A stretch of 64,000 nucleotides of DNA from the NCBI GenBank assembly GCA_017539045.1, contig JAFYHS010000018.1, positions 1 through 64,000 of the forward strand, written 5' to 3'. Below the pieces are notes generated by a model. It worked only from the letters and a program-made list of their open reading frames with translations, ran no database searches and was not told where the DNA came from. The DNA is from Bacteroidales bacterium (GTDB lineage Bacteria; Bacteroidota; Bacteroidia; Bacteroidales; F082). The position numbers and the translations under genes are program-made. Shown piece by piece: positions 1 through 64,000 of the stretch; the first letter of the stretch is position 1, and the number at the start of each line of letters is the position of its first letter.

Positions 1-1
1 A

Positions 2-1276
2 TTGCTGAGCGATGAGAATATGGCTGCGCTCAACAGCATAGGGACAACGGCGCAGGGCGAAATTGATGCCTATCGCGAGCAGGTGCTGGCTGTTTACAAT
101 AACGACCCCATGGCCGTGGTTTCGTGGGCACTTTTGCAGCACGACCCGACCTTGAACAAGTTGGTCACCGACCTGATGAGCCTTGATGTGGAAGGGTCGT
201 TGAACCAGATTGGTGAACAGGTTTCGGATGCTTTCAAGATCGACACCAAGAATGTGATTGCGGGTGTCGTTTCGGTGCAACAGCCTATCTTTGCTGGTGG
301 TAAGATTGTGGCTTATAATCAGATTACCAAGGACTTGAGAAGTTTGGCCGAGTCGAAGTTGGACATGCAGCAGCAGGAAACACTGGCCACTACCGAAAAG
401 GCGTATTGGCAGATTGTTTCCGTCGCCAACAAGCTGAAATTGGCCGATAGTTACGCCGAGTCGCTGCGTACATTGGACAAGGACATGGACAAGATGCTTG
501 CCGCAGGTGTGGCCACCCGTTCCGACCAATTGTCGGTAAAGGTGAAGCTGAATGAGGCTGAGACAGCGTTGCTGAAGGCGCAAAACGGCCTGACACTCTC
601 GAAAATGCTGCTCTGTCAGATTTGCGGCTTGTCCTTGGACTCAAACATTGTTTTAGCCGACGAGAAACTTGACGATGTGTTGGTGACCAACGAGGTGCTA
701 CACTTTTCGGAGAGCGAAATCGAGGCCAACCGACCCGAACTGAAATGTCTTGGTTTAGCCAACGACATTTATGCCAAAAAGGTGGCTGTGGTGCGTTCCG
801 ACTATCTGCCTACGATTGGCGCTTTTGGCAACTATATGATAAGCAACCCTTCGTGTTTCAACGGCTTCCAGAACGAGTTTGGCGGAATGTGGAATTTCGG
901 CGTGATGGCCAAAATCCCGATTTTCCATTGGGGCGAGGGCTATAACAAGACGCGAATGGCAAAGGCGGAAGCGAAAATCCAGCAATACACCTATGATGAT
1001 ACCAAGGAGATGATCATGCTTCAGGTGAGGCAATGCGAAACGCAACTCAACGAGGCTGATGCGCGATTGAAACAAACACGGGAGAAGTTGGACGATGCCG
1101 ACGAAAACCTCCGTATGGCGACCGCTGGTTTTCGCGAAGGCGTTGTCGCTTCTTCCGTTCTGGATTTGGCCCGAACCGCTTGGTTGCAAGCGCATTCAGA
1201 CTACATTGATGCCAAAATCGACCGAATTATGGCAGCTGTCAATCTCCGCAAAGCCGCCGGTGTCCTCACAAAATGA
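2..1276 (+). CDS. TolC-family outer membrane efflux protein (5' partial)
   Basis: This is the outer-membrane channel of a tripartite exporter. It is cut by the left window edge: the frame is open from base 2 with no signal peptide, so the true start lies upstream. The visible 424 residues show the two OEP halves typical of TolC: long amphipathic helices around residues 110-200 and 330-420 rich in Ala, Leu, Glu and Lys, and beta-strand segments such as the one with YLPTIGAFGNYM near residue 265. The protein ends with a helix (RIMAAVNLRKAAG) that matches the end of OEP domains. The HlyD gene follows after 74 bp and two ABC-2 permeases follow that, so the channel most likely serves this exporter. 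Family assignment is secure; the substrate is unknown. Confidence 0.9.
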   Translation: MLSDENMAALNSIGTTAQGEIDAYREQVLAVYNNDPMAVVSWALLQHDPTLNKLVTDLMSLDVEGSLNQIGEQVSDAFKIDTKNVIAGVVSVQQPIFAGGKIVAYNQITKDLRSLAESKLDMQQQETLATTEKAYWQIVSVANKLKLADSYAESLRTLDKDMDKMLAAGVATRSDQLSVKVKLNEAETALLKAQNGLTLSKMLLCQICGLSLDSNIVLADEKLDDVLVTNEVLHFSESEIEANRPELKCLGLANDIYAKKVAVVRSDYLPTIGAFGNYMISNPSCFNGFQNEFGGMWNFGVMAKIPIFHWGEGYNKTRMAKAEAKIQQYTYDDTKEMIMLQVRQCETQLNEADARLKQTREKLDDADENLRMATAGFREGVVASSVLDLARTAWLQAHSDYIDAKIDRIMAAVNLRKAAGVLTK

Positions 1277-1280
1277 AATC

Positions 1281-1342
1281 TTGAACCCTAAATTTTAAAT
1301 CTTAAATTTTAAATTTTGAATTTTGAATTTTAAATTTTAAAT
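1281..1342. repeat. AT-rich tandem repeat between TolC and HlyD genes
   Basis: About 60 bp made almost entirely of permuted units of the type AAATTTTAAA and TTTTGAATT. It lies in the short gap between two genes of one operon, close upstream of the HlyD start. Similar low-complexity spacers occur in Bacteroidota genomes. It could act as an A/T-rich translation enhancer; that role is inference. Confidence 0.7.
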
Positions 1343-1350
1343 CCCTGATT

Positions 1351-2352
1351 ATGTCCACAATAAAAGAACAAAGAATGAACACCTACCTCGCCTTGGGCGT
1401 GTTGGCAGGTGTAATTGCGGTGGTTTGCGTCATCGGCATTCTCACTTTCCACAAGGAAACGGAATACCTGCAAGGCCAGGCCGAGGTGACGGAATACCGC
1501 GTGTCGAGTAAGGTGCCGGGCCGCATCCTCGAATTTAAGGTGCAAGAAGGCCAAAAGGTGCATAAAGGCGACACTTTGGCCATTCTCGAAGCCCCCGAAG
1601 TGGAGGCAAAGAAGGCACAGGCCGAAGCCGTCGAGCAACAGGCGCTTGCCTTAAGTGCCAAGGCACAGGCCGGTGCGCGTGAACCGCAAAAGGAAGGCGC
1701 CTACGAGATGTGGCAGAAAGCGAAAGTGGGGGTTGAAATCGCGGAGAAATCGTTCAGCCGTATCAGCAACCTTTATAAGGACGGTGTGGTGAGTGCCCAG
1801 AAATACGACGAGGTGAAGGCACAACGCGATGCTGCCATCGCCACCGAGAAAGCTGCCCGATCGCAATACCGCTTGGCACTCGATGGCGCCCAGGAGGAAG
1901 ACAAGGAAATGGCCGCTGCCAAGTTGCTTCAGGCACAAGGTGCTGTGGCTGAGGTGAATTCATATATCCACGAGACTTTCCTCACTGCTTATGCCGATGG
2001 TGAGGTAACGGAAATCTTTCCGCACCTTGGTGAATTGGTTGGAACGGGCGCACCGATTATGAACATTGCTCAAATGGACGACCAATGGGCGAGCTTCAAT
2101 GTGCGCGAGGATTATTTGAAGGATTTCTACATCGGGTCGGAGTTCGATGCCTATGTTCCTGCCATCGACAGGACGGTAAGGATGAAGGTCAGTTATATGA
2201 AGGACATCGGCGACTTCGCGGCTTGGAAGGCCACCAAGGAAACGGGACAATATGACCTGAAGACCTTCGAGGTGAGAGCCACACCTCTTTCGGCCACGGG
2301 CGACCTTCGTCCGGGAATGAGTGTGATTGTGAAGAAGGAGCACAGGAGATGA
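1351..2352 (+). CDS. HlyD-family periplasmic adaptor (membrane fusion protein)
   Basis: Periplasmic adaptor linking an inner-membrane exporter to TolC. The 333-residue protein has an N-terminal membrane helix at about residues 10-30 (LALGVLAGVIAVVCVIGIL). Next comes a lipoyl-like half motif (VSSKVPGRILEFKVQEGQKV) at about 48-68, then an Ala/Glu/Lys-rich alpha-hairpin at about 85-205, and a beta-barrel region that ends with RPGMSVIVKKEHRR. This order is standard for HlyD/EmrA/YbhG adaptors. The ATG at 1351 follows the AT-rich spacer; a second in-frame ATG at 1375 is possible. The 3' end overlaps the next permease gene by 4 bp, suggesting translational coupling. Confidence 0.92.
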   Translation: MSTIKEQRMNTYLALGVLAGVIAVVCVIGILTFHKETEYLQGQAEVTEYRVSSKVPGRILEFKVQEGQKVHKGDTLAILEAPEVEAKKAQAEAVEQQALALSAKAQAGAREPQKEGAYEMWQKAKVGVEIAEKSFSRISNLYKDGVVSAQKYDEVKAQRDAAIATEKAARSQYRLALDGAQEEDKEMAAAKLLQAQGAVAEVNSYIHETFLTAYADGEVTEIFPHLGELVGTGAPIMNIAQMDDQWASFNVREDYLKDFYIGSEFDAYVPAIDRTVRMKVSYMKDIGDFAAWKATKETGQYDLKTFEVRATPLSATGDLRPGMSVIVKKEHRR

Positions 2353-3530
2353 GTTTCGGAAAGAGCAACAAGCGGGTGGTTTGGCGTATCGCGCAGCGCG
2401 AGGTTGCACGGATGCTTTCGCAGCCGGTCTATCTTTTCTGTATGGTCGTCGCGCCATTGGTGGGCTATGTCTTTTTCACCACTTTGATGGGGAAAGGGTT
2501 GCCGGTCGACATCCCTGTGGGCGTGGTTGACGAGGACAACACCGCCATCACGCGGCAGGTGCTTCGCAATCTCGACGCTTTCCAGCAAACCGTCATAGTG
2601 GAGCAATATGCCAATTTTGGCGAAGCCCGCGAGGCATTGCAACAGGGCAAAATCTACGCCTTCTATTACATCCCTCAAGGCACGACCGAAAAGGCGTTGT
2701 CCAGCAAGCAGCCCAAGGTGTCGTTCTACACCAACGCCGCCTACCTGATTCCCGCCTCGTTGGAATACCGTGATATGAAAATGATGGCCGAGTTGGCCTC
2801 TGGTGCCATCGCGCGTGAGACGCTTTATGCCAAAGGTTTCACCGACGATCAGGTGATGGGGGTCCTGCAACCCATCAAAATGGAAATGCACGCCATCGGC
2901 AATCCGGGACTGAACTACTCCATCTATCTTTCCAACATTCTGTTGCCGGCAATGCTGATGTTGCTCATCTTTCAGGTGACGATTTACTCGATTCATAGCG
3001 AAGTCAAGGAAGGGACTTCTAAACGCTGGATGGAACTGGCCGAGGGCAATATCCATAAGGCGCTGATGGGCAAGTTGTTGCCTCAGCTTTTGGTGTGGAT
3101 TGTGATGGGAAGCACCTATCTTGTGCTGTTGTACGCCTATTGGGACTTCCCGTTGAGAAGCGGCCTGTGGCCCATGGCTTTGGCGGCCTTGCTTCTGATA
3201 CTTGTCTCTCAGGCGTTCGGCGTGTTTTTGTGCGAGTTGTTGCCCTCGTTGCGATGGGCGTTGAGCATCGCCACGCTTTGGGGCGTGTTGTCGTTCCCGA
3301 TTTCGGGATTCTCGTTCCCCCAAATCGCGTTCCCGGCACCTTTGCGAGCGTTGTCATACTTGTTTCCGTTGCGGCATTATTACCTGATTTATGTCGACCA
3401 GGCGCTCAATGGCTTGCCGATGTACTATTCTTACTTGAACTATGCGGCTTTGGTGGCCTTCCTGATTCTGCCATTCTTGCTGCCTAATCGTTTGAAAAAG
3501 TGTCTGTTGGAATATCAATATACGAAATGA
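2349..3530 (+). CDS. ABC-2 type transporter permease (first of pair)
   Basis: Inner-membrane permease of the ABC-2/YhhJ type, 393 aa. It has one N-terminal membrane helix at about residues 27-46, a large extracytoplasmic domain of about 150 residues, then a cluster of five or six hydrophobic helices from about residue 195 to the C terminus. This is the usual topology of the permeases that work with HlyD and TolC partners. The start overlaps the end of the HlyD gene by 4 bp and the stop is one base before the next permease gene, so the three are translated as a unit. No ATP-binding cassette gene is visible in the operon, although the 5' end is outside the window. Substrate unknown. Confidence 0.88.
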   Translation: MSFGKSNKRVVWRIAQREVARMLSQPVYLFCMVVAPLVGYVFFTTLMGKGLPVDIPVGVVDEDNTAITRQVLRNLDAFQQTVIVEQYANFGEAREALQQGKIYAFYYIPQGTTEKALSSKQPKVSFYTNAAYLIPASLEYRDMKMMAELASGAIARETLYAKGFTDDQVMGVLQPIKMEMHAIGNPGLNYSIYLSNILLPAMLMLLIFQVTIYSIHSEVKEGTSKRWMELAEGNIHKALMGKLLPQLLVWIVMGSTYLVLLYAYWDFPLRSGLWPMALAALLLILVSQAFGVFLCELLPSLRWALSIATLWGVLSFPISGFSFPQIAFPAPLRALSYLFPLRHYYLIYVDQALNGLPMYYSYLNYAALVAFLILPFLLPNRLKKCLLEYQYTK

Positions 3531-3531
3531 A

Positions 3532-4749
3532 ATGAAGTGGTTGCATCATATTCTGGAAATCTTTCGCGAGGAATTGCACAACTTGCTTATCGATGAGGGT
3601 GTTATCGTGTTTTTCTTCATCGTGCCGTTGCTTTATCCCTTGCTTTATGCTTATCTTTATGGCAACGAGAGCGTTAGGGAAGTTGCTACCGTAGCGGTCG
3701 ATTTGGCCAACTCGTCCACAAGTCGTGACTTTTTGCGCAAGGTGGATGCCACAGCGGATGTCGATATCGTTGGTCATTGTGCCGATATGCAGGAGGCGGT
3801 GAACCTTATACACAAACGCCAAGCCTACTGCCTGATTTACATTCCTGCCGACTTCGACCGAGCCTTGATGGAAGGTCGGCAGGCCATCGTCGAACTGTAT
3901 TCCGATATGGGCAGTTTGTTGTACTACAAGGCGGTGCTGTCGTCGTGTACCGAAGTCTCGTTGGCGATGAACAAGGACATCAAGGCGCAACGGCTGGTGG
4001 GCGCGACAGAAAAGCAGGTCTCCATTTTCGCTTATCCCATTGAATATGAGTATGTCCCGATGTTCAACACACAGAATGGCTTCGCCTCATTTCTCATTCC
4101 GGCGGTCTTGGTGTTGCTGATTCAGCAAACGATGGTACTGGGCATTGGTATGATGGCAGGGGAGGAGCGCGAGAAGAAACGCCGGGGCATCCTTGAACCG
4201 CACGTCATCGGAAAACGGCCCATCGAAATGCTTTTGGGCAAAGGAGCGGCTTATTTGGCTATCTATGTGGTGGTTTCGGCCTATGTCTTTTGTGTGGTGC
4301 CGCGCTTGTTCCATTTGGTTCAAATAGGCCATTGGACTGATTTGGTGGCGTTTCTGTTCCCATATCTGTTGGCATGTGTGTTCTTCAGCATGACCATTTC
4401 GGGCATTGCCCATAATCGTGAGGTGTTCATCATCATGTTTGTGTTTGCCTCGGTGCCATTGCTGTTCATTTCGGGCATTTCGTGGCCTTCGTGCGCCGTG
4501 CCGCCGTTTTGGAAAGCCGTTTCGTGGTTCTTCCCTTCCACCTTCGGCATCAACGGTTTCGTGAAGATCAGCAGCATGGGTGCCCTGCTTCGTGACGTAC
4601 ATCCCGAATTAGTTGGCCTTTGGATTCAGGTTGTCGTTTATGGCATCACGGCGTGGTTGGTCTATTATCGGTCATACGGTCGCCACCTGAAGGACATCAT
4701 CGAGGTGGCTGAGGAGAAATTGCAGGCACGTTGGGCCGAGTACATGTGA
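3532..4749 (+). CDS. ABC-2 type transporter permease (second of pair)
   Basis: Second ABC-2 permease, 405 aa, same topology as the preceding one: a hydrophobic N-terminal helix at about residues 20-42 (GVIVFFFIVPLLYPLLYAYL), an extracytoplasmic domain with DFDRALMEGRQAIVELYSD, then a C-terminal block of about five helices (for example VLVLLIQQTMVLGIGMM). The two permeases probably form a heterodimer. The gene ends the operon: a TAnnTTTG promoter for the next gene begins 31 bp downstream. Family assignment is firm; the transported compound cannot be inferred. Confidence 0.88.
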   Translation: MKWLHHILEIFREELHNLLIDEGVIVFFFIVPLLYPLLYAYLYGNESVREVATVAVDLANSSTSRDFLRKVDATADVDIVGHCADMQEAVNLIHKRQAYCLIYIPADFDRALMEGRQAIVELYSDMGSLLYYKAVLSSCTEVSLAMNKDIKAQRLVGATEKQVSIFAYPIEYEYVPMFNTQNGFASFLIPAVLVLLIQQTMVLGIGMMAGEEREKKRRGILEPHVIGKRPIEMLLGKGAAYLAIYVVVSAYVFCVVPRLFHLVQIGHWTDLVAFLFPYLLACVFFSMTISGIAHNREVFIIMFVFASVPLLFISGISWPSCAVPPFWKAVSWFFPSTFGINGFVKISSMGALLRDVHPELVGLWIQVVVYGITAWLVYYRSYGRHLKDIIEVAEEKLQARWAEYM

Positions 4750-4779
4750 TTTTGGTGTCATCCATGTCCGATAATTCAC

Positions 4780-4787
4780 TACCTTTG
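4780..4787 (+). promoter_or_regulatory. -7 promoter box for the methyltransferase gene
   Basis: TACCTTTG fits the Bacteroidota TAnnTTTG consensus and ends 15 bp before the ATG at 4803. This makes that ATG the likely start and gives a very short leader. An in-frame ATG at 4764 lies upstream of the box and is therefore unlikely to be used. Confidence 0.65.
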
Positions 4788-4802
4788 CCGAAAAATTCAA
4801 CG

Positions 4803-5966
4803 ATGCCCGAAAACATTGAAAAATTCCTGAACCGCGTGGCCGAAGCCGCCGAAAGAAGCACCCTCGTGAAGATGACGCTGAGCAAACCCGCCGACAAGCA
4901 CGACTAATTGCGCAACGTCTACGTGAAGCCCGTATTAATAAAGGAAAAGCGACTTTTTGCCTTCACCTACCACTACGAGCGTCGCGACGAAGTGAAAAAC
5001 TACGATGCCGCGCAAATGCTTGAAACACTGCGTGAAATGTTGCCTTCGAGATTCCAAAATGCTGTGCTTTTCACTGTGAATGAGGATGTTACATTGCTTG
5101 TTTCTGCCAAGGGCAAAGCCACACTGCAAACCAAAAAAGTGCAGGAAAACCGCGAACAAAACCTGGAACACGACAAACAGAAAGTCCGTCTCATCAATCC
5201 GGCGAATCCGTGGTGGTATCAGCTCGGTCTGACCACGCGCGAGGGTAAGATTACGGCCGACATGCAGCATAAGTTCAAGCAGATCTACAAGTATGCCGAG
5301 ATTGTGGAGAGCCTCATCAAGCCGATGAATTTTGAGGGCATGGTCCACATCGCCGACATGGGGGCAGGGAAGGGGTATCTCACCTTTGCCTTGCACGAGC
5401 TGCTGACCCAACGCTTGAACCTTGACGTAGACATCAAAGGCGTGGAGATCCGTCCCGACTTGGTGCTGAAAATCAATGAGATCATCAAAGCGGACAACTT
5501 GAAAGGCTTGGCGTTTGTGGAGAGCAGCATCGAGGCCTATCATCCCGAAAAGTTGGATGTGCTGATTGCTCTTCACGCCTGCAACACGGCCACCGACGAT
5601 GCCATTGCTTCGGGCATCAAGGCGGGAGCGGAACTGATTGTTTGCGCCCCTTGTTGCCACAAGCAAATCCGTCAAGAGATGGAACGCTCGGGCAAGGTCG
5701 ACGCTATCACGCGTTACGGTATCTTCCTTGAGCGTCAGGCTGTGATGATCACCGACACTATCCGCGCCTTGATTTTGGAGTATTTCGGCTACAAGACTCA
5801 AGTGATGGAGTTCATCGAGATGGAACATACGCCGAAAAATGTGTTGCTGGTTGGAAGGAAAACATCGAAAAACGTGAAAGAGCCGAAAATTTTGCAGCAA
5901 ATTGCGGATTTGAAGGCCCAGTATGGCATCGGGCAGCATTATTTGGAAACGATTTTGGATTTGTGA
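4803..5966 (+). pseudogene. SAM-dependent methyltransferase interrupted by an in-frame TAA
   Basis: Class I SAM-dependent methyltransferase of the Methyltransf_32-like family. The glycine-rich SAM site is visible as VHIADMGAGKGYLTFALHELL, about 145 residues into the second part. The reading frame from the promoter-proximal ATG at 4803 gives 34 codons ending SKPADKHD, then TAA at 4905-4907. The same frame continues without another stop to 5966 (LRNVYVKPVLIKEKRL...). As I recall them, homologues have a continuous N terminus with a TLSK segment running into NVYV, so both halves belong to one protein. Translation restarting at the TTG at 4908 could make a 352-residue protein containing the whole SAM fold but lacking 35 N-terminal residues. 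The cause may be a nonsense mutation, an assembly error or readthrough. A clean terminator follows. Confidence 0.8.
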
Positions 5967-5988
5967 ACACCTGAACAAACTGAAATGA

Positions 5989-6023
5989 AAATCACCGGCA
6001 TCTGCTTGAAATGCCGGTGATTT
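5989..6023. terminator. Intrinsic terminator, 13-bp stem
   Basis: Perfect inverted repeat: the arm AAATCACCGGCAT, a short loop, then its complement. It lies between the convergent ends of the methyltransferase (plus strand) and the C10 peptidase (minus strand), with A/T runs on both sides, so it could serve both. Confidence 0.85.
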
Positions 6024-6054
6024 CTATATCTCGCAGTTACAGTCGAAATGAGGA

Positions 6055-8649
6055 CTAGTCCTTAACGATTTTTCTTGTTACAATGCCTTTGTCACTGGTA
6101 ATTCGAACCATGTAGATGCCTCTTTCAAGGTCGCTGAAGTCAATAACAGCCTCATCGTTATTTCTTTGCAGTGATTTTATCAGCTTTCCGTCAAGGCTGA
6201 AGACATCATATTGCTGCATGTTGTCGCATTTAATATGGAGAATGTCTTTCACGGGGTTAGGATATAAGATGAAGCTTGTCGCATAATTCTCATCGGTACC
6301 GAATCCCCCAATACTGATGGCGATTTCCAGAAGATAAGTTCCAGACATTCCTGAAAAATAGGGTGTTACTCCAAAGTATATGGTGCCTCCATTAAAAGAA
6401 ATGCTTTCGTCCATCACGTCGTCAATACCAGCTGAAAAAGTTTGGCCGTCAGTTGAATAGGCAAACATGGCATCAACAGTATAGGATTGCCCGTTGCCAC
6501 TGGCGTATGAGTCGTGCAGACGTGCGTTGATGGTGTAGCTGCGGCCTGTTGGCAACTCTACCTTATAATAATCGATGTCGTTTCCTACGTGCAAATTGGA
6601 GCCAGTGGTTGAAACTGCTGTTTGGTTGTTTGACCAGTTTGAAAGCTCGAGTTTGTAGGCTTGTGCCAGTGTGTTGTTGACCTCGTACCGATCGGCGTTT
6701 ATCTCAGGAGCTTCCACCACCACAGTGATCGGGTTTGAATGATAATATGCGCCGGCGTAATACCAACCGTTGTTATAATATGCCAATTCCATGTGATACG
6801 TACCTGGCTCTGCTGTGATCTCTCCTTCGAAAGTCAGGCCGTTGGTAAAATGGTATCCAGACCCTAAGCCGTCGCTGATGTTTTTGATTTCGATGTTTTG
6901 TACCCATTCTCCATTTAATGTTGACAGATTCACTCTCACGTTGCCATAAAAAGTGTTGCTTCCGGTATTGGCCAAATCCACATTGATCCTCGCAGTTGAG
7001 CCTTGTATCAATTGGCCGTTGTCGCTGAGGATGGTGAAATCTGAGTAGGTCTCAATGTCATCTTCATAATAAATCTGGAAAGTGCCTATGTTGTTATAGT
7101 TACCGTCGTCAATGATGATCCAATCCCCCTCATTAGTCTTGTAGAACAAGGCAACTTGGTATTGGCCAGGCACAAACACGATGTTACCGGTGGTGGTGAA
7201 CTCGTAGTCATTATAGAAGCCTCCTTGAAGGTTAACTGACTTAGTGTCGATGAAATCGATGAAGTTGCCGTCGGCATCGAATGCCGCTGCGCAGAAGCTA
7301 CCGCTGAAGGCGGCTTCACCCCAGTTGCCAATGCTGGCTGTCACCGTAATATCGCTTCCAAACCATATCTGGTTTTCTACCGATAATTCGGAATAAAGGC
7401 GTAAGTCGGCATTGGTACTGCTGCCACCTCCGCCACCTCCGCCGCTTTGGGTAGGCTCCAAGCCGAAGATGGCTTGCTGGTTGTTGGTGAAGCTGTATGA
7501 TCCGCCTCCGGCGCCGCCGCTGCCAGGATTCAAGGCCGAAAGTGAGTAAAAGCCATCGTTCTGGCCATCCCAGCCCCAATTGAAGTGGAACATGTCGCTG
7601 TTGTCGTATCCGTCGCAAACGAAACAGTGACCCCCATTGCCAAAACCTGCATAAACCAAAGGTCTTGAGGCGTTAAGGTCGGTACGCAACATGTTCTTCC
7701 ACTGGCTGTCGCTGGTGTTGTCTTTCATTTCTCCATGAGCTGATGATTTGTATCCGAAATAGTTTTTGAAAGCAAACTCAGCGCAATTCTCCGAGTTGGT
7801 ATAGCTTGATATTACGTATGCACCACTGCCGCCAGTCTCCGCCACACCATAGCTCATGTCAACACTCACACCGCAGTGATACATCAACGTGGCAACGGCG
7901 TTGTTGGGGCTTGTGACGCGGTTTGGCATGTTATTCCAGGCGTATTGTGTGCCGCCGAAGTTGGCATATAGGGTACCGTATGAACTTGTTGAGTAGGAAT
8001 GGCTTCCGCTGCCCACTTCGGGATAGTTCCAGTATTTCAAGACTTGCGCCATGGCGGTTGCCACACAACCTGTCACAGTGCGTTCGCCATACTGGTTGTC
8101 GTAAGGACAATGGTCATTATAATAAGGTGCTTGATTCCACCTTGTCTGAACCAAAGGATTGACAACTTTTTCGTCTCTGTTGATAAACTCCGTTGATACA
8201 CCAGAAAAAAGCTCCTTCCATAGTGATGTGGTCTTTTCGTCAGCAACTATATCATTATCAATGATATATTGAATCTCCGAACTGATGCCTGTAAGCCAAT
8301 CTTCAATGTTGGCCGAAAGGTTTTCGGTCACGAACTCACCTGATTTTGAATAACCCAAGATCGGAATGCTGCGATCGTCATCGGCCACCAACACCCATCC
8401 TTGATTGTCGTTTAGGTTGAAAATGTAAAAGTGCTGATTGTCAACACTTCTGTTGGTGACTTGAGTGAGTTCGACCGATTTGTACATCTTGAGCGGTTCA
8501 CCCCTCATTGTGATGTATGTGTGCTTTTGTTTCATGAAGTTCATGCCTACCTGACTTGCCTTGTCAGCGCTGACATGTTCTGCAAAAAGAGGGATTTGCA
8601 GAAATGCAATCATCGCCGTTAAAAGTAAGAGTTTGAGTTTCATACGCAT
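6055..8649 (-). CDS. T9SS-exported C10-family (streptopain-like) cysteine peptidase
   Basis: Secreted cysteine peptidase of family C10, the family of streptopain, interpain A and periodontain. From the chosen start (864 aa) the order is: signal peptide (KLLLLTAMIAFLQIPLFA), an inhibitory Spi-type propeptide to about residue 165, then the catalytic domain with nucleophile Cys195 in VTGCVATAMAQVLKYWNYP and His341 in GNGGHCFVCDGYD, followed by FNWGWDG. A run of seven glycines near residue 405 links to Ig-like and PPC-like beta domains. A T9SS type A sorting domain (LYPNPVKDILHI) closes the protein. The longer open frame to 8685 starts inside the -7 box at 8683-8690 and is rejected. The gene is monocistronic. 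It probably works outside the cell in protein degradation. Confidence 0.92.
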   Translation of the reverse strand: MRMKLKLLLLTAMIAFLQIPLFAEHVSADKASQVGMNFMKQKHTYITMRGEPLKMYKSVELTQVTNRSVDNQHFYIFNLNDNQGWVLVADDDRSIPILGYSKSGEFVTENLSANIEDWLTGISSEIQYIIDNDIVADEKTTSLWKELFSGVSTEFINRDEKVVNPLVQTRWNQAPYYNDHCPYDNQYGERTVTGCVATAMAQVLKYWNYPEVGSGSHSYSTSSYGTLYANFGGTQYAWNNMPNRVTSPNNAVATLMYHCGVSVDMSYGVAETGGSGAYVISSYTNSENCAEFAFKNYFGYKSSAHGEMKDNTSDSQWKNMLRTDLNASRPLVYAGFGNGGHCFVCDGYDNSDMFHFNWGWDGQNDGFYSLSALNPGSGGAGGGSYSFTNNQQAIFGLEPTQSGGGGGGGSSTNADLRLYSELSVENQIWFGSDITVTASIGNWGEAAFSGSFCAAAFDADGNFIDFIDTKSVNLQGGFYNDYEFTTTGNIVFVPGQYQVALFYKTNEGDWIIIDDGNYNNIGTFQIYYEDDIETYSDFTILSDNGQLIQGSTARINVDLANTGSNTFYGNVRVNLSTLNGEWVQNIEIKNISDGLGSGYHFTNGLTFEGEITAEPGTYHMELAYYNNGWYYAGAYYHSNPITVVVEAPEINADRYEVNNTLAQAYKLELSNWSNNQTAVSTTGSNLHVGNDIDYYKVELPTGRSYTINARLHDSYASGNGQSYTVDAMFAYSTDGQTFSAGIDDVMDESISFNGGTIYFGVTPYFSGMSGTYLLEIAISIGGFGTDENYATSFILYPNPVKDILHIKCDNMQQYDVFSLDGKLIKSLQRNNDEAVIDFSDLERGIYMVRITSDKGIVTRKIVKD

Positions 8650-8682
8650 ATTTTTTTTGATGTTGATTATCATTTGAGAACA

Positions 8683-8690
8683 CAAATATA
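8683..8690 (-). promoter_or_regulatory. -7 box for the C10 peptidase gene
   Basis: TATATTTG on the minus strand, about 35 bp upstream of the chosen ATG. It rules out the start at 8685. Confidence 0.6.
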
Positions 8691-8820
8691 GGAAAGTTAT
8701 TTAATCGGCATTGAGTCAGATAATATTTTTCTTCAGAAATGCTTTTTGTATCGAAATAATTCGTAATTTCGTGGACTTTTAGGAAACGACAGAATTTAAC
8801 AACTAAAATTATTAAATATC

Positions 8821-9846
8821 ATGCAAAACATCGATTGGGCAAATTTAACATTTGGTTATTATCCAACGAATTACAATGTCCGCTGCTATTTCCGCAACGG
8901 TCAGTGGGGCGAACTTGAAGTCAGCTCCGACACATCCATCAACATCCACATGGCCGCCACCTGTCTGCACTACGGTCAGGAAGCTTTCGAAGGCATGAAG
9001 GCCTTCCGTGGCAAGGACGGCAAGGTGCGTGTGTTCCGCTGGGACGAGAACTGCAAGCGCTTGCAGCGTTCGGCTCAGGGCATCATGATGGCAGAGTTCC
9101 CCGACGACAAGTTCTGGGCTGCTATTGAGAAGGTTGTCCGTCTCAATGCCGACTTTATCCCGCCTTACGAAACGGGTGCTTCCCTGTATATCCGTCCGTT
9201 GCTGATTGGCACGGGTGCCCGCGTTGGTGTGAAACCCGCTGACGAATATCTGTTCGTGGTCTTCGTGACCCCCGTTGGTCCTTACTTCAAGGGCGGCTTC
9301 ATGGCTAACCCCTACGTCATCACGCGCAAGTACGACCGCGCTGCCCCGCTGGGCACCGGTACCTTCAAGGTGGGTGGCAACTACGCCGCTTCTTTGCGTC
9401 CGCATGTTGAGGCTTGCCACGGTGGCCAATATGCCTGCGAGTTCTATCTCGACGCCAAGGAGAAGAAGTACATCGACGAGGCTGGCGCTGCCAACTTCTT
9501 TGGTATCAAGAACGACACCTATATCACGCCTCAGAGCACGTCCATCCTGCCTTCCATCACCAACAAGAGCTTGATGCAGCTGGCTGAGACCATCGGTTTG
9601 AAGGTCGAGCGTCGTCCCATTGCTGAAGAGGAGCTGTCCACCTTCGAAGAGGCTGGCGCTTGCGGCACCGCTGCCGTCATCAGCCCCATCTCGCGTATCG
9701 ACGACCCCGAAAACGGCAAGTCGTACCAGTTTGGCGACGGCAAACCGGGCCCGTGGAGCGAGAAGCTTTACAACAAGCTCCGTGGCATCCAATACGGCAC
9801 TGAACCTGACGAGTTTGGCTGGACCACAATCATCGAAGGACTCTGA
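8821..9846 (+). CDS. ilvE: Branched-chain amino acid aminotransferase
   Basis: PLP-dependent fold-type IV transaminase that interconverts leucine, isoleucine and valine with their 2-oxo acids, using glutamate/2-oxoglutarate. The 341-residue length fits the eukaryote-like BCAT subgroup. Lys183 in GTFKVGGNYAASL is the expected PLP Schiff-base lysine, and EAGAANFFGI is the conserved glutamate-bearing stretch. The substrate-loop motif GACGTAAVISPI is present near residue 280. The gene stands alone: a diverging peptidase lies upstream and a terminator follows at 9874-9903. Upstream, TAATTTCG at 8764-8771 is a near match to the -7 box. Codon use is strongly biased toward C/G-ending codons, as expected for a well-expressed gene. 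Confidence 0.96.
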   Translation: MQNIDWANLTFGYYPTNYNVRCYFRNGQWGELEVSSDTSINIHMAATCLHYGQEAFEGMKAFRGKDGKVRVFRWDENCKRLQRSAQGIMMAEFPDDKFWAAIEKVVRLNADFIPPYETGASLYIRPLLIGTGARVGVKPADEYLFVVFVTPVGPYFKGGFMANPYVITRKYDRAAPLGTGTFKVGGNYAASLRPHVEACHGGQYACEFYLDAKEKKYIDEAGAANFFGIKNDTYITPQSTSILPSITNKSLMQLAETIGLKVERRPIAEEELSTFEEAGACGTAAVISPISRIDDPENGKSYQFGDGKPGPWSEKLYNKLRGIQYGTEPDEFGWTTIIEGL

Positions 9847-9873
9847 TTTAGAGAGTTTTTCAAAAATCTTGAA

Positions 9874-9903
9874 AAAATGCGTCACCCAGTGGCGCATTTT
9901 TTT
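9874..9903 (+). terminator. Intrinsic terminator after ilvE
   Basis: A 12-bp stem (AAAATGCGTCAC paired with GTGGCGCATTTT, one G-T pair) followed by a run of T. Confidence 0.85.
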
Positions 9904-9913
9904 AATTAATGTG

Positions 9914-9921
9914 TATTTTTG
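9914..9921 (+). promoter_or_regulatory. -7 box for the Omp28-like gene
   Basis: TATTTTTG, directly after the ilvE terminator and 41 bp before the ATG at 9963. Confidence 0.65.
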
Positions 9922-9962
9922 TAGCGTGAAATAATAGTATTCATCAACTAAATATTACGACT

Positions 9963-12005
9963 ATGAAGAAATTTACCTTTGCCTTAATGGCTTTGCTGGC
10001 CTTCACTTTCTCGGTGAAAGCACAGCAGTATGTATCCACAGAACCTGCCAACAGGAATGTCATTCTTGAGGAGTTCACTGGCCGTGGCTGTGGCTATTGC
10101 ACTGACGGTCACCGTATTGCCAATGAGCTTATGGCTGCCAATCCTGGCAGACTTTGGGCTATCAACATCCATGCTGGCGGTTATGCCCAGACTTCCTATC
10201 CCAACATGATTACCCCTGATGGTAACACCATACATGGTGGTTTCCAAATCTCTGGCTATCCTACTGGTGTGGTCAACCGTACTACGGCTGCCGGTCAGAG
10301 CAGAAGCGCTTGGGCAGGCATTGCCAACCAACAATTGAGTCAAGTTTCTGAATGCAACATCGCTGGTATGGCGGTCGTCAATCCGGAAACGCGTGTTGCT
10401 ACTATTACGGTGGAAGTCTACTACACGGGCAATAGCTCCGCTGATGAGAACTTCTTGACCGTGGCCATGTTGCAAGACAGCATCCTTGGCTCACAAGCCG
10501 ACTACGGCAACTATAACCCGACGCAATGGCTTAATGGCCAGTATGTCCACACCCACATCCTTCGCGATGTCATCTCCCAAAGCGCTTGGGGTGATCCCAT
10601 CAGCCCCACTACCCAGGGCACACTGATCACGCAAACCTATGAGTACTTGATTCCTGAGGTCATCGGCAGCCCCAATGGAGTCGACGTCGACCTGAACAAC
10701 ATCCATTTCTTGGCTTGGGTTTCCGAACGTCAACAAGGCAGCGCCTATCGTCCTATCCTGACGGGTTGCGCACTTGAATTGGTGCAAGGCGTCGACGCTC
10801 CCATCTATCCCACCATCAAGGGCATCAGCCAAGCTGGGGGTGCTACCTGCACGCATACCAAGGACATCGAGGTGAATGTCCAGAACATCGGTACGGATGT
10901 TCTGACCTCCATGACGTTTGAGGTTGTGTTTGAAGGCGAAACCAAGACTATCAACTGGGAAGGCGAACTGCAGCAGTATGGCGTCGAGAAGATTGCCACC
11001 ACCTTGGATGTTCCTTTCGGCACCTATCCTGTGCAAGTCAACCTTACCGAAGCCAACGGTGAGCCTATGGATAAACATGCCACTGGCTCGGTCACTTGCA
11101 TCGAATGGGCTGAGGTCGAAATCGAAGGCGAAGAGGAAGAACTGACGCTTGAACTCATGCAAGACAAGTTCGGCAACCACATCACCTGGGAGTTCACCAC
11201 TCCCGATGGAACGGTGCTCGCTTCTGGCGGTCCCTACACCATGCTGGCTAGCGGCACAGGCACTCAACTCCATGTTGAGCATGTCACTGTACCCGCCAAC
11301 GAATGCGTACAGTTCACTATCTATGACCAGATGGGCAATGGTATCTGCTGCTCCTTCGGTCACGGCTACTACATCGTCAAGGACAGCCAAGGCAACGTGC
11401 TCTTTGGTGATGAAGACGATGGTGAGTTTGGCGAAGCTGCCTCGCAGCTGATTTCTGTCGCAGGTGCAGTGCAGGTTGATATCACCCAAACGGAAGTCGC
11501 CAATGTGGATTACAACCATGCCGACTTTATGGCTCACATGGAATGCAATGTTTATCCTGACGAAGTGGGCTTCGAGTGCCGTAAGGTGACCAGCCCCGAG
11601 CCGATGATTATCAATGGCGTCTATAATGAGTTCCAGAACATCCTTGGCTACACCGACGACCTTGAAATGTCAACCATTTATATGGTGAAGGCTTATGCCG
11701 TCGTCAACGGCCAGACCTATTATGGTCCTGAGACCACATTCCAAACCTGGATGGAAGGCGTCGATGAACTTGAAAACAGCGTGAAGCTCTATCCTAACCC
11801 GACAAACAATATCCTGAATGTCGAAGGTGAGGGCATGAGCAGCATTGAGGTCTACAACGCCGTCGGTCAACGCGTCATGAAGCAGGAAGTCAATGGCAAC
11901 AAGGCTCAAGTCAACACGCAGAGCCTCAACAGCGGTGTGTATTTCATCCGCATCATTGCCAACGACGGCTCCATGGTGAACCGCACCTTCTCGGTGGCCC
12001 GTTAA
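9963..12005 (+). CDS. Omp28-related thioredoxin-fold protein with T9SS sorting domain
   Basis: Cell-surface or secreted protein of 680 aa. A signal peptide (MKKFTFALMALLAFTFSVKA) is followed by a thioredoxin-like domain carrying the vicinal-cysteine motif FTGRGCGYCTDG (about residues 37-48), as in Omp28 proteins of Porphyromonas. The middle (about 290-500) has two beta-sandwich regions, and VEIEGEEEELTLELM looks like the edge of a CUB-like or lectin-like fold. The C terminus (VKLYPNPTNNILNVEG ... FSVAR) is a clear T9SS type A sorting domain. The gene has its own promoter and a strong terminator. Role unknown; adhesion or redox-linked surface function is possible. The CxxC pair could be active, but nothing in the context proves it. 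Confidence 0.88.
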   Translation: MKKFTFALMALLAFTFSVKAQQYVSTEPANRNVILEEFTGRGCGYCTDGHRIANELMAANPGRLWAINIHAGGYAQTSYPNMITPDGNTIHGGFQISGYPTGVVNRTTAAGQSRSAWAGIANQQLSQVSECNIAGMAVVNPETRVATITVEVYYTGNSSADENFLTVAMLQDSILGSQADYGNYNPTQWLNGQYVHTHILRDVISQSAWGDPISPTTQGTLITQTYEYLIPEVIGSPNGVDVDLNNIHFLAWVSERQQGSAYRPILTGCALELVQGVDAPIYPTIKGISQAGGATCTHTKDIEVNVQNIGTDVLTSMTFEVVFEGETKTINWEGELQQYGVEKIATTLDVPFGTYPVQVNLTEANGEPMDKHATGSVTCIEWAEVEIEGEEEELTLELMQDKFGNHITWEFTTPDGTVLASGGPYTMLASGTGTQLHVEHVTVPANECVQFTIYDQMGNGICCSFGHGYYIVKDSQGNVLFGDEDDGEFGEAASQLISVAGAVQVDITQTEVANVDYNHADFMAHMECNVYPDEVGFECRKVTSPEPMIINGVYNEFQNILGYTDDLEMSTIYMVKAYAVVNGQTYYGPETTFQTWMEGVDELENSVKLYPNPTNNILNVEGEGMSSIEVYNAVGQRVMKQEVNGNKAQVNTQSLNSGVYFIRIIANDGSMVNRTFSVAR

Positions 12006-12025
12006 TCGGTCTGCGGAATGCAATG

Positions 12026-12057
12026 AAAAAAGCCGCTTCATCGAAGCGGCTTTTTTT
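12026..12057 (+). terminator. Intrinsic terminator after the Omp28-like gene
   Basis: AAAAAAGCCGCTTC and its complement around a short loop, ending in seven T. Confidence 0.9.
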
Positions 12058-12093
12058 GTTGTGTCTTGATGGCAAAGATTTAACCGGGTAAAA

Positions 12094-12141
12094 TGTCATT
12101 GCGGACCCTCATTCCGCGAATGCGGAACGCAATCTCATGAC
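12094..12141. repeat. REP-like palindromic element between convergent genes
   Basis: The element runs from TGTCATTGCGG to CGCAATCTCATGACC and contains an inner perfect palindrome TTCCGC-GAAT-GCGGAA. Its ends match the TCATTGCG...CGCAATCTC layout of a repeat family common in many bacterial genomes. It fills the gap between the Omp28-like terminator and the pyrF stop. Confidence 0.65.
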
Positions 12142-12142
12142 C

Positions 12143-12970
12143 TTAAAAGAGTCCTTTCTCCTTCAGCAACACACTCATCTGCTCCTGCAACTTCTTCGCT
12201 TCCTCGCCAGCCCTTACGGCGAAGTCGCTGCCATTGGAGGCATAGATGATGCCTCTCGACGAGTTGACCAGCAAACCACATTCGTCATTCAAACCGTTGT
12301 GGGCCACGGCCTGCAAGTCACCGCCTTGGGCACCTACGCCGGGCACGAGGAAGAAATAGTCGGGCAACATCTTGCGGATTTCGCCCAGCTCCTCGGGATG
12401 CGTTGCACCCACTACAAACATCATTTGTTCTGAAGTAGCCCATGTGGTAGACGTTTGCAACACCTGTTGGTGCAGCATCCATTCGCCGACATTGAGGTAT
12501 TGGAAGTCCTGAGAGCCTTTGTTGGAGGTCAGGGCCAAAAGGATGACCCATTTGTTCTCGAAGTTGAGGAAAGGCTCCACGGAGTCTTTACCCATGTAAG
12601 GCGCCACGGTCAAGGCGTCAGCTTTCAAGGTGTTGAAGAAGGCCTTGGCGTAGTTGGCCGAGGTGTTGCCGATATCGCCACGTTTGGCATCCGCGATGAT
12701 GAAGATGTCGGGATGGTTGTTCTTGATGTATTGGATGGTGCGCTCTAAACTTTGCCACCCTTTGGCGCCGTAGACCTCATAGAAAGCCGTGTTGGGCTTG
12801 TAGGCAACAGCGTAGGGTGCGGTCTTGTTGATGATTTGTTTGTTGAATTCAAAAACAGGGTCCTCGAAAGCCAACAATTCCTGCGGAATCTTGTTGATGT
12901 CGGTGTCAAGGCCGACGCAAAGGAACGACTGCTTTTTCTTGATCTGCTCAAATAACTGGTGCTTATTCAT
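12143..12970 (-). CDS. pyrF: Orotidine 5'-phosphate decarboxylase (subfamily 2)
   Basis: Catalyses the last step of UMP synthesis, decarboxylation of OMP. The 275-residue protein belongs to the longer type 2 PyrF group. It begins with [13 protein letters not shown] (residues 17-29) and has the catalytic [19 protein letters not shown] block with Asp94 and Lys96. The phosphate-binding end [10 protein letters not shown] is near residue 215. The gene lies 157 bp downstream of prfA on the same strand, and the gap holds a large inverted repeat. No separate -7 box was found, so co-transcription with prfA is possible. Confidence 0.95.
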
Positions 12971-12984
12971 ATTAGTGTTTTTTT

Positions 12985-13123
12985 GTCACAAAACCAGCAA
13001 AACCAACAAAACTTGTTTTCTTGTTGGGGAAAGCTCGCCAACTGGCGGCTTTCCGGCGACGGCACGGTTGTGCCTGTCGCCAACGCATCTATTTTTGTTT
13101 TGACAGTTTTGTGGGTTTTGTGA
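12985..13123. repeat. Long imperfect inverted repeat with inner hairpins, between prfA and pyrF
   Basis: Outer arms of 27 nt (12985-13012 and 13097-13123) pair with about 22 matches. Inside are two more hairpins: AAAGCTCGCCA against TGGCGGCTTT at about 13029-13052, and GGCGACGGCAC against GTGCCTGTCGCC at about 13054-13081. The whole 140-nt stretch would fold as a multi-branched structure in the prfA-pyrF transcript. It could be a small mobile palindromic element or a structured RNA. Confidence 0.6.
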
Positions 13124-13126
13124 TTA

Positions 13127-14233
13127 TCATGATTCAATGTTTTCTTTCAGTTTTTCAGCGTTTTCAGCCATCATCAATCTGTTGATGATCTCATCCAAGT
13201 CGCCATCCATGACGGCGGCGAGGTTATAGACCGTCAGACCCTCCACACGGTGGTCGGTGACGCGGCCTTGAGGGTAGTTGTAGGTGCGGATCTTCGCCGA
13301 GCGGTCGCCGGTCGAGACCATGGTCTTGCGCTTGGCGGAGATGTCGTTGATGTATTTCTCGTACTCCATGTCGTAGATACGCGTGCGCAGTCGTGCGAGG
13401 GCGCGTTCGCGGTTCTTGGGTTGGTCGCGGGTCTCGGTGCATTCGATGAGGATTTCCTGCATCTCGCCCGTGTTGGGGTTCTTCCACATATAACGCAGAC
13501 GCACGCCCGACTCCACTTTGTTCACGTTCTGACCTCCAGCGCCCGACGAACGGAAGGTGTCCCACTTGATTTCGCCCTCGTTGATTTCCACGTCAAACTC
13601 TTCTGCTTCGGGCAACACGGCCACCGAGGCAGCAGAGGTGTGGATGCGGCCTTGGGTCTCGGTCTTGGGTACACGCTGCACACGATGCACACCTGACTCG
13701 AACTTCAAAATCCCATAACAACCATTACCTGTCACAGTGAAGTCGATTTCCTTGTAGCCACCGCTGGCACCTTCGCTGACCGAGGTCACTTCGACCTTCC
13801 AGCCACGGTTTTCACAGAACTTAGAGTACATACGGTATAGGTCACCGGCAAAGAGGCAGGCTTCGTCGCCGCCCGTGCCCGCACGGATTTCCATGATGGC
13901 GTTCTTGCTGTCCTGTGGGTCTTTGGGGATCATCATCACACGGATGTCCTGCTCCAATAGCTCGATGCGCGTTTGGGCGGTGTCCAACTCCTCTTGGGCC
14001 ATCTTGCGCATCTCCTCGTCCTTTTCCGTGGCCAGGATTTCCTTGGCTTCTTCCACGTTGGCTTTCAAGGTTTTATATTCTTTGAAGGCCATGACGATAG
14101 GCTCCAAGTCCTTATAGTCCTTGTTGAGCTTCACGAACTTCTTCATGTCGGCAGCCACAGCAGGGTCGGCGAGTTGTTCGCCCATTTCCTCCCAGCGGTG
14201 CTTTATCGTTTCGAGTTTCTCGGTGATGTCCAC
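13127..14233 (-). CDS. prfA: Peptide chain release factor 1
   Basis: Class I release factor reading UAA and UAG. The protein shows the catalytic SSGAGGQNVNKVES motif (GGQ) and the RF1-type block RTYNYPQGRVTDHRV; PKTETQGRIHTS precedes it in the codon-recognition region. The open frame can be extended to a TTG at 14254, but that TTG is part of the -7 box at 14252-14259 and cannot be in the message. I therefore chose the GTG at 14233 (368 aa), which keeps the conserved N-terminal helix beginning ITEKLETIKHRWEEM. Upstream is the AAA/DUF4143 gene on the same strand. Confidence 0.93.
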   Translation of the reverse strand: MDITEKLETIKHRWEEMGEQLADPAVAADMKKFVKLNKDYKDLEPIVMAFKEYKTLKANVEEAKEILATEKDEEMRKMAQEELDTAQTRIELLEQDIRVMMIPKDPQDSKNAIMEIRAGTGGDEACLFAGDLYRMYSKFCENRGWKVEVTSVSEGASGGYKEIDFTVTGNGCYGILKFESGVHRVQRVPKTETQGRIHTSAASVAVLPEAEEFDVEINEGEIKWDTFRSSGAGGQNVNKVESGVRLRYMWKNPNTGEMQEILIECTETRDQPKNRERALARLRTRIYDMEYEKYINDISAKRKTMVSTGDRSAKIRTYNYPQGRVTDHRVEGLTVYNLAAVMDGDLDEIINRLMMAENAEKLKENIES

Positions 14234-14251
14234 GATTTCAGAATTGTTGGG

Positions 14252-14259
14252 CAAAGGTA
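14252..14259 (-). promoter_or_regulatory. -7 box for prfA
   Basis: TACCTTTG on the minus strand, about 18 bp upstream of the GTG start. The gap to the upstream gene's stop is only a few bases. Confidence 0.6.
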
Positions 14260-14264
14260 CAAAA

Positions 14265-15473
14265 TTATTTGCTATCCAATAGCCAATCTATGAGGTTGAT
14301 TTTCTTGATACCGTCAATAATTGAATTGTCGAAATCGGTGGTCAAAAGATATTTCGGATAGTTGTCACGAATCCTTCTTAATGACGACAATTCCCTTTCT
14401 AAGGTTTTTTCGTCATTAACGGTGTAAGCAACTTGATAATACTCCAATTGCCCGTCATATTTTTTCACAACGAAGTCGACTTCATTATCCTCTGACTTGC
14501 CGACATATACTTCTCCGCCACGGCGCAAAAGTTCGAAATACACTACGTTTTCCAATTTGTGGCCTAAGTCAGCATCAACTTTGTTGGTTTGCAATATGTT
14601 TTTCAATCCCAAATCAACAACATAATACTTGCAATTGCTTGCCAGCAAACGCTTTCCCTTGATGTTATATAATTGTACGGGATAAATCAGATAGGATTCG
14701 GTAAAAAAGCGAATGTATTTTTGAACGGTATTGTGCGACAAACTTTCCTTGGTAACCCGCTTTAGTTCGTCTGCGATGTTGTTGGGAGAAATAATGCTGC
14801 CAATGCTGTCGAAAAGGAAGTTGATGATGCGTTGAAGCGTGTCGAATTTACGAAGATGGTGCCGTTTGGAAATATCTTTTACGACTATGGTTTCATACAG
14901 CGATTTCAGGTATGTATTCGTAAGTTCGGGAGATATTTTCGACAAGTTCACTGCTTCGGGGAAACATGAACCGTTCATGTATTGGCGGAACAATCGACTG
15001 GTATCTTTTTGCTCTTCAAATGCTGTTGCGTATTCAGCAAACGAGAATGGATGCAGGTTGATGGCTATGTATCTTCCAGAAAGCAAAGTTGTTAATTCGC
15101 TTGATAATAGATAAGCATTTGAGCCTGTGATATATAAGTCAATGTCCTTTTTGACATACAAGGCATCAACAAGTTTCTCGAAATGGGGGATGAGTTGGAC
15201 TTCGTCAAGAAAGACATACTTTTTCTCGGTGGAAGGAAGTTTTGTTAGAATCAAATCGTATACTATTCTCCAGTCTTCAAATTGGCTGTTTTCACGCTCT
15301 TCAAAGTTCAGGGAGACGATACATTTTTCATCAACTCCTTTTGATTTAAGGACCTCTTGAAACTCCATCATCAAGGTTGATTTTCCACAACGGCGTATGC
15401 CCGTGACCACTTTGATGAGGTCTTGATTGCAAACAGCCTCTAATTGAGCAAGATAAGTCTTTCTTTGTATCAT
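14265..15473 (-). CDS. AAA-family ATPase with C-terminal DUF4143
   Basis: 402-residue ATPase of the AAA_14/DUF4143 family. Walker A is visible as TGIRRCGKSTLMMEF (about residues 24-38) and Walker B as KYVFLDEVQLI (about 87-97). The C-terminal half (about 190-400) has the winged-helix and nuclease-like fold region of DUF4143, with LENVVYFELLRRGGEVYVGK and EVDFVVKK, the pattern of a degenerate PD-(D/E)XK core. The biological role is not established; these genes are patchily distributed and often multi-copy, which suggests accessory or horizontally mobile behaviour. I start at the ATG at 15473 because a -7 box (15493-15500) lies just upstream. Its base composition is AT-richer than its neighbours. 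Confidence 0.88.
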   Translation of the reverse strand: MIQRKTYLAQLEAVCNQDLIKVVTGIRRCGKSTLMMEFQEVLKSKGVDEKCIVSLNFEERENSQFEDWRIVYDLILTKLPSTEKKYVFLDEVQLIPHFEKLVDALYVKKDIDLYITGSNAYLLSSELTTLLSGRYIAINLHPFSFAEYATAFEEQKDTSRLFRQYMNGSCFPEAVNLSKISPELTNTYLKSLYETIVVKDISKRHHLRKFDTLQRIINFLFDSIGSIISPNNIADELKRVTKESLSHNTVQKYIRFFTESYLIYPVQLYNIKGKRLLASNCKYYVVDLGLKNILQTNKVDADLGHKLENVVYFELLRRGGEVYVGKSEDNEVDFVVKKYDGQLEYYQVAYTVNDEKTLERELSSLRRIRDNYPKYLLTTDFDNSIIDGIKKINLIDWLLDSK

Positions 15474-15492
15474 TGTGCAGTTATTATCCCGA

Positions 15493-15500
15493 CAAAAATA
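15493..15500 (-). promoter_or_regulatory. -7 box for the AAA/DUF4143 gene
   Basis: TATTTTTG on the minus strand about 20 bp upstream of the ATG at 15473; it excludes the longer frame that begins at 15560. Confidence 0.65.
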
Positions 15501-15607
15501 CAAAATTATTGACGAAAAATGGTGTTTTTGCCAAAATTCGTCAATAAATGGTTCGGACAATACCCGTGACTATCGTTTTGCGATAGTAACCATGATGTGG
15601 AAAGAGG

Positions 15608-16150
15608 TTATTTCTTTTCTTCCTCTTTCAATTTATAAGAGGACTTGACGCGTTCTTCATTGGCTGCATTGGTGACATAGATATCCACATCCATAGTTTC
15701 TGGGTCGGTGACAGCCATAATGTTATAGGTCTCGCCCGCTACAGCATCAAAAGTGATTAAATAATGCTTGTGTGGATTGTTCGATTCGGCAATGCTGCCA
15801 GCGATGGCACCACCGATGGCGCCTCCCAGAACGCCACCCACAGCTGCCGCACCCGCCTGATTGTCGTTCCATTGTTGGAAATGCCTTATTTCAACAGTAT
15901 GTGTTCCAGGTAGAATATCGCAATGTTTAGGATATCCTTTGAAATAGTTTCCCACAGAAATGGAATCGACTTGGATAAGTAGGGCACTCTCCTGGGTCTT
16001 TCTTTTTTTGATGGTCAGTTTGTTAGTACCTTGATTGATAGTTGCTAGTGAGGCCTTTTCTTGTCTGGCACCGACATAGGCTTTTGTCGTACCGCAGGAA
16101 TAAAAAGCCATAGTGCAGGCAATGCAAATGAGATAAAGTAACTTTTTCAT
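15608..16150 (-). CDS. Lipoprotein with glycine-zipper segment
   Basis: Predicted outer-membrane or periplasmic lipoprotein of 180 aa. The signal peptide MKKLLYLICIACTMAFYSC ends in a plausible lipobox with Cys19. A glycine-zipper helix (GAAAVGGVLGGAIGGAIAGS) lies around residues 93-112, as in small membrane-associated lipoproteins. The C terminus is charged (LKEEEKK). The start at 16150 gives the signal peptide; the frame extends upstream into the purM end without a better start. It follows purM by 31 bp and is probably co-transcribed, though the pathways look unrelated. Function unknown. Confidence 0.75.
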   Translation of the reverse strand: MKKLLYLICIACTMAFYSCGTTKAYVGARQEKASLATINQGTNKLTIKKRKTQESALLIQVDSISVGNYFKGYPKHCDILPGTHTVEIRHFQQWNDNQAGAAAVGGVLGGAIGGAIAGSIAESNNPHKHYLITFDAVAGETYNIMAVTDPETMDVDIYVTNAANEERVKSSYKLKEEEKK

Positions 16151-16181
16151 ATTCAGAAATGATATAAAGTTTTGTTGATGA

Positions 16182-17342
16182 TTAGTATTCAAATGTTCCA
16201 AACTCGCTCTTAATCGTCAATCGCTTCACATCCGAAGCCTCCACATGTCCAATGATTTGACTGTCAATGTTGAATTGCTTTGCAATAGCAATCATCTCAT
16301 TGGCAGCCTTTTCGTTGGTGTAGATTTCCAAACGAGAACCCATGTTGAAGACCTTGTACATCTCATGCCAATCGGTGCCCGAAGCGGCTTGAATCATCTT
16401 GAACAAAGGCGGCAACGCCAGCATGTTGTCCTTCACAATGTGCAGTTTATCAACGAAGTGCAGCACCTTGGTCTGGGCGCCACCGCTGCAATGGATGATG
16501 CCGTGGATTTGTTTGCGGAACTCTTTCAAGATCGGGATCATCAGCGGGGCGTATGTGCGGGTGGGAGAGAGGATGAGTTTGCCCACGTCCACGCCTGGAA
16601 CTTCGGTCGGGTCAGTCAGTTTGTGCGGACCGGAATACACCAAATCATTCGGGATGCTGTGGTCATAACTCTCGTCGTATTTCTCTGTCAGATAATGGTT
16701 CAGCATGTCGTGGCGTGCCGAAGTCAATCCGTTACTGCCCATACCGCCGTTGTAGCTGTCTTCGTAGGTGGCTTGTCCGTAAGAGGCAAAGGCCACGATG
16801 ACATCTCCAGGTTGCAGGTTGTTCTCTATGACTTCGTCGCGTCTGATGCGGGTGGTCACGGTGCTGTCAACGATGACGGTACGAACGAGGTCGCCCACAT
16901 CGGCGGTCTCGCCACCAGTCAGGTAGATGCCTATGCCTAAGTCACGGAGTTTCTGCAGGAAATGCTCTGTTCCGTTAATCAAGGCGGAGATCACCTCGCC
17001 AGGAATCAGGCTCTTGTTGCGCCCGATGGTGGAGGAGAGCAGCATGTTGTCGGTGGCACCCACGCAGATGAGGTCGTCGGTGTTCATCACCACGGCATCT
17101 TGCGCCACACCTTCCCACACACTCATGTCGCCAGTCTCTTTCCAGTAGAGGTAGGCAAGCGATGACTTGGTTCCCGCGCCGTCGGCGTGCATGATGTTGC
17201 AATACAAAGGGTCACCACCGAGAATATCGGGGATGATTTTGCAGAAAGCATTGGGATAGAGCCCCTTGTCGAGGTTCTTGATGGCGTTGTGGATGTCTTC
17301 CTTTTCGGCGGAAACGCCGCGTTGGCTATAGCGATTGTCCAT
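16182..17342 (-). CDS. purM: Phosphoribosylformylglycinamidine cyclo-ligase
   Basis: AIR synthase, the fifth step of purine synthesis: ATP-dependent ring closure of FGAM to AIR. The protein has 386 residues. Signature stretches are YSQRGVSAEKEDIHNA at the N terminus, HADGAGTKSSLAYLYWKETGD, and AQDAVVMNTDDLICVGATDNMLLSSTIGRN; GIIHCSGGAQTKVLHF sits in the C-terminal AIRS_C domain. This divergent form is the one usually seen in Bacteroidales. The ATG overlaps the stop of the upstream PorE-like gene by one base, so translation is probably coupled. Confidence 0.93.
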   Translation of the reverse strand: MDNRYSQRGVSAEKEDIHNAIKNLDKGLYPNAFCKIIPDILGGDPLYCNIMHADGAGTKSSLAYLYWKETGDMSVWEGVAQDAVVMNTDDLICVGATDNMLLSSTIGRNKSLIPGEVISALINGTEHFLQKLRDLGIGIYLTGGETADVGDLVRTVIVDSTVTTRIRRDEVIENNLQPGDVIVAFASYGQATYEDSYNGGMGSNGLTSARHDMLNHYLTEKYDESYDHSIPNDLVYSGPHKLTDPTEVPGVDVGKLILSPTRTYAPLMIPILKEFRKQIHGIIHCSGGAQTKVLHFVDKLHIVKDNMLALPPLFKMIQAASGTDWHEMYKVFNMGSRLEIYTNEKAANEMIAIAKQFNIDSQIIGHVEASDVKRLTIKSEFGTFEY

Positions 17343-19798
17343 TATTTAAACTTTAACTTTTTCTCCTTAGTGTCAAATTCGAAGTTGCCGAGTTGCTTCA
17401 TGTTCTTTTGTCCGATGACCCATTGCTCGATCATCTTGCTGACGACCTTGCACTCCACGTTGTAGAGCGAGCGACCGGCAATTCTCACTTCCTTGATGAC
17501 AACAATGGCGTTGTTGGCGATGCCTCCCGTAGTGAGGATCTTATCCACATCGCCCTTGAAGTCGCTGGCAGCGATACGATTGTCCTTCAGCAGCTGCAGT
17601 GCGCGGCTCTCCGAGACGCAGAAGTCGGCGTTTTGGCTGTAGGTGAAGGGCTCGTTGTAGCCATCCACGTTGGCGAAGAAGGTGAAATAGCCTTTGTTGT
17701 TGACAGTGAAGCTCTCAGTCTGGTCTTCCTGTGGGTTGATGGCGATGTTGACGGTGCCGCCTTCGTTGATGTGCTCGCGAGGCACGAAGTCCTTGCTCAA
17801 GATACGGAACTCGGTGCGGCGGTTCATCTGGTGGGCCGCCTCGCGCACGTCGTTATTGGGCAGTTTGTTGATGAAGTCTTCGGTGAGTCGTGTGCCCGCC
17901 TTGAAGGTATACCCTCTAACGGTCATGTCTTTCTGGATGGTGCGAGGCACTCTCTCGCCATAGCCCTTGGCGGTGAGTCGCAGCGGGTCGATGCCACGGA
18001 TGATGAGGTAGTCGACGACGCTCTGTGCACGCTTCTGCGACAGGATGTCGTTGTGCTCGTCGGTGTCGCGGGCATCGGTGTGTGAGGCCAACTCGATGGT
18101 GATGGTCGGGTTCACCTGCAGGGTCTCGATCAAGCCTTGCAACGAGTCTTCAAACTGGGGCTTGAGGTCCCATTTGCCCAGGTCGTAGAGGATGTCGGGC
18201 AGCATGATGGGCTCCTGTGGGATGGGCTCGATGTCGTAGTCTTTCTCGATGTCCTTGCTGAACTCCAGTCCTATGGTGGTCTCCTGTGCGGTCAGCGTGA
18301 AGTAGTTGTCCTTGTCGATGCTGATATCGTAGGTCGTGTTTTTGTTGATCTGGCTGTCACTGAAGTTGAAGTAACCCTTTTCGTTGGTGCGGGTAGATAA
18401 GTTGGAGCCATCGCTGCCCACCAATCGCACTATGGCGTTGCTGACGAATTGTTTGGTCTTGGCATCTTTGACGACGCCTGAGAAGGTGAACAGGATGGGC
18501 GGCTCTTCAAAGTAGTAGATGTTGTCCAAGCCACGGCTGTTGCCACGGTTGGATGAGATGAAGCCGCGCTCGTCGTTGGGGTGGAACACGATGGCGAAGT
18601 CGTCGCCGACCGAGTTGATGGGATACTTCAGGTTACGAGGCTCGCCCCATTCGCCTGCGGTGTCCATAGATGAGACGAAGATGTCGAGACCGCCCATGCC
18701 GCCGTGACCATCGGAGGCAAAGTAAAGGGTGGTGTCGTATCTCAAGAACGGGAACACCTCGTTGCCGGGCGTGTTGATGCGTTCGCCGAGGTTGAAGGGA
18801 TGCTTGAATGGCTCGCTGGTGTTTTCGCGCATGGCCACCCAGATATCGTTGCCGCCGAAGCCGCCTTTGCGTTCAGCAGCGAAATACATGATGAGCTCGT
18901 CGCTCGAAAGGGTGGGGTGGCCGACGATATCCAAGGTGTCGACGCCGGAAATCTCCACGGGACGGGCATCAGAGAAGGCACCACCGCTCTTGCCTGCCAC
19001 CATGATCTGGCAGCCGTTCTTACGGTGGGCACCATTCTGACAGCGTGTGAAGTAGAGTTTGGTGTAGCGTTCATTCATGAAGGGCGTGCCCTCGCTGGCG
19101 TTCGTGTTGATGTTCTCGTTTTCGTCGGCAAGCACGGGGGTGCTCCAGTCGCCTTTACGGTCCTGCTTCGAGATGAAGAAGTCAGCAAATTCCTGACCGG
19201 TGATGCCGTCTTTCTCCTTGCCGGTGGCAGCGTCGCGCGTGGAGGTGAAGATGATCTCGTTGTAGTTATTGTTGGTCCAACAGGCACCGAAGTCGGAGTC
19301 TTTTGTCGAGTTGACCTTCTTCAACGCCGTGAGCTCATATTTCGATGGGTTCTCCATCCATTCCTGGATCTGTTGCGTAGTCTCGATGCCTATGGGTCCT
19401 CGTGGGTCATTCGGTACCCTCTGTGCATACATCTCATACATCTGTATGGCGTCTTTGAACTTCTCGTTCTGCTTATAGACCTCGGCCATATAGAGGTAGA
19501 CCTCAGGATGGGTGTTGGGGTATTCCGTTTTCAGCAAGCGCTTGTAGTAAGGCTCGGCGCGTTTGGTGAGGCCGATGAGGCGGTAGCATTCGCCCATCTG
19601 GAAGCTGATGCGGTTGCGCTCGTCTTTGTTGCGGCGCACCTTGCGGTAGGCTTTCTTGTAGCGGTCGGCAGCCTCGGTGTATTGCTTGCGCCCAAAGGCG
19701 AGGTCGGCGTTTTTGGCAGGGTTTCTTCTCTGCGCATAGAGGTCGCTGCTCATGAAAATGAACAGGGCCGACATGAGGATAAGGATGTATCTTTTCAT
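17342..19798 (-). CDS. PorE-like TPR/beta-propeller/OmpA protein with degenerate retropepsin-like tail
   Basis: 818-residue envelope protein. Order of parts: signal peptide (KRYILILMSALFIFMSSDLYA), TPR repeats (about 25-145), a PD40/WD40-like propeller (about 165-445, with repeats such as PTLSSDELIMYFAAERKGGFGGNDIW), a carboxypeptidase-regulatory-like domain (FSGVVKDAKTKQFVSNAIVRL, about 455-540), and an OmpA peptidoglycan-binding domain (LASHTDARDTDEHNDILSQKRAQ). This is the layout of PorE, a component of the Porphyromonas type IX secretion machinery. Beyond OmpA, about residues 690-818 resemble a retropepsin-like fold (GGIANNAIVVIKEVRIAGRS, then WVIGQKNMKQLGNFEFD). The catalytic DTG position reads SQN (721-723), so this domain is probably inactive. 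A -7 box lies at 19851-19858. Confidence 0.85.
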   Translation of the reverse strand: MKRYILILMSALFIFMSSDLYAQRRNPAKNADLAFGRKQYTEAADRYKKAYRKVRRNKDERNRISFQMGECYRLIGLTKRAEPYYKRLLKTEYPNTHPEVYLYMAEVYKQNEKFKDAIQMYEMYAQRVPNDPRGPIGIETTQQIQEWMENPSKYELTALKKVNSTKDSDFGACWTNNNYNEIIFTSTRDAATGKEKDGITGQEFADFFISKQDRKGDWSTPVLADENENINTNASEGTPFMNERYTKLYFTRCQNGAHRKNGCQIMVAGKSGGAFSDARPVEISGVDTLDIVGHPTLSSDELIMYFAAERKGGFGGNDIWVAMRENTSEPFKHPFNLGERINTPGNEVFPFLRYDTTLYFASDGHGGMGGLDIFVSSMDTAGEWGEPRNLKYPINSVGDDFAIVFHPNDERGFISSNRGNSRGLDNIYYFEEPPILFTFSGVVKDAKTKQFVSNAIVRLVGSDGSNLSTRTNEKGYFNFSDSQINKNTTYDISIDKDNYFTLTAQETTIGLEFSKDIEKDYDIEPIPQEPIMLPDILYDLGKWDLKPQFEDSLQGLIETLQVNPTITIELASHTDARDTDEHNDILSQKRAQSVVDYLIIRGIDPLRLTAKGYGERVPRTIQKDMTVRGYTFKAGTRLTEDFINKLPNNDVREAAHQMNRRTEFRILSKDFVPREHINEGGTVNIAINPQEDQTESFTVNNKGYFTFFANVDGYNEPFTYSQNADFCVSESRALQLLKDNRIAASDFKGDVDKILTTGGIANNAIVVIKEVRIAGRSLYNVECKVVSKMIEQWVIGQKNMKQLGNFEFDTKEKKLKFK

Positions 19799-19850
19799 AG
19801 ACGTAAATTCTCTTTTCTTCAAACGCGGAATACGCGATAATATTATCGGA

Positions 19851-19858
19851 CAAAGGTA
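19851..19858 (-). promoter_or_regulatory. -7 box for the PorE-like/purM operon
   Basis: TACCTTTG on the minus strand, 53 bp before the ATG at 19798. Confidence 0.6.
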
Positions 19859-19893
19859 CAACAATTCCGTGAATCGGAGAAGGATTTGGCAAT

Positions 19894-19920
19894 AAAAAAA
19901 TCCCGCCGTTACCAGCGGGA
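19894..19920 (-). terminator. Terminator of cassette 1, left copy of a 27-nt direct repeat
   Basis: On the minus strand this reads TCCCGCTGGTAACGGCGGGA followed by seven T: a 9-bp stem with a GTAA-type loop. The identical 27 nt occurs at 25195-25221, so the two copies bracket the four-gene cassette. Confidence 0.88.
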
Positions 19921-19979
19921 AGAGGTTTTTAGGAAATGCAAGTTTTTTTCGTGTGGTAAGACTGAAGAATGATAGGCGC

Positions 19980-21614
19980 CTATTCCTTCACCCACTTACC
20001 CGTTTCTGCCTTGGTGTGGCCCTTGTAAACCTTCCACACATACACTCCATTTGCCCAAGCTGCCGCATCAATCGGCGTCACATCCTCCGTGATGGCTTGT
20101 CTGTGGACGAGTTTTCCGTTCGTGTCGTACACCTCCACTCTTGCGTTGTGCAAGCCTGTGCGGATGTTCAGCACATCTTTTCCAGGGTTGGGGTAGGCGA
20201 TGGCCACCTTCAGACCATTGGCATGCGCCTCCTCGATGCCGACGAAGGCCTCGGCTGGAAACTTGGTGACAGTGTTCCACCTATTTCTTGTATTGTTCAT
20301 GTCTTTTGAGTTGGACGTGAGCAGTATTCCGCCGTCTGACAGTGCCACAATGTCGTATGCTTCGCTATGGATGTCGACATCCCCGTTGATATCGTAATAT
20401 AAGGTACTGATGGTGTCCATGCTTTCATCGAGCCGTTCTATCATCATCCACGAGTCGAGGCAGTCACATAATCCGAGATTCAGAGTATATGCAATATAGA
20501 TGTCTCCAGCCTTGTCTAATGCTATGCCCTTAAAACTGGCAGTATGATCCCAATTATAAAATCTTTTGATATGGTGAACGGGATGCATATAACCCCATAA
20601 TCCGTCTGTGTCGTTGTACTCGTAAAGGTGTATGTCATAAGTGTTCTTGGTCTCATCGCTTACCGTAGAAGAAACGTACGTGGTGTTGTGTGGGCTTCGA
20701 AGGATGGATGGATATATGTAACTATAATTATCAGCGGCATTGGTGTGGGAGATGCGTCGGATGAGGGTGACGTTGAAATCGCGGTCGAGGTAGATGACGT
20801 TGCCTCCCCCGCCGAAGATGGAACAACTTAAGTCGTACATCACATATGTGCTGTCGTTGATTTTTACCATGTTCCCACTTTGGGTGGCCCAGCAGAAAGG
20901 AATCACATCGCCACCCGTCGAAGCGCAGGGATAATCGACCTTGGTGATAAGATTGCCGTCGAAGTCCATCCTGAAGAAGACTATGGTGTCTTTGGCGATG
21001 TCCTCGTGGCCGAAGCTGATGGCCTTGACATAGTTGCCCACGATGTTGCCATCTTCGTCCACAAAGGCCGAAAAGGGATGAATGTAGCCCGACCGCCTAT
21101 TCTTCGAACGTTCCCACCACTCGTTGCCCCTCATCTCGAAAGTGTCGACGATGAACCGATGTTCCATGCTCCGCACGATGTTTAGACTGTCGTCAAGCTC
21201 GTAAAGTCCAAGGATGGCGAAGTCGGGGATGGTGTCGAAGTTCATGAAATAGTTGGGCGACCTGTAGTCGTGGTCGGGATTGTAGGTCGTCAGCGTGAAC
21301 AGTTCGCCATCGTCGTTCTGAAGAAAATGCATTTGACTGCTCCAGAAGGCGGGTTTGTAATGCTCGGTGCGTATTATCAACTCACCTTCTGGCGAAAGCA
21401 GCGAGAGTCCCACCCGTGTGGAGATAGACGTCCATGGCTCAACGATTTCTTTCACGACGATGTTGTGTGTTAAAGGAATCTCGTATGTGTTATGATATTG
21501 GTATAGCACCGTGTCCTTTATGTAGGAATGTGAGTACTCCCACTCCTGCGCGAAAGCCTTGGCCCCCCAAAGCAGGGCCAAGGCGAATGGTAAAACGATT
21601 CTGTTATATGACAT
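19980..21614 (-). CDS. T9SS type A sorting-domain surface protein (cassette 1)
   Basis: 544-residue exported protein with a signal peptide (RIVLPFALALLWGAKAFA). The body (about 30-460) has repeated beta-strand motifs of the form GDIYIAYTL and GGILLTSNSKDMNN, compatible with a beta-propeller. The C-terminal sorting domain (VAIAYPNPGKDVLNI ... GKWVKE) starts near residue 470. It resembles in plan the two cassette 2 proteins at 42296 and 44274, with the same motif types in the same order, but sequence similarity is low outside the sorting domain. It lies 25 bp downstream of the lipoprotein gene, so it is probably the last gene of that operon. Function unknown; an adhesin or glycan-binding role is conceivable but not shown. 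Confidence 0.82.
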   Translation of the reverse strand: MSYNRIVLPFALALLWGAKAFAQEWEYSHSYIKDTVLYQYHNTYEIPLTHNIVVKEIVEPWTSISTRVGLSLLSPEGELIIRTEHYKPAFWSSQMHFLQNDDGELFTLTTYNPDHDYRSPNYFMNFDTIPDFAILGLYELDDSLNIVRSMEHRFIVDTFEMRGNEWWERSKNRRSGYIHPFSAFVDEDGNIVGNYVKAISFGHEDIAKDTIVFFRMDFDGNLITKVDYPCASTGGDVIPFCWATQSGNMVKINDSTYVMYDLSCSIFGGGGNVIYLDRDFNVTLIRRISHTNAADNYSYIYPSILRSPHNTTYVSSTVSDETKNTYDIHLYEYNDTDGLWGYMHPVHHIKRFYNWDHTASFKGIALDKAGDIYIAYTLNLGLCDCLDSWMMIERLDESMDTISTLYYDINGDVDIHSEAYDIVALSDGGILLTSNSKDMNNTRNRWNTVTKFPAEAFVGIEEAHANGLKVAIAYPNPGKDVLNIRTGLHNARVEVYDTNGKLVHRQAITEDVTPIDAAAWANGVYVWKVYKGHTKAETGKWVKE

Positions 21615-21639
21615 TGTTTAGGTCTTAGTCAAATAAAGA

Positions 21640-22692
21640 TTAAATGCCTGGGGTGTACCAATAATAGTCGGAATAAATAACCTTAAGATTATGAATCTTT
21701 GATACGGTGTCGTGAACCTCTGGAATTGTCACATCCTGTACCTCGGCCTCAAAGTAGGGAATATTTGATAGGTAGAAAATATGATAGTGAAGAGGCGCAT
21801 TTTCATCGACTACCTCGGCATTGATGTTGGCCCAATAGCAATTTAGCTCTTCCCACGAAATGCATGGTTCATATGAGTCAGGGCCGAAGTAATAGAACAG
21901 CCAATGATCCGTGCAAGGGGTGGTGACAGTAGGATCCCAAAAAAACCAATTCGAATACTGTTTAGGATAGATGGTATATGTGACATAATGTGTACTCGTG
22001 AGCATCAATTCCATGCCTTCTTGTGGTGGGGTGCGGTCGAAAGTGAAACACTCGGTCAGCTTGTCAGCCGCATCCAATTGGCTGTTGAAAAGACCAGGAT
22101 CGCACAGGCCTAAATTCCTACCCCATATCCAATTGGCGCCTTGAGAAAAAGGATAGTCACTTGTCTGTTCGTCTTCAGAAACTTCGCCTCTTGTAAAAAC
22201 GATATCGATGTTGTCAAAGTCCTTTGCGTTGGATTCGGGCATGACGATGCTGAATAGGCTCGGCACGTTTCTGCCGTCGTTGGCGGAGGCCATGCAGCTT
22301 TCCAAAGCCGCTTCAAAGGCGTTGTAGGTTGCCACCACGTCCGTTTCGTTCACGTTACCCTCACCGTCGACGGCAGGCATAGCCACGTGCAATGTGTCAA
22401 GCACCGTGTTTACGCAGTAGGTCATGTGTTCGCTGTGTTCGTAGTTTGTCGTCAGGTCGAGGATTTGCCGCATCTCCTCGACTGTCATGCAGCCGCCAGT
22501 CTTCGCACCCGCGTTGACAGCGTCGCGAAGTTCCTTGAAAGATTTGATTCTGTCCAGCATAGCCTGCACTTCACTGCTGTTTACCCTTCTTGCCGTTTCC
22601 TCGTTCTTTTCTTTCTTGCAGCCCACAAGGATGGCCGCAGTTGTTGCGACAGCCACTGCTGCCACGACCAATGTCTTTGTAAATCTTTTCAT
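21640..22692 (-). CDS. Hypothetical lipoprotein (cassette 1)
   Basis: 350-residue protein with an N-terminal lipoprotein signal (MKRFTKTLVVAAVAVATTAAILVGCKKEK, lipid cysteine at residue 25). I do not recognise the family. Residues 35-130 are helical and mention-worthy for the phrase TGGCMTVEEMRQILDLTTNYEH; the second half is rich in Trp, Tyr and Asp (for example GANWIWGRNLGLCDPGLFN and YSNWFFWDPTVTTPCTDHW), typical of extracellular beta proteins. Four cysteines in the C-terminal half could form disulfides. It sits between a DUF3244 gene (33 bp upstream) and a T9SS cargo gene (25 bp downstream), so it is part of the same transcription unit. Confidence 0.7.
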   Translation of the reverse strand: MKRFTKTLVVAAVAVATTAAILVGCKKEKNEETARRVNSSEVQAMLDRIKSFKELRDAVNAGAKTGGCMTVEEMRQILDLTTNYEHSEHMTYCVNTVLDTLHVAMPAVDGEGNVNETDVVATYNAFEAALESCMASANDGRNVPSLFSIVMPESNAKDFDNIDIVFTRGEVSEDEQTSDYPFSQGANWIWGRNLGLCDPGLFNSQLDAADKLTECFTFDRTPPQEGMELMLTSTHYVTYTIYPKQYSNWFFWDPTVTTPCTDHWLFYYFGPDSYEPCISWEELNCYWANINAEVVDENAPLHYHIFYLSNIPYFEAEVQDVTIPEVHDTVSKIHNLKVIYSDYYWYTPGI

Positions 22693-22724
22693 TTTCTGTT
22701 GTTTTAGGTTTGTGCTAGTTGTTG

Positions 22725-23111
22725 TTACTCTGTTACTGTAAATTCACCATAGTACTCGTCCCCGTTAGGTAAGGTGAAGTTGACGATGTAATCTCCCGCG
22801 AGGGGGATGTAGATGCTCATACCGTTAGGCGTTTGCGTTGAGAGGCAGTCCACCGAGCCGCCCGTGTCGGTGGTCACTTCCACCTGCACTTGGCCGAGGT
22901 TCTCCGTGAAGGACACCGCGAGATAGTGGCTGTCGATAGAAGCTTGGATAGAGGAACCTTTGTCCACCCCGCTGTAAGGTATGCGAGTAATGATAATAAT
23001 AGGATGCCCATCTTTTTTATCATAAACATGCTTCGAGACGTTGTTGGAGTAGCAGAAACCCGCCATAAATAATAGGCAGCTTAAAAGGAAGTAGTGTTTG
23101 ACTTTTGACAT
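22725..23111 (-). CDS. Small secreted DUF3244 protein (cassette 1)
   Basis: 128-residue exported protein. After a signal peptide (KHYFLLSCLLFMAGFCYS) the mature part is a single beta-rich DUF3244 domain, with IQASIDSHYLAVSFTENLGQVQVEVTTDTGG and a closing AGDYIVNFTLPNGDEYYGEFTV. The cassette 2 paralogue at 45921-46301 shares about half of these positions, including ENLGQV, PNGM/I and GEFTVT. The start at 23111 gives the signal peptide. A -7 box at 23271-23278 and two ATTGCAAAT repeats at 23187-23205 lie in the 177-bp gap upstream, giving a long leader. DUF3244 has no assigned function. Confidence 0.82.
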   Translation of the reverse strand: MSKVKHYFLLSCLLFMAGFCYSNNVSKHVYDKKDGHPIIIITRIPYSGVDKGSSIQASIDSHYLAVSFTENLGQVQVEVTTDTGGSVDCLSTQTPNGMSIYIPLAGDYIVNFTLPNGDEYYGEFTVTE

Positions 23112-23186
23112 GATTTTGTGGTTTAGTTTTCGACGATAAAAGTAGGCCGTTTCCAAATCCTGTCAATGTTTTTGGCCGAGTTGTTT

Positions 23187-23205
23187 ATTGCAAATTATTG
23201 CAAAT
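23187..23205. promoter_or_regulatory. Paired ATTGCAAAT direct repeats upstream of the DUF3244 gene
   Basis: Two exact 9-nt copies start 10 bp apart (23187 and 23197), one helical turn, inside an AT-rich leader. This is the spacing expected for a dimeric regulator on one DNA face. It lies downstream of the proposed -7 box, so any binding would block elongation or loading. Role is inference. Confidence 0.35.
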
Positions 23206-23270
23206 AATATGCTAAATAATTATAAATCAAGCATTTGCTACACCATTATTTCTTCACGATTTTCTGTCTC

Positions 23271-23278
23271 CAAAAATA
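23271..23278 (-). promoter_or_regulatory. -7 box for the DUF3244/lipoprotein/T9SS operon
   Basis: TATTTTTG on the minus strand, just after the stop of the TPR regulator gene and 160 bp before the DUF3244 start. Confidence 0.45.
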
Positions 23279-23288
23279 ACTGAAAAAC

Positions 23289-25172
23289 TCATTCTTGTGC
23301 CTCTAATTCAAACAACAGCCGCCGCAAATGCATCCTCGGTTCCACGCAATTCATCATCTCTTTCAGCCGTTTGGTTCGTTTCCAAATGGTGGAATAGTCC
23401 TTCTGCAACAATACGGCTATCTGCTGTTCAGAGAGACCTATCAAATAGAATCGACAGACATCTATATCAGCTATCCTAATTGTTGGATACTTGGCTTTTA
23501 TTATCGAATCAAAACCAGGACAATGCCTCATGACGGCCTTGGCCAAGGCTTGTTTCTCTTTTGGGGTAATGGACAATGCCGCATATTCTTCGGGCTTGAT
23601 GGTGGTAAGAATGTCTGTTTTGCCAAATCGTTGCAGTAGATCCATGCAGATTTCTTCATTTAGCAACGCTTCATATTCCTTTTCCTTGGCTTTTGCATGC
23701 ATGGATTCCTGTTGCTTCGCAAGTTTTTGGTTCTCGTTTTGCAACTGGTTGTTGATGTCGCGGAGGTCGTTCAATTCGGCTGCATGCAACATTCCCTCTG
23801 ATTTTAGCATCTCCTCTGTTGCCCGAATTCTTATCTTGTGCCTACGTCTAAGTAGTAAGACCGTGACCGCAACAAACAAAAGCACAAGCAGCACCGAGAA
23901 CAAGAAAAACCTCTGCCGCAACCTTGCTTTTTCCAATTCGTTCTGAATCTTAGCCTTCCTCTGGTGATAGTTCTGATACAAGTTGGAGAGTTGCGATTGC
24001 GCGGTCTTCTGTTCATAATTCGAAACCGCATATTGCGACAAGAAATTGGCGTATTCTTCTGCCTTGCCTTCATTGCCAATGTTTCTATAAACATCGCGCA
24101 GACTTTCCGCCATTTGAATTTGGACAGCCACGTCCTTACTGGCCCGATACGCCGAATCAAGATACGGCAAAGCGGCATCGTATTCTTGTTCCATGAAATA
24201 AATGGAGCCAATGACCATATACCTTGTATTCTTTTCAGCCTCGTCAATTGCCTGCATTGCAACATGGTGTAATTTATCTATAGCCTTGCCTTGGTCGTTT
24301 GTTAGCTGATAGTCGAGAAAAGCCATGCTTGACAAGATGTCGCGATAATAAGAATTGTTGGTATCTGGCAGAGCATTTAAGGCCAACCTATAATAAACGA
24401 AGGCCGTGTCTTTCTTTTCCAAAGCATCAAATTGGGTTCCCATTCGGTAATAAGCGTTTGCTATCCCGTAAATGGAAGTAGGTTCTATCTTGCTGAAAAC
24501 GACTGATTTGCCATAACAATCAATGGCCGACTCCATCATGAACTGTCCTGAGAACAACTCCCCAAGCCGATTGAAAGTGTAGGCCATGAACCTTGCCCGA
24601 TGTCCCGTCAATGCCTTTTCATCGAAACGCCCCTCCATCGTTTCCAAGGCCTTCAGGTATTCGGCGCAGGCTTCCACTACGCTGTCGTGCTCGTAGTAGC
24701 CCACACCATCAATATAATGGGCGCGGGCATCCAAGAATACGAGATTGGGGGTGAGGTCTTTTTTAATCCCCCCGGCCCATTTAAAAGGGGGAGTCGGCCG
24801 AATGAGGCTGTCGAAATAGGCCACAGCTTGCTGCAATTCCGCGCGGTTGGTTTGGGCGTAGTCGTTCTTGTAGAGCAATTCGGCAGTCAGCAGGTGGGCG
24901 TAATGGTTATCAAACGTTTCATTTGTAGAGACGTAGCGCGCTATGTCTCTACCATCGTCGTCCAAATAATCCCACAATACGGCCAAGGCACTGTCGGGCT
25001 GCTGCCACATCAGGCTGTCGAGGGCAGACAAGACAGGGGACAGCCCTTCAACCCTTCGATGGGCCTCACGGACCGCAAGTTCGGAGACCGCTGGCTCAGG
25101 CGCTTCCGCTGCCCGATGACAGGCAGCCCAGGCCAGCAACAAGGCCAATCCTATGATAAGCGGACGTTTCAT
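23289..25172 (-). CDS. Membrane-anchored TPR sensor with C-terminal HTH-like domain (cassette 1)
   Basis: 627-residue predicted membrane-bound regulator. N-terminal export signal with a cysteine near residue 17 (LLLAWAAC); TPR region to about residue 390; one transmembrane helix (FFLFSVLLVLLFVAVTVLLL, about 418-441); coiled coil (about 450-510); and a C-terminal region with LIGLSEQQIAVLLQKDYSTIWKRTKRL, a LuxR-like helix-turn-helix pattern. TPRs are thus periplasmic and the HTH cytoplasmic. Its -7 box at 25178-25185 ends 5 bp before the ATG, predicting a leaderless message. Compared with the 46407 paralogue it has two in-frame insertions that coincide with REP-like palindromes (24765-24791 and 24925-24952). 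Target genes are unproven; the adjacent DUF3244 operon is the obvious candidate. Confidence 0.82.
   Translation of the reverse strand: MKRPLIIGLALLLAWAACHRAAEAPEPAVSELAVREAHRRVEGLSPVLSALDSLMWQQPDSALAVLWDYLDDDGRDIARYVSTNETFDNHYAHLLTAELLYKNDYAQTNRAELQQAVAYFDSLIRPTPPFKWAGGIKKDLTPNLVFLDARAHYIDGVGYYEHDSVVEACAEYLKALETMEGRFDEKALTGHRARFMAYTFNRLGELFSGQFMMESAIDCYGKSVVFSKIEPTSIYGIANAYYRMGTQFDALEKKDTAFVYYRLALNALPDTNNSYYRDILSSMAFLDYQLTNDQGKAIDKLHHVAMQAIDEAEKNTRYMVIGSIYFMEQEYDAALPYLDSAYRASKDVAVQIQMAESLRDVYRNIGNEGKAEEYANFLSQYAVSNYEQKTAQSQLSNLYQNYHQRKAKIQNELEKARLRQRFFLFSVLLVLLFVAVTVLLLRRRHKIRIRATEEMLKSEGMLHAAELNDLRDINNQLQNENQKLAKQQESMHAKAKEKEYEALLNEEICMDLLQRFGKTDILTTIKPEEYAALSITPKEKQALAKAVMRHCPGFDSIIKAKYPTIRIADIDVCRFYLIGLSEQQIAVLLQKDYSTIWKRTKRLKEMMNCVEPRMHLRRLLFELEAQE
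24765..24791. repeat. REP-like CCCCC/GGGGG palindrome inside the TPR regulator gene
   Basis: The same family as the intergenic copies at 37365-37393 and 39792-39827: on the minus strand CCCCCTTTTAAA, then GGGGGGATT. It is in frame and encodes about ten residues (PPFKWAGGIK) missing from the paralogue at 46407. Confidence 0.65.
24925..24952. repeat. 28-bp palindrome (GTAGAGAC family) inside the TPR regulator gene
   Basis: The arms GTAGAGACGTAGCG and CGCTATGTCTCTAC pair at 13 of 14 positions without a spacer. It encodes GRDIARYVST around residues 74-83 and coincides with an insertion relative to the paralogue. The motif type is common as intergenic REP in Bacteroidota. Confidence 0.65.
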
Positions 25173-25177
25173 CGCTG

Positions 25178-25185
25178 CAAAGATA
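25178..25185 (-). promoter_or_regulatory. -7 box of the cassette 1 regulator
   Basis: TATCTTTG on the minus strand, ending 5 bp from the ATG. Transcription would begin at or within a base or two of the start codon. Confidence 0.6.
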
Positions 25186-25194
25186 AGAAAAAGC

Positions 25195-25221
25195 AAAAAA
25201 ATCCCGCCGTTACCAGCGGGA
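25195..25221 (-). terminator. secDF terminator, right copy of the 27-nt direct repeat
   Basis: Identical over 27 nt to 19894-19920. It ends the secDF transcript just upstream of the cassette 1 regulator promoter. Confidence 0.88.
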
Positions 25222-25258
25222 TTTTCAATCAGTTCAGAAGGTGAACGATGGTGTTACA

Positions 25259-28200
25259 TCATTTCTTCTTTGAATCGTTTTCTTCTTCGATGACCTTGTC
25301 TTTCTTGCTGCCTTTCATCAAGACATAGGCGAAAGGCGATGACAGGAACACTGAGGAGAAGGTACCGGCCAGCACACCGACCAACAGGGCGAAGATGAAG
25401 CCGCGGATGGTGTCACCGCCGAAGATGAAGATGGCGAGCAACACGACCAAGGTCGAACCCGAGGTGTTGAACGAACGGGTCAAGGTGCTGTTAACGGCAC
25501 TGTTCATATTGGCCTTCCAGGAGCTCTTCGGATGCAAACCGACATTCTCACGGATACGGTCGAAGATAACCACCGTAGCGTTGATGGAGTAACCGATGAC
25601 GGTCAGCACAGCAGCGATGAAGCTCTGGTCGACTTCCATGGTGAAGGGCAGCACGTTGTAGAACAAGGAGTACATACCCAACACGATGATGGTATCTTGC
25701 GTCAGGGCCATGATGGAAGCCACACCATATTGCCATTTCTTGAATCGGATGGCGATGTAGACGAACATCAGAGCCAAGGCCACGATGATAGCCCAGATGG
25801 ACTTGCGGGTGACGTCGCTGGCGATGGTGGCGCCCACTTTCTGGGTGCTCAGGATGCCCACGGTCTCGTCTTCCGAAGAGAATTGGCTCATCTCAAGGTT
25901 ATTGTTGTAAAGACCCTTCAAACCGTCGTAGAGGATGGTTTGGATGACTGAGTCGACGGCGGGGCTGTCGTTGTTGATCAAGAACTTGGTCGTGATCTTC
26001 ACCTGACCGTTGGTACCATAGGTCTTCACTTCAGGAGCTGACCAGTCGTCAACCTCTTGGTCTTCTCTCATGGCGAGAGCACTGTGGATGGCGTTCTTGT
26101 CGAAGTCGGCGGTGCTCAGAGCCTCACGCACGTCTTCAACCTTGATGCTCGGGTTGTCGAATTGGACAACGTAGTTACGGCCGCCCTTGAAGTCGATACC
26201 GAGGTTCAAACGACGGATGCCAAGCGAACCCAAGCTGATGACCAAGAACACGATGCAGATGATGAACGAGGTCTTGCGCATGCCGATGAAGTCAAAGTGC
26301 TTATCCTGCAAGAAGTTGCGCGTCCAAGCAGTGCTGAAGGTGATGTTTCTTTCCTTGTCCAGCATACGTTCGAAGATCAGTCTCGAGATGAAGATGGACG
26401 TGGCCAGAGAGGTCAGGATACCGATGCAGAGGGTGACGGCGAAGCTGTGGACAGGACCCGTACCCAAAATGATCAGGATGATACCGGTGATCAAGGTGGT
26501 GACGTTACCGTCGATAATGGCGGAGTAAGCGTTCTTGTAACCATCGGCGATGGCGAGCTTCAAGCCCTTACCGGCCTTGATCTCTTCCTTGATACGCTCG
26601 AAGATAATCACGTTCGAGTCAACGGCCATACCCAAGGTCAACACGATACCGGCGATACCAGGCAGGGTCAGCACCGAGCCGAGGCAAGCCAGCACACCGA
26701 ACAGGAAGAACACGTTGACCAACAGGGCGATATCGGCAACGAGACCAGCCTTGTTGTAGAAGAACACCATGTAAACCAGCACGAGGAGGAAGGCGAACAC
26801 CATCGACCACATACCCTTTTGCACGGCTTCCTTACCGAGTGAAGGACCAACGACCTGCTCCTCAAGGATTCTTGCAGGGGCGGGCAACTTACCGGCCTTC
26901 AGGATGTTGGCCAAGTCTTGAGCCTCTTCGATGGTCATGCCGCCACCAGAGATGGAGGAACGACCGTTCGGGATTTCGCCGTTGACGACAGGGTAGGAGT
27001 AGACGTAATCGTCAAGGACGATGGCGATCTGCTTGCCGATGTTCTCGCCGGTGAGGCGCTTCCAGGCTTTGGCACCTTCGGGGTTCATCTGGATGGTGAC
27101 CTCCACTTGGTTGCTCTGACCGTAGTCCTGACGGGCGTCGGTGATGACTTCACCACCGAGGGCGCATTTGTTTTCGCGCGACATCTTCAGGGCGACGAGG
27201 TCGAGCACTTCGATGTTCTCGCCGTTCTGGCCAGGATAGGTCTCGGGCTTCACCGTCCAAGCGAGCTTGAGGTTGCGGGGGAAGATGCCCTGCACCTCGG
27301 CCAGCATCTTGTTGATGGCGGCGGTGTCTTTCACCTGGGCGATACCCACACGGGCTGAACCGCCGTTGATGGGCTGCAGTTTGGCATACAAAGGATGGTT
27401 CTCAGCGAACTGATCCATGCTTTCGTCTTCGGCGACTTGCTCTTCCTCTTGGTTCTCGGCAAGTTGGTCGAGGAGGCTGCTGTCAGTGCTGTCGGCCTCG
27501 GCCACTTCGGCACCTTCTTCGGCGATCACCTGGGTGTTGTCTTCAACGAGGCTGTCGTCGACAACCACAGGGGCTTCAGTCTCGTCCAACGAGCTCTTGG
27601 CCTTTCTGGTCTCAGCCAGCTTGGCGTCAGCTTCATTGAAGAACTGCTGCACGTCGGCAAAGTTGTAGGTCTCCCAGAATTCGAGTTGTGCCGTGCCCTG
27701 GAGGAGCTTACGCACACGCTTCGGGTCCTTGATACCGGGAAGTTCGACGAGGATACGGCCCGAGTTCTCCATCTTTTGGATGTTGGGCTGAGCCACACCG
27801 AAACGGTCGATACGGGTTCCCAGGATCTGGTAAGAACGGTCGATGGCGCCATCGCATTCGCTCTTCAAGACCTTCAGCACGTCTTCGTTGCTGGAATTGA
27901 TGTTGATGCCTTTGTCCTTGAATTCATACAGGAAGATGGAGACAAGACTGGCGTTGGGATCGGTCTCTTTGAAAGCTTCGCCAAACAGGGTGACGAAGTC
28001 GCCCTTGCTCTGCTCCTGCCTAATGGTGGCCAATTCCATGGCTTTCAAGAAGGTGGGGTCTTGCGAGTTGCCCGACAAGGCGTTGACGATGTCTTTCACC
28101 GAGACTTCCAGGGTGACGTTCATACCACCCTTCAAGTCCAAACCCAAGTTGATTTCTTTTTCCTTAGCATCGCGATAGGTGAACTTCTTGAAACCCAAGT

Positions 28201-28429
28201 TGTACACATTCACGTTGCTCATCGAGTCCAAATAGTGCGATTCCATCTCATTTTTCAAGAGATTCAAATCTAATGACTCATCTCCATTTGCAAGTTTCGT
28301 AGCCTCAACTTCGGCAAACTTCTCTGCTTTCTTTTCCACTCTCTTGGTCACCAAAGTGAAGGAGAGCTGATAGAGAAAGATCAGCGCGAAGATAATGGCT
28401 ATCGTCCTGATTGCTCCTTTGTTTTGCAT
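25259..28429 (-). CDS. secDF: Protein translocase subunit SecDF (fused)
   Basis: Proton-driven accessory subunit of the Sec translocon, which pulls exported proteins through SecYEG. At 1056 aa it is a full SecD-SecF fusion. One N-terminal helix (about 8-25) precedes the periplasmic P1 region, which carries a Glu/Asp-rich insert around residues 280-345. The SecD membrane block follows (LVADIALLVNVFFLFGVLACLGS; GIVLTLGMAVDSNVIIFERIKEE, the conserved D-box). SecF begins near residue 720 (LNLGIDFKGGRNYVV) and has its own ITVIGYSINATVVIFDRIREN motif. The C terminus is basic. A -7 box at 28506-28513 gives a leader of about 75 nt, and the gene ends with its own terminator. Confidence 0.96.
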   Translation of the reverse strand: MQNKGAIRTIAIIFALIFLYQLSFTLVTKRVEKKAEKFAEVEATKLANGDESLDLNLLKNEMESHYLDSMSNVNVYNLGFKKFTYRDAKEKEINLGLDLKGGMNVTLEVSVKDIVNALSGNSQDPTFLKAMELATIRQEQSKGDFVTLFGEAFKETDPNASLVSIFLYEFKDKGININSSNEDVLKVLKSECDGAIDRSYQILGTRIDRFGVAQPNIQKMENSGRILVELPGIKDPKRVRKLLQGTAQLEFWETYNFADVQQFFNEADAKLAETRKAKSSLDETEAPVVVDDSLVEDNTQVIAEEGAEVAEADSTDSSLLDQLAENQEEEQVAEDESMDQFAENHPLYAKLQPINGGSARVGIAQVKDTAAINKMLAEVQGIFPRNLKLAWTVKPETYPGQNGENIEVLDLVALKMSRENKCALGGEVITDARQDYGQSNQVEVTIQMNPEGAKAWKRLTGENIGKQIAIVLDDYVYSYPVVNGEIPNGRSSISGGGMTIEEAQDLANILKAGKLPAPARILEEQVVGPSLGKEAVQKGMWSMVFAFLLVLVYMVFFYNKAGLVADIALLVNVFFLFGVLACLGSVLTLPGIAGIVLTLGMAVDSNVIIFERIKEEIKAGKGLKLAIADGYKNAYSAIIDGNVTTLITGIILIILGTGPVHSFAVTLCIGILTSLATSIFISRLIFERMLDKERNITFSTAWTRNFLQDKHFDFIGMRKTSFIICIVFLVISLGSLGIRRLNLGIDFKGGRNYVVQFDNPSIKVEDVREALSTADFDKNAIHSALAMREDQEVDDWSAPEVKTYGTNGQVKITTKFLINNDSPAVDSVIQTILYDGLKGLYNNNLEMSQFSSEDETVGILSTQKVGATIASDVTRKSIWAIIVALALMFVYIAIRFKKWQYGVASIMALTQDTIIVLGMYSLFYNVLPFTMEVDQSFIAAVLTVIGYSINATVVIFDRIRENVGLHPKSSWKANMNSAVNSTLTRSFNTSGSTLVVLLAIFIFGGDTIRGFIFALLVGVLAGTFSSVFLSSPFAYVLMKGSKKDKVIEEENDSKKK

Positions 28430-28505
28430 TGTAAAACTAATTTAATTATTTGACTTTTAATTATTTAACTATTCTCAGTGGTCAATTTTACTCATTACGA
28501 GCCTG

Positions 28506-28513
28506 CAAAAATA
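28506..28513 (-). promoter_or_regulatory. -7 box for secDF
   Basis: TATTTTTG on the minus strand, 77 bp upstream of the ATG at 28429, in the gap after the ABC permease stop. Confidence 0.55.
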
Positions 28514-28522
28514 CAAAAAAAT

Positions 28523-29836
28523 CTATTTATATTTCAACCATTTGAATATTTCCTTGTAGGAAAGTTTTTTTCCGTACATCAGAATACCCGTGCGGTAGAT
28601 TTTTGCAGCGACCCAGGTCATCAACACAAAAGTGCCGGCCAACAATACGATAGAAAGCACGATTTGCCAAATGGGCACACCGAATGGGATCCTCACCATC
28701 ATGGAGATAGGGGAGGTGAAGGGGATCATGGAGAGCCATACGGATAGGCTGCTGTCGGGGTTGTTGACGATGTAGAACGAGGAAATGATGGCGACAATCA
28801 AAGGGACGGTGACGGGCAGAGTGAACTGCTGGGCGTCGGTGTTGTTGTCGACCAACGAGCCGATGGCGGCATAAAGGGTCGCGTAGAGTAAGTATCCGAG
28901 GATGAAGAAGATAAGGAAGGTAGCAATGATGGTGCCGAAATCGATGGAGTGAACGATCTGCAGTATGCTTTGCACACTCTCGTTGTTCATGACGTTTTCG
29001 TTGCTGATTTGTTGTGTCATCACGGTCCCCGAAGAGAGCATCTCGGGATTGCTGAGACCCATGAAGGCAGAGAAGCCCAGGTAGAGGGCACCTGTCAGCA
29101 CAATCCATAGCACGAACTGGGTGAGTGCCACCAAGGAGACGCCGATGATCTTACCCATCATCAGCTGGAAAGGCTTCACCGAGCTGACGATGACTTCGAT
29201 GATACGGTTGGTCTTTTCTTCAGCCACGCCTTGCATCACCTGTCCTCCAAAGAAGATGATGAACATATACACTAGCATGGCCAAGGCGATGCCGAGGGAG
29301 AACTGTACCTTGGTGAAGGTCTCCTTCTCGTTGCCTTTCTCGTCCATGCGCATGATGGAGAGGTTGACGTCGGTCTTGACGGCACTGACAATCTCAGGGT
29401 CGACGCCGTTGGCCATCAGTTTCTGGTCTTCGATCTCTTTTTGCATCACCCTGCTGATGTAGGTCTCCACTTCCATAGGCACCTGACGTATGCTGTAGAC
29501 GATAGCGTTGGATGGGATGTTGAGCTGGGTGGGTGGGACGTAAAGCGCCATGTCGAAGATGTTCTCCTTCACCAGGTTTTTCACCGAGTCGATAGGCTGA
29601 CCGGGTAGGATGACGAAGGTATGTTCCTTGTTGTCCTGAAAGCGGTCCTCAAACCAATGGCTCTCGTCGACGACGGCGATGCGCATGTTCTCGTTGCTGC
29701 TGTTGAGGGCCAGCATGATAGGGATGATATAGATGGCCGCCATGAGGATGGGACCGAGGAAGGTCATGATGAGGAAGCTGCGCTTGCGCACGCGTGTCAG
29801 ATACTCGCGTCTGATGATGAGTCCGATCTTGTTCAT
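28523..29836 (-). CDS. ABC-2 type transporter permease (NatB-like)
   Basis: 437-residue membrane protein of the NatB/YhaP permease type. It starts with a basic N terminus (IGLIIRREYLTRVRKRSF), one helix at about 21-45, and an extracytoplasmic domain of about 130 residues. A C-terminal set of six helices begins near residue 178 with LGIALAMLVYMFIIFFGGQVMQGVAEEKTNRIIEVIVSSV, the family's signature EEK-NRI-E turn. The start overlaps the stop of the ATPase gene by 4 bp. Likely substrates for this group are cations or small toxic compounds; nothing local decides. Confidence 0.9.
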   Translation of the reverse strand: MNKIGLIIRREYLTRVRKRSFLIMTFLGPILMAAIYIIPIMLALNSSNENMRIAVVDESHWFEDRFQDNKEHTFVILPGQPIDSVKNLVKENIFDMALYVPPTQLNIPSNAIVYSIRQVPMEVETYISRVMQKEIEDQKLMANGVDPEIVSAVKTDVNLSIMRMDEKGNEKETFTKVQFSLGIALAMLVYMFIIFFGGQVMQGVAEEKTNRIIEVIVSSVKPFQLMMGKIIGVSLVALTQFVLWIVLTGALYLGFSAFMGLSNPEMLSSGTVMTQQISNENVMNNESVQSILQIVHSIDFGTIIATFLIFFILGYLLYATLYAAIGSLVDNNTDAQQFTLPVTVPLIVAIISSFYIVNNPDSSLSVWLSMIPFTSPISMMVRIPFGVPIWQIVLSIVLLAGTFVLMTWVAAKIYRTGILMYGKKLSYKEIFKWLKYK

Positions 29837-30756
29837 GAGGCTTGGTTTTGGGATTGAACTTCATGGATGAAGATGTCGTTCATCGAAGGCAACACTTCCT
29901 TGTAAGAGACGAGCTGTCCGTTTTGGAGCAGCTGGGCGATGAGGTCGTTCGACGTGGCACTATACAAGGTCAGTCGCATCTCGTCCTCAACGTCGGTCTG
30001 CTCCACCTTTATATTATTATAGGTGTCGCCCAAGGCATAGATGGCCTGCGGCGTCGTGGTGCGCACTACGATCTCACGCTTGTGGGTGTCGTGCTGCCGT
30101 TTGATGTCGCTGACCTTGCCCTCGAGGATGCTCTTCCCTTTGTTGATGAGGGTGATGCGGTCGCAGAGTTCCTCAACGGAAGCCATGTTGTGCGTTGAGA
30201 GGAGTATGGTGGCGCCTTTGTCGCGCAACTCGAGGATGGACTCCTTCAGCATGTTGGCGTTGATGGGGTCGAAGCCGCTGAAAGGCTCGTCGAAGATGAG
30301 GATGTCGGGCTCGTGGATGACGGTGGTGATGAACTGCACCTTCTGCTGCATTCCCTTGCTGAGCTCTTCCACTTTCTTGTCCCACCAGCCGCCGATTTCA
30401 AACTTGTCGAACCATTGTTTCAGCCTACGCTGTGCCTCGGCTTTCTTGATGCCTTTCAGCTCGGCGAGGTAGATAGCCTGCTCGCCCACTTTCATCTTTT
30501 TGTAAAGGCCTCTTTCCTCGGGGAGATAGCCTATGCTGGCCACGTGTTTTTGTCCAAGCGGCTCCCCGTTGATGAGCACCTGGCCCGAGTCGGGCATGGT
30601 GATTTGGTTGAGGATGCGGATGAGGGTGGTCTTGCCTGCACCGTTGGGGCCCAAAAGCCCATAAATGCAGTGCTCCGGGATGTCGATGCTGATACGGTCC
30701 AAAGCCGTGTGGCCCGCATAACACTTGGTGACCTCGTTGACGGATATTTTAGTCAT
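29833..30756 (-). CDS. ABC transporter ATP-binding protein (NatA-like)
   Basis: ATPase partner of the permease just downstream, 307 aa. Walker A GPNGAGKTTLIRIL (about 36-49), signature ELSKGMQQKVQF (about 133-144), Walker B ILIFDEPFSGFDP (about 154-166) and the switch histidine in LLSTHNMA are all present. The C-terminal about 90 residues form the extra domain seen in NatA/CcmA-like exporter ATPases. It is translationally coupled to the permease and lies downstream of dnaJ, separated by a REP-like element. Confidence 0.94.
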   Translation of the reverse strand: MTKISVNEVTKCYAGHTALDRISIDIPEHCIYGLLGPNGAGKTTLIRILNQITMPDSGQVLINGEPLGQKHVASIGYLPEERGLYKKMKVGEQAIYLAELKGIKKAEAQRRLKQWFDKFEIGGWWDKKVEELSKGMQQKVQFITTVIHEPDILIFDEPFSGFDPINANMLKESILELRDKGATILLSTHNMASVEELCDRITLINKGKSILEGKVSDIKRQHDTHKREIVVRTTTPQAIYALGDTYNNIKVEQTDVEDEMRLTLYSATSNDLIAQLLQNGQLVSYKEVLPSMNDIFIHEVQSQNQAS

Positions 30757-30772
30757 GTTTTAATTGTAAAAC

Positions 30773-30830
30773 GGGCCCTTCGACAGGCTCAGGGACCCTT
30801 GCAAGGTCGTTGAGCCTGTCGAAACGCCGG
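30773..30830. repeat. REP-like element (TTCGACAGGCTCA family) after dnaJ
   Basis: Perfect 13-bp inverted repeats TTCGACAGGCTCA (30779-30791) and its complement (30811-30823) around a 19-nt loop. A reverse-oriented copy lies at 32050-32112 on the other side of dnaJ and a half copy is inside the regulator gene at 48112-48137. Confidence 0.85.
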
Positions 30831-30835
30831 TTTAT

Positions 30836-32026
30836 TTAGTTAAAGTAGTCTTTGATTTTATTGAAAAAGCTCTTTTCCTCGGGGCTGGGGTTGGGCTTGA
30901 AGTTCTGCGACTGGCCAAGCTGTTGCAATAGCTGTTCCTCTTCCTTGCTGACCTTCTTAGGCACCCACACGTTGACGTTGACGAGCATGTCGCCGCTACC
31001 GTAACCGTTGAGGATGGGCAGGCCTTTGCCTCTCAGTCTCAGCACCTTGCCACTCTGTGTGCCAGGAGCGATCTTCACTCGTACCTTGCCGTCGACGGTG
31101 GGCACTTCGGCTTGGGTGCCGAGGATGGCCTCCGGGATGGTGATGAACAGGTTGTATATCAGCGTGCTCTCGTCGCGCTCGAAGTCGGGATGCGGCTCTT
31201 CTTCGATGAGGACGAGCAGGTCGCCGTTGACGCCGTTGTGAGGACCGGCATTGCCTTTGCCGCGTACGGTGAGCTGCATGCCTTCACCAACGCCGGCTGG
31301 GATGTCGATGTCGATGACTTCGTCGCCTTTCATGATGCCCTCGCCACCGCAGTGGGTGCATTTCTTCTTGATGACGGTGCCAGTGCCGTTACAGGTGGGA
31401 CACACCGAGGCTGTTTGCATCTGTCCGAAGAAGCTGTTGACGGTCTGCACAACCTGGCCACGACCGTGGCAGGTGGGACAGGTCTCGGTGGAGCCGTCCT
31501 CAGAGCCGCTGCCGTGACAGTGCGTGCAGGCGACGTATTTGCTGACCTTGATTTTCTTCTTCACGCCGTGGGCGATCTCCTGCAGGTTCAGCTTCACCTT
31601 CACGCGGATGTTGGATCCGCGTTGCTTGACGGTGCCACCGCGGCTGCTACCGCTACCGAAACCGCTGAAGCCGCTGAAGCCTCCACCGAAGTCGAAGCCA
31701 CGGCCGAACACGCTGTTCAGGATGTCGTTCAAGTCGAAGTCGCCGAAGCCACCAAAGCCGCCGCCACCGCTCGCTGAGCTGCCGTCCATGCCGGCGAAGC
31801 CGTAACGGTCGTAACGCGCCTTCTTGTTCTCGTCACTCAACACGGAATAGGCCTCCGAGGCTTCCTTGAAGTTCTCCTCGGCGGTCTTCTTCTCGGCGTC
31901 GGTGCCGTTCACCCACTTGTCGGGGTGCCATTTCAAGGCAGCCTTACGGTAGGCGCTCTTTATCTCGTCAGGCGTGGAGTTCTTGTTGACCCCAAGCACC
32001 TCGTAGTAATCTCTTTTTTCTGCCAT
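30836..32026 (-). CDS. dnaJ: Chaperone DnaJ
   Basis: Hsp40 co-chaperone that stimulates DnaK ATPase, 396 aa. J domain at residues 4-75 with the HPD motif (KWHPDKW), then a Gly/Phe-rich linker, then the zinc-binding domain with four CxxCxGxG repeats ([32 protein letters not shown]). The C-terminal substrate domains contain [15 protein letters not shown] and [17 protein letters not shown] start at ATG 32026 ([12 protein letters not shown]), the usual DnaJ start. It is co-oriented with grpE, 90 bp downstream of it. Inverted REP-like elements bracket the gene. Confidence 0.96.
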
Positions 32027-32049
32027 TGTTTTTGCTTTTTTCATTGGGT

Positions 32050-32112
32050 CGGCGTTTCGACAGGCTCAACGACCTTAGCTTTTGCAGGTCCCTGAGCCTG
32101 TCGAAGGGCCGT
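32050..32112. repeat. REP-like element (TTCGACAGGCTCA family) between grpE and dnaJ
   Basis: The same 13-bp inverted repeats (32056-32068 and 32093-32105) as 30773-30830, in the opposite orientation. It is transcribed in the grpE-dnaJ message and would form a strong hairpin. Confidence 0.85.
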
Positions 32113-32116
32113 CTTT

Positions 32117-32755
32117 TTAATTACCAACCACGACACGCGCAAAGCGAATCACCTTGCCATTCAGCTTGTAGCCCTTTTGGATAACGTCCAGGACCTTGCC
32201 TTTCTTGTCCTCCTCAGGGGCGGGAATCATGGTCAAAGCCTCGTGTTCGTCAGTGTTGAACTCGGCATCCATGGCGTCGATTTCTTCCAAGCCTTTCTTC
32301 TTCAACGTGTCTTTCAGCTTGTTGAAGATCAAGGTGACGCCTTGCATGTCAGCCTCGTTGCCGTTCTTTTCCATGTTTTGAAGAGCACGCTCGAAGTCGT
32401 CGAACACGGGCAGGATGTCCTTGATGACGTTCTCCGAAGCCGTGACCGTCAGCTCCAGCTTTTCCTTGGCGGTGCGCTTGCGGAAGTTGTCAAATTCCGA
32501 GAATAGACGCAGGTATTTGTCGTTCAACTCGGCATATTTGGCTTTTTCTTCTTCCAATGCCTTCTCTTGGGCATGACGGATCTTGAACCGCTTTGACTTT
32601 TTATCTGCAACATTGTCACCTTGAGCCTCTTTGGCTTCGGTGTTTTCTTCTTGTTTCGGCTGTTCGTCAACGGGTTCTTGGCTGTTTTCCATGTCGGGAT
32701 TGACGGTGTCTTTCAAGGCATCGTCTTGATTGTTAACGTTTTCGTTTTCTGTCAT
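32117..32755 (-). CDS. grpE: Nucleotide exchange factor GrpE
   Basis: Nucleotide exchange factor for DnaK, 212 aa. An acidic, disordered N terminus (about 1-65) is followed by a long coiled coil (QEKALEEEKAKYAELNDKYLRLFSEFDNFRKRTAKEK). The C-terminal beta domain contains HEALTMIPAPEEDKKGKVLDVIQKGYKLNGKVIRFARVVVG, which matches the GrpE signature. The ATG at 32755 gives the usual acidic start (MTENENVNNQDD). Downstream is dnaJ; dnaK is not in the window. Confidence 0.95.
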   Translation of the reverse strand: MTENENVNNQDDALKDTVNPDMENSQEPVDEQPKQEENTEAKEAQGDNVADKKSKRFKIRHAQEKALEEEKAKYAELNDKYLRLFSEFDNFRKRTAKEKLELTVTASENVIKDILPVFDDFERALQNMEKNGNEADMQGVTLIFNKLKDTLKKKGLEEIDAMDAEFNTDEHEALTMIPAPEEDKKGKVLDVIQKGYKLNGKVIRFARVVVGN

Positions 32756-32862
32756 GATATGTGTGTGTTTTACTCTTTTGTCATTTTGCGGCAACAACAA
32801 TCAAATCCTTTGCCAAAGCTTATGCTTTGACAAAATGGCAGGGTCGTGAAGGCGGGTTTGGC

Positions 32863-34170
32863 TTAGAGGCGCTCGATGATAGGCCCGTTGAGGCTGAGGG
32901 CGTTGACGCGCTTGTCGATGTACTGGTAGCCGCGTTCGATCTGGTCGCTGTTGTCGATGATGCTGTCGCCCTTGGCCGAGAGTGCTGCGATGAGCAGCGA
33001 GACACCGGCGCGGATGTCGGGCGAGGCCATGCGGATGCCTCGTAGGGCATGGGCGTGGTCGAGGCCGATGACGTTGGCACGGTGCGGGTCACAAAGGATG
33101 ATCTGCGCGCCCATGTCGATGAGCTTGTCGACGAAGAACAGACGGCTCTCAAACATCTTCTGGTGGATGAGCACGGTGCCTTTGGCTTGTGTGGCCACCA
33201 CCAAAACGATACTGATCAAGTCGGGCGTGAAGCCAGGCCATGGTGCGTCGGCCACGGTGAGGATGCTGCCATCCATGAAGGTCTGCACCTCGTAGTGTTC
33301 CTGTGCAGGGATGAAGATGTCGTCGCCACGATATTCCATCTGTATGCCGAGTTTGCGGAACACATCAGGTATGATACCCAGCTGTGCGATGCCCGCATTC
33401 TTGATGGTGATCTCGCTACCTGTCATGGCGGCCATGCCGATGAAGGAGCCTACTTCAATCATGTCGGAAAGCAGGGTGTGTTCTGTGCCATGCAAACGGC
33501 TTACACCGTTGATGGTCAAAAGGTTGGAACCCACGCCTTTGATGTCGGCACCCATGTTGTTGAGCATGGTGCATAGCTGCACGAGGTAGGGCTCGCAGGC
33601 GGCGTTGAAGATGGTGGTGGTGCCTTGAGCCATCACGGCGGCCATGACGATGTTGGCCGTGCCGGTGACCGAGGCTTCGTCGAGGAGCATGTAACAGCCT
33701 TTCAGGCCGCCTTGCTGCACCCCGACTTTATAGTCGTTGAAATCAAAGATGGCTCCCAGTTTCTGCAGACCGATGACGTGGGTGTCGAGCCTGCGGCGGC
33801 CAATCTTGTCGCCACCGGGTTTGGGCATGTAGGCCTTGCCGAAGCGGGCCAACATGGGGCCGGTCATCATCACGCTACCACGCAGCTTGGAGGCGGTGCT
33901 TTGGTAGTCACTGCCATTGAAGTAGTCGAAGTTGAGCGACTTGGCTTGCAAGGTGATGTCGTGCCGTGTAGGGCGCTCGACGCTGACGCCCATGCCTTCC
34001 AACAGGGCGATCAGGTTGTTGATGTCAAGGATGTCGGGCAGGTTGTGGATGGTGACTTTCTCTTCCGTCAGCAGACAGGCACAGAGGATCTGCATGGCCT
34101 CGTTTTTCGCGCCTTGCGGGATGATTTCGCCTTGCAGCTTGCCGCCGCCTTTGATTTTCAATGATGCCAT
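32863..34170 (-). CDS. murA: UDP-N-acetylglucosamine 1-carboxyvinyltransferase with Asp in place of the fosfomycin-target Cys
   Basis: First committed step of peptidoglycan synthesis: transfer of enolpyruvate from PEP to UDP-GlcNAc. The 435-residue protein shows the EPSP-synthase fold, with the substrate-binding AKNEAMQIL near residue 21. The loop that normally carries the catalytic Cys (Cys115 in E. coli, GGCxIGxRPxDLH) reads PGGDKIGRRRLDTH, so Asp121 takes the place of the cysteine. In other MurA enzymes this exchange keeps activity and removes covalent inactivation by fosfomycin; resistance here is therefore inference. The gene sits directly behind the DUF4290 gene (4 bp gap) and was probably transcribed with it. 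Confidence 0.95.
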   Translation of the reverse strand: MASLKIKGGGKLQGEIIPQGAKNEAMQILCACLLTEEKVTIHNLPDILDINNLIALLEGMGVSVERPTRHDITLQAKSLNFDYFNGSDYQSTASKLRGSVMMTGPMLARFGKAYMPKPGGDKIGRRRLDTHVIGLQKLGAIFDFNDYKVGVQQGGLKGCYMLLDEASVTGTANIVMAAVMAQGTTTIFNAACEPYLVQLCTMLNNMGADIKGVGSNLLTINGVSRLHGTEHTLLSDMIEVGSFIGMAAMTGSEITIKNAGIAQLGIIPDVFRKLGIQMEYRGDDIFIPAQEHYEVQTFMDGSILTVADAPWPGFTPDLISIVLVVATQAKGTVLIHQKMFESRLFFVDKLIDMGAQIILCDPHRANVIGLDHAHALRGIRMASPDIRAGVSLLIAALSAKGDSIIDNSDQIERGYQYIDKRVNALSLNGPIIERL

Positions 34171-34174
34171 GGCA

Positions 34175-34879
34175 TTAGAGTTTTCCGAGTTCTTGCATGC
34201 GTTTCTTGTAGGCCGGGTTGTTGGGGTTGTTCATGTTGGCCTTCAGGTTCGGCACTTTCTTCTTTTTCTTCTTGCCTTGCTGTTGTTGCTGCTTGGCTTG
34301 GGGTTGGCCTTTTCCAGGTTGGTCGCCATTGCTGTTCAGCTTCGATTCGTCGGAGATGACGAGACGTCCACCCGAGAGGTTCTTCAGGTCGTCGATGATG
34401 ACTTGGTCGTTGACGACACTCTTGTTCCATTCCAGGTAGTCGCGCTTCATCTGGCCTGCCAAAGAGTAGGCAAGGGCCTCGCGCACTTCGTCGTTCTCTT
34501 CCTGCGAGGCAGCCTCAATCATCTTGATGAGGTATTGGCCGTAGTGACCGTATTTGATGTCGTTGTTCTGGTAACCGATATGCTGAGGCTTGCTTTGTTG
34601 CTCCACAGGGATGGGCGGTGCGAATGGGCTGTCCACGTCGAGGTTATAGCCCGAGATCATATAGAGGTGGTCCCAGAGTTTGTGCTCGTAGTCGCTCGAC
34701 TGCTTGATGCTCGGGTTCATCTGTACCATCACGCTGATGATGTATTTGGCGGCCTCGGTGCGCTGCTCACGGTCCTCGATCTCAGGCAATTTCTTGATCA
34801 TCTCCTGCACGCAACGGCCGTATTCCGAGATGACGATCTGTTCTTTTTCTGTATTGTAGGTTAATCCTGTTCTGTCCAT
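34175..34879 (-). CDS. DUF4290 protein
   Basis: 234-residue protein of the DUF4290 family. The conserved N terminus is TYNTEKEQIVISEYGRCVQEMIKKLPEIEDREQRTEAAKYII, followed by HKLWDHLYMISGYNLDVDSPF and KYGHYGQYLIKMI. The C-terminal part is Gln/Lys-rich and probably unstructured (KQQQQQGKKKKKK). It is placed immediately upstream of murA, an arrangement common in Bacteroidales as I recall; no biochemical role is known. A -7 box at 34896-34903 drives the pair. Confidence 0.85.
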   Translation of the reverse strand: MDRTGLTYNTEKEQIVISEYGRCVQEMIKKLPEIEDREQRTEAAKYIISVMVQMNPSIKQSSDYEHKLWDHLYMISGYNLDVDSPFAPPIPVEQQSKPQHIGYQNNDIKYGHYGQYLIKMIEAASQEENDEVREALAYSLAGQMKRDYLEWNKSVVNDQVIIDDLKNLSGGRLVISDESKLNSNGDQPGKGQPQAKQQQQQGKKKKKKVPNLKANMNNPNNPAYKKRMQELGKL

Positions 34880-34895
34880 AGATTCAATTTTGCCG

Positions 34896-34903
34896 CAAAG
34901 ATA
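34896..34903 (-). promoter_or_regulatory. -7 box for DUF4290-murA
   Basis: TATCTTTG on the minus strand, 17 bp before the DUF4290 ATG; very short leader. Confidence 0.65.
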
Positions 34904-34910
34904 GGGATTT

Positions 34911-37214
34911 TTATTTGATTATGGCCAACCTTGCAAACTTCAGCATGAGCATCTTGACGCCTGATGTGTCGAAGCGGACGCTGGCTTTCTTGTTGGCGCC
35001 TGCGCCTTCGACGCTGAGGACGGTGCCTGCGCCGAACTTGGCGTGCATCACACGCATGCCTTCCTGAAGTAGGTCGGGGTTTGACGGCTCTAAGTTTTGG
35101 GACGCGGCGGGCTGACTGGCGGCAGGCTGGCTGGGCGTAGGTCTCGTCGTGGGCGTGTTCGGGAGGTTGCGGAAGCCATGTTCGCTGAACCGTCCAAAGG
35201 GCTTGCCGCCCACGGGCGAGGTGCCTCTGAACGAGGCCTTCTGCGTCTGTTCGATGAGGCTGGCGTCGATTTCGTCGACGAAGCGCGAACGCTCGCTGAG
35301 GGTGAGGTTGCCGTAACGGTAACGTTGCTCGGCATAGCTGAGTGTAAGCTTGGTCATGGCACGGGTGATGGCCACGTAGAACAGACGGCGTTCCTCTTCC
35401 AGCTCTTCTCTCGTGCTGAGGCTAAGGATGCCGGGGAAGAGGTTCTCTTCCATGCCCACGACATAGACGTAGGGAAACTCCAAGCCTTTGGCGCTGTGTA
35501 CGGTCATCAGGCTGACGTAGTCTTCGTCGGGGTCGTCTTTCTTCATCTCGCTGTCGGTGAGCAGGGCCACGTCTTCCATGAACTGCACCAGGTCAACGCG
35601 GGCGGTCTCACCCGTGGTCTCGTCCACTTGGCGGTCGCTGAACTCCATGATGGCATTGAGCAATTCCTCCACGTTCTCGACCCTCGATACACCTTCCGGC
35701 GTGTCGTCTTCCTTCAGCACCTTGATGAGGCCTATGGTGTTGGTGATGTGCTTGGCCAGTTCGAAGGCGTTCATCTTGGCCTGCAGGGTTTGGAAGCTCT
35801 TGATCATCACCATGAAGTCGCGGAACTTGTTGACGGTGCCCATGTTGAAGTCCTGAGGAAACACGTTGCTCTCCATGCACTTCCAGATGCTCGTGCGTTG
35901 TTCGTTGGCCGTGACCATCATGCGTTCGATGCTGGTCTTGCCGATGCCACGGGCAGGGTAGTTGATGATGCGAAGCAGCGCCTGTTCGTCCTCAGGGTTG
36001 ATGACGACGCGGAAGTAAGCCAGCAGGTCCTTAATCTCCTTTCGGTCGTAGAACGAGAGGCCGCCATATATCTTATAAGGTATGTTCTGTTTGCGCAGCG
36101 CCTCTTCCATCGAACGTGATTGGGCGTTGGTGCGGTAGAGGATGGCGAAGCTCTTGTTGGGCAGGTGGCGCGTCATCTTGTATTGGAAGATGCTGTTGGC
36201 CACCATGGTGCCTTCCTCGGTGTCGCTGTTGGCGTGGATGAGGCCGATGAGTTCGCCTTTCTCCTTGTCGCTCCACACCTTTTTCTTGATCTGGTCCTTG
36301 TTGTGCGCGATGACGGCGTTCGAAGCGTTGACGATGTTCTGGGTGGAGCGGTAGTTCTGTTCCAACCTGATGAGCTTATAGTCGGGGTAGTCGTTCTTGA
36401 AGTTGAGGATGTTCTGGATGTTGGCGCCACGGAAGGCGTAGATGCTCTGGGCGTCGTCGCCCACCACGCAGAGGTTCTCGAACAGTGCCGCGATGCGCTT
36501 CACGATGAGGTATTGGGCGTAGTTGGTGTCCTGATACTCGTCGACGAGGATGAACTTGAAGTGGTTCTGGTATTTGTATAGTACGTCAGGGTTGTCACGA
36601 AGGAGGACGTTCGTGAAATATAAGATGTCATCGAAGTCCATGGCGTTGGCGCGATGCAGGCGTTCGTTATAGAGCTTGAACAGCTGTGCGATCAACGGTT
36701 TGTTCGATTTGCGGTCGGTCTCTTGGATTTCGGGGTCGTTGGCGTAGTCCTCAGGCGAATAGAGGCTCGACTTGGCCGCCGAGATACGCGACAGCACCTG
36801 CTTGGCAGGGTAGACTTTGGTGTCGAGGTTCAGGTCCTTAAGGATTTGGGTAATAAGTGCCTTGGAGTCGTCGGTGTCGTAGATGGAGAAGTTGGCCGTG
36901 AAGCCGATCTTCTCCGCCTCGATGCGTAGGATGCGGGCGAAGATAGAGTGGAAGGTGCCCATCCAAACGTTGCGCGCGTCGCTGGCGTTGACGAGTTGCA
37001 TGATGCGTTCCTTCATCTCGCGGGCGGCCTTGTTGGTGAAGGTGAGGGCCATGATGCTGAAGGGGTCGACGCCCTCCTGAATCATGTAGGCGACGCGGTA
37101 GGTGAGGGCGCGGGTCTTGCCCGAGCCGGCACCGGCAATCACCATCACGGGGCCTTCTATAGTGGTAACGGCCTCTCTTTGAGGCTCGTTGAGGTCATTC
37201 AATAAGTCGATCAT
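34911..37214 (-). CDS. UvrD/PcrA-type 3'-5' DNA helicase
   Basis: Superfamily 1A helicase for repair and replication-conflict resolution, 767 aa. Motifs in order: Q motif LNEPQREAV; Walker A VIAGAGSGKTRAL (I); LTFTNKAAREMKER (Ia); ILVDEYQDTNYAQ (II); VVGDDAQSIYAFRGA (III); RLEQNYRSTQNI (IV); LMTVHSAKGLEFPYVYVVG (V); EERRLFYVAITRA (VI). The C-terminal 110 residues are Pro/Ser-rich, then a Tudor-like segment (GMRVMHAKFGAGTVLSVEG), as in PcrA. I start at the ATG at 37214 (MIDLLNDLN), just downstream of the -7 box; the longer frame reaches into the tRNA-Lys. Confidence 0.94.
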   Translation of the reverse strand: MIDLLNDLNEPQREAVTTIEGPVMVIAGAGSGKTRALTYRVAYMIQEGVDPFSIMALTFTNKAAREMKERIMQLVNASDARNVWMGTFHSIFARILRIEAEKIGFTANFSIYDTDDSKALITQILKDLNLDTKVYPAKQVLSRISAAKSSLYSPEDYANDPEIQETDRKSNKPLIAQLFKLYNERLHRANAMDFDDILYFTNVLLRDNPDVLYKYQNHFKFILVDEYQDTNYAQYLIVKRIAALFENLCVVGDDAQSIYAFRGANIQNILNFKNDYPDYKLIRLEQNYRSTQNIVNASNAVIAHNKDQIKKKVWSDKEKGELIGLIHANSDTEEGTMVANSIFQYKMTRHLPNKSFAILYRTNAQSRSMEEALRKQNIPYKIYGGLSFYDRKEIKDLLAYFRVVINPEDEQALLRIINYPARGIGKTSIERMMVTANEQRTSIWKCMESNVFPQDFNMGTVNKFRDFMVMIKSFQTLQAKMNAFELAKHITNTIGLIKVLKEDDTPEGVSRVENVEELLNAIMEFSDRQVDETTGETARVDLVQFMEDVALLTDSEMKKDDPDEDYVSLMTVHSAKGLEFPYVYVVGMEENLFPGILSLSTREELEEERRLFYVAITRAMTKLTLSYAEQRYRYGNLTLSERSRFVDEIDASLIEQTQKASFRGTSPVGGKPFGRFSEHGFRNLPNTPTTRPTPSQPAASQPAASQNLEPSNPDLLQEGMRVMHAKFGAGTVLSVEGAGANKKASVRFDTSGVKMLMLKFARLAIIK

Positions 37215-37233
37215 TGTAGTATCTTTGGGTTGG

Positions 37234-37241
37234 CAAAGATA
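37234..37241 (-). promoter_or_regulatory. -7 box for the UvrD/PcrA gene
   Basis: TATCTTTG on the minus strand, 20 bp before the ATG; it abuts the tRNA-Lys terminator. Confidence 0.65.
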
Positions 37242-37243
37242 AC

Positions 37244-37274
37244 AAAAAATCTCCGACCAAGTCGGAGATTTTTT
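37244..37274 (-). terminator. Terminator of tRNA-Lys
   Basis: AAAAAATCTCCGAC-CAA-GTCGGAGATTTTTT, a 14-bp perfect stem. It ends transcripts of the upstream tRNA on the minus strand. Confidence 0.9.
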
Positions 37275-37280
37275 GTTTCT

Positions 37281-37356
37281 TGGTGACCCGGCTGGGGCTC
37301 GAACCCAGGACCCCAACATTAAAAGTGTTGTGCTCTACCTGCTGAGCTACCGAGTC
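37281..37356 (-). tRNA. tRNA-Lys (TTT), CCA encoded
   Basis: Cloverleaf on the minus strand: acceptor GACTCGG pairs with CCGGGTC (one G-T), D arm with GGTAGCTCAGC, anticodon loop with TTT flanked by a CAACA/TGTTG stem, T arm GGGTTCGAGCCCC. The 3' CCA is encoded (37281-37283). A TACTTTTG box at 37403-37410 is the probable promoter, and a strong terminator follows. Confidence 0.96.
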
Positions 37357-37364
37357 ATCGCGCT

Positions 37365-37393
37365 TCCCCCTTTTAAGGGGGTAAGGGGGGATT
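37365..37393. repeat. REP-like CCCCCTTTTAAGGGGG element
   Basis: CCCCCTTTTAAGGGGG followed by TAAGGGGGGATT. It lies between the tRNA-Lys gene and its -7 box. Related copies are at 39792-39827 and inside a gene at 24765-24791. Confidence 0.7.
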
Positions 37394-37402
37394 AAGCGGC
37401 TG

Positions 37403-37410
37403 CAAAAGTA
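37403..37410 (-). promoter_or_regulatory. -7 box for tRNA-Lys
   Basis: TACTTTTG on the minus strand, 47 bp upstream of the mature tRNA 5' end. Confidence 0.5.
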
Positions 37411-37452
37411 CTACTTTTTTCGTTATGACTAGCTTTCAGCCCCAAATTTTTT

Positions 37453-38070
37453 TCATTCGTCCAACAATCCCTTGCCCTGACGAATGATAACAATCTCATT
37501 GTCAGTACAATCCACAACGGTACTCTCCTCATTTTCACCTGCGCCACCGTCGATGACGATGTCCACCAGGTCCTTGTAACGGTCGTGGATCTCCTCGGGA
37601 TCGGTGAGATAGGGGTTGATTTCGTCTTCCTCGTCGGCCAATGATGTGGTCATGATGGGGCTCCCAAATTCTTTTACGATGTTGGTGATGATGGGCTGGT
37701 CAGGGATACGGATACCGATAGTCTTCTTCTTGCTCTGGAAGATGCGCGGGATGTTATTGTTGGCCTCCAGGATAAAGGTGAATGCTCCCGGCAGGTTGCG
37801 TTTCATCATCTTGAAGACGTCGTTGTTGATGGGTTTGGTGAACTCGCTCAACATGCTGAGGTCGTGGAAGATGAACGAAAAGTTGGCCTTCTCCTTGCGG
37901 ATGCCCTTGATCTGGCAGATGCGCTCGAAGGTGCGCGGGTTGTTGATGCAGCCTCCCAAGCCGTACAAGGTGTCGGTGGGGAAGATGATGGTGCCGCCGT
38001 CGGCCAAGCATTCCAGGATCATCTTGACGTAGCGAGGGTTCGGATCCGTTGGGTAGAGTTTGAGTTTCAT
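37453..38070 (-). CDS. Sua5/YciO/YrdC-family protein
   Basis: 205-residue protein of the YrdC-fold family, whose members make threonylcarbamoyl-AMP for the t6A modification of tRNA or are the related YciO type. The conserved nucleotide-binding start is visible as LADGGTIIFPTDTLYGLGG, followed by RICQIKGIRKEKANFSFIFHD and TIGIRIPDQPII. Length and motifs look closer to YciO than to full Sua5 (no C-terminal Sua5 domain), so true TsaC activity is uncertain. The ATG at 38070 fits the family start. The -7 box at 38091-38098 is 21 bp upstream. Confidence 0.88.
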   Translation of the reverse strand: MKLKLYPTDPNPRYVKMILECLADGGTIIFPTDTLYGLGGCINNPRTFERICQIKGIRKEKANFSFIFHDLSMLSEFTKPINNDVFKMMKRNLPGAFTFILEANNNIPRIFQSKKKTIGIRIPDQPIITNIVKEFGSPIMTTSLADEEDEINPYLTDPEEIHDRYKDLVDIVIDGGAGENEESTVVDCTDNEIVIIRQGKGLLDE

Positions 38071-38090
38071 AGACTTGCAAAAAATTTCGG

Positions 38091-38098
38091 CAAAAATA
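38091..38098 (-). promoter_or_regulatory. -7 box for the Sua5/YciO gene
   Basis: TATTTTTG on the minus strand, divergent from the PurF-homologue promoter 34 bp away. Confidence 0.6.
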
Positions 38099-38131
38099 TA
38101 AAATTGTTGTGCATGGTAAACCAAAAAACAA

Positions 38132-38139
38132 TATTTTTG
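38132..38139 (+). promoter_or_regulatory. -7 box for the PurF-homologue gene
   Basis: TATTTTTG, 86 bp before the ATG at 38225. The predicted transcript starts at about the beginning of the leader hairpin. Confidence 0.6.
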
Positions 38140-38144
38140 CAGTC

Positions 38145-38176
38145 CATCTACGGGTTAGTTCCCGCAGATGTTTTTT
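38145..38176 (+). promoter_or_regulatory. Leader hairpin with T run in the 5' UTR of the PurF homologue
   Basis: Arms CATCTACGGG and CCCGCAGATG pair at nine of ten positions around a 6-nt loop, followed by six T, a G and five T. The shape is that of an intrinsic terminator at the very start of the message, so an attenuator is possible. No anti-terminator was identified. Confidence 0.55.
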
Positions 38177-38224
38177 GTTTTTATGACCTTAATAATATCT
38201 TCAATAACCTAAACTATTACTACT

Positions 38225-39634
38225 ATGGGAGGCTTCTTCGGTACTGTATTAAAGAATTCATGCGCACGCGATTTGTTCTATGGCGTTGACTATCACTCAC
38301 ATCTCGGAACCAAACGTGCGGGCATGGTGACCCACGACGGCGAGCGATTCTACCGCTCGATCCACGACATTGAAAACACCTATTTTCGCACCAAGTTCAG
38401 CGACGAGTTGGGCAAGTTCATCGGCAACAACGGCATCGGCGTCATCAGTGACACGGATGCTCAGCCTATCATCGTCAACTCGCACCTGGGTAAGTTCGCC
38501 ATCACTACGGTGGCCAAAATCAACAACCTGGACGAACTGGTGGACCATTGCTTGGAGAACAAGCAGCATTTCGCCGAGCTGAGCTCGGGTTATACCAACC
38601 CCACCGAGTTGGTAGCCCTGCTCATCACCCAAGGAGAGGACTTCGTCGACGGCATCAAGAACGTTTTTGATAAGGTGAAGGGCTCATGCTCCATGCTCAT
38701 CCTCACCGAAGACGGTGTCATCGCCGCGCGTGACTACTACGGCCGCACACCTATTGTGGTGGGTAAGAGTGAAGAGGGCTATGTGTTGGCTTCCGAGAGC
38801 CATAGCTATATCAACCTCGACTATGCCACTTGCTATAACTTAGGCCCTGGCGAGATTGTTAAGGTCACTTTGGACGGCGTGCAACAGCTGCTTGCCCCTA
38901 GCCCGAAGAAGCAAGTCTGCTCTTTCCTATGGATCTATTACGGTTATCCGGCTGCCGACTACGAAGGCGTCAATGTGGAGGAGGCCCGCTACAACGAAGG
39001 CCGCGAGATGGGCAAGCACGATTATGTCGACCTCGACTATGTCTCCGCCATCCCCGACTCGGGCATCGGCATGGCCTTGGGTTATTCCAACGTGCGTAAG
39101 ATCCCGTACCTGCGTGGTGTGGTGAAGTATACGCCTACTTGGTCGCGTAGCTTCATGCCTGTCAATCAAAGCCAGCGCGAGCATGTAGCCAAGATGAAGC
39201 TCATCCCCAACCGTGCCCTGCTCGAAGGCAAGAAGGTGGCCTTCTGCGACGACAGCATCGTGCGTGGCACACAGCTGCGCGACAATGTGAAGATGCTCTA
39301 CGACTACGGCGCGAAGGAGGTGCACGTCCGCATCAGCTGTCCGCCGCTGCTCTTCGGTTGTCCCTTCCTCAATTTCTCGGCCTCCAAGACGGTCATGGAA
39401 CTCATCACCCGCCGTTGCGTGAAGGAGATCGAAGGCGACGACAACCGCAACATCGATAAATATTGTGACCCGAATTCCAAGGAGTATGCCGAACTCCTCG
39501 AGATGCTCCGTCAGCATGTTGGAGTGGATTCGCTGAAATTCAATACCTTGGACAGCGTGGTGAAAGCCATCGGCCTGCCGAAGTGCGAGCTCTGCACGCA
39601 TTGCTTCGACGGCTCGAGCTACGGGCACGAATAA
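38225..39634 (+). CDS. PurF-like amidophosphoribosyltransferase homologue lacking the N-terminal Cys
   Basis: 469-residue relative of glutamine-PRPP amidotransferase. The C-terminal half has the PRPP-binding loop VAFCDDSIVRGTQLRDN (about residues 338-354) and SGIGMALGYS/PTWSRSFMPVNQSQRE typical of PurF. In PurF the N terminus begins with a catalytic cysteine (MCGIxG) after processing. Here the equivalent reads MGGFFGTVL, with Gly2 at that position, so the glutaminase nucleophile is missing while the rest of the Ntn domain is retained. Possible functions are ammonia-dependent synthesis or a regulatory role; a standard PurF may exist elsewhere in the genome. Similar Cys-less homologues occur, as I recall, in other Bacteroidales. 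Confidence 0.87.
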   Translation: MGGFFGTVLKNSCARDLFYGVDYHSHLGTKRAGMVTHDGERFYRSIHDIENTYFRTKFSDELGKFIGNNGIGVISDTDAQPIIVNSHLGKFAITTVAKINNLDELVDHCLENKQHFAELSSGYTNPTELVALLITQGEDFVDGIKNVFDKVKGSCSMLILTEDGVIAARDYYGRTPIVVGKSEEGYVLASESHSYINLDYATCYNLGPGEIVKVTLDGVQQLLAPSPKKQVCSFLWIYYGYPAADYEGVNVEEARYNEGREMGKHDYVDLDYVSAIPDSGIGMALGYSNVRKIPYLRGVVKYTPTWSRSFMPVNQSQREHVAKMKLIPNRALLEGKKVAFCDDSIVRGTQLRDNVKMLYDYGAKEVHVRISCPPLLFGCPFLNFSASKTVMELITRRCVKEIEGDDNRNIDKYCDPNSKEYAELLEMLRQHVGVDSLKFNTLDSVVKAIGLPKCELCTHCFDGSSYGHE

Positions 39635-39652
39635 AATATTTCGGATTTTCGC

Positions 39653-39682
39653 TTGCCAATCCAAGAAAAGTCCGTACTTTTG
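39653..39682 (+). promoter_or_regulatory. Promoter of the SRP RNA gene (-33 and -7)
   Basis: TTG at 39653-39655 and TACTTTTG at 39675-39682 with 19 bp between them, a full match to the Bacteroidota promoter layout, ending 4 bp before the RNA. Confidence 0.75.
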
Positions 39683-39686
39683 CATC

Positions 39687-39783
39687 GGGTAAGTCTTATA
39701 CGACCAGCTCCCTCTGAAATCCCCCAGGACAGGAATGTAGCAAGGGTAGGAGGTTGTAGCGGTGCGATATGAGTAGCTTACCC
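39687..39783 (+). ncRNA. ffs: Signal recognition particle RNA, small bacterial type
   Basis: About 97 nt. The outer stem GGGTAAG pairs with CTTACCC. The apical SRP domain has CCCAGGACAGGAATGTAGCAAGGG, where GGA and GTAGCA flank the tetraloop as in 4.5S RNA. A T run follows directly, so it is a separate transcript. It scaffolds Ffh in co-translational targeting. Confidence 0.93.
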
Positions 39784-39791
39784 TTCTTTTT

Positions 39792-39827
39792 TCCCCCTTT
39801 TAGGGGGTGGCCGAAGGCCGGGGGATT
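39792..39827. repeat. REP-like CCCCCTTTTAGGGGG element after ffs
   Basis: CCCCCTTTTAGGGGG, then GGCC-GAA-GGCC and GGGGATTA. Between the SRP RNA and mpl. Same family as 37365-37393. Confidence 0.7.
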
Positions 39828-39847
39828 AAAACACAAACCATACCTCT

Positions 39848-41203
39848 ATGAAAAAGGTTCACTTTATTGCCATAGGCGGGAGTGCCATGCACAACCTCGC
39901 CATCGCCTTGCATCGCAAGGGATATGAAGTCACGGGTTCGGACGACGAGATCTTCGAACCTTCCAAGTCGCGCCTCGCCAAAGAGGGCATTCTGCCTCCA
40001 CAATGGGGTTGGTATCCCGAGAAACTCGACAAGACCTACGACGCCGTCATCCTCGGCATGCACGCCCGCATCGACAACCCCGAGTTGGTGCGCGCCCAAG
40101 AGTTGGGCCTGAAGGTGTATTCCTATCCCGAATACCTATATGAGCAGAGCAAGGACAAGACCCGCATCGTCGTCGGTGGTAGCCATGGCAAGACGACCAT
40201 CACCTCTATGATCCTGCATGTGTTGCAAAAGGTTGGCATCGAGACCGATTTCATGGTGGGCGCCCAACTGGAAGGCTTCGACGTGATGGTACGCCTCAGT
40301 GAGACAGCCAAATACATGGTCATGGAAGGCGACGAATACCTCACTTCGCCCATCGACCGTGTGCCGAAGTTCCATCATTATCATCCCCATGTCGCCGTCA
40401 TCAGCGGCATCGGCTGGGACCATGTCAATGTGTTCCCGACCTTCGACAATTACCTCGAACAGTTCCGAATCTTCGTCCGTACCATCGAGCCAGGTGGCTG
40501 CCTCATCTACGACCAAACTGATGTGGAAGCCGACAAGATAGCCCAGGGCGCACAATGCCGCACCTTCGGCTATGGCGTGCATCCTTTCGAGAGCGACGGC
40601 TTGAAGACGACCCTGCTCTTGCCCGACGGCAGCAGGAGGGAAGTGGGTGTGTTTGGCAGCCACAACATGAAGAATATCAATGCGGCACGGTTGGTTTGCC
40701 AGCAGCTGGGTGTCACCGATGCGCAGTTCTATGAGGCCATCGCCTCCTTCAAGGGCGCCGCACGTCGTTTGGAGCTCTTGTTCGACAATGGCGACAACTT
40801 TGTCTTCCGCGATTTTGCCCATGCGCCTTCCAAGGTCAACGCCAGCGTGAAGGCATTGCGTGAGCAGTTCCCAGAGAAGCATTTGCTTGCGGTCTTTGAG
40901 TTGCACACCTATAGCAGTCTCAGTGAGGTCTTCATTGACCATTACCGTGATGCCTTGAAGCTTGCCGACACAGCCATCGTCTTCTACGACCCGCATGCTG
41001 TGGCCATCAAGAAGTTGGAGCTCATGCCCGACGAGCGCATCGTTGAAGGCTTCGGAAGGAAAGATTTGAAGGTGGTGCACAACAAGGCCGAACTTGTCGC
41101 TTTATTAGAAGAAGGCCAACGACACAATGTCATTGGCGCTTTTATGAGTTCAGGCGACTTCAACGGTCTGACGACCGACGATTTGAGGGCGCTTTACGCA
41201 TAA
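39848..41203 (+). CDS. mpl: UDP-N-acetylmuramate:L-alanyl-gamma-D-glutamyl-meso-DAP ligase (murein peptide recycling)
   Basis: Mur-ligase family enzyme, 451 aa, that attaches recycled murein tripeptide to UDP-MurNAc. The N-terminal Rossmann segment is HFIAIGGSAMHNLAIALHRKGYEVTGSDDEI, the ATP site GGSHGKTTITSMILHVL, the middle domain GIGWDHVNVFPTFDNY and the C-terminal domain DFAHAPSKVNASVKALREQFP. The pattern is closer to Mpl than to MurC, and MurC is usually with the mur-fts cluster, which is absent here. Its own promoter was not found; transcription may come from the region around the SRP RNA. Confidence 0.88.
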   Translation: MKKVHFIAIGGSAMHNLAIALHRKGYEVTGSDDEIFEPSKSRLAKEGILPPQWGWYPEKLDKTYDAVILGMHARIDNPELVRAQELGLKVYSYPEYLYEQSKDKTRIVVGGSHGKTTITSMILHVLQKVGIETDFMVGAQLEGFDVMVRLSETAKYMVMEGDEYLTSPIDRVPKFHHYHPHVAVISGIGWDHVNVFPTFDNYLEQFRIFVRTIEPGGCLIYDQTDVEADKIAQGAQCRTFGYGVHPFESDGLKTTLLLPDGSRREVGVFGSHNMKNINAARLVCQQLGVTDAQFYEAIASFKGAARRLELLFDNGDNFVFRDFAHAPSKVNASVKALREQFPEKHLLAVFELHTYSSLSEVFIDHYRDALKLADTAIVFYDPHAVAIKKLELMPDERIVEGFGRKDLKVVHNKAELVALLEEGQRHNVIGAFMSSGDFNGLTTDDLRALYA

Positions 41204-41227
41204 TGACAACTCTGTGTGTCCTTAGCC

Positions 41228-42253
41228 TTATTCTTCTCGTCCGCCTATGAAAACGAATCCCCATCGGGGCATGGCCACCAGTTCGGGGACGGTCTCTCCG
41301 GCAAGCCTTATGTTGCCTACGGCGGTCATCCTTGACGAGAACACCCCATAGCCTCCATCGATGAGCGAAAACTCAGGATCGCCGGCACTGAAGCCGTAGG
41401 TGGCGTCGTTGTGGTAGATGTATTGCATCAATTTCTCTCCGCCTGCAGTGATGTCGACTTCGACAGGATAGTCGCTGATGAAACGGCTGACCCCTTGGAT
41501 GAGGCTGTCGTCGCCGACAAACTCTTTCAGCTTCGCGTAAAAATTCTCGGGCCGATATGTGAAGACATAGCAATCGCCGTCCATGTGTTTGGAGAGGTAC
41601 TCGTCGGTATAGGTGCCGATATCCCACGAGAAGGTGCGGGGTATGGTGTCGCCATCGGGAGTGCGTTGCTCTTTGAAGGTGAACGCCATGGTGACTTGAT
41701 AGATGCTGGCGTTGGCGGCGGGCCGAAACAGGAAGGGACGGTTGGTGCCAAAGTACTCCTTCGAGAAGTTCACGCCCAGGCTTTGCACACCGAACCCGCC
41801 GTTGCCCACCATATCGGTCTCGGTGGTCAGGACGCGGTCGGGTAGGACGGCTTTGAGGCGGTAATGGTATTGCGCTCCCGATCCATTGTGGTTGAGGGGC
41901 TCGGCGGTATAGTACAGCTTTTGCGAGGGTGCATAGAACAAGCCTTCCTGTTTGTTGTGGATGGTGATGGTGTCGAGAACGATCTCGCGGACGGAGTCGC
42001 CGTTGCGGTATTCGACGAGACGGACGTCGAGTCGGCCAGGGTAGTTGCTCGAGTCGGGGTTGGCTGCAGCCAGATAGGTGTCGTCGGGAGCGTAGAAGGC
42101 ACGGGTGATCTTGACGTAGTTGGTGTCGGCGCGGGCGTCGAGCAGACCATAGACGATGGGCATCTGCTTGTAATCGGCAAAGATGTCGATATCGTTTGAG
42201 CAGGCGGTCGAGAGCGCCGCAACGACTAACAAGATAAACCATCGTCTTTTCAT
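41228..42253 (-). CDS. DUF4249-like lipoprotein (cassette 2)
   Basis: 341-residue exported lipoprotein. The signal MKRRWFILLVVAALSTAC gives a lipid cysteine at residue 18. The body has the DUF4249 pattern: ADYKQMPIVYGLLDARADTNYVKITRAF near the N terminus, then YHYRLKAVLPDRVLTTETDM and many beta strands. DUF4249 lipoproteins often accompany TonB-dependent receptors; no such receptor is in this window. It follows the T9SS gene at 42296 by 42 bp and is convergent with mpl, so it is the last gene of cassette 2. Function unknown. Confidence 0.78.
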   Translation of the reverse strand: MKRRWFILLVVAALSTACSNDIDIFADYKQMPIVYGLLDARADTNYVKITRAFYAPDDTYLAAANPDSSNYPGRLDVRLVEYRNGDSVREIVLDTITIHNKQEGLFYAPSQKLYYTAEPLNHNGSGAQYHYRLKAVLPDRVLTTETDMVGNGGFGVQSLGVNFSKEYFGTNRPFLFRPAANASIYQVTMAFTFKEQRTPDGDTIPRTFSWDIGTYTDEYLSKHMDGDCYVFTYRPENFYAKLKEFVGDDSLIQGVSRFISDYPVEVDITAGGEKLMQYIYHNDATYGFSAGDPEFSLIDGGYGVFSSRMTAVGNIRLAGETVPELVAMPRWGFVFIGGREE

Positions 42254-42295
42254 CTTTCCACTTTTCCCCTGTTTAGATTTCCTTTCGTGGTAGCT

Positions 42296-43852
42296 CTACT
42301 GTTTCACCACCTTATCGGTAAATGTCTTCCCATCCTCCATCGTGACCTTCATCACGTATTGCCCTGGGGCGAGGCTTTGCAGCTCAATGTTTTCCAAGCC
42401 TTGGCTTTGTTTGCTCACAAGTCGCCCTTGCAGGTCGAAGAGTTCGATGCAGGCGGGCTGTACGTCGGGCGAGTACTGCAGTTGGAGCGCGTCTTGGACG
42501 GGGTTGGGATAATAGGCGTAAGGGCGGATGAAGGTTTCACCTTCATGGATTTCGTCATAGCCGTCATCAGATACAAAGAAATGAAAAATACCAACACCAG
42601 CTTGATTGAGGTTAATTGCATAGCCTACGATGAACATGCCTATCTCACTGCCATCATCATCGTTCAATATGCTAGAATACACACTCGTACTGGGGTCGTA
42701 GCCGTAGGATTGTTCATAACAATAGCGTCTCCAGATCAGATTCAAGTTCCGGTCTAACTTTGCCGCCGTCATGGTTGGCTTGTTGTATGGCGTGGTTTCC
42801 CTAAATACAATATATATGTCGCCATTGGAAGCCTTTTGGAAACCCAAGCAACGCGCTTCTGTTGATGGTCCAGGTTGATCGTTGAAATGAATCAAGGCCT
42901 TCTGTTGCATGGTGCGAAGGTCGTAACGAGCTACAGCCAAACCCGTTTCACGATTGTCATTTACGAATGCAGAGTCTCTAGTATATGGCGCAGCGACCAG
43001 CAAATCGCCTTCATCAGAGATGACGAAAGTGCCAGAACTGTTGGAATTGCCGAACCAGAACTCCTCCCTAACTTGAATATAGGTAGAATCAAATTCATAG
43101 ATATTGTCTTCCAATATTCTATTAACAACAAGATAGTTAGTCACATTAAACAGCGAGTCGATGACATAGAGCATAAGATTCCCGTCTTCATTTGAAGTCC
43201 ATTGGAAATAACTACTAGGTTGTGAATCGAACTCGCCCATGGTTGTCAGGAAATTCTGGGTTTGGGGCAACACGGTGCTATGTTTCAGCGTGCCGTCAAG
43301 GCCAACACGGGATATGTGGCAAGTATAACTGCTGTCAAGGTTTTCGGTGTAGTATTTCAGGATCAAATCGTTCCGTCTATCCATCAAGATGCTGTTGGAA
43401 TAGCCAAGGGCGAACGTGTCGCAGAGTTGTACTACGACATCCTCGGCAGGGTTAATGTTGAGGTCGTAGTCAGGAAAGTGCGAAATGCGCACGGCGGTGC
43501 CGTTATTGGCGTCGGATTCGACGTTGACACGAAGGTTTCCATCGCCGAGGGGGTTCCGGGCAAGCATATAGAAGGGTGGATTGCTGTTGGCGATAAACAA
43601 CGAGTCGGTATATTGCAACGCAACGGGTGACGCTTTATAGAAATTGTTTCCTACGACAACGGCATTATTGCCTTCGACATTGGCCACCAATATGTTGCTA
43701 ACAATGTCGCCATTGTGTTGCTGCACGGCGTTCACAATATTGAAGACAGGATAACTTGGATGATAGGATGGGATAAATCCCATGCTCACTTCTTGTGCTT
43801 GAGCATAGATTGTCGCAAGGACCAAGAGCCATGAAAATATGTGTTTTCTCAT
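42296..43852 (-). CDS. T9SS type A sorting-domain surface protein (cassette 2, distal copy)
   Basis: 518 residues, with a signal peptide (RKHIFSWLLVLATIYAQA) and a body of beta repeats (about 25-430; examples NDLILKYYTENLDSS and SNGDIYIVFRETT). Its sorting domain (RPYAYYPNPVQDALQLQYSP ... KVVKQ) is almost identical to that of the 44274 protein. At DNA level 108 bp (42335-42442) are identical to 44313-44420 although the upstream bodies differ. I chose the ATG at 43852 over the longer frame to 43924 because a -7 box lies at 43872-43879. The DUF4249 gene follows. Confidence 0.82.
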   Translation of the reverse strand: MRKHIFSWLLVLATIYAQAQEVSMGFIPSYHPSYPVFNIVNAVQQHNGDIVSNILVANVEGNNAVVVGNNFYKASPVALQYTDSLFIANSNPPFYMLARNPLGDGNLRVNVESDANNGTAVRISHFPDYDLNINPAEDVVVQLCDTFALGYSNSILMDRRNDLILKYYTENLDSSYTCHISRVGLDGTLKHSTVLPQTQNFLTTMGEFDSQPSSYFQWTSNEDGNLMLYVIDSLFNVTNYLVVNRILEDNIYEFDSTYIQVREEFWFGNSNSSGTFVISDEGDLLVAAPYTRDSAFVNDNRETGLAVARYDLRTMQQKALIHFNDQPGPSTEARCLGFQKASNGDIYIVFRETTPYNKPTMTAAKLDRNLNLIWRRYCYEQSYGYDPSTSVYSSILNDDDGSEIGMFIVGYAINLNQAGVGIFHFFVSDDGYDEIHEGETFIRPYAYYPNPVQDALQLQYSPDVQPACIELFDLQGRLVSKQSQGLENIELQSLAPGQYVMKVTMEDGKTFTDKVVKQ

Positions 43853-43871
43853 ATGCTTTATTTTTTTTCTA

Positions 43872-43879
43872 CAAAAATA
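43872..43879 (-). promoter_or_regulatory. -7 box for the distal cassette 2 surface protein
   Basis: TATTTTTG on the minus strand, 20 bp before the ATG at 43852. Confidence 0.6.
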
Positions 43880-43961
43880 AACAATATTTTGTAACCACCT
43901 TGGGTGTGTTCGTGTTTTTTTCAAAGAAACCGTACTGACAACAAAGAAAGAGCATGGGATT

Positions 43962-44039
43962 TTTCATGAAAGCCTCTTTAATGGCATTAATCGTCTCCCT
44001 GTCCTTAGGGAGGGTAAAGGTGATGATGTAATCTCCCGT
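43962..44039 (-). pseudogene. DUF3244 gene remnant
   Basis: On the minus strand the stretch 44004-44036 encodes GDYIITFTLPK, matching the conserved end of the DUF3244 proteins (AGDYIVNFTLPNG at 22725 and AGDYIVTFTLSNG at 45921). Upstream the sequence runs straight into a REP-like palindrome (44041-44063) and downstream it decays (ETINAIKEAFMKN). No intact start or signal peptide remains. An orphan -7 box (TATCTTTG, 44132-44139) may be the old promoter. It suggests cassette 2 once had a second DUF3244 gene before its second surface-protein gene. Confidence 0.6.
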
Positions 44040-44040
44040 T

Positions 44041-44222
44041 CCAGCGGATTTGCAATCCGCTGGCTTCGAGTTGGGGATTTGCAATCCCCTATGTTAACAT
44101 TGGCTCTCATGGCTTTTTCTTGTTTCGGTGGCAAAGATAATGGTTTTCATCCAATCACGCTTGCATTTTTTCTCGCATTACAAATGCTGATATTCAAGGC
44201 TGGCGGATTGCAAATCCGCCAG
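44041..44222. repeat. Cluster of three REP-like palindromes
   Basis: Three perfect hairpins share the core GGATTTGCAATCC: 44041-44063 (CCAGCGGATT-TGC-complement), 44073-44089 (GGGGATT-TGC-complement) and 44200-44222 (CTGGCGGATT-GCA-complement, opposite orientation). The family is widely dispersed in Bacteroidota and probably moved by RAYT-type transposases encoded elsewhere. The rest of 43853-44273 holds the DUF3244 remnant and two -7 boxes; I see no other gene. Confidence 0.85.
44132..44139 (-). promoter_or_regulatory. Orphan -7 box upstream of the DUF3244 remnant
   Basis: TATCTTTG on the minus strand, followed about 21 nt later by an ATG at 44111 that opens no conserved protein. Confidence 0.4.
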
Positions 44223-44273
44223 AACTGGCTTCGTCGAATCTTCGATTTCCCTGAGCAAAGCGAAGGGGAATCA

Positions 44274-45737
44274 CTATTCCTTCACCACCTTGTCCGTGTA
44301 GGTCTTCCCGTTCTCCATCGTGACCTTCATCACGTATTGCCCTGGGGCGAGGCTTTGCAGCTCAATGTTTTCCAAGCCTTGGCTTTGTTTGCTCACAAGT
44401 CGCCCTTGCAGGTCGAAGAGCTCAATGCAGGTGGGCTGTACGTCGGGCGAGTACTGCAGGTGGAGTTGGTCTTGGGCCGGGTTGGGATAATAGGCGTAGG
44501 GGCGGATGGGGCTTTCTTGCTCCGTCGTGCCGTCATAGTCGTCGTTGACAATGATGTAAAAGGCGTCGCAAATTTGATTGTTGACGAGATTAATACCTAT
44601 AATTGCCACCTTGTTATCCTTAAGGACCAACATCTTACCATCCCAGAGATACCCCGATTCCAAGCAATAGCGTTCCCAAATGACATTCAGGTCGCTGTCC
44701 ATCTTAACCAAGGATATATGTCCGTTAAGATGGTTCGTGGCATAGGCCAGATAGAGGTTACCGTCCTTGCCCCAATCCATGCCTATGGTGGCTGTTTTAC
44801 CGTAAGGAACCGAAGGGAACTTTTTTAGCAGGGTGAGTTCGCCGTCGTATCTTAGTATAGCCAGCCCTTTGTCATTCACTTGGGGGTTCATGGATTCATA
44901 CTGCGAGGCGAATAGGAAACTGCCGTCGTTTTTGGCGCAAACCCCGATTGAGCCATTGGTATTGGTGGAAAAACGTAGCCAAAGCGGGGCTGTGATTTGG
45001 TTAGGCAGGACGACGCTTTCCGTAATGTTGAAAAGCGAGTCCAGTATGTAGCAATGGGTGAGATCCTGGCCGTTGGCGTAGTGGCCATAATAGCAGTAGG
45101 TCAATGGCGACTCCCTGACAATGAAAGGCCCGTGGTCGGAACCTTCGTCAAGGGTCATGTTGGTAAGCAAGTTATGGTGCTTGATTTCGCCGTCGGGTCC
45201 GATTCGGATGAAGTTGCGGTCGAAGGAGTGGTAGTTGTAATAGGCCACGACGAGGTCGCCGTTGCGGTCGATGAGCATTCCCGGAAGGCCGCAGTTTTGT
45301 AGGGAGTCATCGTCGGTGACATGAACTTCGATTTCGTCGGGCTCGAAGACCAGGTGGTTGTCGAAGCGACGCATGGTCACTTTACAGCCTCCGTTTGCCG
45401 AGTCGGCCTTGTACTCTGCGAAGATGCCCTTGTTGTAGTTATTCGGGTCTTTTGCGCTGATGCTCCACGCGCCTGTTGAAGTGTAGTGCACCACTGAATC
45501 GGCCAAGGCAAGTTCGGGGTAACGGTTCAACTTTTGGATTTTAACCCTGCAAGTCTCTGGACCGATAAAGACGCTGCTGACGAGGCTGCCGTCATGCATT
45601 TCCATAAGCGATTCGATGAAGGGGGTACCATTGCCCAAATAGTGGTGCGGAATGGAATCAATGGTCTGAGCCTGGAGGCCAAGACTGCAGCATAGGGCAG
45701 CCAAGGCAACAATCGTTTTAAAGTGTTTTGTATTCAT
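44274..45737 (-). CDS. T9SS type A sorting-domain surface protein (cassette 2, proximal copy)
   Basis: 487 residues with a signal peptide (HFKTIVALAALCCSLGLQA). The body (about 25-400) carries strands such as NGDLVVAYYNYHSFDRNFIRI and KDGNLYLAYATNHLNGHISLVKMDSDLNVIWERYC, likely a beta-propeller. The second phrase aligns with the 42296 protein (SNGDIYIVF ... LDRNLNLIWRRYC), so the two are paralogues. The sorting domain is nearly identical to the distal copy. ATG at 45737 chosen for the signal peptide and the -7 box at 45768-45775. Function unknown. Confidence 0.82.
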   Translation of the reverse strand: MNTKHFKTIVALAALCCSLGLQAQTIDSIPHHYLGNGTPFIESLMEMHDGSLVSSVFIGPETCRVKIQKLNRYPELALADSVVHYTSTGAWSISAKDPNNYNKGIFAEYKADSANGGCKVTMRRFDNHLVFEPDEIEVHVTDDDSLQNCGLPGMLIDRNGDLVVAYYNYHSFDRNFIRIGPDGEIKHHNLLTNMTLDEGSDHGPFIVRESPLTYCYYGHYANGQDLTHCYILDSLFNITESVVLPNQITAPLWLRFSTNTNGSIGVCAKNDGSFLFASQYESMNPQVNDKGLAILRYDGELTLLKKFPSVPYGKTATIGMDWGKDGNLYLAYATNHLNGHISLVKMDSDLNVIWERYCLESGYLWDGKMLVLKDNKVAIIGINLVNNQICDAFYIIVNDDYDGTTEQESPIRPYAYYPNPAQDQLHLQYSPDVQPTCIELFDLQGRLVSKQSQGLENIELQSLAPGQYVMKVTMENGKTYTDKVVKE

Positions 45738-45767
45738 GTTGCATGTCTTTTTTGATGTTTGTACCTG

Positions 45768-45775
45768 CAAAGATA
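45768..45775 (-). promoter_or_regulatory. -7 box for the proximal cassette 2 surface protein
   Basis: TATCTTTG on the minus strand, 31 bp before the ATG at 45737. Confidence 0.6.
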
Positions 45776-45920
45776 GTGATTGTTTGTTTCATTGGTTATA
45801 TTTGTCGTTTCTTTTTTTTCATCGTTGAGGCATCCCAAGGGACAAAGTCATCGCTTGGGATGCCACATAGCGTTTGACTTTTTCATTTTTGTAAGATTTT
45901 AATTGTTTAACTTTAGTTAT

Positions 45921-46301
45921 TTAATCTGTTACCGTAAACTCACCAGCATAAATATCCCCATTAGAGAGCGTAAATGTGACAATGTAATCCCCTGCATTGG
46001 GGATGTAGAACTGGATGCCATTAGGGGTAATGCAGGAATTAGCCTGAACATAACCGCCCGTGGAAGTAGTGACCTCAATGTCCACTTGACCGAGGTTTTC
46101 GGTGAAAACAACGGTGAGATAGTGGCCGTTGATGGAGGCTTGGATGGTGTAGCCTTTAGGCACACTTTGAACGTGTGCAACTTTTACTTGTATGGCACTA
46201 TATCCATCTTTAGAAATGATTGTAGCGGCACTACACCATACTATTGGCAATAATAAGCCTAATAGCAAAAATAGTTTTTTTTGAAGTTTGTAATTTGACA
46301 T
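45921..46301 (-). CDS. Small secreted DUF3244 protein (cassette 2)
   Basis: 126-residue exported protein: signal peptide (KKLFLLLGLLLPIVWCSA), then one DUF3244 domain (YTIQASINGHYLTVVFTENLGQVDIEVTTSTGG, closing AGDYIVTFTLSNGDIYAGEFTVTD). It is a clear paralogue of 22725-23111. The promoter just upstream has both -33 and -7 elements with a perfect inverted repeat between them, so it is likely tightly regulated. The regulator candidate is the TPR/HTH protein encoded immediately upstream. The surface-protein gene at 44274 has its own promoter downstream. Confidence 0.83.
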   Translation of the reverse strand: MSNYKLQKKLFLLLGLLLPIVWCSAATIISKDGYSAIQVKVAHVQSVPKGYTIQASINGHYLTVVFTENLGQVDIEVTTSTGGYVQANSCITPNGIQFYIPNAGDYIVTFTLSNGDIYAGEFTVTD

Positions 46302-46326
46302 GACTGTTTGTTTTTGAATACAGATG

Positions 46327-46358
46327 CAAAACTACAATTGACAAAATCCTTTTGTCAA
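46327..46358 (-). promoter_or_regulatory. DUF3244 promoter with embedded operator-like palindrome
   Basis: -7 box TAGTTTTG at 46327-46334 and -33 TTG at 46356-46358, with 21 bp between. The perfect inverted repeat TTGACAAAA-TCC-TTTTGTCAA (46338-46358) fills this spacer, so a bound protein would compete with RNA polymerase. Confidence 0.6.
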
Positions 46359-46406
46359 GAAATTACAGATTTGGTTTATTTGGATTTTTAGTTAAGAACT
46401 TGATTG

Positions 46407-48203
46407 TCAATTAATCAAAATCTCATTAAGTATAACTGCTATTTTGTCTTCCTTTTGGAATATATGCTGCAGACGCTTTTCTCTTTCCCACACGGTTCTA
46501 TAGGAAAGCTGTGTCATAACAGCGATCTGAACATTATCCAATCCAAGAAGGCATAAATTGCAATAAAAGAGATCCTTTTCCTTCAATTCAGGGTATAGTT
46601 GCTTCAATTTCTTAAATAGCACGCTGTAATGTCGTGTAGCAGCCTCTTTAAGCTGCGCTTTTTGTGCATCGCTGAGGGCAATGTCTTTGTAAGCGGATAC
46701 AGGGACAGAAGATTTGATAGGTTTATTCTTGTCGTTACAAACAGTAAGTATGTGCTGGCAAATAGGTTCATCAGCATAGTTTTCTACTACGATTTGCCCT
46801 TTAATAGATGATATTTGAGGGTCTCTGGTTTTTTTCTTATCCTGCTCTCTTAATGCAGCATTGCTTCTTTTCAACCTTCCAGCCAATGCCGCTTGCTGTA
46901 TCTTATGAGCATGACGTTCAACTTCCATCTGAACTTCAAGCTTTTTCCTGCTTCGTTTGTTCTTTCGATATAAGATAACGATAATCACTAATATGATCAA
47001 CAATCCCACAAGGGCCAATAGGCCTTGGGTTGCATGTTTCATTATTTCACGATGATGTCGTTGCTCCAAATCCTTTTGCTCGTATTTATTATGCAACTCT
47101 ATTAATTGAGATTTCAATCCACTATTATTCTCTTCTTGGTTGGCAAAAGGAAGCAAAAACTCAGCATATTTAGACACGTCACACATAAAATACTCTGCTT
47201 TGCATATCTCGACAAGCCATTCTGCTGCCTGCTTTTTTGCACCAATTATTTCGCTTTGGTCAAAAACATTATTCAAATAAATCCAAGCCGAATCGAATTC
47301 TCTTTCGTGATAATAGATTTCTCCAATAGTTAAGCAACGCGATGCGTATTCTTGTTTGCTTTCAGATTGTGATAATATAGAGAACAATTGATGCAATGAT
47401 GGTTTTATGTCATTGCCCCTTTTATAAGATAAAAAAGCTAGATGTGCCATAATGTCTCTATATGACAAACTATTTGTGTCAGACAAAACCATCACTCCTT
47501 CTTTATAATAGTACTCGGCGCTATCATAATTATGCAAAATATCAAAATGTAATCCGATTTCATCAAAAGACCATGCAATATGTTGAGGAAAGGCTCCGTA
47601 TTTGTAAAAATAGTGTAAAGATAGTTTGCCGAAAAAGATGGCTTGTTCATGTAAATACATGTCGGAAAACAGTCCCGTTAAATGCGTGTATGTCAAAGCA
47701 ATAAACTTTGCTTTTTCTTCTACCAGCTCCTTTTCCTCAAAATGCTCCTCCATCACCTCCAATGCCTTCAGGTATTCCTTGCAGGCCTCCACCACGCTAT
47801 CGCGCTCATAATACCCTACACCATTAATATAATGGCCGCGGGCATCTAAAAATGCATTCCTTTTCTGTATGTTCGCTCCATGCAAATCCACAATTGAATC
47901 GAAATAACCCACCGCCTTAAGCAGCTCCCCACGGTTGCTTTGCCCCCAATCGTTCTTATAAAGCAATTCCGAGATCAGCAGCTGGCAGTAATGCCCATTA
48001 AAAGCATCGAGGCTGTCGGCCGCTGGGCTTGCCACAAACCGCTGTAGCCACGCCAGAGCACTGTCGGGCTGCCGCCACATCAGGCTGTCGATGGCGCACA
48101 ATTCTGATGACGGCGTTTCGACAGGCTCAACGACCTTCACCTTTGAAGTACAAGAGGCTATGGTCAACAACAAGTATCCTATGATGAGAAACTTGGCTTT
48201 CAT
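46407..48203 (-). CDS. Membrane-anchored TPR sensor with C-terminal HTH-like domain (cassette 2)
   Basis: 598-residue paralogue of the cassette 1 regulator. Lipoprotein-type signal ending in TIASC (Cys18), TPR array to about residue 370 (well conserved block VGYYERDSVVEACKEYLKALEVMEE), one transmembrane helix (LLALVGLLIILVIIVILY, about 391-411), coiled coil rich in Lys/Arg/Gln (about 412-460) and the C-terminal CNLCLLGLDNVQIAVMTQLSYRTVWEREKRL, a LuxR-type HTH pattern. Residues 23-31 (KVVEPVETP) come from half of a REP-like element. The -7 box at 48209-48216 ends 5 bp before the ATG, so the message is predicted to be leaderless. The gene is clearly AT-richer than its flanks. Confidence 0.82.
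   Translation of the reverse strand: MKAKFLIIGYLLLTIASCTSKVKVVEPVETPSSELCAIDSLMWRQPDSALAWLQRFVASPAADSLDAFNGHYCQLLISELLYKNDWGQSNRGELLKAVGYFDSIVDLHGANIQKRNAFLDARGHYINGVGYYERDSVVEACKEYLKALEVMEEHFEEKELVEEKAKFIALTYTHLTGLFSDMYLHEQAIFFGKLSLHYFYKYGAFPQHIAWSFDEIGLHFDILHNYDSAEYYYKEGVMVLSDTNSLSYRDIMAHLAFLSYKRGNDIKPSLHQLFSILSQSESKQEYASRCLTIGEIYYHEREFDSAWIYLNNVFDQSEIIGAKKQAAEWLVEICKAEYFMCDVSKYAEFLLPFANQEENNSGLKSQLIELHNKYEQKDLEQRHHREIMKHATQGLLALVGLLIILVIIVILYRKNKRSRKKLEVQMEVERHAHKIQQAALAGRLKRSNAALREQDKKKTRDPQISSIKGQIVVENYADEPICQHILTVCNDKNKPIKSSVPVSAYKDIALSDAQKAQLKEAATRHYSVLFKKLKQLYPELKEKDLFYCNLCLLGLDNVQIAVMTQLSYRTVWEREKRLQHIFQKEDKIAVILNEILIN
48112..48137. repeat. Half REP-like element inside the cassette 2 regulator gene
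   Basis: GGCGTTTCGACAGGCTCAAC followed by GACCTT, identical in the core to one arm of the dnaJ-flanking elements. It is in frame, just after the lipobox. Confidence 0.75.
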
Positions 48204-48208
48204 GCCTG

Positions 48209-48216
48209 CAAAGGTA
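48209..48216 (-). promoter_or_regulatory. -7 box of the cassette 2 regulator
   Basis: TACCTTTG on the minus strand, ending 5 bp before the ATG at 48203. Confidence 0.6.
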
Positions 48217-48227
48217 TGAAAAGAATG

Positions 48228-48833
48228 TCAAAACTGGAAGGTCTTTTTGTCTACCGGGATATCGTACTTCACGTTAGAGACCGTATAGGTGTCCTCGGAT
48301 CCGCCATAGTCGATTAACCTGATTTCCTTGATGAGCAGGTCGCTAGCCGAATACTTGAAGATGACCTGCTTGTAGCCAATGCCTAACAGGCTCTTTTTGT
48401 TGTTCGTTCCGGTCACCACGTGATAGTTTCCCTCGGTCTTCGTCGTCAGGCTGTAGTCGTTCTCGTCGGCAAGCTCCTGGATGCGACCCTGGAAACCATA
48501 GAGGAAGATGTTGCTCAACGACTGCATCATGCCGCCGTCCTTCAGTTTGAAGGTGCCGTGAAAAAGCCCCATGTCCATCTTGATCTTGCTTTGGTTGACA
48601 ATCATATAGCTGTCTTCGGAGAAAAGGGCTGCAAATTCCTTGGGCGAGACGAAATAGAGCTTGCCTTTCTGTGAGGTGGTCTTCTTCGGCTTGACAAGGG
48701 TGTTCGACAGGTCGGCCTCGAATGACTTGACTTTGCTGTTGGTGGCTTTGATGCGGTTGAGCAGGCTGACGTCCTGGGCCTGCAACTGCATGGCAATCAA
48801 TATTGTCGTGATGAGGATAAGTACTTTTTTCAT
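48228..48833 (-). CDS. LolA-like periplasmic lipoprotein carrier
   Basis: 201-residue exported protein with a signal peptide (KKVLILITTILIAMQLQA). The mature part has the LolA/LppX-like half-barrel pattern: NRIKATNSKVKSFEADLSNTLVKPKKTTSQKGKLYFVSPKEFAALF, then SYMIVNQSKIKMDMG and IFKYSASDLLIKEIRLIDYGGSEDTYTVSNVKYDIPVD. LolA carries lipoproteins from the inner to the outer membrane, and this protein may do so or may be one of the paralogues of unknown cargo found in this phylum. ATG at 48833 chosen for the signal peptide. It is downstream of rho and its terminator. Confidence 0.8.
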   Translation of the reverse strand: MKKVLILITTILIAMQLQAQDVSLLNRIKATNSKVKSFEADLSNTLVKPKKTTSQKGKLYFVSPKEFAALFSEDSYMIVNQSKIKMDMGLFHGTFKLKDGGMMQSLSNIFLYGFQGRIQELADENDYSLTTKTEGNYHVVTGTNNKKSLLGIGYKQVIFKYSASDLLIKEIRLIDYGGSEDTYTVSNVKYDIPVDKKTFQF

Positions 48834-48850
48834 TGCTAATGGTAAAAACG

Positions 48851-48885
48851 AAAAAGTGGTGCTGCAAAAACCGCACCACTTTTTC
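48851..48885 (-). terminator. Terminator of rho
   Basis: AAAAAGTGGTGC and its complement around a short A-rich loop, between the rho stop and the LolA-like gene. Confidence 0.88.
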
Positions 48886-48896
48886 AGTTTCATTGC

Positions 48897-50711
48897 TTAT
48901 TTGTCCAAACTCATCAAGAATTCTTCGTTGTTGATGGTCTTGGCCACACGGTCCTTGAGGAATTCCATGGCTTCGACGGGGGTCATGTCGGAGAAGTGAT
49001 TGCGCAAGGCCCAAACACGAGCCAGGGTGCGCTCGTCGACCAACAGGTCGTCGCGGCGCGTGCCCGAGGCCACGATGTCGATCGACGGGAAGATGCGCTT
49101 GTTCGACAGACGGCGGTCGAGTTGCAGCTCCATGTTGCCGGTGCCCTTAAACTCTTCGAAGATGACCTCGTCCATCTTGGAGCCAGTGTCGATGAGGGCG
49201 GTGGCGAGGATGGTCAGCGAACCACCGTTCTCGATCTTACGGGCTGCGCCGAAGAAGCGCTTGGGCTTCTGCAAGGCATTGGCTTCAACACCGCCGGTGA
49301 GCACCTTGCCCGAGGCGGGCGAAACGGTGTTGTAGGCACGGGCCAGACGCGTGATGGAGTCGAGCAGGATGACCACGTCGTGGCCGCATTCGGTGAGACG
49401 CTTGGCCTTCTCGAGGACGATGTTGGCGATCTGCACATGTTTCGAGGCGGGCTCGTCAAAGGTGGAGGCCACGACTTCGGCGTTGACGCTACGTTGCATG
49501 TCGGTCACCTCCTCGGGACGCTCGTCGATAAGCAGGATGATGAGGTAGACCTCGGGGTGGTTGGCGGCGATGGCGTTGGCCACGTCTTTCAACAGGACGG
49601 TCTTACCGGTCTTGGGCTGTGCCACGATGAGGCCGCGCTGTCCCTTGCCGATAGGGGCGAAGAGGTCCATGATGCGGGTCGAGATGGTGCAGCCCTTGTG
49701 CCCCGTGATGTTGAACTTCTCGTTGGGGAAGAGCGGCGTGAGATAGTCGAAGGGGATGCGGTCGCGCACTTCCTCGGGCTTGCGGCCGTTGATGAGGTCG
49801 ACCTTCACCAAGGGGAAGAACTTCTCGCCTGCCTTGGGCGGACGGATGACACCGAGGACGGTGTCGCCGGTCTTCAGGCCCATCAGCTTGATCTGCGACT
49901 GCGAGACGTAGATGTCGTCGGGCGAGGGCAGGTAGTTGTAGTCTGACGAACGCAGGAAGCCGAAGCCTTCAGGCATGACTTCGAGCACGCCCTCGGCCTT
50001 CACGCAGGGGTCGAACTGGCTCAGCAGGTCGTCGCGGCGCGGACGCTGCTCGTTACGCTCGTTGCGTTCATGACGCTCTTGGCGCTCCGGCTTGGGCTCT
50101 TCGGCGACCATAGGCTCTTCGGCCTTGATGGCGTCGTCGGTTTTGCCGGCCTCGGTGGGAGTGGCCTCAGCGTTGTCGTGTGTGCGTTTGCGTTTCTGTC
50201 TTTCCTTCTTCTCGCGGACGGGTTTCGGCTCGGCGGGAGCCTCTTCCGCTTTGGCGGGCTCGCTGACAACGGGCTCGGCGGCAGGCTCGGGCTTGGCCAC
50301 AGGCGTCTCCATCAGCTGGGGCGCGTTTTGGCGCTGCCATTCGCTGACGTTGGCCTCGGCGCTCTTGCTGATGCGCGGACGCTTGGCGCGTTTGCCTTGG
50401 GCCTCGCCGTCTTTGGCTGGCTCTTTGGCTTCGCTAGCTGGCGTTTCGGCTTGGGGTGCCTTCTCGTTTATCTTTTCAACGCTCACCGGTGCTTCATGGG
50501 TTTGTTTCTTAGGCTCCGGCTTGTCGTTCTTCTTTTGTTTCTGTTTCTTCGCTTGAGATGGTTTCTTGATGTCGGGATGATCCACCTGATGGTCGATGAT
50601 GTCGTAGATGAGCTGCGTACGGTCTCTGTTTTCGTCGTCGATGCCAAGCTCGGTGGCAATCATCTTGAGGTCGTCCAACGACTTCTCTTGTAGTTCAAAA
50701 ATGTTATACAT
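48897..50711 (-). CDS. rho: Transcription termination factor Rho
   Basis: Hexameric RNA-dependent helicase that ends transcription. The 604-residue protein has the Rho_N helix ([20 protein letters not shown]) and then a long insert of charged, low-complexity sequence (about 45-225, rich in Lys, Glu, Pro, Ala and Arg), a feature of Rho in many Bacteroidota and Actinobacteria. The RNA-binding cold-shock-like domain ([34 protein letters not shown]) and the ATPase with Walker [17 protein letters not shown]-loop and R-loop ([13 protein letters not shown]) follow. A -7 box lies at 50820-50827, giving a leader of about 105 nt. Confidence 0.96.
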
Positions 50712-50819
50712 AAATAAGGGATTTACATATTCCGAATGGAATGATAATCTTGATTCATTATTTCTTAGGGAACGGTTTTGTTAGGTCGGATAAGATGGTT
50801 GTGACCTTCAAAAGCGCTG

Positions 50820-50827
50820 CAAAGATA
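50820..50827 (-). promoter_or_regulatory. -7 box for rho
   Basis: TATCTTTG on the minus strand, 109 bp before the ATG; divergent from the DUF4293 promoter. Confidence 0.55.
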
Positions 50828-50868
50828 AGGCTTTTTTTCGAAATGGCAATTTTTTCGGCAAAAAACCG

Positions 50869-50876
50869 TATTTTTG
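50869..50876 (+). promoter_or_regulatory. -7 box for the DUF4293 gene
   Basis: TATTTTTG, 23 bp before the ATG at 50900. Confidence 0.6.
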
Positions 50877-50899
50877 CGCCCTAATTAAATCGTTTTACT

Positions 50900-51388
50900 A
50901 TGTCACAAAGACTGCAATCCATTTTCTTTTTCCTTTCAGCCTTGCTGTTTGCGCTGCTGTTTTTCTTGCCCTTGGCAGAGTATTTTGGAGAGTTGAACAT
51001 CTTGCGTTTCAATGTCTATGGCGTTGAGTCCACCATGCCCGACGGCGTCTCGCCGTTCAAGACGGCCTTCAGCCTCCCGGTACTCATCCTGTCCGTCACG
51101 GCCATGTTGCTCAGTGGCTATCTGGCCATGAGTCTCTTCCGTGCCGTGAAGCTGGCGCAATTCGTGAAGCTGCACAAGATTGCTCGCATCAACATCGTGG
51201 TCATCGTGGCCTGGATCGCTGTGGTGTTTGCCTATTACATCCGTGTGATTGGTCATCCCATAGGTGCTGAGCCGACCTATAAGGTGGGTGCTTTCCTGCC
51301 TTTGGCTGCCCTGTTGCTGAGCGTCGCTGCCGCCTCAGGCCTAAGGAGGGATATCAAGAAGGTGCGCGCCACCGACCGTATCCGTTGA
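50900..51388 (+). CDS. DUF4293 membrane protein
   Basis: 162-residue inner-membrane protein with four hydrophobic helices (about 5-27, 47-73, 84-110 and 120-145) and a short charged end (RRDIKKVRATDRIR). The start IQRVQTLFLL-type pattern of DUF4293 is seen as SQRLQSIFFFLSALLFALLFFLPLAEYFG. No function is known for the family. It often sits beside rho in this phylum, as here, but the significance is unclear. It ends with a shared bidirectional hairpin. Confidence 0.82.
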   Translation: MSQRLQSIFFFLSALLFALLFFLPLAEYFGELNILRFNVYGVESTMPDGVSPFKTAFSLPVLILSVTAMLLSGYLAMSLFRAVKLAQFVKLHKIARINIVVIVAWIAVVFAYYIRVIGHPIGAEPTYKVGAFLPLAALLLSVAAASGLRRDIKKVRATDRIR

Positions 51389-51410
51389 TAGGGAAGAGAA
51401 CAAGAAAAAT

Positions 51411-51441
51411 GAAAGCCGACCTCGTTGCGGGGCCGGCTTTC
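51411..51441. terminator. Hairpin between convergent genes
   Basis: GAAAGCCG pairs with CGGCTTTC, with further G-C pairing toward the loop. Between the DUF4293 stop and the phosphoesterase stop; no long T run. Confidence 0.6.
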
Positions 51442-51447
51442 GTCGTT

Positions 51448-51951
51448 TCAGATGACCTTGTGGCGGTCGATTTGGAAGATCTCCATGTCCTTGAAGGTCT
51501 TCCCGTCGATGGCCATCCTGATGAAGGTGATTTGCTTGTGGAAACCCGACTGGCCGGCTGCCCCCGGGTTGACGTGGAGCAGGTTCAGCTGCTTGTCGTA
51601 GATGACCTTTAGGATATGCGAATGGCCGCAAATATAAAGGTCGGGCTTCTTTTCTTGCAAGATGTGTTTCACCTCAGGCATGTAATGGCCAGGATAACCG
51701 CCTATGTGGGTCATATAGACATTCACGTCTTCGACATGGAAGAACAGACTTTCGGGGTACTGCATCCTGACGACATGGTCGTCGATGTTGCCATGCACGG
51801 CGCGCAAAGGCTTGAAGGCGGCCAAGGCATCGGCCGTCTCGATGCTGCCGATGTCGCCCGCATGCCACAACTCGTCGACGTCTTTGAAGAAGTGGAAGAG
51901 TTGCGGTATGAGGGTGCAGTGCGTATCCGAAAGAATGCCTACTTTTTTCAC
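51448..51951 (-). CDS. YfcE/MJ0936-type metallophosphoesterase
   Basis: 167-residue calcineurin-like phosphoesterase. Metal-binding motifs are GILSDTHCTL (DxH, residues 5-13), WHAGDIGS (GD, about 35-41), VHGNIDD (GNxD, about 53-59), CGHSHI (GHSH, about 110-115) and LLHVNPGAAGQSGF. Homologues hydrolyse phosphodiesters. The start overlaps the stop of the DUF3078 gene by 4 bp, indicating co-translation; the partnership has no known meaning. Confidence 0.9.
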   Translation of the reverse strand: MKKVGILSDTHCTLIPQLFHFFKDVDELWHAGDIGSIETADALAAFKPLRAVHGNIDDHVVRMQYPESLFFHVEDVNVYMTHIGGYPGHYMPEVKHILQEKKPDLYICGHSHILKVIYDKQLNLLHVNPGAAGQSGFHKQITFIRMAIDGKTFKDMEIFQIDRHKVI

Positions 51952-52868
51952 TTCAGGTTCACCATAAATCCGATGGCCAGCACTTCCTTAAACTGGACCT
52001 TGGAGCCTTCGATTTTTAGTCCATCATCACCATAGAATGGGATGTCATAGTCGTAGATGAGATGGGTGGCGACATTGCAGTTGAGCCAGTCGTTCACTTT
52101 CAGGACGAGCATGTTCTGCCAGTCGACGTCGATGCGCTCGGGGTGGTTGAGGTAGTTGGAGAAGAGCTCCAGCTTCGAGTTGAAGTCGATGTTCTTGGCG
52201 AGTGGATATTGGAACTTAGCCACGGCGCGAGCACCAAACTCATAGCGCACCTTGGCGTTCTTGGCGTGTTGGGTGGTGTCGTTGGCATCCAACGAGTTGA
52301 CACCGAAGGCGCCGATGGAGGCCAGATAGTCATCGTTGACGATGGTCACACGGCCCGTGATGGGCGAGAAGTAGAGTGAGAAGTGGGGGTTAGGCACCCA
52401 TTCCACACCAAGACCCAAGCTGATGTAAGCCGGGGCAAGGAACTTGGAGATGTAATGAACAGTAGAATCTACCTCGTAGTTCCAACCTTTTGCAAACTGC
52501 GAGCGGAAGGCCAACTCGGCGGCATAGTTGAGGTGCTCCGAGGCCTTCAGGCCGGCCAGCGAGGTGAACTCGATCTTGTCGTCGGTCTTGATGGGTTTCT
52601 GCTTGAAGTTAAAGTAGCTATAGCCCAAACTGGTGGTAAGGGTGTTGTCCCACTTGAAGTTGTCTTTAAGGTAGAAGATGCCATAATTAAAAAGGCCTTG
52701 CCAGTTGATGGAGTTTTGGCCGCCAGCCGCCCAGTTGGTGTAGGAGCTTTGGCCGAAGTTGAGGCCGATGTTGCCTTTGTGGCTCCAGCCCTGAGGCTGC
52801 TCGTCTTGTGCGAAGGTGATGATGGCGAGAGACAATGCCATCACGGTAAGTAAAATTTTCTTCATCAT
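51948..52868 (-). CDS. DUF3078 outer-membrane beta protein
   Basis: 306-residue exported protein with a signal peptide (KKILLTVMALSLAIITFA). The body has alternating strands and turns with many aromatic residues (NIGLNFGQSSYTNWAAGGQNSINWQGLFNYG, DNFKWDNTLTTSLGYSYFNF), matching DUF3078 and typical of an outer-membrane beta-barrel. The last residues (GFMVNLK) suit barrel insertion. The function is not established. It lies between the TonB-domain gene and the phosphoesterase on the same strand. Confidence 0.83.
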   Translation of the reverse strand: MMKKILLTVMALSLAIITFAQDEQPQGWSHKGNIGLNFGQSSYTNWAAGGQNSINWQGLFNYGIFYLKDNFKWDNTLTTSLGYSYFNFKQKPIKTDDKIEFTSLAGLKASEHLNYAAELAFRSQFAKGWNYEVDSTVHYISKFLAPAYISLGLGVEWVPNPHFSLYFSPITGRVTIVNDDYLASIGAFGVNSLDANDTTQHAKNAKVRYEFGARAVAKFQYPLAKNIDFNSKLELFSNYLNHPERIDVDWQNMLVLKVNDWLNCNVATHLIYDYDIPFYGDDGLKIEGSKVQFKEVLAIGFMVNLK

Positions 52869-52911
52869 ATTGAATATTAAAAGGTTAAAACTCGAAACTC
52901 TAAACTCTCAA

Positions 52912-53700
52912 CTAATAACTATTCCCGTCTTGGAAATTATGCGCTCCAATGCTGAACGTGATGTCCTGCATGCCGTTGCTGCGCACGTATTTCCCGTTCT
53001 TCTCGGCAGGGATCCAAATGGTGTTTTGAAGCAGTCGTACGGCCTCGTTGTCGCAGCCACCGCCCACCGAGTTGAGGATGACGATGTTCGACACGCTGCC
53101 GTCTTTTTCGACCACGAAGTTGAGGCGCACCGTGCCTTGGATCTCGCGTTCCTTGGCCTCGGCAGGAAACCTTAAGTTGCTGGCGATGTATTTGCCCATG
53201 TTACTGCCATCGGTGAAATAGGGCTTGGCTACCTCTTCCAGTTGCTTATAGTCATAGATTTTATTTGAAGTGTCGGCTTCTAACGCTAAGGGCGCGGTGA
53301 GGCGCTCGTTGTGCTTCCAATGGCGCTTGTAGCGCTTGGCGTTGAACTCGACTTCATATTCCGTGTCGTATTCGCCAGGCAGCCCGTTGATCAGGCCAGG
53401 GCTCCAAAGGATGGTCTTCACCAGCCTGATGGCCTCTTGTGCGGCGTCTTTGCTGAAGGTGGACTTTACCTTATAGTTGCTGGCGTTGCCTTCCTTGTCG
53501 ACATGGAGGCCGACGACGACCTTGCCGCTGATGCCTTGACGGAGATAGGAGCCAGGATAGACGAGGTTTTGGTTGATGTAGTCCTTCACCAGTGCCCAGC
53601 CGCTGATGGGCTCGGGAGGCGTGGTCTGCGCATTCAGCGACAGCGCCGTGAAGGCGATCGCCATGACGATGATGAGCTTGAGGGATTTGAAGGTTTTCAT
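52912..53700 (-). CDS. Protein with two TonB C-terminal-like domains
   Basis: 262-residue exported protein. After a cleavable signal peptide (SLKLIIVMAIAFTALSLNA) come two domains with the TonB C-terminal pattern: LVYPGSYLRQGISGKVVVGLHVDKEGNASNYKVKS with the following helix (about 45-115), and LRFPAEAKEREIQGTVRLNFVVEKDGSVSNIVILNS with NIWIPA (about 170-250). There is no proline-rich linker or membrane anchor of classical TonB, so it is more likely a periplasmic protein or a substrate-binding partner than an energy transducer. Its ATG at 53700 lies behind a -7 box at 53722-53729. Confidence 0.8.
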   Translation of the reverse strand: MKTFKSLKLIIVMAIAFTALSLNAQTTPPEPISGWALVKDYINQNLVYPGSYLRQGISGKVVVGLHVDKEGNASNYKVKSTFSKDAAQEAIRLVKTILWSPGLINGLPGEYDTEYEVEFNAKRYKRHWKHNERLTAPLALEADTSNKIYDYKQLEEVAKPYFTDGSNMGKYIASNLRFPAEAKEREIQGTVRLNFVVEKDGSVSNIVILNSVGGGCDNEAVRLLQNTIWIPAEKNGKYVRSNGMQDITFSIGAHNFQDGNSY

Positions 53701-53721
53701 AGTGATATGGTATTGATGATG

Positions 53722-53729
53722 CAAAATTA
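53722..53729 (-). promoter_or_regulatory. -7 box for the TonB-domain gene
   Basis: TAATTTTG on the minus strand, 22 bp before the ATG; divergent from rlmB. Confidence 0.5.
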
Positions 53730-53751
53730 GCAAAAATGTTGGAAAAAGCTG

Positions 53752-53759
53752 TATTTTTG
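53752..53759 (+). promoter_or_regulatory. -7 box for rlmB
   Basis: TATTTTTG, 17 bp before the ATG at 53777. Confidence 0.6.
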
Positions 53760-53776
53760 CCGCAAAATATGAAGCT

Positions 53777-54523
53777 ATGGAAGACAACTACAAGAATAAT
53801 ATGGTGTTCGGTATCCATCCCGTGCTGGAGCTGATCCGTTCGCAGAAGGAGATTGAGAAGGTGTACATCCAAGGCGGTGTGCGCTCTCCCGAGATTGCGG
53901 AGATTGCCAACACCTGCCGTGCCAATGGAGTCCCCGTACAGTTTGTACCTATCGAGAAGATGAACCGCCTGACGCGTAAGAACCACCAAGGCGTGGTGGC
54001 TTTCATCTGCCCGATCGAATACCAACCGCTGGAGAAGGTGGTGCAGATGGTCTTCGAGGACGGCCGCGACCCCTTCGTGCTGATGCTCGACCGCGTGACC
54101 GACGTACGCAATTTCGGCGCCATCGCCCGCACGGCCTACGCTGCCGGCGTGGACGCCATCGTCATCCCCAACCATGGTTCGGCTTCCATCAATGGTGATG
54201 CCATGAAGACCTCGGCTGGAGCCTTGTCTTTGATCAATGTGTGCCGTGTGGAGAATATGAAAGACGCCATCGACTTCTTGAAGGCCAGCGGCCTGCGTGT
54301 GGTGGGCTTCACCGAGAAAGCGCATGACAGCCTTTGGAAATCTGACCTTACAGGTCCCCTCTGCGTGATGATGGGATCTGAGGAGGACGGCATCAGCCCC
54401 GCATACCTCAAGCGTCTCGACGGCCACCTGATGATTCCCATGCCTGGTGACATCGATTCGTTGAATGTCTCGGTCGCCACGGGGGTGGTGTGTTTCGAGG
54501 TGGTGCGACAACGCATTAAATGA
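53777..54523 (+). CDS. rlmB: 23S rRNA 2'-O-ribose methyltransferase (TrmH/SpoU family)
   Basis: SPOUT-fold RNA methyltransferase, 248 aa. The substrate-binding N-terminal domain (FGIHPVLELIRSQKEIEKVYIQGG) precedes the SpoU core: DRVTDVRNFGAIARTAYAAGVDAIVIP (motif 1 with the NxGxxxR arginine), MMGSEEDGISPAYLKRLD (motif 2) and PMPGDIDSLNVSVATGVVCFEVVRQR (motif 3, SLNVSVA). The RlmB assignment (Gm2251 in E. coli) follows length and domain order; a tRNA-directed relative cannot be excluded. It ends in a perfect terminator. Confidence 0.9.
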   Translation: MEDNYKNNMVFGIHPVLELIRSQKEIEKVYIQGGVRSPEIAEIANTCRANGVPVQFVPIEKMNRLTRKNHQGVVAFICPIEYQPLEKVVQMVFEDGRDPFVLMLDRVTDVRNFGAIARTAYAAGVDAIVIPNHGSASINGDAMKTSAGALSLINVCRVENMKDAIDFLKASGLRVVGFTEKAHDSLWKSDLTGPLCVMMGSEEDGISPAYLKRLDGHLMIPMPGDIDSLNVSVATGVVCFEVVRQRIK

Positions 54524-54550
54524 AAAAAGGAGGCAAGCGCCTCCTTTTTT
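54523..54550 (+). terminator. Terminator after rlmB
   Basis: AAAAAAGGAGGC-AAGC-GCCTCCTTTTTT, a 12-bp perfect stem overlapping the rlmB stop; symmetric, so it may also stop the opposing S9 peptidase transcript. Confidence 0.9.
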
Positions 54551-54570
54551 CATTTAAGTCATTTAAGGTT

Positions 54571-56670
54571 TCATTTCAGGTATTTATCCAACCAATTATA
54601 GAACCGTCTCTGCCAGAGAACGCCGTTCTGCGGTTTCAAAACCCAGTGGTTCTCGTCGGGGAAATACAGGAACTCGGCGTCGATGCCGCGCAGGATGGCT
54701 GCGTTGTAGGCCTGCATGCCCTGCGTGAAGCAGATGCGGTAGTCCAAGCCACCGTGGATGACGAGGATGGGCGCGGTCCATTTGTCGACGAAGAGGTGGG
54801 GCGAGTTGGCGTAGGTTCTACGCACGGTGGGGTTGTTCCAATCCCAGAAGGGGCCGCCGAGGTCCCAATTCACGAACCACATCTCCTCCGTTTCGAGGTA
54901 TTGGGCATCAAGGTTGAACATGCCGTCGTGGGCGATGAGGGCCTTGAAACGACCGTCGTGGTGACCAGCCAGCCAGTACACGCTGAAGCCGCCGAAGCTG
55001 GCACCTACGGCACCGAGGCGGTTCTCGTCGATGTAAGGCTCTTTCTTCAGCTCATCGATGGCGCTGAGGTAGTCCTTCATGCATTGTCCGCCGTAGTCAC
55101 CGCTGATCTCCTCAAGCCATTCCTGACCGAAGCCGGGCAGGCCGCGACGGTTGGGGGCGACGATGATATAGTCGTTGGCAGCCATCATCTGGAAGTTCCA
55201 ACGGTAGCTCCAGAACTGGCTCACGGTGCTCTGCGGTCCGCCTTCGCAGTAGAGCAGGGCAGGGTATTGCTTGTTGGCATCGAAGTGAGGCGGGTAGATG
55301 ACCCACACGAGCATGTCCTTGCCGTCGGTGGTCTTCACCCAGCGTTCTTCCACTTTACCCATGGTGAGTTGGGCAAAGATCTTGTCGTTGACGGTGGTGA
55401 TTTGCGTGGCCTCGCCCGTGGCGGGGTCGACGCTGAAGAGCTCCGTCGGGTGGCTCATCGACTGACGACCGGCAATCAGCTTATCGCCATTGTATTGCAC
55501 CGAGATGTAGTTGTGTTGGCCTTCCGTCAGCTTCTTGATCTCGCCGTTCTCGAGGTTGAGGGCGTAAAGCTGGTCGGTGGCGTAGGCGTCACTGATGAAA
55601 TAAAGCGTCTTGCTGTCATCGGCCCAGCTGAAGCCTGTGCAGCATTGGTCGAACTTGGCCGAGTAGTCGGTCTTTTCGCCGGTCTCGAGATCCATCACGA
55701 AGAGGCGTTGTTTGTCGCTCTCATAGCCGTCGCGTTCCATGCTCTCCCAGGCCATGTATTTGCCGTCGGGCGAGATGACGGGGTTGAGGTCGTAGCCCAT
55801 CATGCCTTCGGTGAGGTTCTTGCACTCGCCGCTTTGGATGGTGTATTGATAGATGTCAGTGTTAGTGGAGAGGGCGTAGTCCTTGCCGACTTTCTTGCGG
55901 CAGCAGTAGACGAAGCTCTTGCCGTCGGGCAGCCATTGCACCTGCTCCATGCCGCCGAAGGGGCGCACGGGGGCTTCCCATTGTTCGCCCTTCATGGCGT
56001 CGATGGCGTTTTCAATCTTGTCACTACTGAAGTTGCCTACGAAGAGGTGTCCATAGGTGTCGACCCATTGGTCCCAGTGACGGTACATCAGGTCGTTGTT
56101 GATGCGGCCCGACGACTTGTCGAGGTCGGGATAGATGTCGGCCACGGTCTCTTTCAGCTTCACTTCCTTGGTGAACAGCACCTGGGCGCAGTCGGGCGAA
56201 TAGAGGAAGCCGTTGATGTCGTCGGCCTCGTTGGAGACGCACTGTCGGCCTGTGCCGTCGGGGTTGATTTCCCAGAGTTGCATCACGCCGTCGCCGTTGG
56301 GGCAGAGGAAGCCGATCTTCTTGCCGTCAGGACGCCATTGCGGGCTGTATTCGCTTTGGTTCGAGTTAGAAAGGACACGGTTGTTGGTGCCATCGGCATT
56401 CATTATATACAAGGTGGAGCCGCTGCGGTTTTCGGGCACGCTGTAGTAGGTGACGTTGTAGACGATTTGCTGATGGTCGGGCGAGAGGCTGTATTCGCCG
56501 ATGCGGCCCATGCTCCATAGCACTTCGGGCGTCATGATGTCCGATTGCAGGGTGACCTCGGTGGGTCCGATTTTGTCTTTGCCTTTCGGCTCTGTCTCAG
56601 GTTTTTGTGTGTTGCACGATACGATTGAACAGGTGATCATGGCTAACAGGAATAGTTTGGTTTTTTTCAT
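54571..56670 (-). CDS. S9-family prolyl oligopeptidase-type peptidase (lipoprotein)
   Basis: 699-residue serine peptidase. The lipoprotein signal ends in SIVSC (Cys19). A seven-bladed propeller (about 40-430, with WDPDGKKIGF-type blades such as QWRPDGKKIGFLCPNGDG) precedes the alpha/beta-hydrolase. The nucleophile is the Ser in GAVGASFGGFSVYWLAGHHDG; the Asp lies near VIHGGLDYRICFTQG and the His in FPDENHWVLKPQN. The general type is DPP-IV/DPP5-like, and in this phylum such enzymes degrade peptides outside or in the periplasm. Substrate preference cannot be set. The ATG at 56670 follows a -7 box at 56728-56735. Confidence 0.93.
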   Translation of the reverse strand: MKKTKLFLLAMITCSIVSCNTQKPETEPKGKDKIGPTEVTLQSDIMTPEVLWSMGRIGEYSLSPDHQQIVYNVTYYSVPENRSGSTLYIMNADGTNNRVLSNSNQSEYSPQWRPDGKKIGFLCPNGDGVMQLWEINPDGTGRQCVSNEADDINGFLYSPDCAQVLFTKEVKLKETVADIYPDLDKSSGRINNDLMYRHWDQWVDTYGHLFVGNFSSDKIENAIDAMKGEQWEAPVRPFGGMEQVQWLPDGKSFVYCCRKKVGKDYALSTNTDIYQYTIQSGECKNLTEGMMGYDLNPVISPDGKYMAWESMERDGYESDKQRLFVMDLETGEKTDYSAKFDQCCTGFSWADDSKTLYFISDAYATDQLYALNLENGEIKKLTEGQHNYISVQYNGDKLIAGRQSMSHPTELFSVDPATGEATQITTVNDKIFAQLTMGKVEERWVKTTDGKDMLVWVIYPPHFDANKQYPALLYCEGGPQSTVSQFWSYRWNFQMMAANDYIIVAPNRRGLPGFGQEWLEEISGDYGGQCMKDYLSAIDELKKEPYIDENRLGAVGASFGGFSVYWLAGHHDGRFKALIAHDGMFNLDAQYLETEEMWFVNWDLGGPFWDWNNPTVRRTYANSPHLFVDKWTAPILVIHGGLDYRICFTQGMQAYNAAILRGIDAEFLYFPDENHWVLKPQNGVLWQRRFYNWLDKYLK

Positions 56671-56727
56671 GATGATAAAGGTTGGAAATTTGCGGTAAAA
56701 TTACGATTTTTTGTCGTACAGTGTCTG

Positions 56728-56735
56728 CAAAAATA
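56728..56735 (-). promoter_or_regulatory. -7 box for the S9 peptidase gene
   Basis: TATTTTTG on the minus strand, 58 bp before the ATG. Only 8 bp separate it from the divergent efp box. Confidence 0.5.
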
Positions 56736-56743
56736 TTTTTTTA

Positions 56744-56751
56744 TATCTTTG
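56744..56751 (+). promoter_or_regulatory. -7 box for efp
   Basis: TATCTTTG, 52 bp before the ATG at 56804. Confidence 0.6.
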
Positions 56752-56803
56752 CACCCTCAAAATCTGAAATTTGGAGTATTAAATCTATAAAAACGAACGA
56801 ACT

Positions 56804-57367
56804 ATGTTAAGTCAAGATGTAAAGATTGGAAGCGCCGTCCGTCTGGATGGAAAGATTTATTTCTGCATTGACTTCCAACATGTTAAGCCTGGTAAGGGCA
56901 ACACTATCATGCGTATCAAACTGAAGGATGTGTTGAGCGGCAACGTGCTTGAAAAGCGTTTCGACATCGGCGTGAAGCTGGAGGATGTCCGCGTTGAGCA
57001 CCGTCCCTATCAGTACCTCTACAAGGAAGCTGAGGACTATATCTTCATGCACACCGAGACCTACGAACAGATCCCGATCGCTGGCGAGAACATCACTGGC
57101 GTGAAGTTCATGAAGGAAAACGATATCGTTGACGTCGTTGTTGACGCCAGCACCGAGACCATCCTCTTCGCCGAGATGCCGGTGAAGACCGTGCTGCAGG
57201 TGACCTACACCGAGCCTGGTGAGAAGGGCAACACCGCCACCAACGCTCTGAAGGAAGCCACCGTTGAGACTGGCGCCATGGTTCGCGTGCCGTTGTTCAT
57301 CAACACCGACGACATGATCCGCGTCGACACCCGCACGGGCGAGTACTGCGAACGCGTGAAGGCCTAA
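56804..57367 (+). CDS. efp: Elongation factor P
   Basis: Translation factor that relieves ribosome stalling at proline runs. The 187-residue length is standard. The KOW-like domain I carries the tip loop VKPGKGN with Lys31, the residue modified in other EF-P proteins. Domains II and III follow, with YKEAEDYIFMHTETYEQI and the C-terminal GAMVRVPLFINTDDMIRVDTRTGEYCERV, the EF-P signature. It is a single gene with its own promoter and terminator. Modification enzymes such as EpmA are not in the window. Confidence 0.96.
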   Translation: MLSQDVKIGSAVRLDGKIYFCIDFQHVKPGKGNTIMRIKLKDVLSGNVLEKRFDIGVKLEDVRVEHRPYQYLYKEAEDYIFMHTETYEQIPIAGENITGVKFMKENDIVDVVVDASTETILFAEMPVKTVLQVTYTEPGEKGNTATNALKEATVETGAMVRVPLFINTDDMIRVDTRTGEYCERVKA

Positions 57368-57382
57368 GCCGAATACCCTAAT

Positions 57383-57419
57383 AAAAAAGCGCAGAGTCAA
57401 TTGACTTTGCGCTTTTTTT
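57383..57419 (+). terminator. Terminator of efp, overlapping the lpxD promoter
   Basis: AAAAAAGCGCAGAGTC, loop AATT, complementary arm ending in seven T. The right arm includes the TTG used as -33 of the next promoter (57401-57403). Confidence 0.88.
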
Positions 57420-57428
57420 GTATTTTTG
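57401..57428 (+). promoter_or_regulatory. Promoter of lpxD (-33 and -7)
   Basis: TTG at 57401-57403, 17 bp, TATTTTTG at 57421-57428; the ATG at 57455 lies 26 bp downstream. Confidence 0.55.
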
Positions 57429-57454
57429 CGAAATCATTTCATAAAACCATTTCG

Positions 57455-58396
57455 ATGAAAATCAAGAAGACTACACTGAAAACTATTGCGCAACTTATTG
57501 ACGCTAAATATGTTGGCCCTGCCAACTTCCCTATAACAGGCTTGAATGAAATCCACAAGGTGGAGGCGGGTGACATCACCTTCGTCGACCATCCGAAATA
57601 CTACGCCAAGGCCCTCAACTCGGCTGCTACGGTGATCCTTATCAACAAGGAAGTGGTCTGCCCCGAAGGCAAGGCCCTGTTGTTGCATTCCGACCCGTTT
57701 GATGCCTTCTTGCGTATCATGCGTCATTTCCGGCCCTTTGAGCCACAGACACAGCCTATCAGCGACACTGCCGAGATAGGGGAGGGCACGCTCATCATGC
57801 CGGGGTCTTTTGTGGGACATCACACCGTCATCGGAAAGAACTGCCTCATCCACCCCAACGTGACCATATACGACCACTGCGTGATAGGCGACAACGTCAT
57901 CATCCATTCAGGCAGCGTCATCGGAGCCGATGGCTATTATTTCCAGCGCCGCAACGAGGGCTTCAAGAAGTTCGAGTCCTTCGGCCGTGTGGTCATCGCC
58001 GACGATGTGGAGATAGGTGCTCTTTGCAGCATCGACCGTGGCGTCACCTCCGACACCATCATCGAGAGCGGTACAAAAATGGACAACCACTGCCAGATTG
58101 GTCATGATAGCTATATCGGCCACAACTGCCTCATCGGAGCCCATGCCGCCATCGCAGGCGTGACCTGCATTGAGGACGATGTCATCCTCTGGGGCCGTGT
58201 GTGCATCAATAAGGACTTGGTCATCGGCACCGGTGCCGTCGTCTTGGCCACCTCGGCTGTCGACAAGAACATCGAGCCGGGCAAGGCCGTCTTCGGTGTG
58301 CCCGCCCAAGAGGTGCGGAAGCAATGGCGCGAACAGGCCGCCTTGCGTCAGTTGCCTGAGTTCTTGAAGGAATACTATAAAACACATCAACAATAA
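57455..58396 (+). CDS. lpxD: UDP-3-O-acylglucosamine N-acyltransferase-like (LpxD)
   Basis: Third step of lipid A synthesis: transfer of a 3-hydroxyacyl chain to the 2-amino group of UDP-3-O-acyl-glucosamine. The 313-residue protein has the LpxD N-terminal domain (GLNEIHKVEAGDITFVDHPKYYAKALNSAATVILI) and a left-handed beta-helix with hexapeptide repeats (IGEGTLIMPGSFVGHHTVIGKNCLIHPNVTIYDHC...). The conserved HCQIGHDSYIGHNCLIGAHAAIAG (about residues 208-231) holds the likely catalytic histidine. It is slightly shorter than E. coli LpxD, and Bacteroidales often have two homologues, so which role this copy has is not certain. ATG at 57455 chosen from the promoter position. Confidence 0.85.
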   Translation: MKIKKTTLKTIAQLIDAKYVGPANFPITGLNEIHKVEAGDITFVDHPKYYAKALNSAATVILINKEVVCPEGKALLLHSDPFDAFLRIMRHFRPFEPQTQPISDTAEIGEGTLIMPGSFVGHHTVIGKNCLIHPNVTIYDHCVIGDNVIIHSGSVIGADGYYFQRRNEGFKKFESFGRVVIADDVEIGALCSIDRGVTSDTIIESGTKMDNHCQIGHDSYIGHNCLIGAHAAIAGVTCIEDDVILWGRVCINKDLVIGTGAVVLATSAVDKNIEPGKAVFGVPAQEVRKQWREQAALRQLPEFLKEYYKTHQQ

Positions 58397-58403
58397 CGGT
58401 GGC

Positions 58404-58471
58404 CTATGGCAGATGGCTAATGGCCTGCCTCTCGGTAAAAGCAGGCCATGGTCATAAGCCATTGGCCATAG
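58404..58471. repeat. Imperfect inverted repeat between lpxD and the hydrolase gene
   Basis: Arms with CTATGGC/GATGGCTAATGGCCTGC and their complement GCAGGCCATG...GGCCATAG, about 25-31 nt each, separated by about 12 nt. The ATGGCTAATGGCC unit type is repeated in other Bacteroidales genomes. It forms a false N-terminal extension of the next open frame. Confidence 0.65.
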
Positions 58472-58485
58472 TCAAAAACACAACC

Positions 58486-59403
58486 ATGAAAAGAATAACA
58501 CTACTATTAGCGGTTCTCCTCGCGGGCATGATGGCCTTTGGCCAGGACATGAAGACCTACCAATATGCCGAGCGCGACACCCTTAACCTATATCTGGATT
58601 TCTACACGCCTGAACAAGTCAACGACAGCACGATCTGTTTGGTCTATGTCTTCGGCGGCGGCTTCATTGGTGGCCATCGTGATGGCAAATGGGAAAAAGC
58701 CTATTTTGAGCAGCTGGTCAAAGAAGGCTTTATGGTGGCCTCCATCGACTACCGTTTGGGCTTGAAAGGAGCGAAGAATCTTGGCATATTCAATACCGAG
58801 CCCTTGGAGAAGGCGGTTTATATGGCCACGGAAGATGCCATCTCGGCCATCGCCTATCTGCTCGAGCACGCCAAGGAGCTGAAGGTCAACAAGGACTACA
58901 TTGTGATGATTGGCTCCAGTGCGGGCGCCATCACTTCATTGCAGACCGATTATGCCTTGTGCAACGGCTACCTCAATTCCAATATCCTGCCTAAAGATTT
59001 CCGTCTGGCAGGGGTGGTCAGCTATGCCGGAGCCATTTTCTCGCATGAAGGCAAGATCCAGTATCGCAATCATGAGCCGGCACCTACGATGATGTATCAT
59101 GGCATGAGAGATAACTTGGTTTCATACAAAGGAATAAGTTTCATGAATGTTGGCTTCTTTGGCACGGATGCTCTTGTGAAGCGCTTCGTGAAGTATCAAT
59201 ATCCCTATTTCGCACGCCGTTTTGAAGATTATGGTCATAGCGTCGCCGTTGCAGGTCCGTTGACAGTGGACGATTTGCTTTGGTTCTGCCGTCATTACAT
59301 TTATAACAAGGAAAGAATCCAAGTGGATGGGACCTACACGAACCTCGACCCGACCACCATGCCGCCGTATGACTACTTTACGCCTGGCGATTTATATAAG
59401 TGA
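58486..59403 (+). CDS. Alpha/beta-hydrolase, BD-FAE/esterase type
   Basis: 305-residue exported hydrolase. Signal peptide KRITLLLAVLLAGMMAFG. The oxyanion-hole segment is VYVFGGGFIGGHRDGKW (in place of the usual HGGG), and the nucleophile elbow is MIGSSAGAITSLQTDYAL with Ser near residue 147. A TMMYHGMRDNLVSYKG stretch fits the acid residue and YGHSVAV the histidine. This is a carboxylesterase or feruloyl-esterase-like (BD-FAE) fold; the substrate is unknown. ATG at 58486 gives the signal peptide, while the upstream extension is the inverted repeat. It is 27 bp ahead of the M49 peptidase gene, so the two may be co-transcribed. Confidence 0.85.
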   Translation: MKRITLLLAVLLAGMMAFGQDMKTYQYAERDTLNLYLDFYTPEQVNDSTICLVYVFGGGFIGGHRDGKWEKAYFEQLVKEGFMVASIDYRLGLKGAKNLGIFNTEPLEKAVYMATEDAISAIAYLLEHAKELKVNKDYIVMIGSSAGAITSLQTDYALCNGYLNSNILPKDFRLAGVVSYAGAIFSHEGKIQYRNHEPAPTMMYHGMRDNLVSYKGISFMNVGFFGTDALVKRFVKYQYPYFARRFEDYGHSVAVAGPLTVDDLLWFCRHYIYNKERIQVDGTYTNLDPTTMPPYDYFTPGDLYK

Positions 59404-59430
59404 TTAACAAACTTTTAGATAACTGATAAA

Positions 59431-61485
59431 ATGAAAAAACTGATGATTTGCATTGGAATGGCTGCCGCATTGGTGGGCTGCGCCCCGAAAGAGGAGGAAG
59501 TCGCCGAACAGCCCCAGCCCAAAGAGGAATTCAAGTATCTGGTGGACGAGTTCGCCGACTTGAGGATCATGCGTTACCAGATTCCAGAGTGGGACCAGCT
59601 GACGCTGCAACAGAAAAGCTACATCTATTATCTCGGCGAGGCGGCCAAGTGCGGTCGCGACATCCTCGCCGACCAGAACTTCAAGTATAACCTGGTGGTC
59701 CGCAAGACCATCGAGGCCGTGCTGAACTCGTATCAAGGTGACCGCGAGAGTGCCGATTTCCAAAACTTCGTGGTCTACGCCAAGCGCGTGTTCTTCAGCA
59801 ACGGCATCCATCACCACTATGCCGAGGACAAGTTCTTCCCCGAGGTCAGCGAGGCTTATTTTGCCGACTTGATTAAGGGCAGCGATGTCAACCTGCTTCC
59901 CCTCAACGAGGGCGAGACCGTCGACGACTTCATCGCCTTCCTGACACCCGTGGTCTTCGACAAGGAGCTTTATAAGATGCGCCGCAGCAGCGAGGATGAT
60001 ATCATAGCCAGCTCGGCCGTGAACTTCTATGAAGGCGACATCCGTAAGGGTGATGTGGAAGCCTTCTACAACAAGATGCGCAAGCCCAACGACGAAACGC
60101 CGATTAGTTACGGACTCAACTCAAAGCTGGTGAAGAAAGACGGCAAGATCTATGAGGACGTCTACAAGGCCGACGGCCTGTACGGCGAGGCTATCCAAGC
60201 CATCATCGGCTGGCTGCAGAAGGCCAACGAGGTGGCGGAGAACGACAGCCAACGCAACTACACGCAAAAGCTCATCGACTATTATACCACGGGTGACCTG
60301 AAGACATGGGACGAATACAACATCGCTTGGGTGCAGGACTCCGTTTCGCACATCGACTTCGTGAACGGCTTCATCGAAGACTATGCCGACCCGATGGGCA
60401 TGAAGGCCACTTGGGAGGCCGTTGTTGACTTTAAGGATCTTGAGGCTACCGTGCGTTCCAACATCATCAGCGAGAATGCCCAGTGGTTCGAGGACCATTC
60501 GCCCATTGACCCGCGCTTCAAGAAAGAGGAGTGCAAGGGTGTGTCGGCCAAGAGCATCATCGTCACCACGCTGGCTGGCGACTGCTTCCCCTCGCCTCCG
60601 ATTGGCATCAACCTGCCCAATGCCGACTGGATTCGTAAGGAATACGGCTCCAAGTCGGTGACCATCACCAACCTGATGGAGGCCTACGACAAGGCCGCTG
60701 ACGAATGCCCGAGGAGCGCCCTCAAGGAGTTCGCCTACACGCAGGAAGAAGTCGACCTCTGCAAGAAATACGGCTCCGATGCCGACGTGGTGCACACCAA
60801 CCTGCATGAGTGCTTGGGTCACGGCTCGGGTAAGCTGCTGCCTGGCACGCAGCCTGGCGCTTTGAAGGAGTTCAGCTCGACACTTGAGGAAGCCCGTGCC
60901 GACCTCTTCGGTCTGTACTATCTGGCCGAGCCGAGGATGGTGGAGTTGGGCGTCATGCCTGACGCCGAGGCTTATAAGGCCGAGTACTGCTCCTATATCC
61001 GCAACGGCATGATGTCGCAGCTGGCTCGTGTGGAGCTGGGCAAGGACGTCACCGAGGCGCACATGCAGAACCGCAAGCTCATCTCGGAATGGTGCTACGA
61101 GCACGGCAAGGACGCCAACGTCATCGAGAAGAAGGTGGAGAATGACAAGACCTACTTCGTCATCAACGACTTCGAGGCTTTGCGTGGCTTGTTTGGCGAG
61201 CTGTTGGCCGAGATCCAGCGCATCAAGAGCGAAGGCGACTATGCCGCAGGCAAGGCCATCGTGGAAAAATATGCTGTGAAGGTCGACCCCGAGCTGCACA
61301 AGGAAGTCAGAGACCGTTACAATGCTCTTGGTCTGAAGCCTTACGGCGGTTTCATCAATCCCGAGATTGTGCCCGTTGTTGAAAACGACCAGGTGGTCGA
61401 CTACAAGGTCGAGTATCCTACCGATTTCGTGGCGCAGCACCTGAAATATGGTAAGGAGTATAGTTTCTTGAAGGCGGTGCATTAA
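59431..61485 (+). CDS. M49-family (dipeptidyl peptidase III-like) metallopeptidase lipoprotein
   Basis: 684-residue zinc peptidase. Lipoprotein signal MKKLMICIGMAAALVGC (Cys17). The zinc motif is HECLGH (His459, Glu460, His464) in VVHTNLHECLGHGSGKLLPG, the HExxxH form specific to family M49, and a downstream EEARADLFGLYYLAE supplies the third ligand Glu. DPP III removes dipeptides from oligopeptide N termini. The lipid anchor suggests a periplasmic or surface peptidase, unlike the cytosolic DPP III of eukaryotes. It lies right after the alpha/beta hydrolase and ends in a long terminator. Confidence 0.93.
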   Translation: MKKLMICIGMAAALVGCAPKEEEVAEQPQPKEEFKYLVDEFADLRIMRYQIPEWDQLTLQQKSYIYYLGEAAKCGRDILADQNFKYNLVVRKTIEAVLNSYQGDRESADFQNFVVYAKRVFFSNGIHHHYAEDKFFPEVSEAYFADLIKGSDVNLLPLNEGETVDDFIAFLTPVVFDKELYKMRRSSEDDIIASSAVNFYEGDIRKGDVEAFYNKMRKPNDETPISYGLNSKLVKKDGKIYEDVYKADGLYGEAIQAIIGWLQKANEVAENDSQRNYTQKLIDYYTTGDLKTWDEYNIAWVQDSVSHIDFVNGFIEDYADPMGMKATWEAVVDFKDLEATVRSNIISENAQWFEDHSPIDPRFKKEECKGVSAKSIIVTTLAGDCFPSPPIGINLPNADWIRKEYGSKSVTITNLMEAYDKAADECPRSALKEFAYTQEEVDLCKKYGSDADVVHTNLHECLGHGSGKLLPGTQPGALKEFSSTLEEARADLFGLYYLAEPRMVELGVMPDAEAYKAEYCSYIRNGMMSQLARVELGKDVTEAHMQNRKLISEWCYEHGKDANVIEKKVENDKTYFVINDFEALRGLFGELLAEIQRIKSEGDYAAGKAIVEKYAVKVDPELHKEVRDRYNALGLKPYGGFINPEIVPVVENDQVVDYKVEYPTDFVAQHLKYGKEYSFLKAVH

Positions 61486-61543
61486 GCCTTTGGGTGTATT
61501 CCATAGCTGAAGCATTCGTGGCTATAGCCACAATTTGACATCA

Positions 61544-61585
61544 AAAAGAAAACCGATGCAGCTCTTGTTGCATCGGTTTTCTTTT
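61544..61585. terminator. Bidirectional terminator between the M49 peptidase and tRNA-Ser
   Basis: A 16-17-bp stem (AAAAGAAAACCGATGCA and complement) ending one base from the tRNA 3' end, with A run on one side and T run on the other. Confidence 0.92.
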
Positions 61586-61586
61586 G

Positions 61587-61672
61587 CGGAGAGAAAGGGA
61601 TTCGAACCCTTGGAACGCAAAGCGTTCAACGGTTTTCGAGACCGCCCCGATCGACCACTCCGGCATCTCTCC
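61587..61672 (-). tRNA. tRNA-Ser (CGA)
   Basis: Minus-strand cloverleaf of 86 nt with long variable arm: acceptor GGAGAGA pairs with TCTCTCC; anticodon loop CTCGAAA gives CGA; T arm GGGTTCGAATCCC; variable arm with GAACGC-TTT-GCGTTC. Discriminator G; CCA not encoded. Confidence 0.95.
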
Positions 61673-61726
61673 TTACTGCCCTTTGGCAGGGTCTTTCATC
61701 ATAAAGGCGACAAACTGTCGCCCTTG

Positions 61727-61811
61727 CGGAGACAGAGGGATTCGAACCCCCGAAGCCTTTCGGCTTAACGGTTTTCAAGACCGCCGCTATCGACCACTCA
61801 GCCATATCTCC
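61727..61811 (-). tRNA. tRNA-Ser (TGA)
   Basis: Minus-strand cloverleaf of 85 nt: acceptor GGAGATA with TGTCTCC, anticodon loop CTTGAAA giving TGA, long variable arm (AAGCC-GAAA-GGCTT), T arm GGGTTCGAATCCC. It precedes the Ser(CGA) gene by 54 bp and probably shares its transcript. A TACTTTTG box lies just upstream (61816-61823). Confidence 0.95.
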
Positions 61812-61815
61812 GCTG

Positions 61816-61823
61816 CAAAAGTA
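61816..61823 (-). promoter_or_regulatory. -7 box for the tandem tRNA-Ser genes
   Basis: TACTTTTG on the minus strand, 4 bp before the mature 5' end of tRNA-Ser(TGA). Confidence 0.6.
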
Positions 61824-61885
61824 CAACAAATTTCGTTAGGTTGAGAATTTTCGACGAAAAAAAACTATTTTCCGCTGAAAAACCC

Positions 61886-61893
61886 TATCTTTG
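61886..61893 (+). promoter_or_regulatory. -7 box of the third TPR regulator
   Basis: TATCTTTG; it contains the TTG that begins a longer open frame and thereby excludes that TTG as start. Confidence 0.65.
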
Positions 61894-61914
61894 CAAAATG
61901 GAAAAAACCGCGAA

Positions 61915-63555
61915 ATGAAGAATGCTTACCGCGTCATATCGGCTTTGTTTTTGTCCTTGTCGGCACTCCTCTGCGCGTGCAGCAGGGAGAGACAGGCTTT
62001 TACCGAGCAGAACGCACCTCGTCATTTCCATGAGCTGCAGGCCGTAGAGGCTTTGTTGGAGACGGATCCGACCAAGGCGATGGACAGCGTGAACCGGTTG
62101 GTGGCGCTCGCTGCGGAGGCTCCTTTCTCCACTTTGGATTCCATCGAATTGCAACTGCGTCTTGTACAAGCCCAATACAAGAACCGTTGCCTCTCCGAGC
62201 AGAGTCTTGAACTGTCGTCCATCGTGGCTTTTTACGACAGCTTGGCAACGATCTATCCCGAGGATGACGACTTGCAGTATCTGCGGGCCAATGCATATTA
62301 TTATAGAGGTGCGCAGTGGACCTCTGCCAATGAAGATGTCAACGCCTTCACACATTATCTGAAGGCCTTGGAGGTGATGCACCAGCGCGAGGCATGGAAA
62401 AGCCCGTATGCCAAGCGGTTTGTCGCCTTGACATACACACGTCTGTCGGAAATCCTTTACCGTTATGGCCTACGTGATGCGGCTTTGGAGACTTGTCACA
62501 AAGCAGCATCCTATTATGAGTCGGAGGCCGATCTTGCCGCCATGTTGCGCTTCGAAGCGGCCATCTATCAGTCGCAGAAAGACTACGACAAGGCTTTGTC
62601 GTTGTATGACGACGCGCAACAACTAGTGTCGGTGGGGGATGAGCCGATACAACTATCCATCGGTGCCAAGCTCTTCGAATTACAGCAATACGATTCGGCG
62701 GTACCACATCTGCTCAGGGCTTTCGCCAATGGCGACCGGTACGCCCGGATAGACGCAGCGGCCAAGTTGGCAGAGGTCTATTGCGATAAAGACATGGGCG
62801 ACCAGGAACTGGCCTACACGCGCTATTATGTGGAGAACTCCATGATGGAGAGCCGAATGGCCTCGCGAAAGATGGAGATAGAATACCTTTACGATGACTA
62901 CAATCAACCCAAGACGGAGCCCGCGGTCCAGAAAAAGGATCATACCATGCCCGTTTTGCTGCTTTTGTTACTGCTATTGTCGGTCATTGCCATTATGGCG
63001 TTCATTATCATCCGCAACCGTAAGCGTATCAGCCACATCGAGAACAAGATCACGACCATAGAGCAGAAGCACGAACAAGAGAACGCGGATAAAGACCAGG
63101 AGATTGAACAGATTTCGCAAGCTTTGAATGACACCCGTGAACAGCTCAATGCCCAACGTGTCGATTTCGATGAGGCATGGCAGACCTTCTTGTCGTCGTC
63201 TATCGTGAACAAGATCAAGCATTCCGTTGAAGACAAGGACATCATGATCAAGAGCGTGGGCGCATATCCCAAGCTGAAGCTGAAAGAGATGGATTATATC
63301 GACTTGGTGCAGGAAACCAACCATTGTTTCCCGGATTTCTCGTCGCGTTTCCTGAAACACTATCCCGACCTCAACATCGCCGACCTGCGTCACTGCTGTC
63401 TGGGGCTTTTGGGCATGAACGACGCCGAAATTGCCGTGCTTGAAGGCATCTCCTATAGTGGGGCCAACCGTCGTACCAACAAAATCTTGTCGTCCTTGAA
63501 TGCAGGCGAGAGCCTTGAAAACGCTATGATAGAGTGTTTGAAAAAGTTGATTTAA
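61915..63555 (+). CDS. Membrane-anchored TPR sensor with C-terminal HTH-like domain (third copy)
   Basis: 546-residue paralogue, more distant than the first two. Lipoprotein-type signal (LFLSLSALLCAC, Cys near residue 20), TPR region to about residue 320 (HYLKALEVMHQREAWKSPYAKRFVALTYTRLSEIL aligns well with the other copies), a transmembrane helix (VLLLLLLLLSVIAIMAFIII, about 345-366), coiled coil (about 370-420) and the C-terminal LRHCCLGLLGMNDAEIAVLEGISYSGANRRTNKIL, again of LuxR-HTH type. It is followed by another secreted protein under its own promoter. No DUF3244 gene is visible before the window ends. Confidence 0.8.
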   Translation: MKNAYRVISALFLSLSALLCACSRERQAFTEQNAPRHFHELQAVEALLETDPTKAMDSVNRLVALAAEAPFSTLDSIELQLRLVQAQYKNRCLSEQSLELSSIVAFYDSLATIYPEDDDLQYLRANAYYYRGAQWTSANEDVNAFTHYLKALEVMHQREAWKSPYAKRFVALTYTRLSEILYRYGLRDAALETCHKAASYYESEADLAAMLRFEAAIYQSQKDYDKALSLYDDAQQLVSVGDEPIQLSIGAKLFELQQYDSAVPHLLRAFANGDRYARIDAAAKLAEVYCDKDMGDQELAYTRYYVENSMMESRMASRKMEIEYLYDDYNQPKTEPAVQKKDHTMPVLLLLLLLLSVIAIMAFIIIRNRKRISHIENKITTIEQKHEQENADKDQEIEQISQALNDTREQLNAQRVDFDEAWQTFLSSSIVNKIKHSVEDKDIMIKSVGAYPKLKLKEMDYIDLVQETNHCFPDFSSRFLKHYPDLNIADLRHCCLGLLGMNDAEIAVLEGISYSGANRRTNKILSSLNAGESLENAMIECLKKLI

Positions 63556-63622
63556 AATATTGATATTGTGTTGAATATACGAAATTTGTTGATATTTGTT
63601 GAGAAAATGGAGATGAAAAAGA

Positions 63623-63654
63623 TTGACAACACTGTGTTTAGGCAACTACTTTTG
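63623..63654 (+). promoter_or_regulatory. Promoter of the last gene (-33 and -7)
   Basis: TTG at 63623-63625, 21 bp, TACTTTTG at 63647-63654; the ATG at 63679 is 25 bp further. Confidence 0.55.
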
Positions 63655-63678
63655 CCATGGATTTAAAAACATTATGCC

Positions 63679-64000
63679 ATGAAAAAGTCATTTTTTATCC
63701 TCGCATTAGTGCTGATTGCTTTCGCTGGCAACGCACAAGTCAAAGCAAAGAGACTGAAACCCTATCTCTCCACGACCACCTATTGTGTGCCAGGCGTGAC
63801 ATCCTACGTGGAGAATGCCATCGCCTTCGATTGCCGTACGGCAACCTACAAGGAGTTTGAACCGGGTAAGTTCAAGGCCACGGTCGAAATCACCACGGTG
63901 TTCCGTAAAGGAGAAAAAGCCACATTCTCGAAGGTTGCCCTCGACAGCCCTGTGGTGACAGATACCACCAACCTCTCGGGCGCGTTCATCGACCAGCAGC
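63679..64000 (+). CDS. Secreted protein, 3' partial, unrecognised
   Basis: 107 residues are visible before the window edge. A signal peptide (KKSFFILALVLIAFAGNA) precedes a beta-rich stretch with LKPYLSTTTYCVPGVTSYVENAIAFDC, EFEPGKFKATVEITTVFRKG and SPVVTDTTNLSGAF. I do not recognise the family. It follows the third TPR regulator in the same orientation with its own promoter, which parallels the regulator-then-secreted-protein order of cassettes 1 and 2. Confidence 0.7.
   Translation, partial: MKKSFFILALVLIAFAGNAQVKAKRLKPYLSTTTYCVPGVTSYVENAIAFDCRTATYKEFEPGKFKATVEITTVFRKGEKATFSKVALDSPVVTDTTNLSGAFIDQQ

Follow-up and report, generated by a model that had tools for sequence, protein, structure and literature searches.

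Transcription activators of the ToxR/CadC type combine, in one protein, a periplasmic sensor, a single transmembrane (TM) helix and a cytoplasmic helix-turn-helix (HTH) domain. Among the RRNPP quorum-sensing receptors (Rap, NprR and others) some members carry an HTH, and the SusR-like and hybrid two-component regulators are characterized by kinase, receiver or propeller/Y_Y_Y domains. In Bacteroides thetaiotaomicron, a TPR protein gene and a DUF3244-type gene, BT_3442/BT_3441, start a putative operon encoding mostly lipoproteins; in the sections of PMC2954219 concerned with this operon, BT_3441 is termed a homolog of BVU_0276 (PDB 3d33) and BT_3442 is described as a multi-domain TPR protein, with no mention there of an HTH, an operator or a regulatory role. 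The iron-response tables of PMC10434189 merely list DUF3244 genes. Our literature search, which covered few subscription journals, returned no described function for the regulator-DUF3244 pair, only one passing mention (BT_3442/BT_3441), and none for the solved DUF3244 structures 3d33, 3sd2 and 4g5a, in agreement with the earlier note on this DNA, which knew of no described function for the gene set.

Results

Architecture of the regulators and their cassettes

We detected three loci of TPR-TM-HTH regulators in the window (the whole stretch of 64,000 nucleotides analysed) and 15 in the genome. Cassette 1 is one of them, and the four genes that the earlier note had described there, for a TPR/TM/HTH regulator, a DUF3244 protein, a lipoprotein and a T9SS surface protein, are present. 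The genes of the three loci are:

23289..25172, minus strand: regulator 1, lipoprotein signal, TPR superhelix, TM helix 423-441, coiled coil, LuxR/NarL-type HTH (predicted)
22725..23111, minus strand: DUF3244 protein 1, signal peptide and Ig-like domain
21640..22692, minus strand: lipoprotein of cassette 1, no Pfam match at E 1
19980..21614, minus strand: T9SS type A sorting-domain surface protein of cassette 1, TIGR04183 at 1.5e-10
46407..48203, minus strand: regulator 2 (cassette 2), 34% identity to regulator 1, TM helix 394-412
45921..46301, minus strand: DUF3244 protein 2, PF11589 at 5.3e-8
44274..45737, minus strand: T9SS sorting-domain protein of cassette 2, PF18962 at 7.6e-12
42296..43852, minus strand: T9SS sorting-domain protein of cassette 2, PF18962 at 4.1e-11
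41228..42253, minus strand: last gene of cassette 2, for a lipoprotein without a Pfam match at E 0.05
61915..63555, plus strand: regulator 3, without adjoining DUF3244, DUF6377 at 2.9e-7 (under the cut-off)

Predictions for the TPR-TM-HTH protein give a lipoprotein whose TPR superhelix lies in the periplasm, followed by a single TM helix and a LuxR/NarL-type HTH; its N-terminal lipidation is something we infer. Regulator 1 matches PF00515 (TPR, 8e-7), and its structure model has the helices of the superhelix at 46-379 and an unbroken helix 383-459 through the membrane. The C-terminal domain resembles the solved DNA-binding domains of the LuxR/NarL proteins VraR (1.3e-4) and EsrB (1.9e-3) in a search with a 20-row profile, and Pfam GerE had no match in regulator 1 at E 1 or in regulators 2 and 3 at E 0.05. 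The earlier note had allowed for a C-terminal region that is not an HTH; model and profile both gave the LuxR/NarL-type HTH. Its exclusion of two-component and SusR-like systems agrees with the Pfam scans of regulators 1-3, where kinase, receiver and propeller/Y_Y_Y domains were absent. The BT3442 family model NF053779 aligned with regulator 1 at 5.8e-12 (45.1 bits, far under its 940-bit cut-off), and at E 1e-60 this profile had no match in the regulator's own genome.

Among the genes downstream, an export signal was found by a simple pattern in 114 of the first three genes of all cassettes (123 genes), and 39 of 51 cassettes included a T9SS tail. The cluster to which the cassette 1 lipoprotein belongs supplied the first cargo gene in 14 of the 51 cassettes with cargo genes.

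Pairing of the regulator with DUF3244

Across six Bacteroidales families and among the matches listed, 97 of the 98 cases that could be tested had a lone DUF3244 gene adjoining a TPR-TM-HTH regulator, L267 being the sole exception. Left out of this count were the PF11589 matches in long ORFs together with L064, L284, L285 and L302 (ends read as T9SS-tail proteins), L299 (an 86-residue open frame, no adjoining regulator), the contig-end loci L128, L143 and L260, contig C41, which duplicates the window, the doubly fetched loci L153, L155, L162, L164 and L165, and six DUF3244 genes that were the second of their kind in a cassette. The genus sample consisted of 64 distinct loci of at least about 150 matches, 29 of them chosen by the tool and the others by hand, strong and weak; the sample of family f60 was 41 genomes.

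From the opposite direction, 79 regulator loci were collected independently of DUF3244. The DUF3244 gene was next to the regulator in 42, a T9SS-tail gene lay within 5 kb without DUF3244 in 26, two had neither and nine were at contig ends, so that the lack of DUF3244 or T9SS enrichment, named in the earlier note as the outcome that would speak against it, did not occur. On a tree of 62 regulators, DUF3244 presence changed 13-16 times with hardly any clustering (a value this low came up in 23 of 500 shuffles), so the regulator does not depend on DUF3244. Loci without a DUF3244 body retain regulator, operator and cargo (DNA inspected in eight of the 26).

Putative operators and promoters

The three loci carry the following putative sites:

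23186..23205, minus strand: operator 1, exact 10-bp direct repeat, ATTTGCAATA twice
23135..23166, minus strand: promoter 1, -33 TTGACA (23161-23166), -7 TACTTTTATC (23135-23144)
46366..46384, minus strand: operator 2, CCAAAT repeat, period 9
46327..46358, minus strand: promoter 2, -33 TTGACA, -7 TAGTTTTG
63584..63602, plus strand: operator 3, ATTTGTTGAT direct repeat, period 10
63623..63654, plus strand: promoter 3, -33 TTGACA, -7 TACTTTTG

We take promoter 1 to be of the Bacteroidota type. Within two mismatches, operator 1 (19 of 20 bases searched) is a single genomic site besides duplicate contig C41; operator 2 is likewise the sole genomic site, and is weak as a lone repeat (p 0.39). A wider regulon for operators 1 and 2 was rejected, the other copies within two mismatches being on the duplicate contig only.

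The direct repeat, usually of period 10 bp, was detected in the promoter between regulator and cargo in 19 of the 42 loci that have DUF3244 and in 17 of the 28 that lack it, compared with one of 67 in the control region upstream of regulators; about half of the loci (34 of 70) had no repeat scoring 7. The best of several promoter matches was used in the downstream scoring, for real and shuffled sequence alike. Among the 83 regulator-DUF3244 gaps of at least 80 nt, 54 bear a promoter, and these had a mean repeat score of 6.70 vs 3.72 (sd 0.15) in shuffles, with 29 scoring at least 7 where 1.2 were expected. Taken individually, 26 of the 83 repeats reach p 0.05 in dinucleotide shuffles over the whole gap. 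The 47 different repeats scoring at least 7 mostly end 8-13 bp before the -33 TTG (37 repeats, 21 at exactly 10), the remainder at 14-17 bp (six) or 19-21 bp (four); in families f105 and f108 the repeat was not above chance (eight loci, mean 5.62 vs 5.20). The f60 loci L253, L270 and L273 were left out of these last two analyses. The repeat sequence varies from cassette to cassette.

Recognition code in the HTH

Among the 561 columns of 40 regulators, the repeat is predicted best by X1 and next best by X3, both positions in the recognition helix. Relatedness inflates covariation scores and was handled by near-copy removal only, after which X1 and X3 were still first and second of 556 columns (32 regulators). 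CGT cores pair with T..D in 12 of 12 cases and CGA cores with N..E in seven of seven. The core labels are imperfect (CTA sites labelled CCA, one CAT site labelled TAC), and under a cruder labelling the normalised score again put these two columns on top. Given the DUF3244 pairing, the promoter repeat and the X1/X3 code, we favour reading the regulator as an activator that spans the membrane and acts on the cassette it belongs to. The earlier note had proposed a one-protein transmembrane system in control of secreted-protein genes; this proposal gains support from the HTH class and from the covariation of recognition helix and promoter repeat.

Fold of DUF3244 and its covariation with the regulator

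The two DUF3244 proteins of the window score 25.5 and 33.2 bits against the PF11589 cut-off of 25. The predicted fold is Ig-like, as in 3d33; sequence searches against solved structures gave no match at E 1, and the link to 3d33 is therefore one of fold. Neither protein matched PF18962, and DUF3244 protein 1 did not match TIGR04183. When compared with the T9SS sorting domain in the fold search, unrelated domains scored equal or higher (VirB9 8.2, 4g59 8.1), and the profile-profile comparison was weak (E 0.022, probability 2.2%), so homology to the T9SS tail is not claimed.

By distance correlation, a measure that is no proof of contact, the N-half of DUF3244 covaries with regulator residues 175-415, the TPR half next to the membrane, at r 0.74 over 34 pairs; its values for the HTH (r 0.34) and for TPR residues 25-165 (r 0.10) are lower, and the differences were above zero in 1000 of 1000 bootstraps. 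The HTH is encoded between this TPR half and DUF3244, yet covaries less with the DUF3244 N-half; given the TPR, a smaller residual link to the HTH is left (0.21, p 0.002). In the eight pairs outside the subfamily, the correlation was similar for all regions. The DUF3244 C-half is homogenised within genomes, a poor fit to a fully private ligand. The N-half covariation suggests that DUF3244 may be a periplasmic partner of the TPR domain and points to a ligand or feedback role; we give such a partnership, with its implied contact, an even chance.

Discussion

We propose that the regulator works as a one-component system anchored in the membrane and activates the cassette it belongs to. An N-terminal lipid and one TM helix would hold the protein, placing the TPR superhelix on the periplasmic side of the membrane and the HTH on the cytoplasmic side. 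The cassette-specific direct repeat just 5' of the promoter for the next genes would be bound by two HTH heads and would serve each regulator as a private operator. Many cassettes have DUF3244 as their first product. This exported domain has a predicted Ig-like fold that is also that of T9SS sorting domains; it would bind the membrane-proximal TPR half of its own regulator and feed back on the cassette. Architecture, pairing, operator and recognition code are supported by the comparison of loci, and a private transcription regulator of its own cassette is very probable. We infer that the regulator activates its cassette and does not repress it, that each site takes two heads, and which sign the feedback has. 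If DUF3244 is the TPR partner, inhibition would be the somewhat likelier sign, since loci without a DUF3244 body keep operator, regulator and cargo. The explanation as a whole, activator with DUF3244 feedback, we consider reasonably probable.

The regulator might also control the cassette with DUF3244 as mere first cargo, for instance a surface-protein accessory, sending no signal back. DUF3244 does head a run of exported proteins, has been lost repeatedly while the regulator persists, and shares its C-half among the cassettes of one genome; yet it stays beside the regulator while cargo families change, also across families with weakly similar regulators, and its N-half follows the membrane-proximal TPR rather than the nearer-encoded HTH, which leaves plain cargo a possible but less probable reading. 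It is unlikely that DUF3244 exits the cell and signals between cells through the TPR domain, as the folded protein ligand in a periplasmic counterpart of RRNPP quorum sensing: with its roughly 95 residues it would need to pass inward through the outer membrane, and in the model comparison LGN scored higher, with MalT and other TPR proteins close.

The predicted double anchoring and the unbroken helix 383-459 across the membrane would suit a proteolytic switch, in which cleavage within or close to the membrane would free the HTH part of the regulator, with lipid and TM helix serving this end. Membrane-bound activators can work without release, however, and we regard such a switch as improbable, even more so than the cell-to-cell signal.

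With feedback on its own regulator as the preferred role, DUF3244 gains a first testable one; at least three structures of this family are solved, and the literature searched gave no function for it. The predicted lipid-anchored transmembrane regulators would be an added class in Bacteroidales, with an operator code readable from sequence. The fifteen in this one genome would offer a convenient stock of insulated switches, and with the code it may become easier to predict when gut Bacteroidales display a given surface protein.

Comparison with known systems

As in the cassettes described here, a TPR protein gene and a DUF3244-type gene open the putative BT_3442/BT_3441 operon, which differs in carrying MACPF proteins. 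Compared with the solved DUF3244 proteins 3d33, 3sd2 and 4g5a, the family is here tied to a regulator. The ToxR/CadC-type activators share the single-protein layout with periplasmic sensor, one TM helix and cytoplasmic HTH, whereas in the regulators found here the domain order is reversed (HTH C-terminal), TPRs form the sensor and a lipoprotein signal is present; a private direct-repeat operator and a gene for a DUF3244 partner accompany them.

The likeness to RRNPP, whose membership features we took from the pertinent part of PMC10075063, lies in the TPR superhelix, the HTH and the adjoining exported partner gene; receptor/propeptide adjacency also holds (97 of 98, among the matches listed) if DUF3244 stands for the propeptide. 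RRNPP receptors are intracellular proteins of 250-500 residues, whereas the regulators here are 598 and 627 residues long and have a signal sequence and a TM helix; their TPR domain is predicted to be periplasmic, lipid-anchored and followed by the TM helix, and their C-terminal HTH is of the LuxR/NarL type. In RRNPP the partner is made as a propeptide and processed to a short peptide, and DUF3244 is a predicted folded domain of about 95 residues. We tentatively suggest, as a possible though doubtful generalization, that each Bacteroidales genome may hold many parallel, mutually insulated channels, each pairing a TPR receptor anchored in the membrane with DUF3244 as its polymorphic ligand, a folded protein whose N-half would fit the membrane-proximal TPR half of its own receptor, the recognition helix in turn fitting the private operator. 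Such channels would be a counterpart of RRNPP in the periplasm, with a protein as ligand, and would couple surface-protein export to transcription.

Regulator loci in the window and in its genome

The four genes that the earlier note had assigned to cassette 1 were confirmed, and the window contains two further loci for the same kind of regulator (predicted lipoprotein with periplasmic TPR, one transmembrane helix and a LuxR/NarL-type HTH).

19980..25172, minus strand: cassette 1 (regulator 1, DUF3244 protein 1, lipoprotein, T9SS surface protein)
41228-48203: cassette 2, with the same first two genes as cassette 1 and T9SS cargo
61915-63555: regulator 3, the third regulator of the window

The SecDF gene (25259-28429, same strand) lies 86 bp directly upstream of regulator 1, and a T9SS PorE-like OmpA/TPR gene (17342-19864; 577.8 bits to NF052230, cut-off 600) comes after cassette 1, falling somewhat short of the family threshold.

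When the same assembly (G000) was searched with regulator 1, 12 loci came up with 15 matched stretches between them; three of these loci lie in the window and nine outside it. One of the nine, on contig C41 (locus L009), duplicates the part of the window that surrounds cassette 1 and matches regulator 1 at 100%, which makes the assembly partly redundant. Four further regulator loci were reached via matches to lone (stand-alone) DUF3244 genes, and this genome has 15 regulator loci with C41 left out. Its lone DUF3244 genes all come after a regulator (9/9), and its regulators without DUF3244 have exported proteins downstream, mostly T9SS-tailed. Certain regulators (L011:8064-10538, also L052 and L054) are extended at the C-terminus by what looks like a possible second winged-helix domain.

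Pairing of DUF3244 with the regulator

The lone-DUF3244 profile matched 55 of 60 same-genus genomes (E 1e-10). Among the matches listed, 64 distinct same-genus cases were inspected, 62 of them with DNA on the needed side, and the regulator adjoins DUF3244 in all 62, divergently in three. The family of G262, taken for Bacteroidaceae judging by a BT3442 match, has the regulator beside 16 of 17 testable genes (exception L267), and the two are neighbours in families f105 (6/6), f108 (2/2), f26 (1/1) and f20 (1/1, divergent). Pooled with the 9/9 of the own genome, the pairing holds in 97 of 98 testable cases. At L272 DUF3244 still adjoins a regulator fragment, next to an apparently transposase-related ORF. 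In some cassettes a further DUF3244-like gene, in many cases a predicted lipoprotein, occurs a few genes onward, as at L060:9583-9990, L133, L147, L158, L161 and L162.

Counted from the regulator, DUF3244 is next in 42 of 79 loci; 26 have no DUF3244 but a T9SS-tail gene within 5 kb, nine are at contig ends and two have neither. The DUF3244 presence label changes 13-16 times on the tree of 62 regulators, against 20.1 in shuffles (23/500 as low). DNA reading of eight DUF3244-less loci (L167, L170, L173, L174, L175, L176, L201 and, doubtfully, L192) detected a DUF3244-like start with signal peptide after the promoter, truncated or fused into the next gene. DUF3244 is thus frequently lost, yet rarely found without the regulator. 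The DUF3244 gene at L057:5077-5491 is apparently frameshifted past the signal peptide.

Operator and recognition code

The gap between the regulator and the first cargo gene often contains a Bacteroidota-type promoter with a direct repeat (operator) ahead of it. Repeats were scored in the 54 of 83 gaps with a scorable promoter match, and they averaged 6.70, compared with 3.72 (sd 0.15) for shuffled sequence. A score of at least 7 was reached in 29 of the 54 gaps, against 1.2 expected and a maximum of 4 in any of 300 shuffles. Such repeats were found within 350 nt downstream of the regulator in 17/28 loci without DUF3244 (0.1 expected) and 19/42 with it (0.15 expected); upstream of regulators a repeat was present in 1/67. 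Under a stricter dinucleotide shuffle of whole gaps, 26/83 were significant at p 0.05 and 14/83 at 0.01. In f60 (14 loci) and f26 (one locus) the mean was 7.60 against 4.84 by chance (sd 0.27), and the strong repeats have period 11; in the eight loci of f105 and f108 the repeat was not above chance.

Among 47 different repeats scoring at least 7, the period is 10 in 35, and the distance from repeat end to the -33 TTG is 8-13 bp in 37, 14-17 in six and 19-21 in four; in the window, operators 1 and 3 both fall in the farthest-spaced class. This position beside -33 would suit an activator.

The repeat sequence varies among cassettes, and the two copies inside one operator agree. In the recognition-helix motif QRAY-X1-TVx-X3-R, X1 and X3 were the best of 561 columns for predicting the repeat core (40 regulators, period-10 operators), and they again ranked first and second of 556 columns in 32 regulators with near-copies removed, the only handling of relatedness in these statistics.

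Repeat core and recognition-helix residues (X1..X3)
CGT: T..D, 12/12
CGA: N..E, 7/7
CAT: P, S or A at X1, 11/11
GAT: P..H, 2/2
CGC: R..D, 3/4

CGT with T..D was seen with two distinct sets of flanking sequence, one in L013/L203/L223 and the other in the L168 group.

DUF3244 halves and regulator regions

Over 42 pairs, the distances of the DUF3244 N-half correlated with those of the TPR at 0.64, while TPR and HTH of the same protein correlated at just 0.31. Conditioned on the TPR, the N-half link to the HTH was smaller (0.21, p 0.002) and the C-half had none (0.01). Within a 34-member subfamily, the N-half tracks regulator residues 175-415 (0.74) more than the HTH (0.34) and does not track TPR residues 25-165 (0.10); Mantel p 0.001. 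Plain linkage would give the reverse pattern, since the HTH is encoded between the TPR and DUF3244. In the eight pairs outside the subfamily every region correlates alike.

The C-half shows another pattern: its identity is 0.70 within genomes (24 pairs) against 0.59 between them (879 pairs), and N-half identity is 0.36 against 0.34 (0/500 permutations). Several same-genome cassette pairs have high-identity DNA in the regulator first part and the DUF3244 3' half, and lower identity between. We read this pattern as probable constant and specificity parts. Two contigs of the own genome (L058 and L059) end inside DUF3244 genes, with 3' halves alike (87% over 235 bp) up to the contig ends.

Cargo and proposed function

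In 51 cassettes with downstream genes, a simple export-signal pattern was present in 114/123 of the first three genes and a T9SS tail in 39 cassettes; the cargo falls into many clusters, differing from cassette to cassette. A role for DUF3244 as periplasmic partner of the regulator is plausible, though still unproven, and whether its feedback would be positive or negative is a guess, guided by the loci that keep everything except DUF3244. Comparison by itself gives good support to the proposed regulator role, in which this transmembrane protein is the private controller of one cassette, its own.
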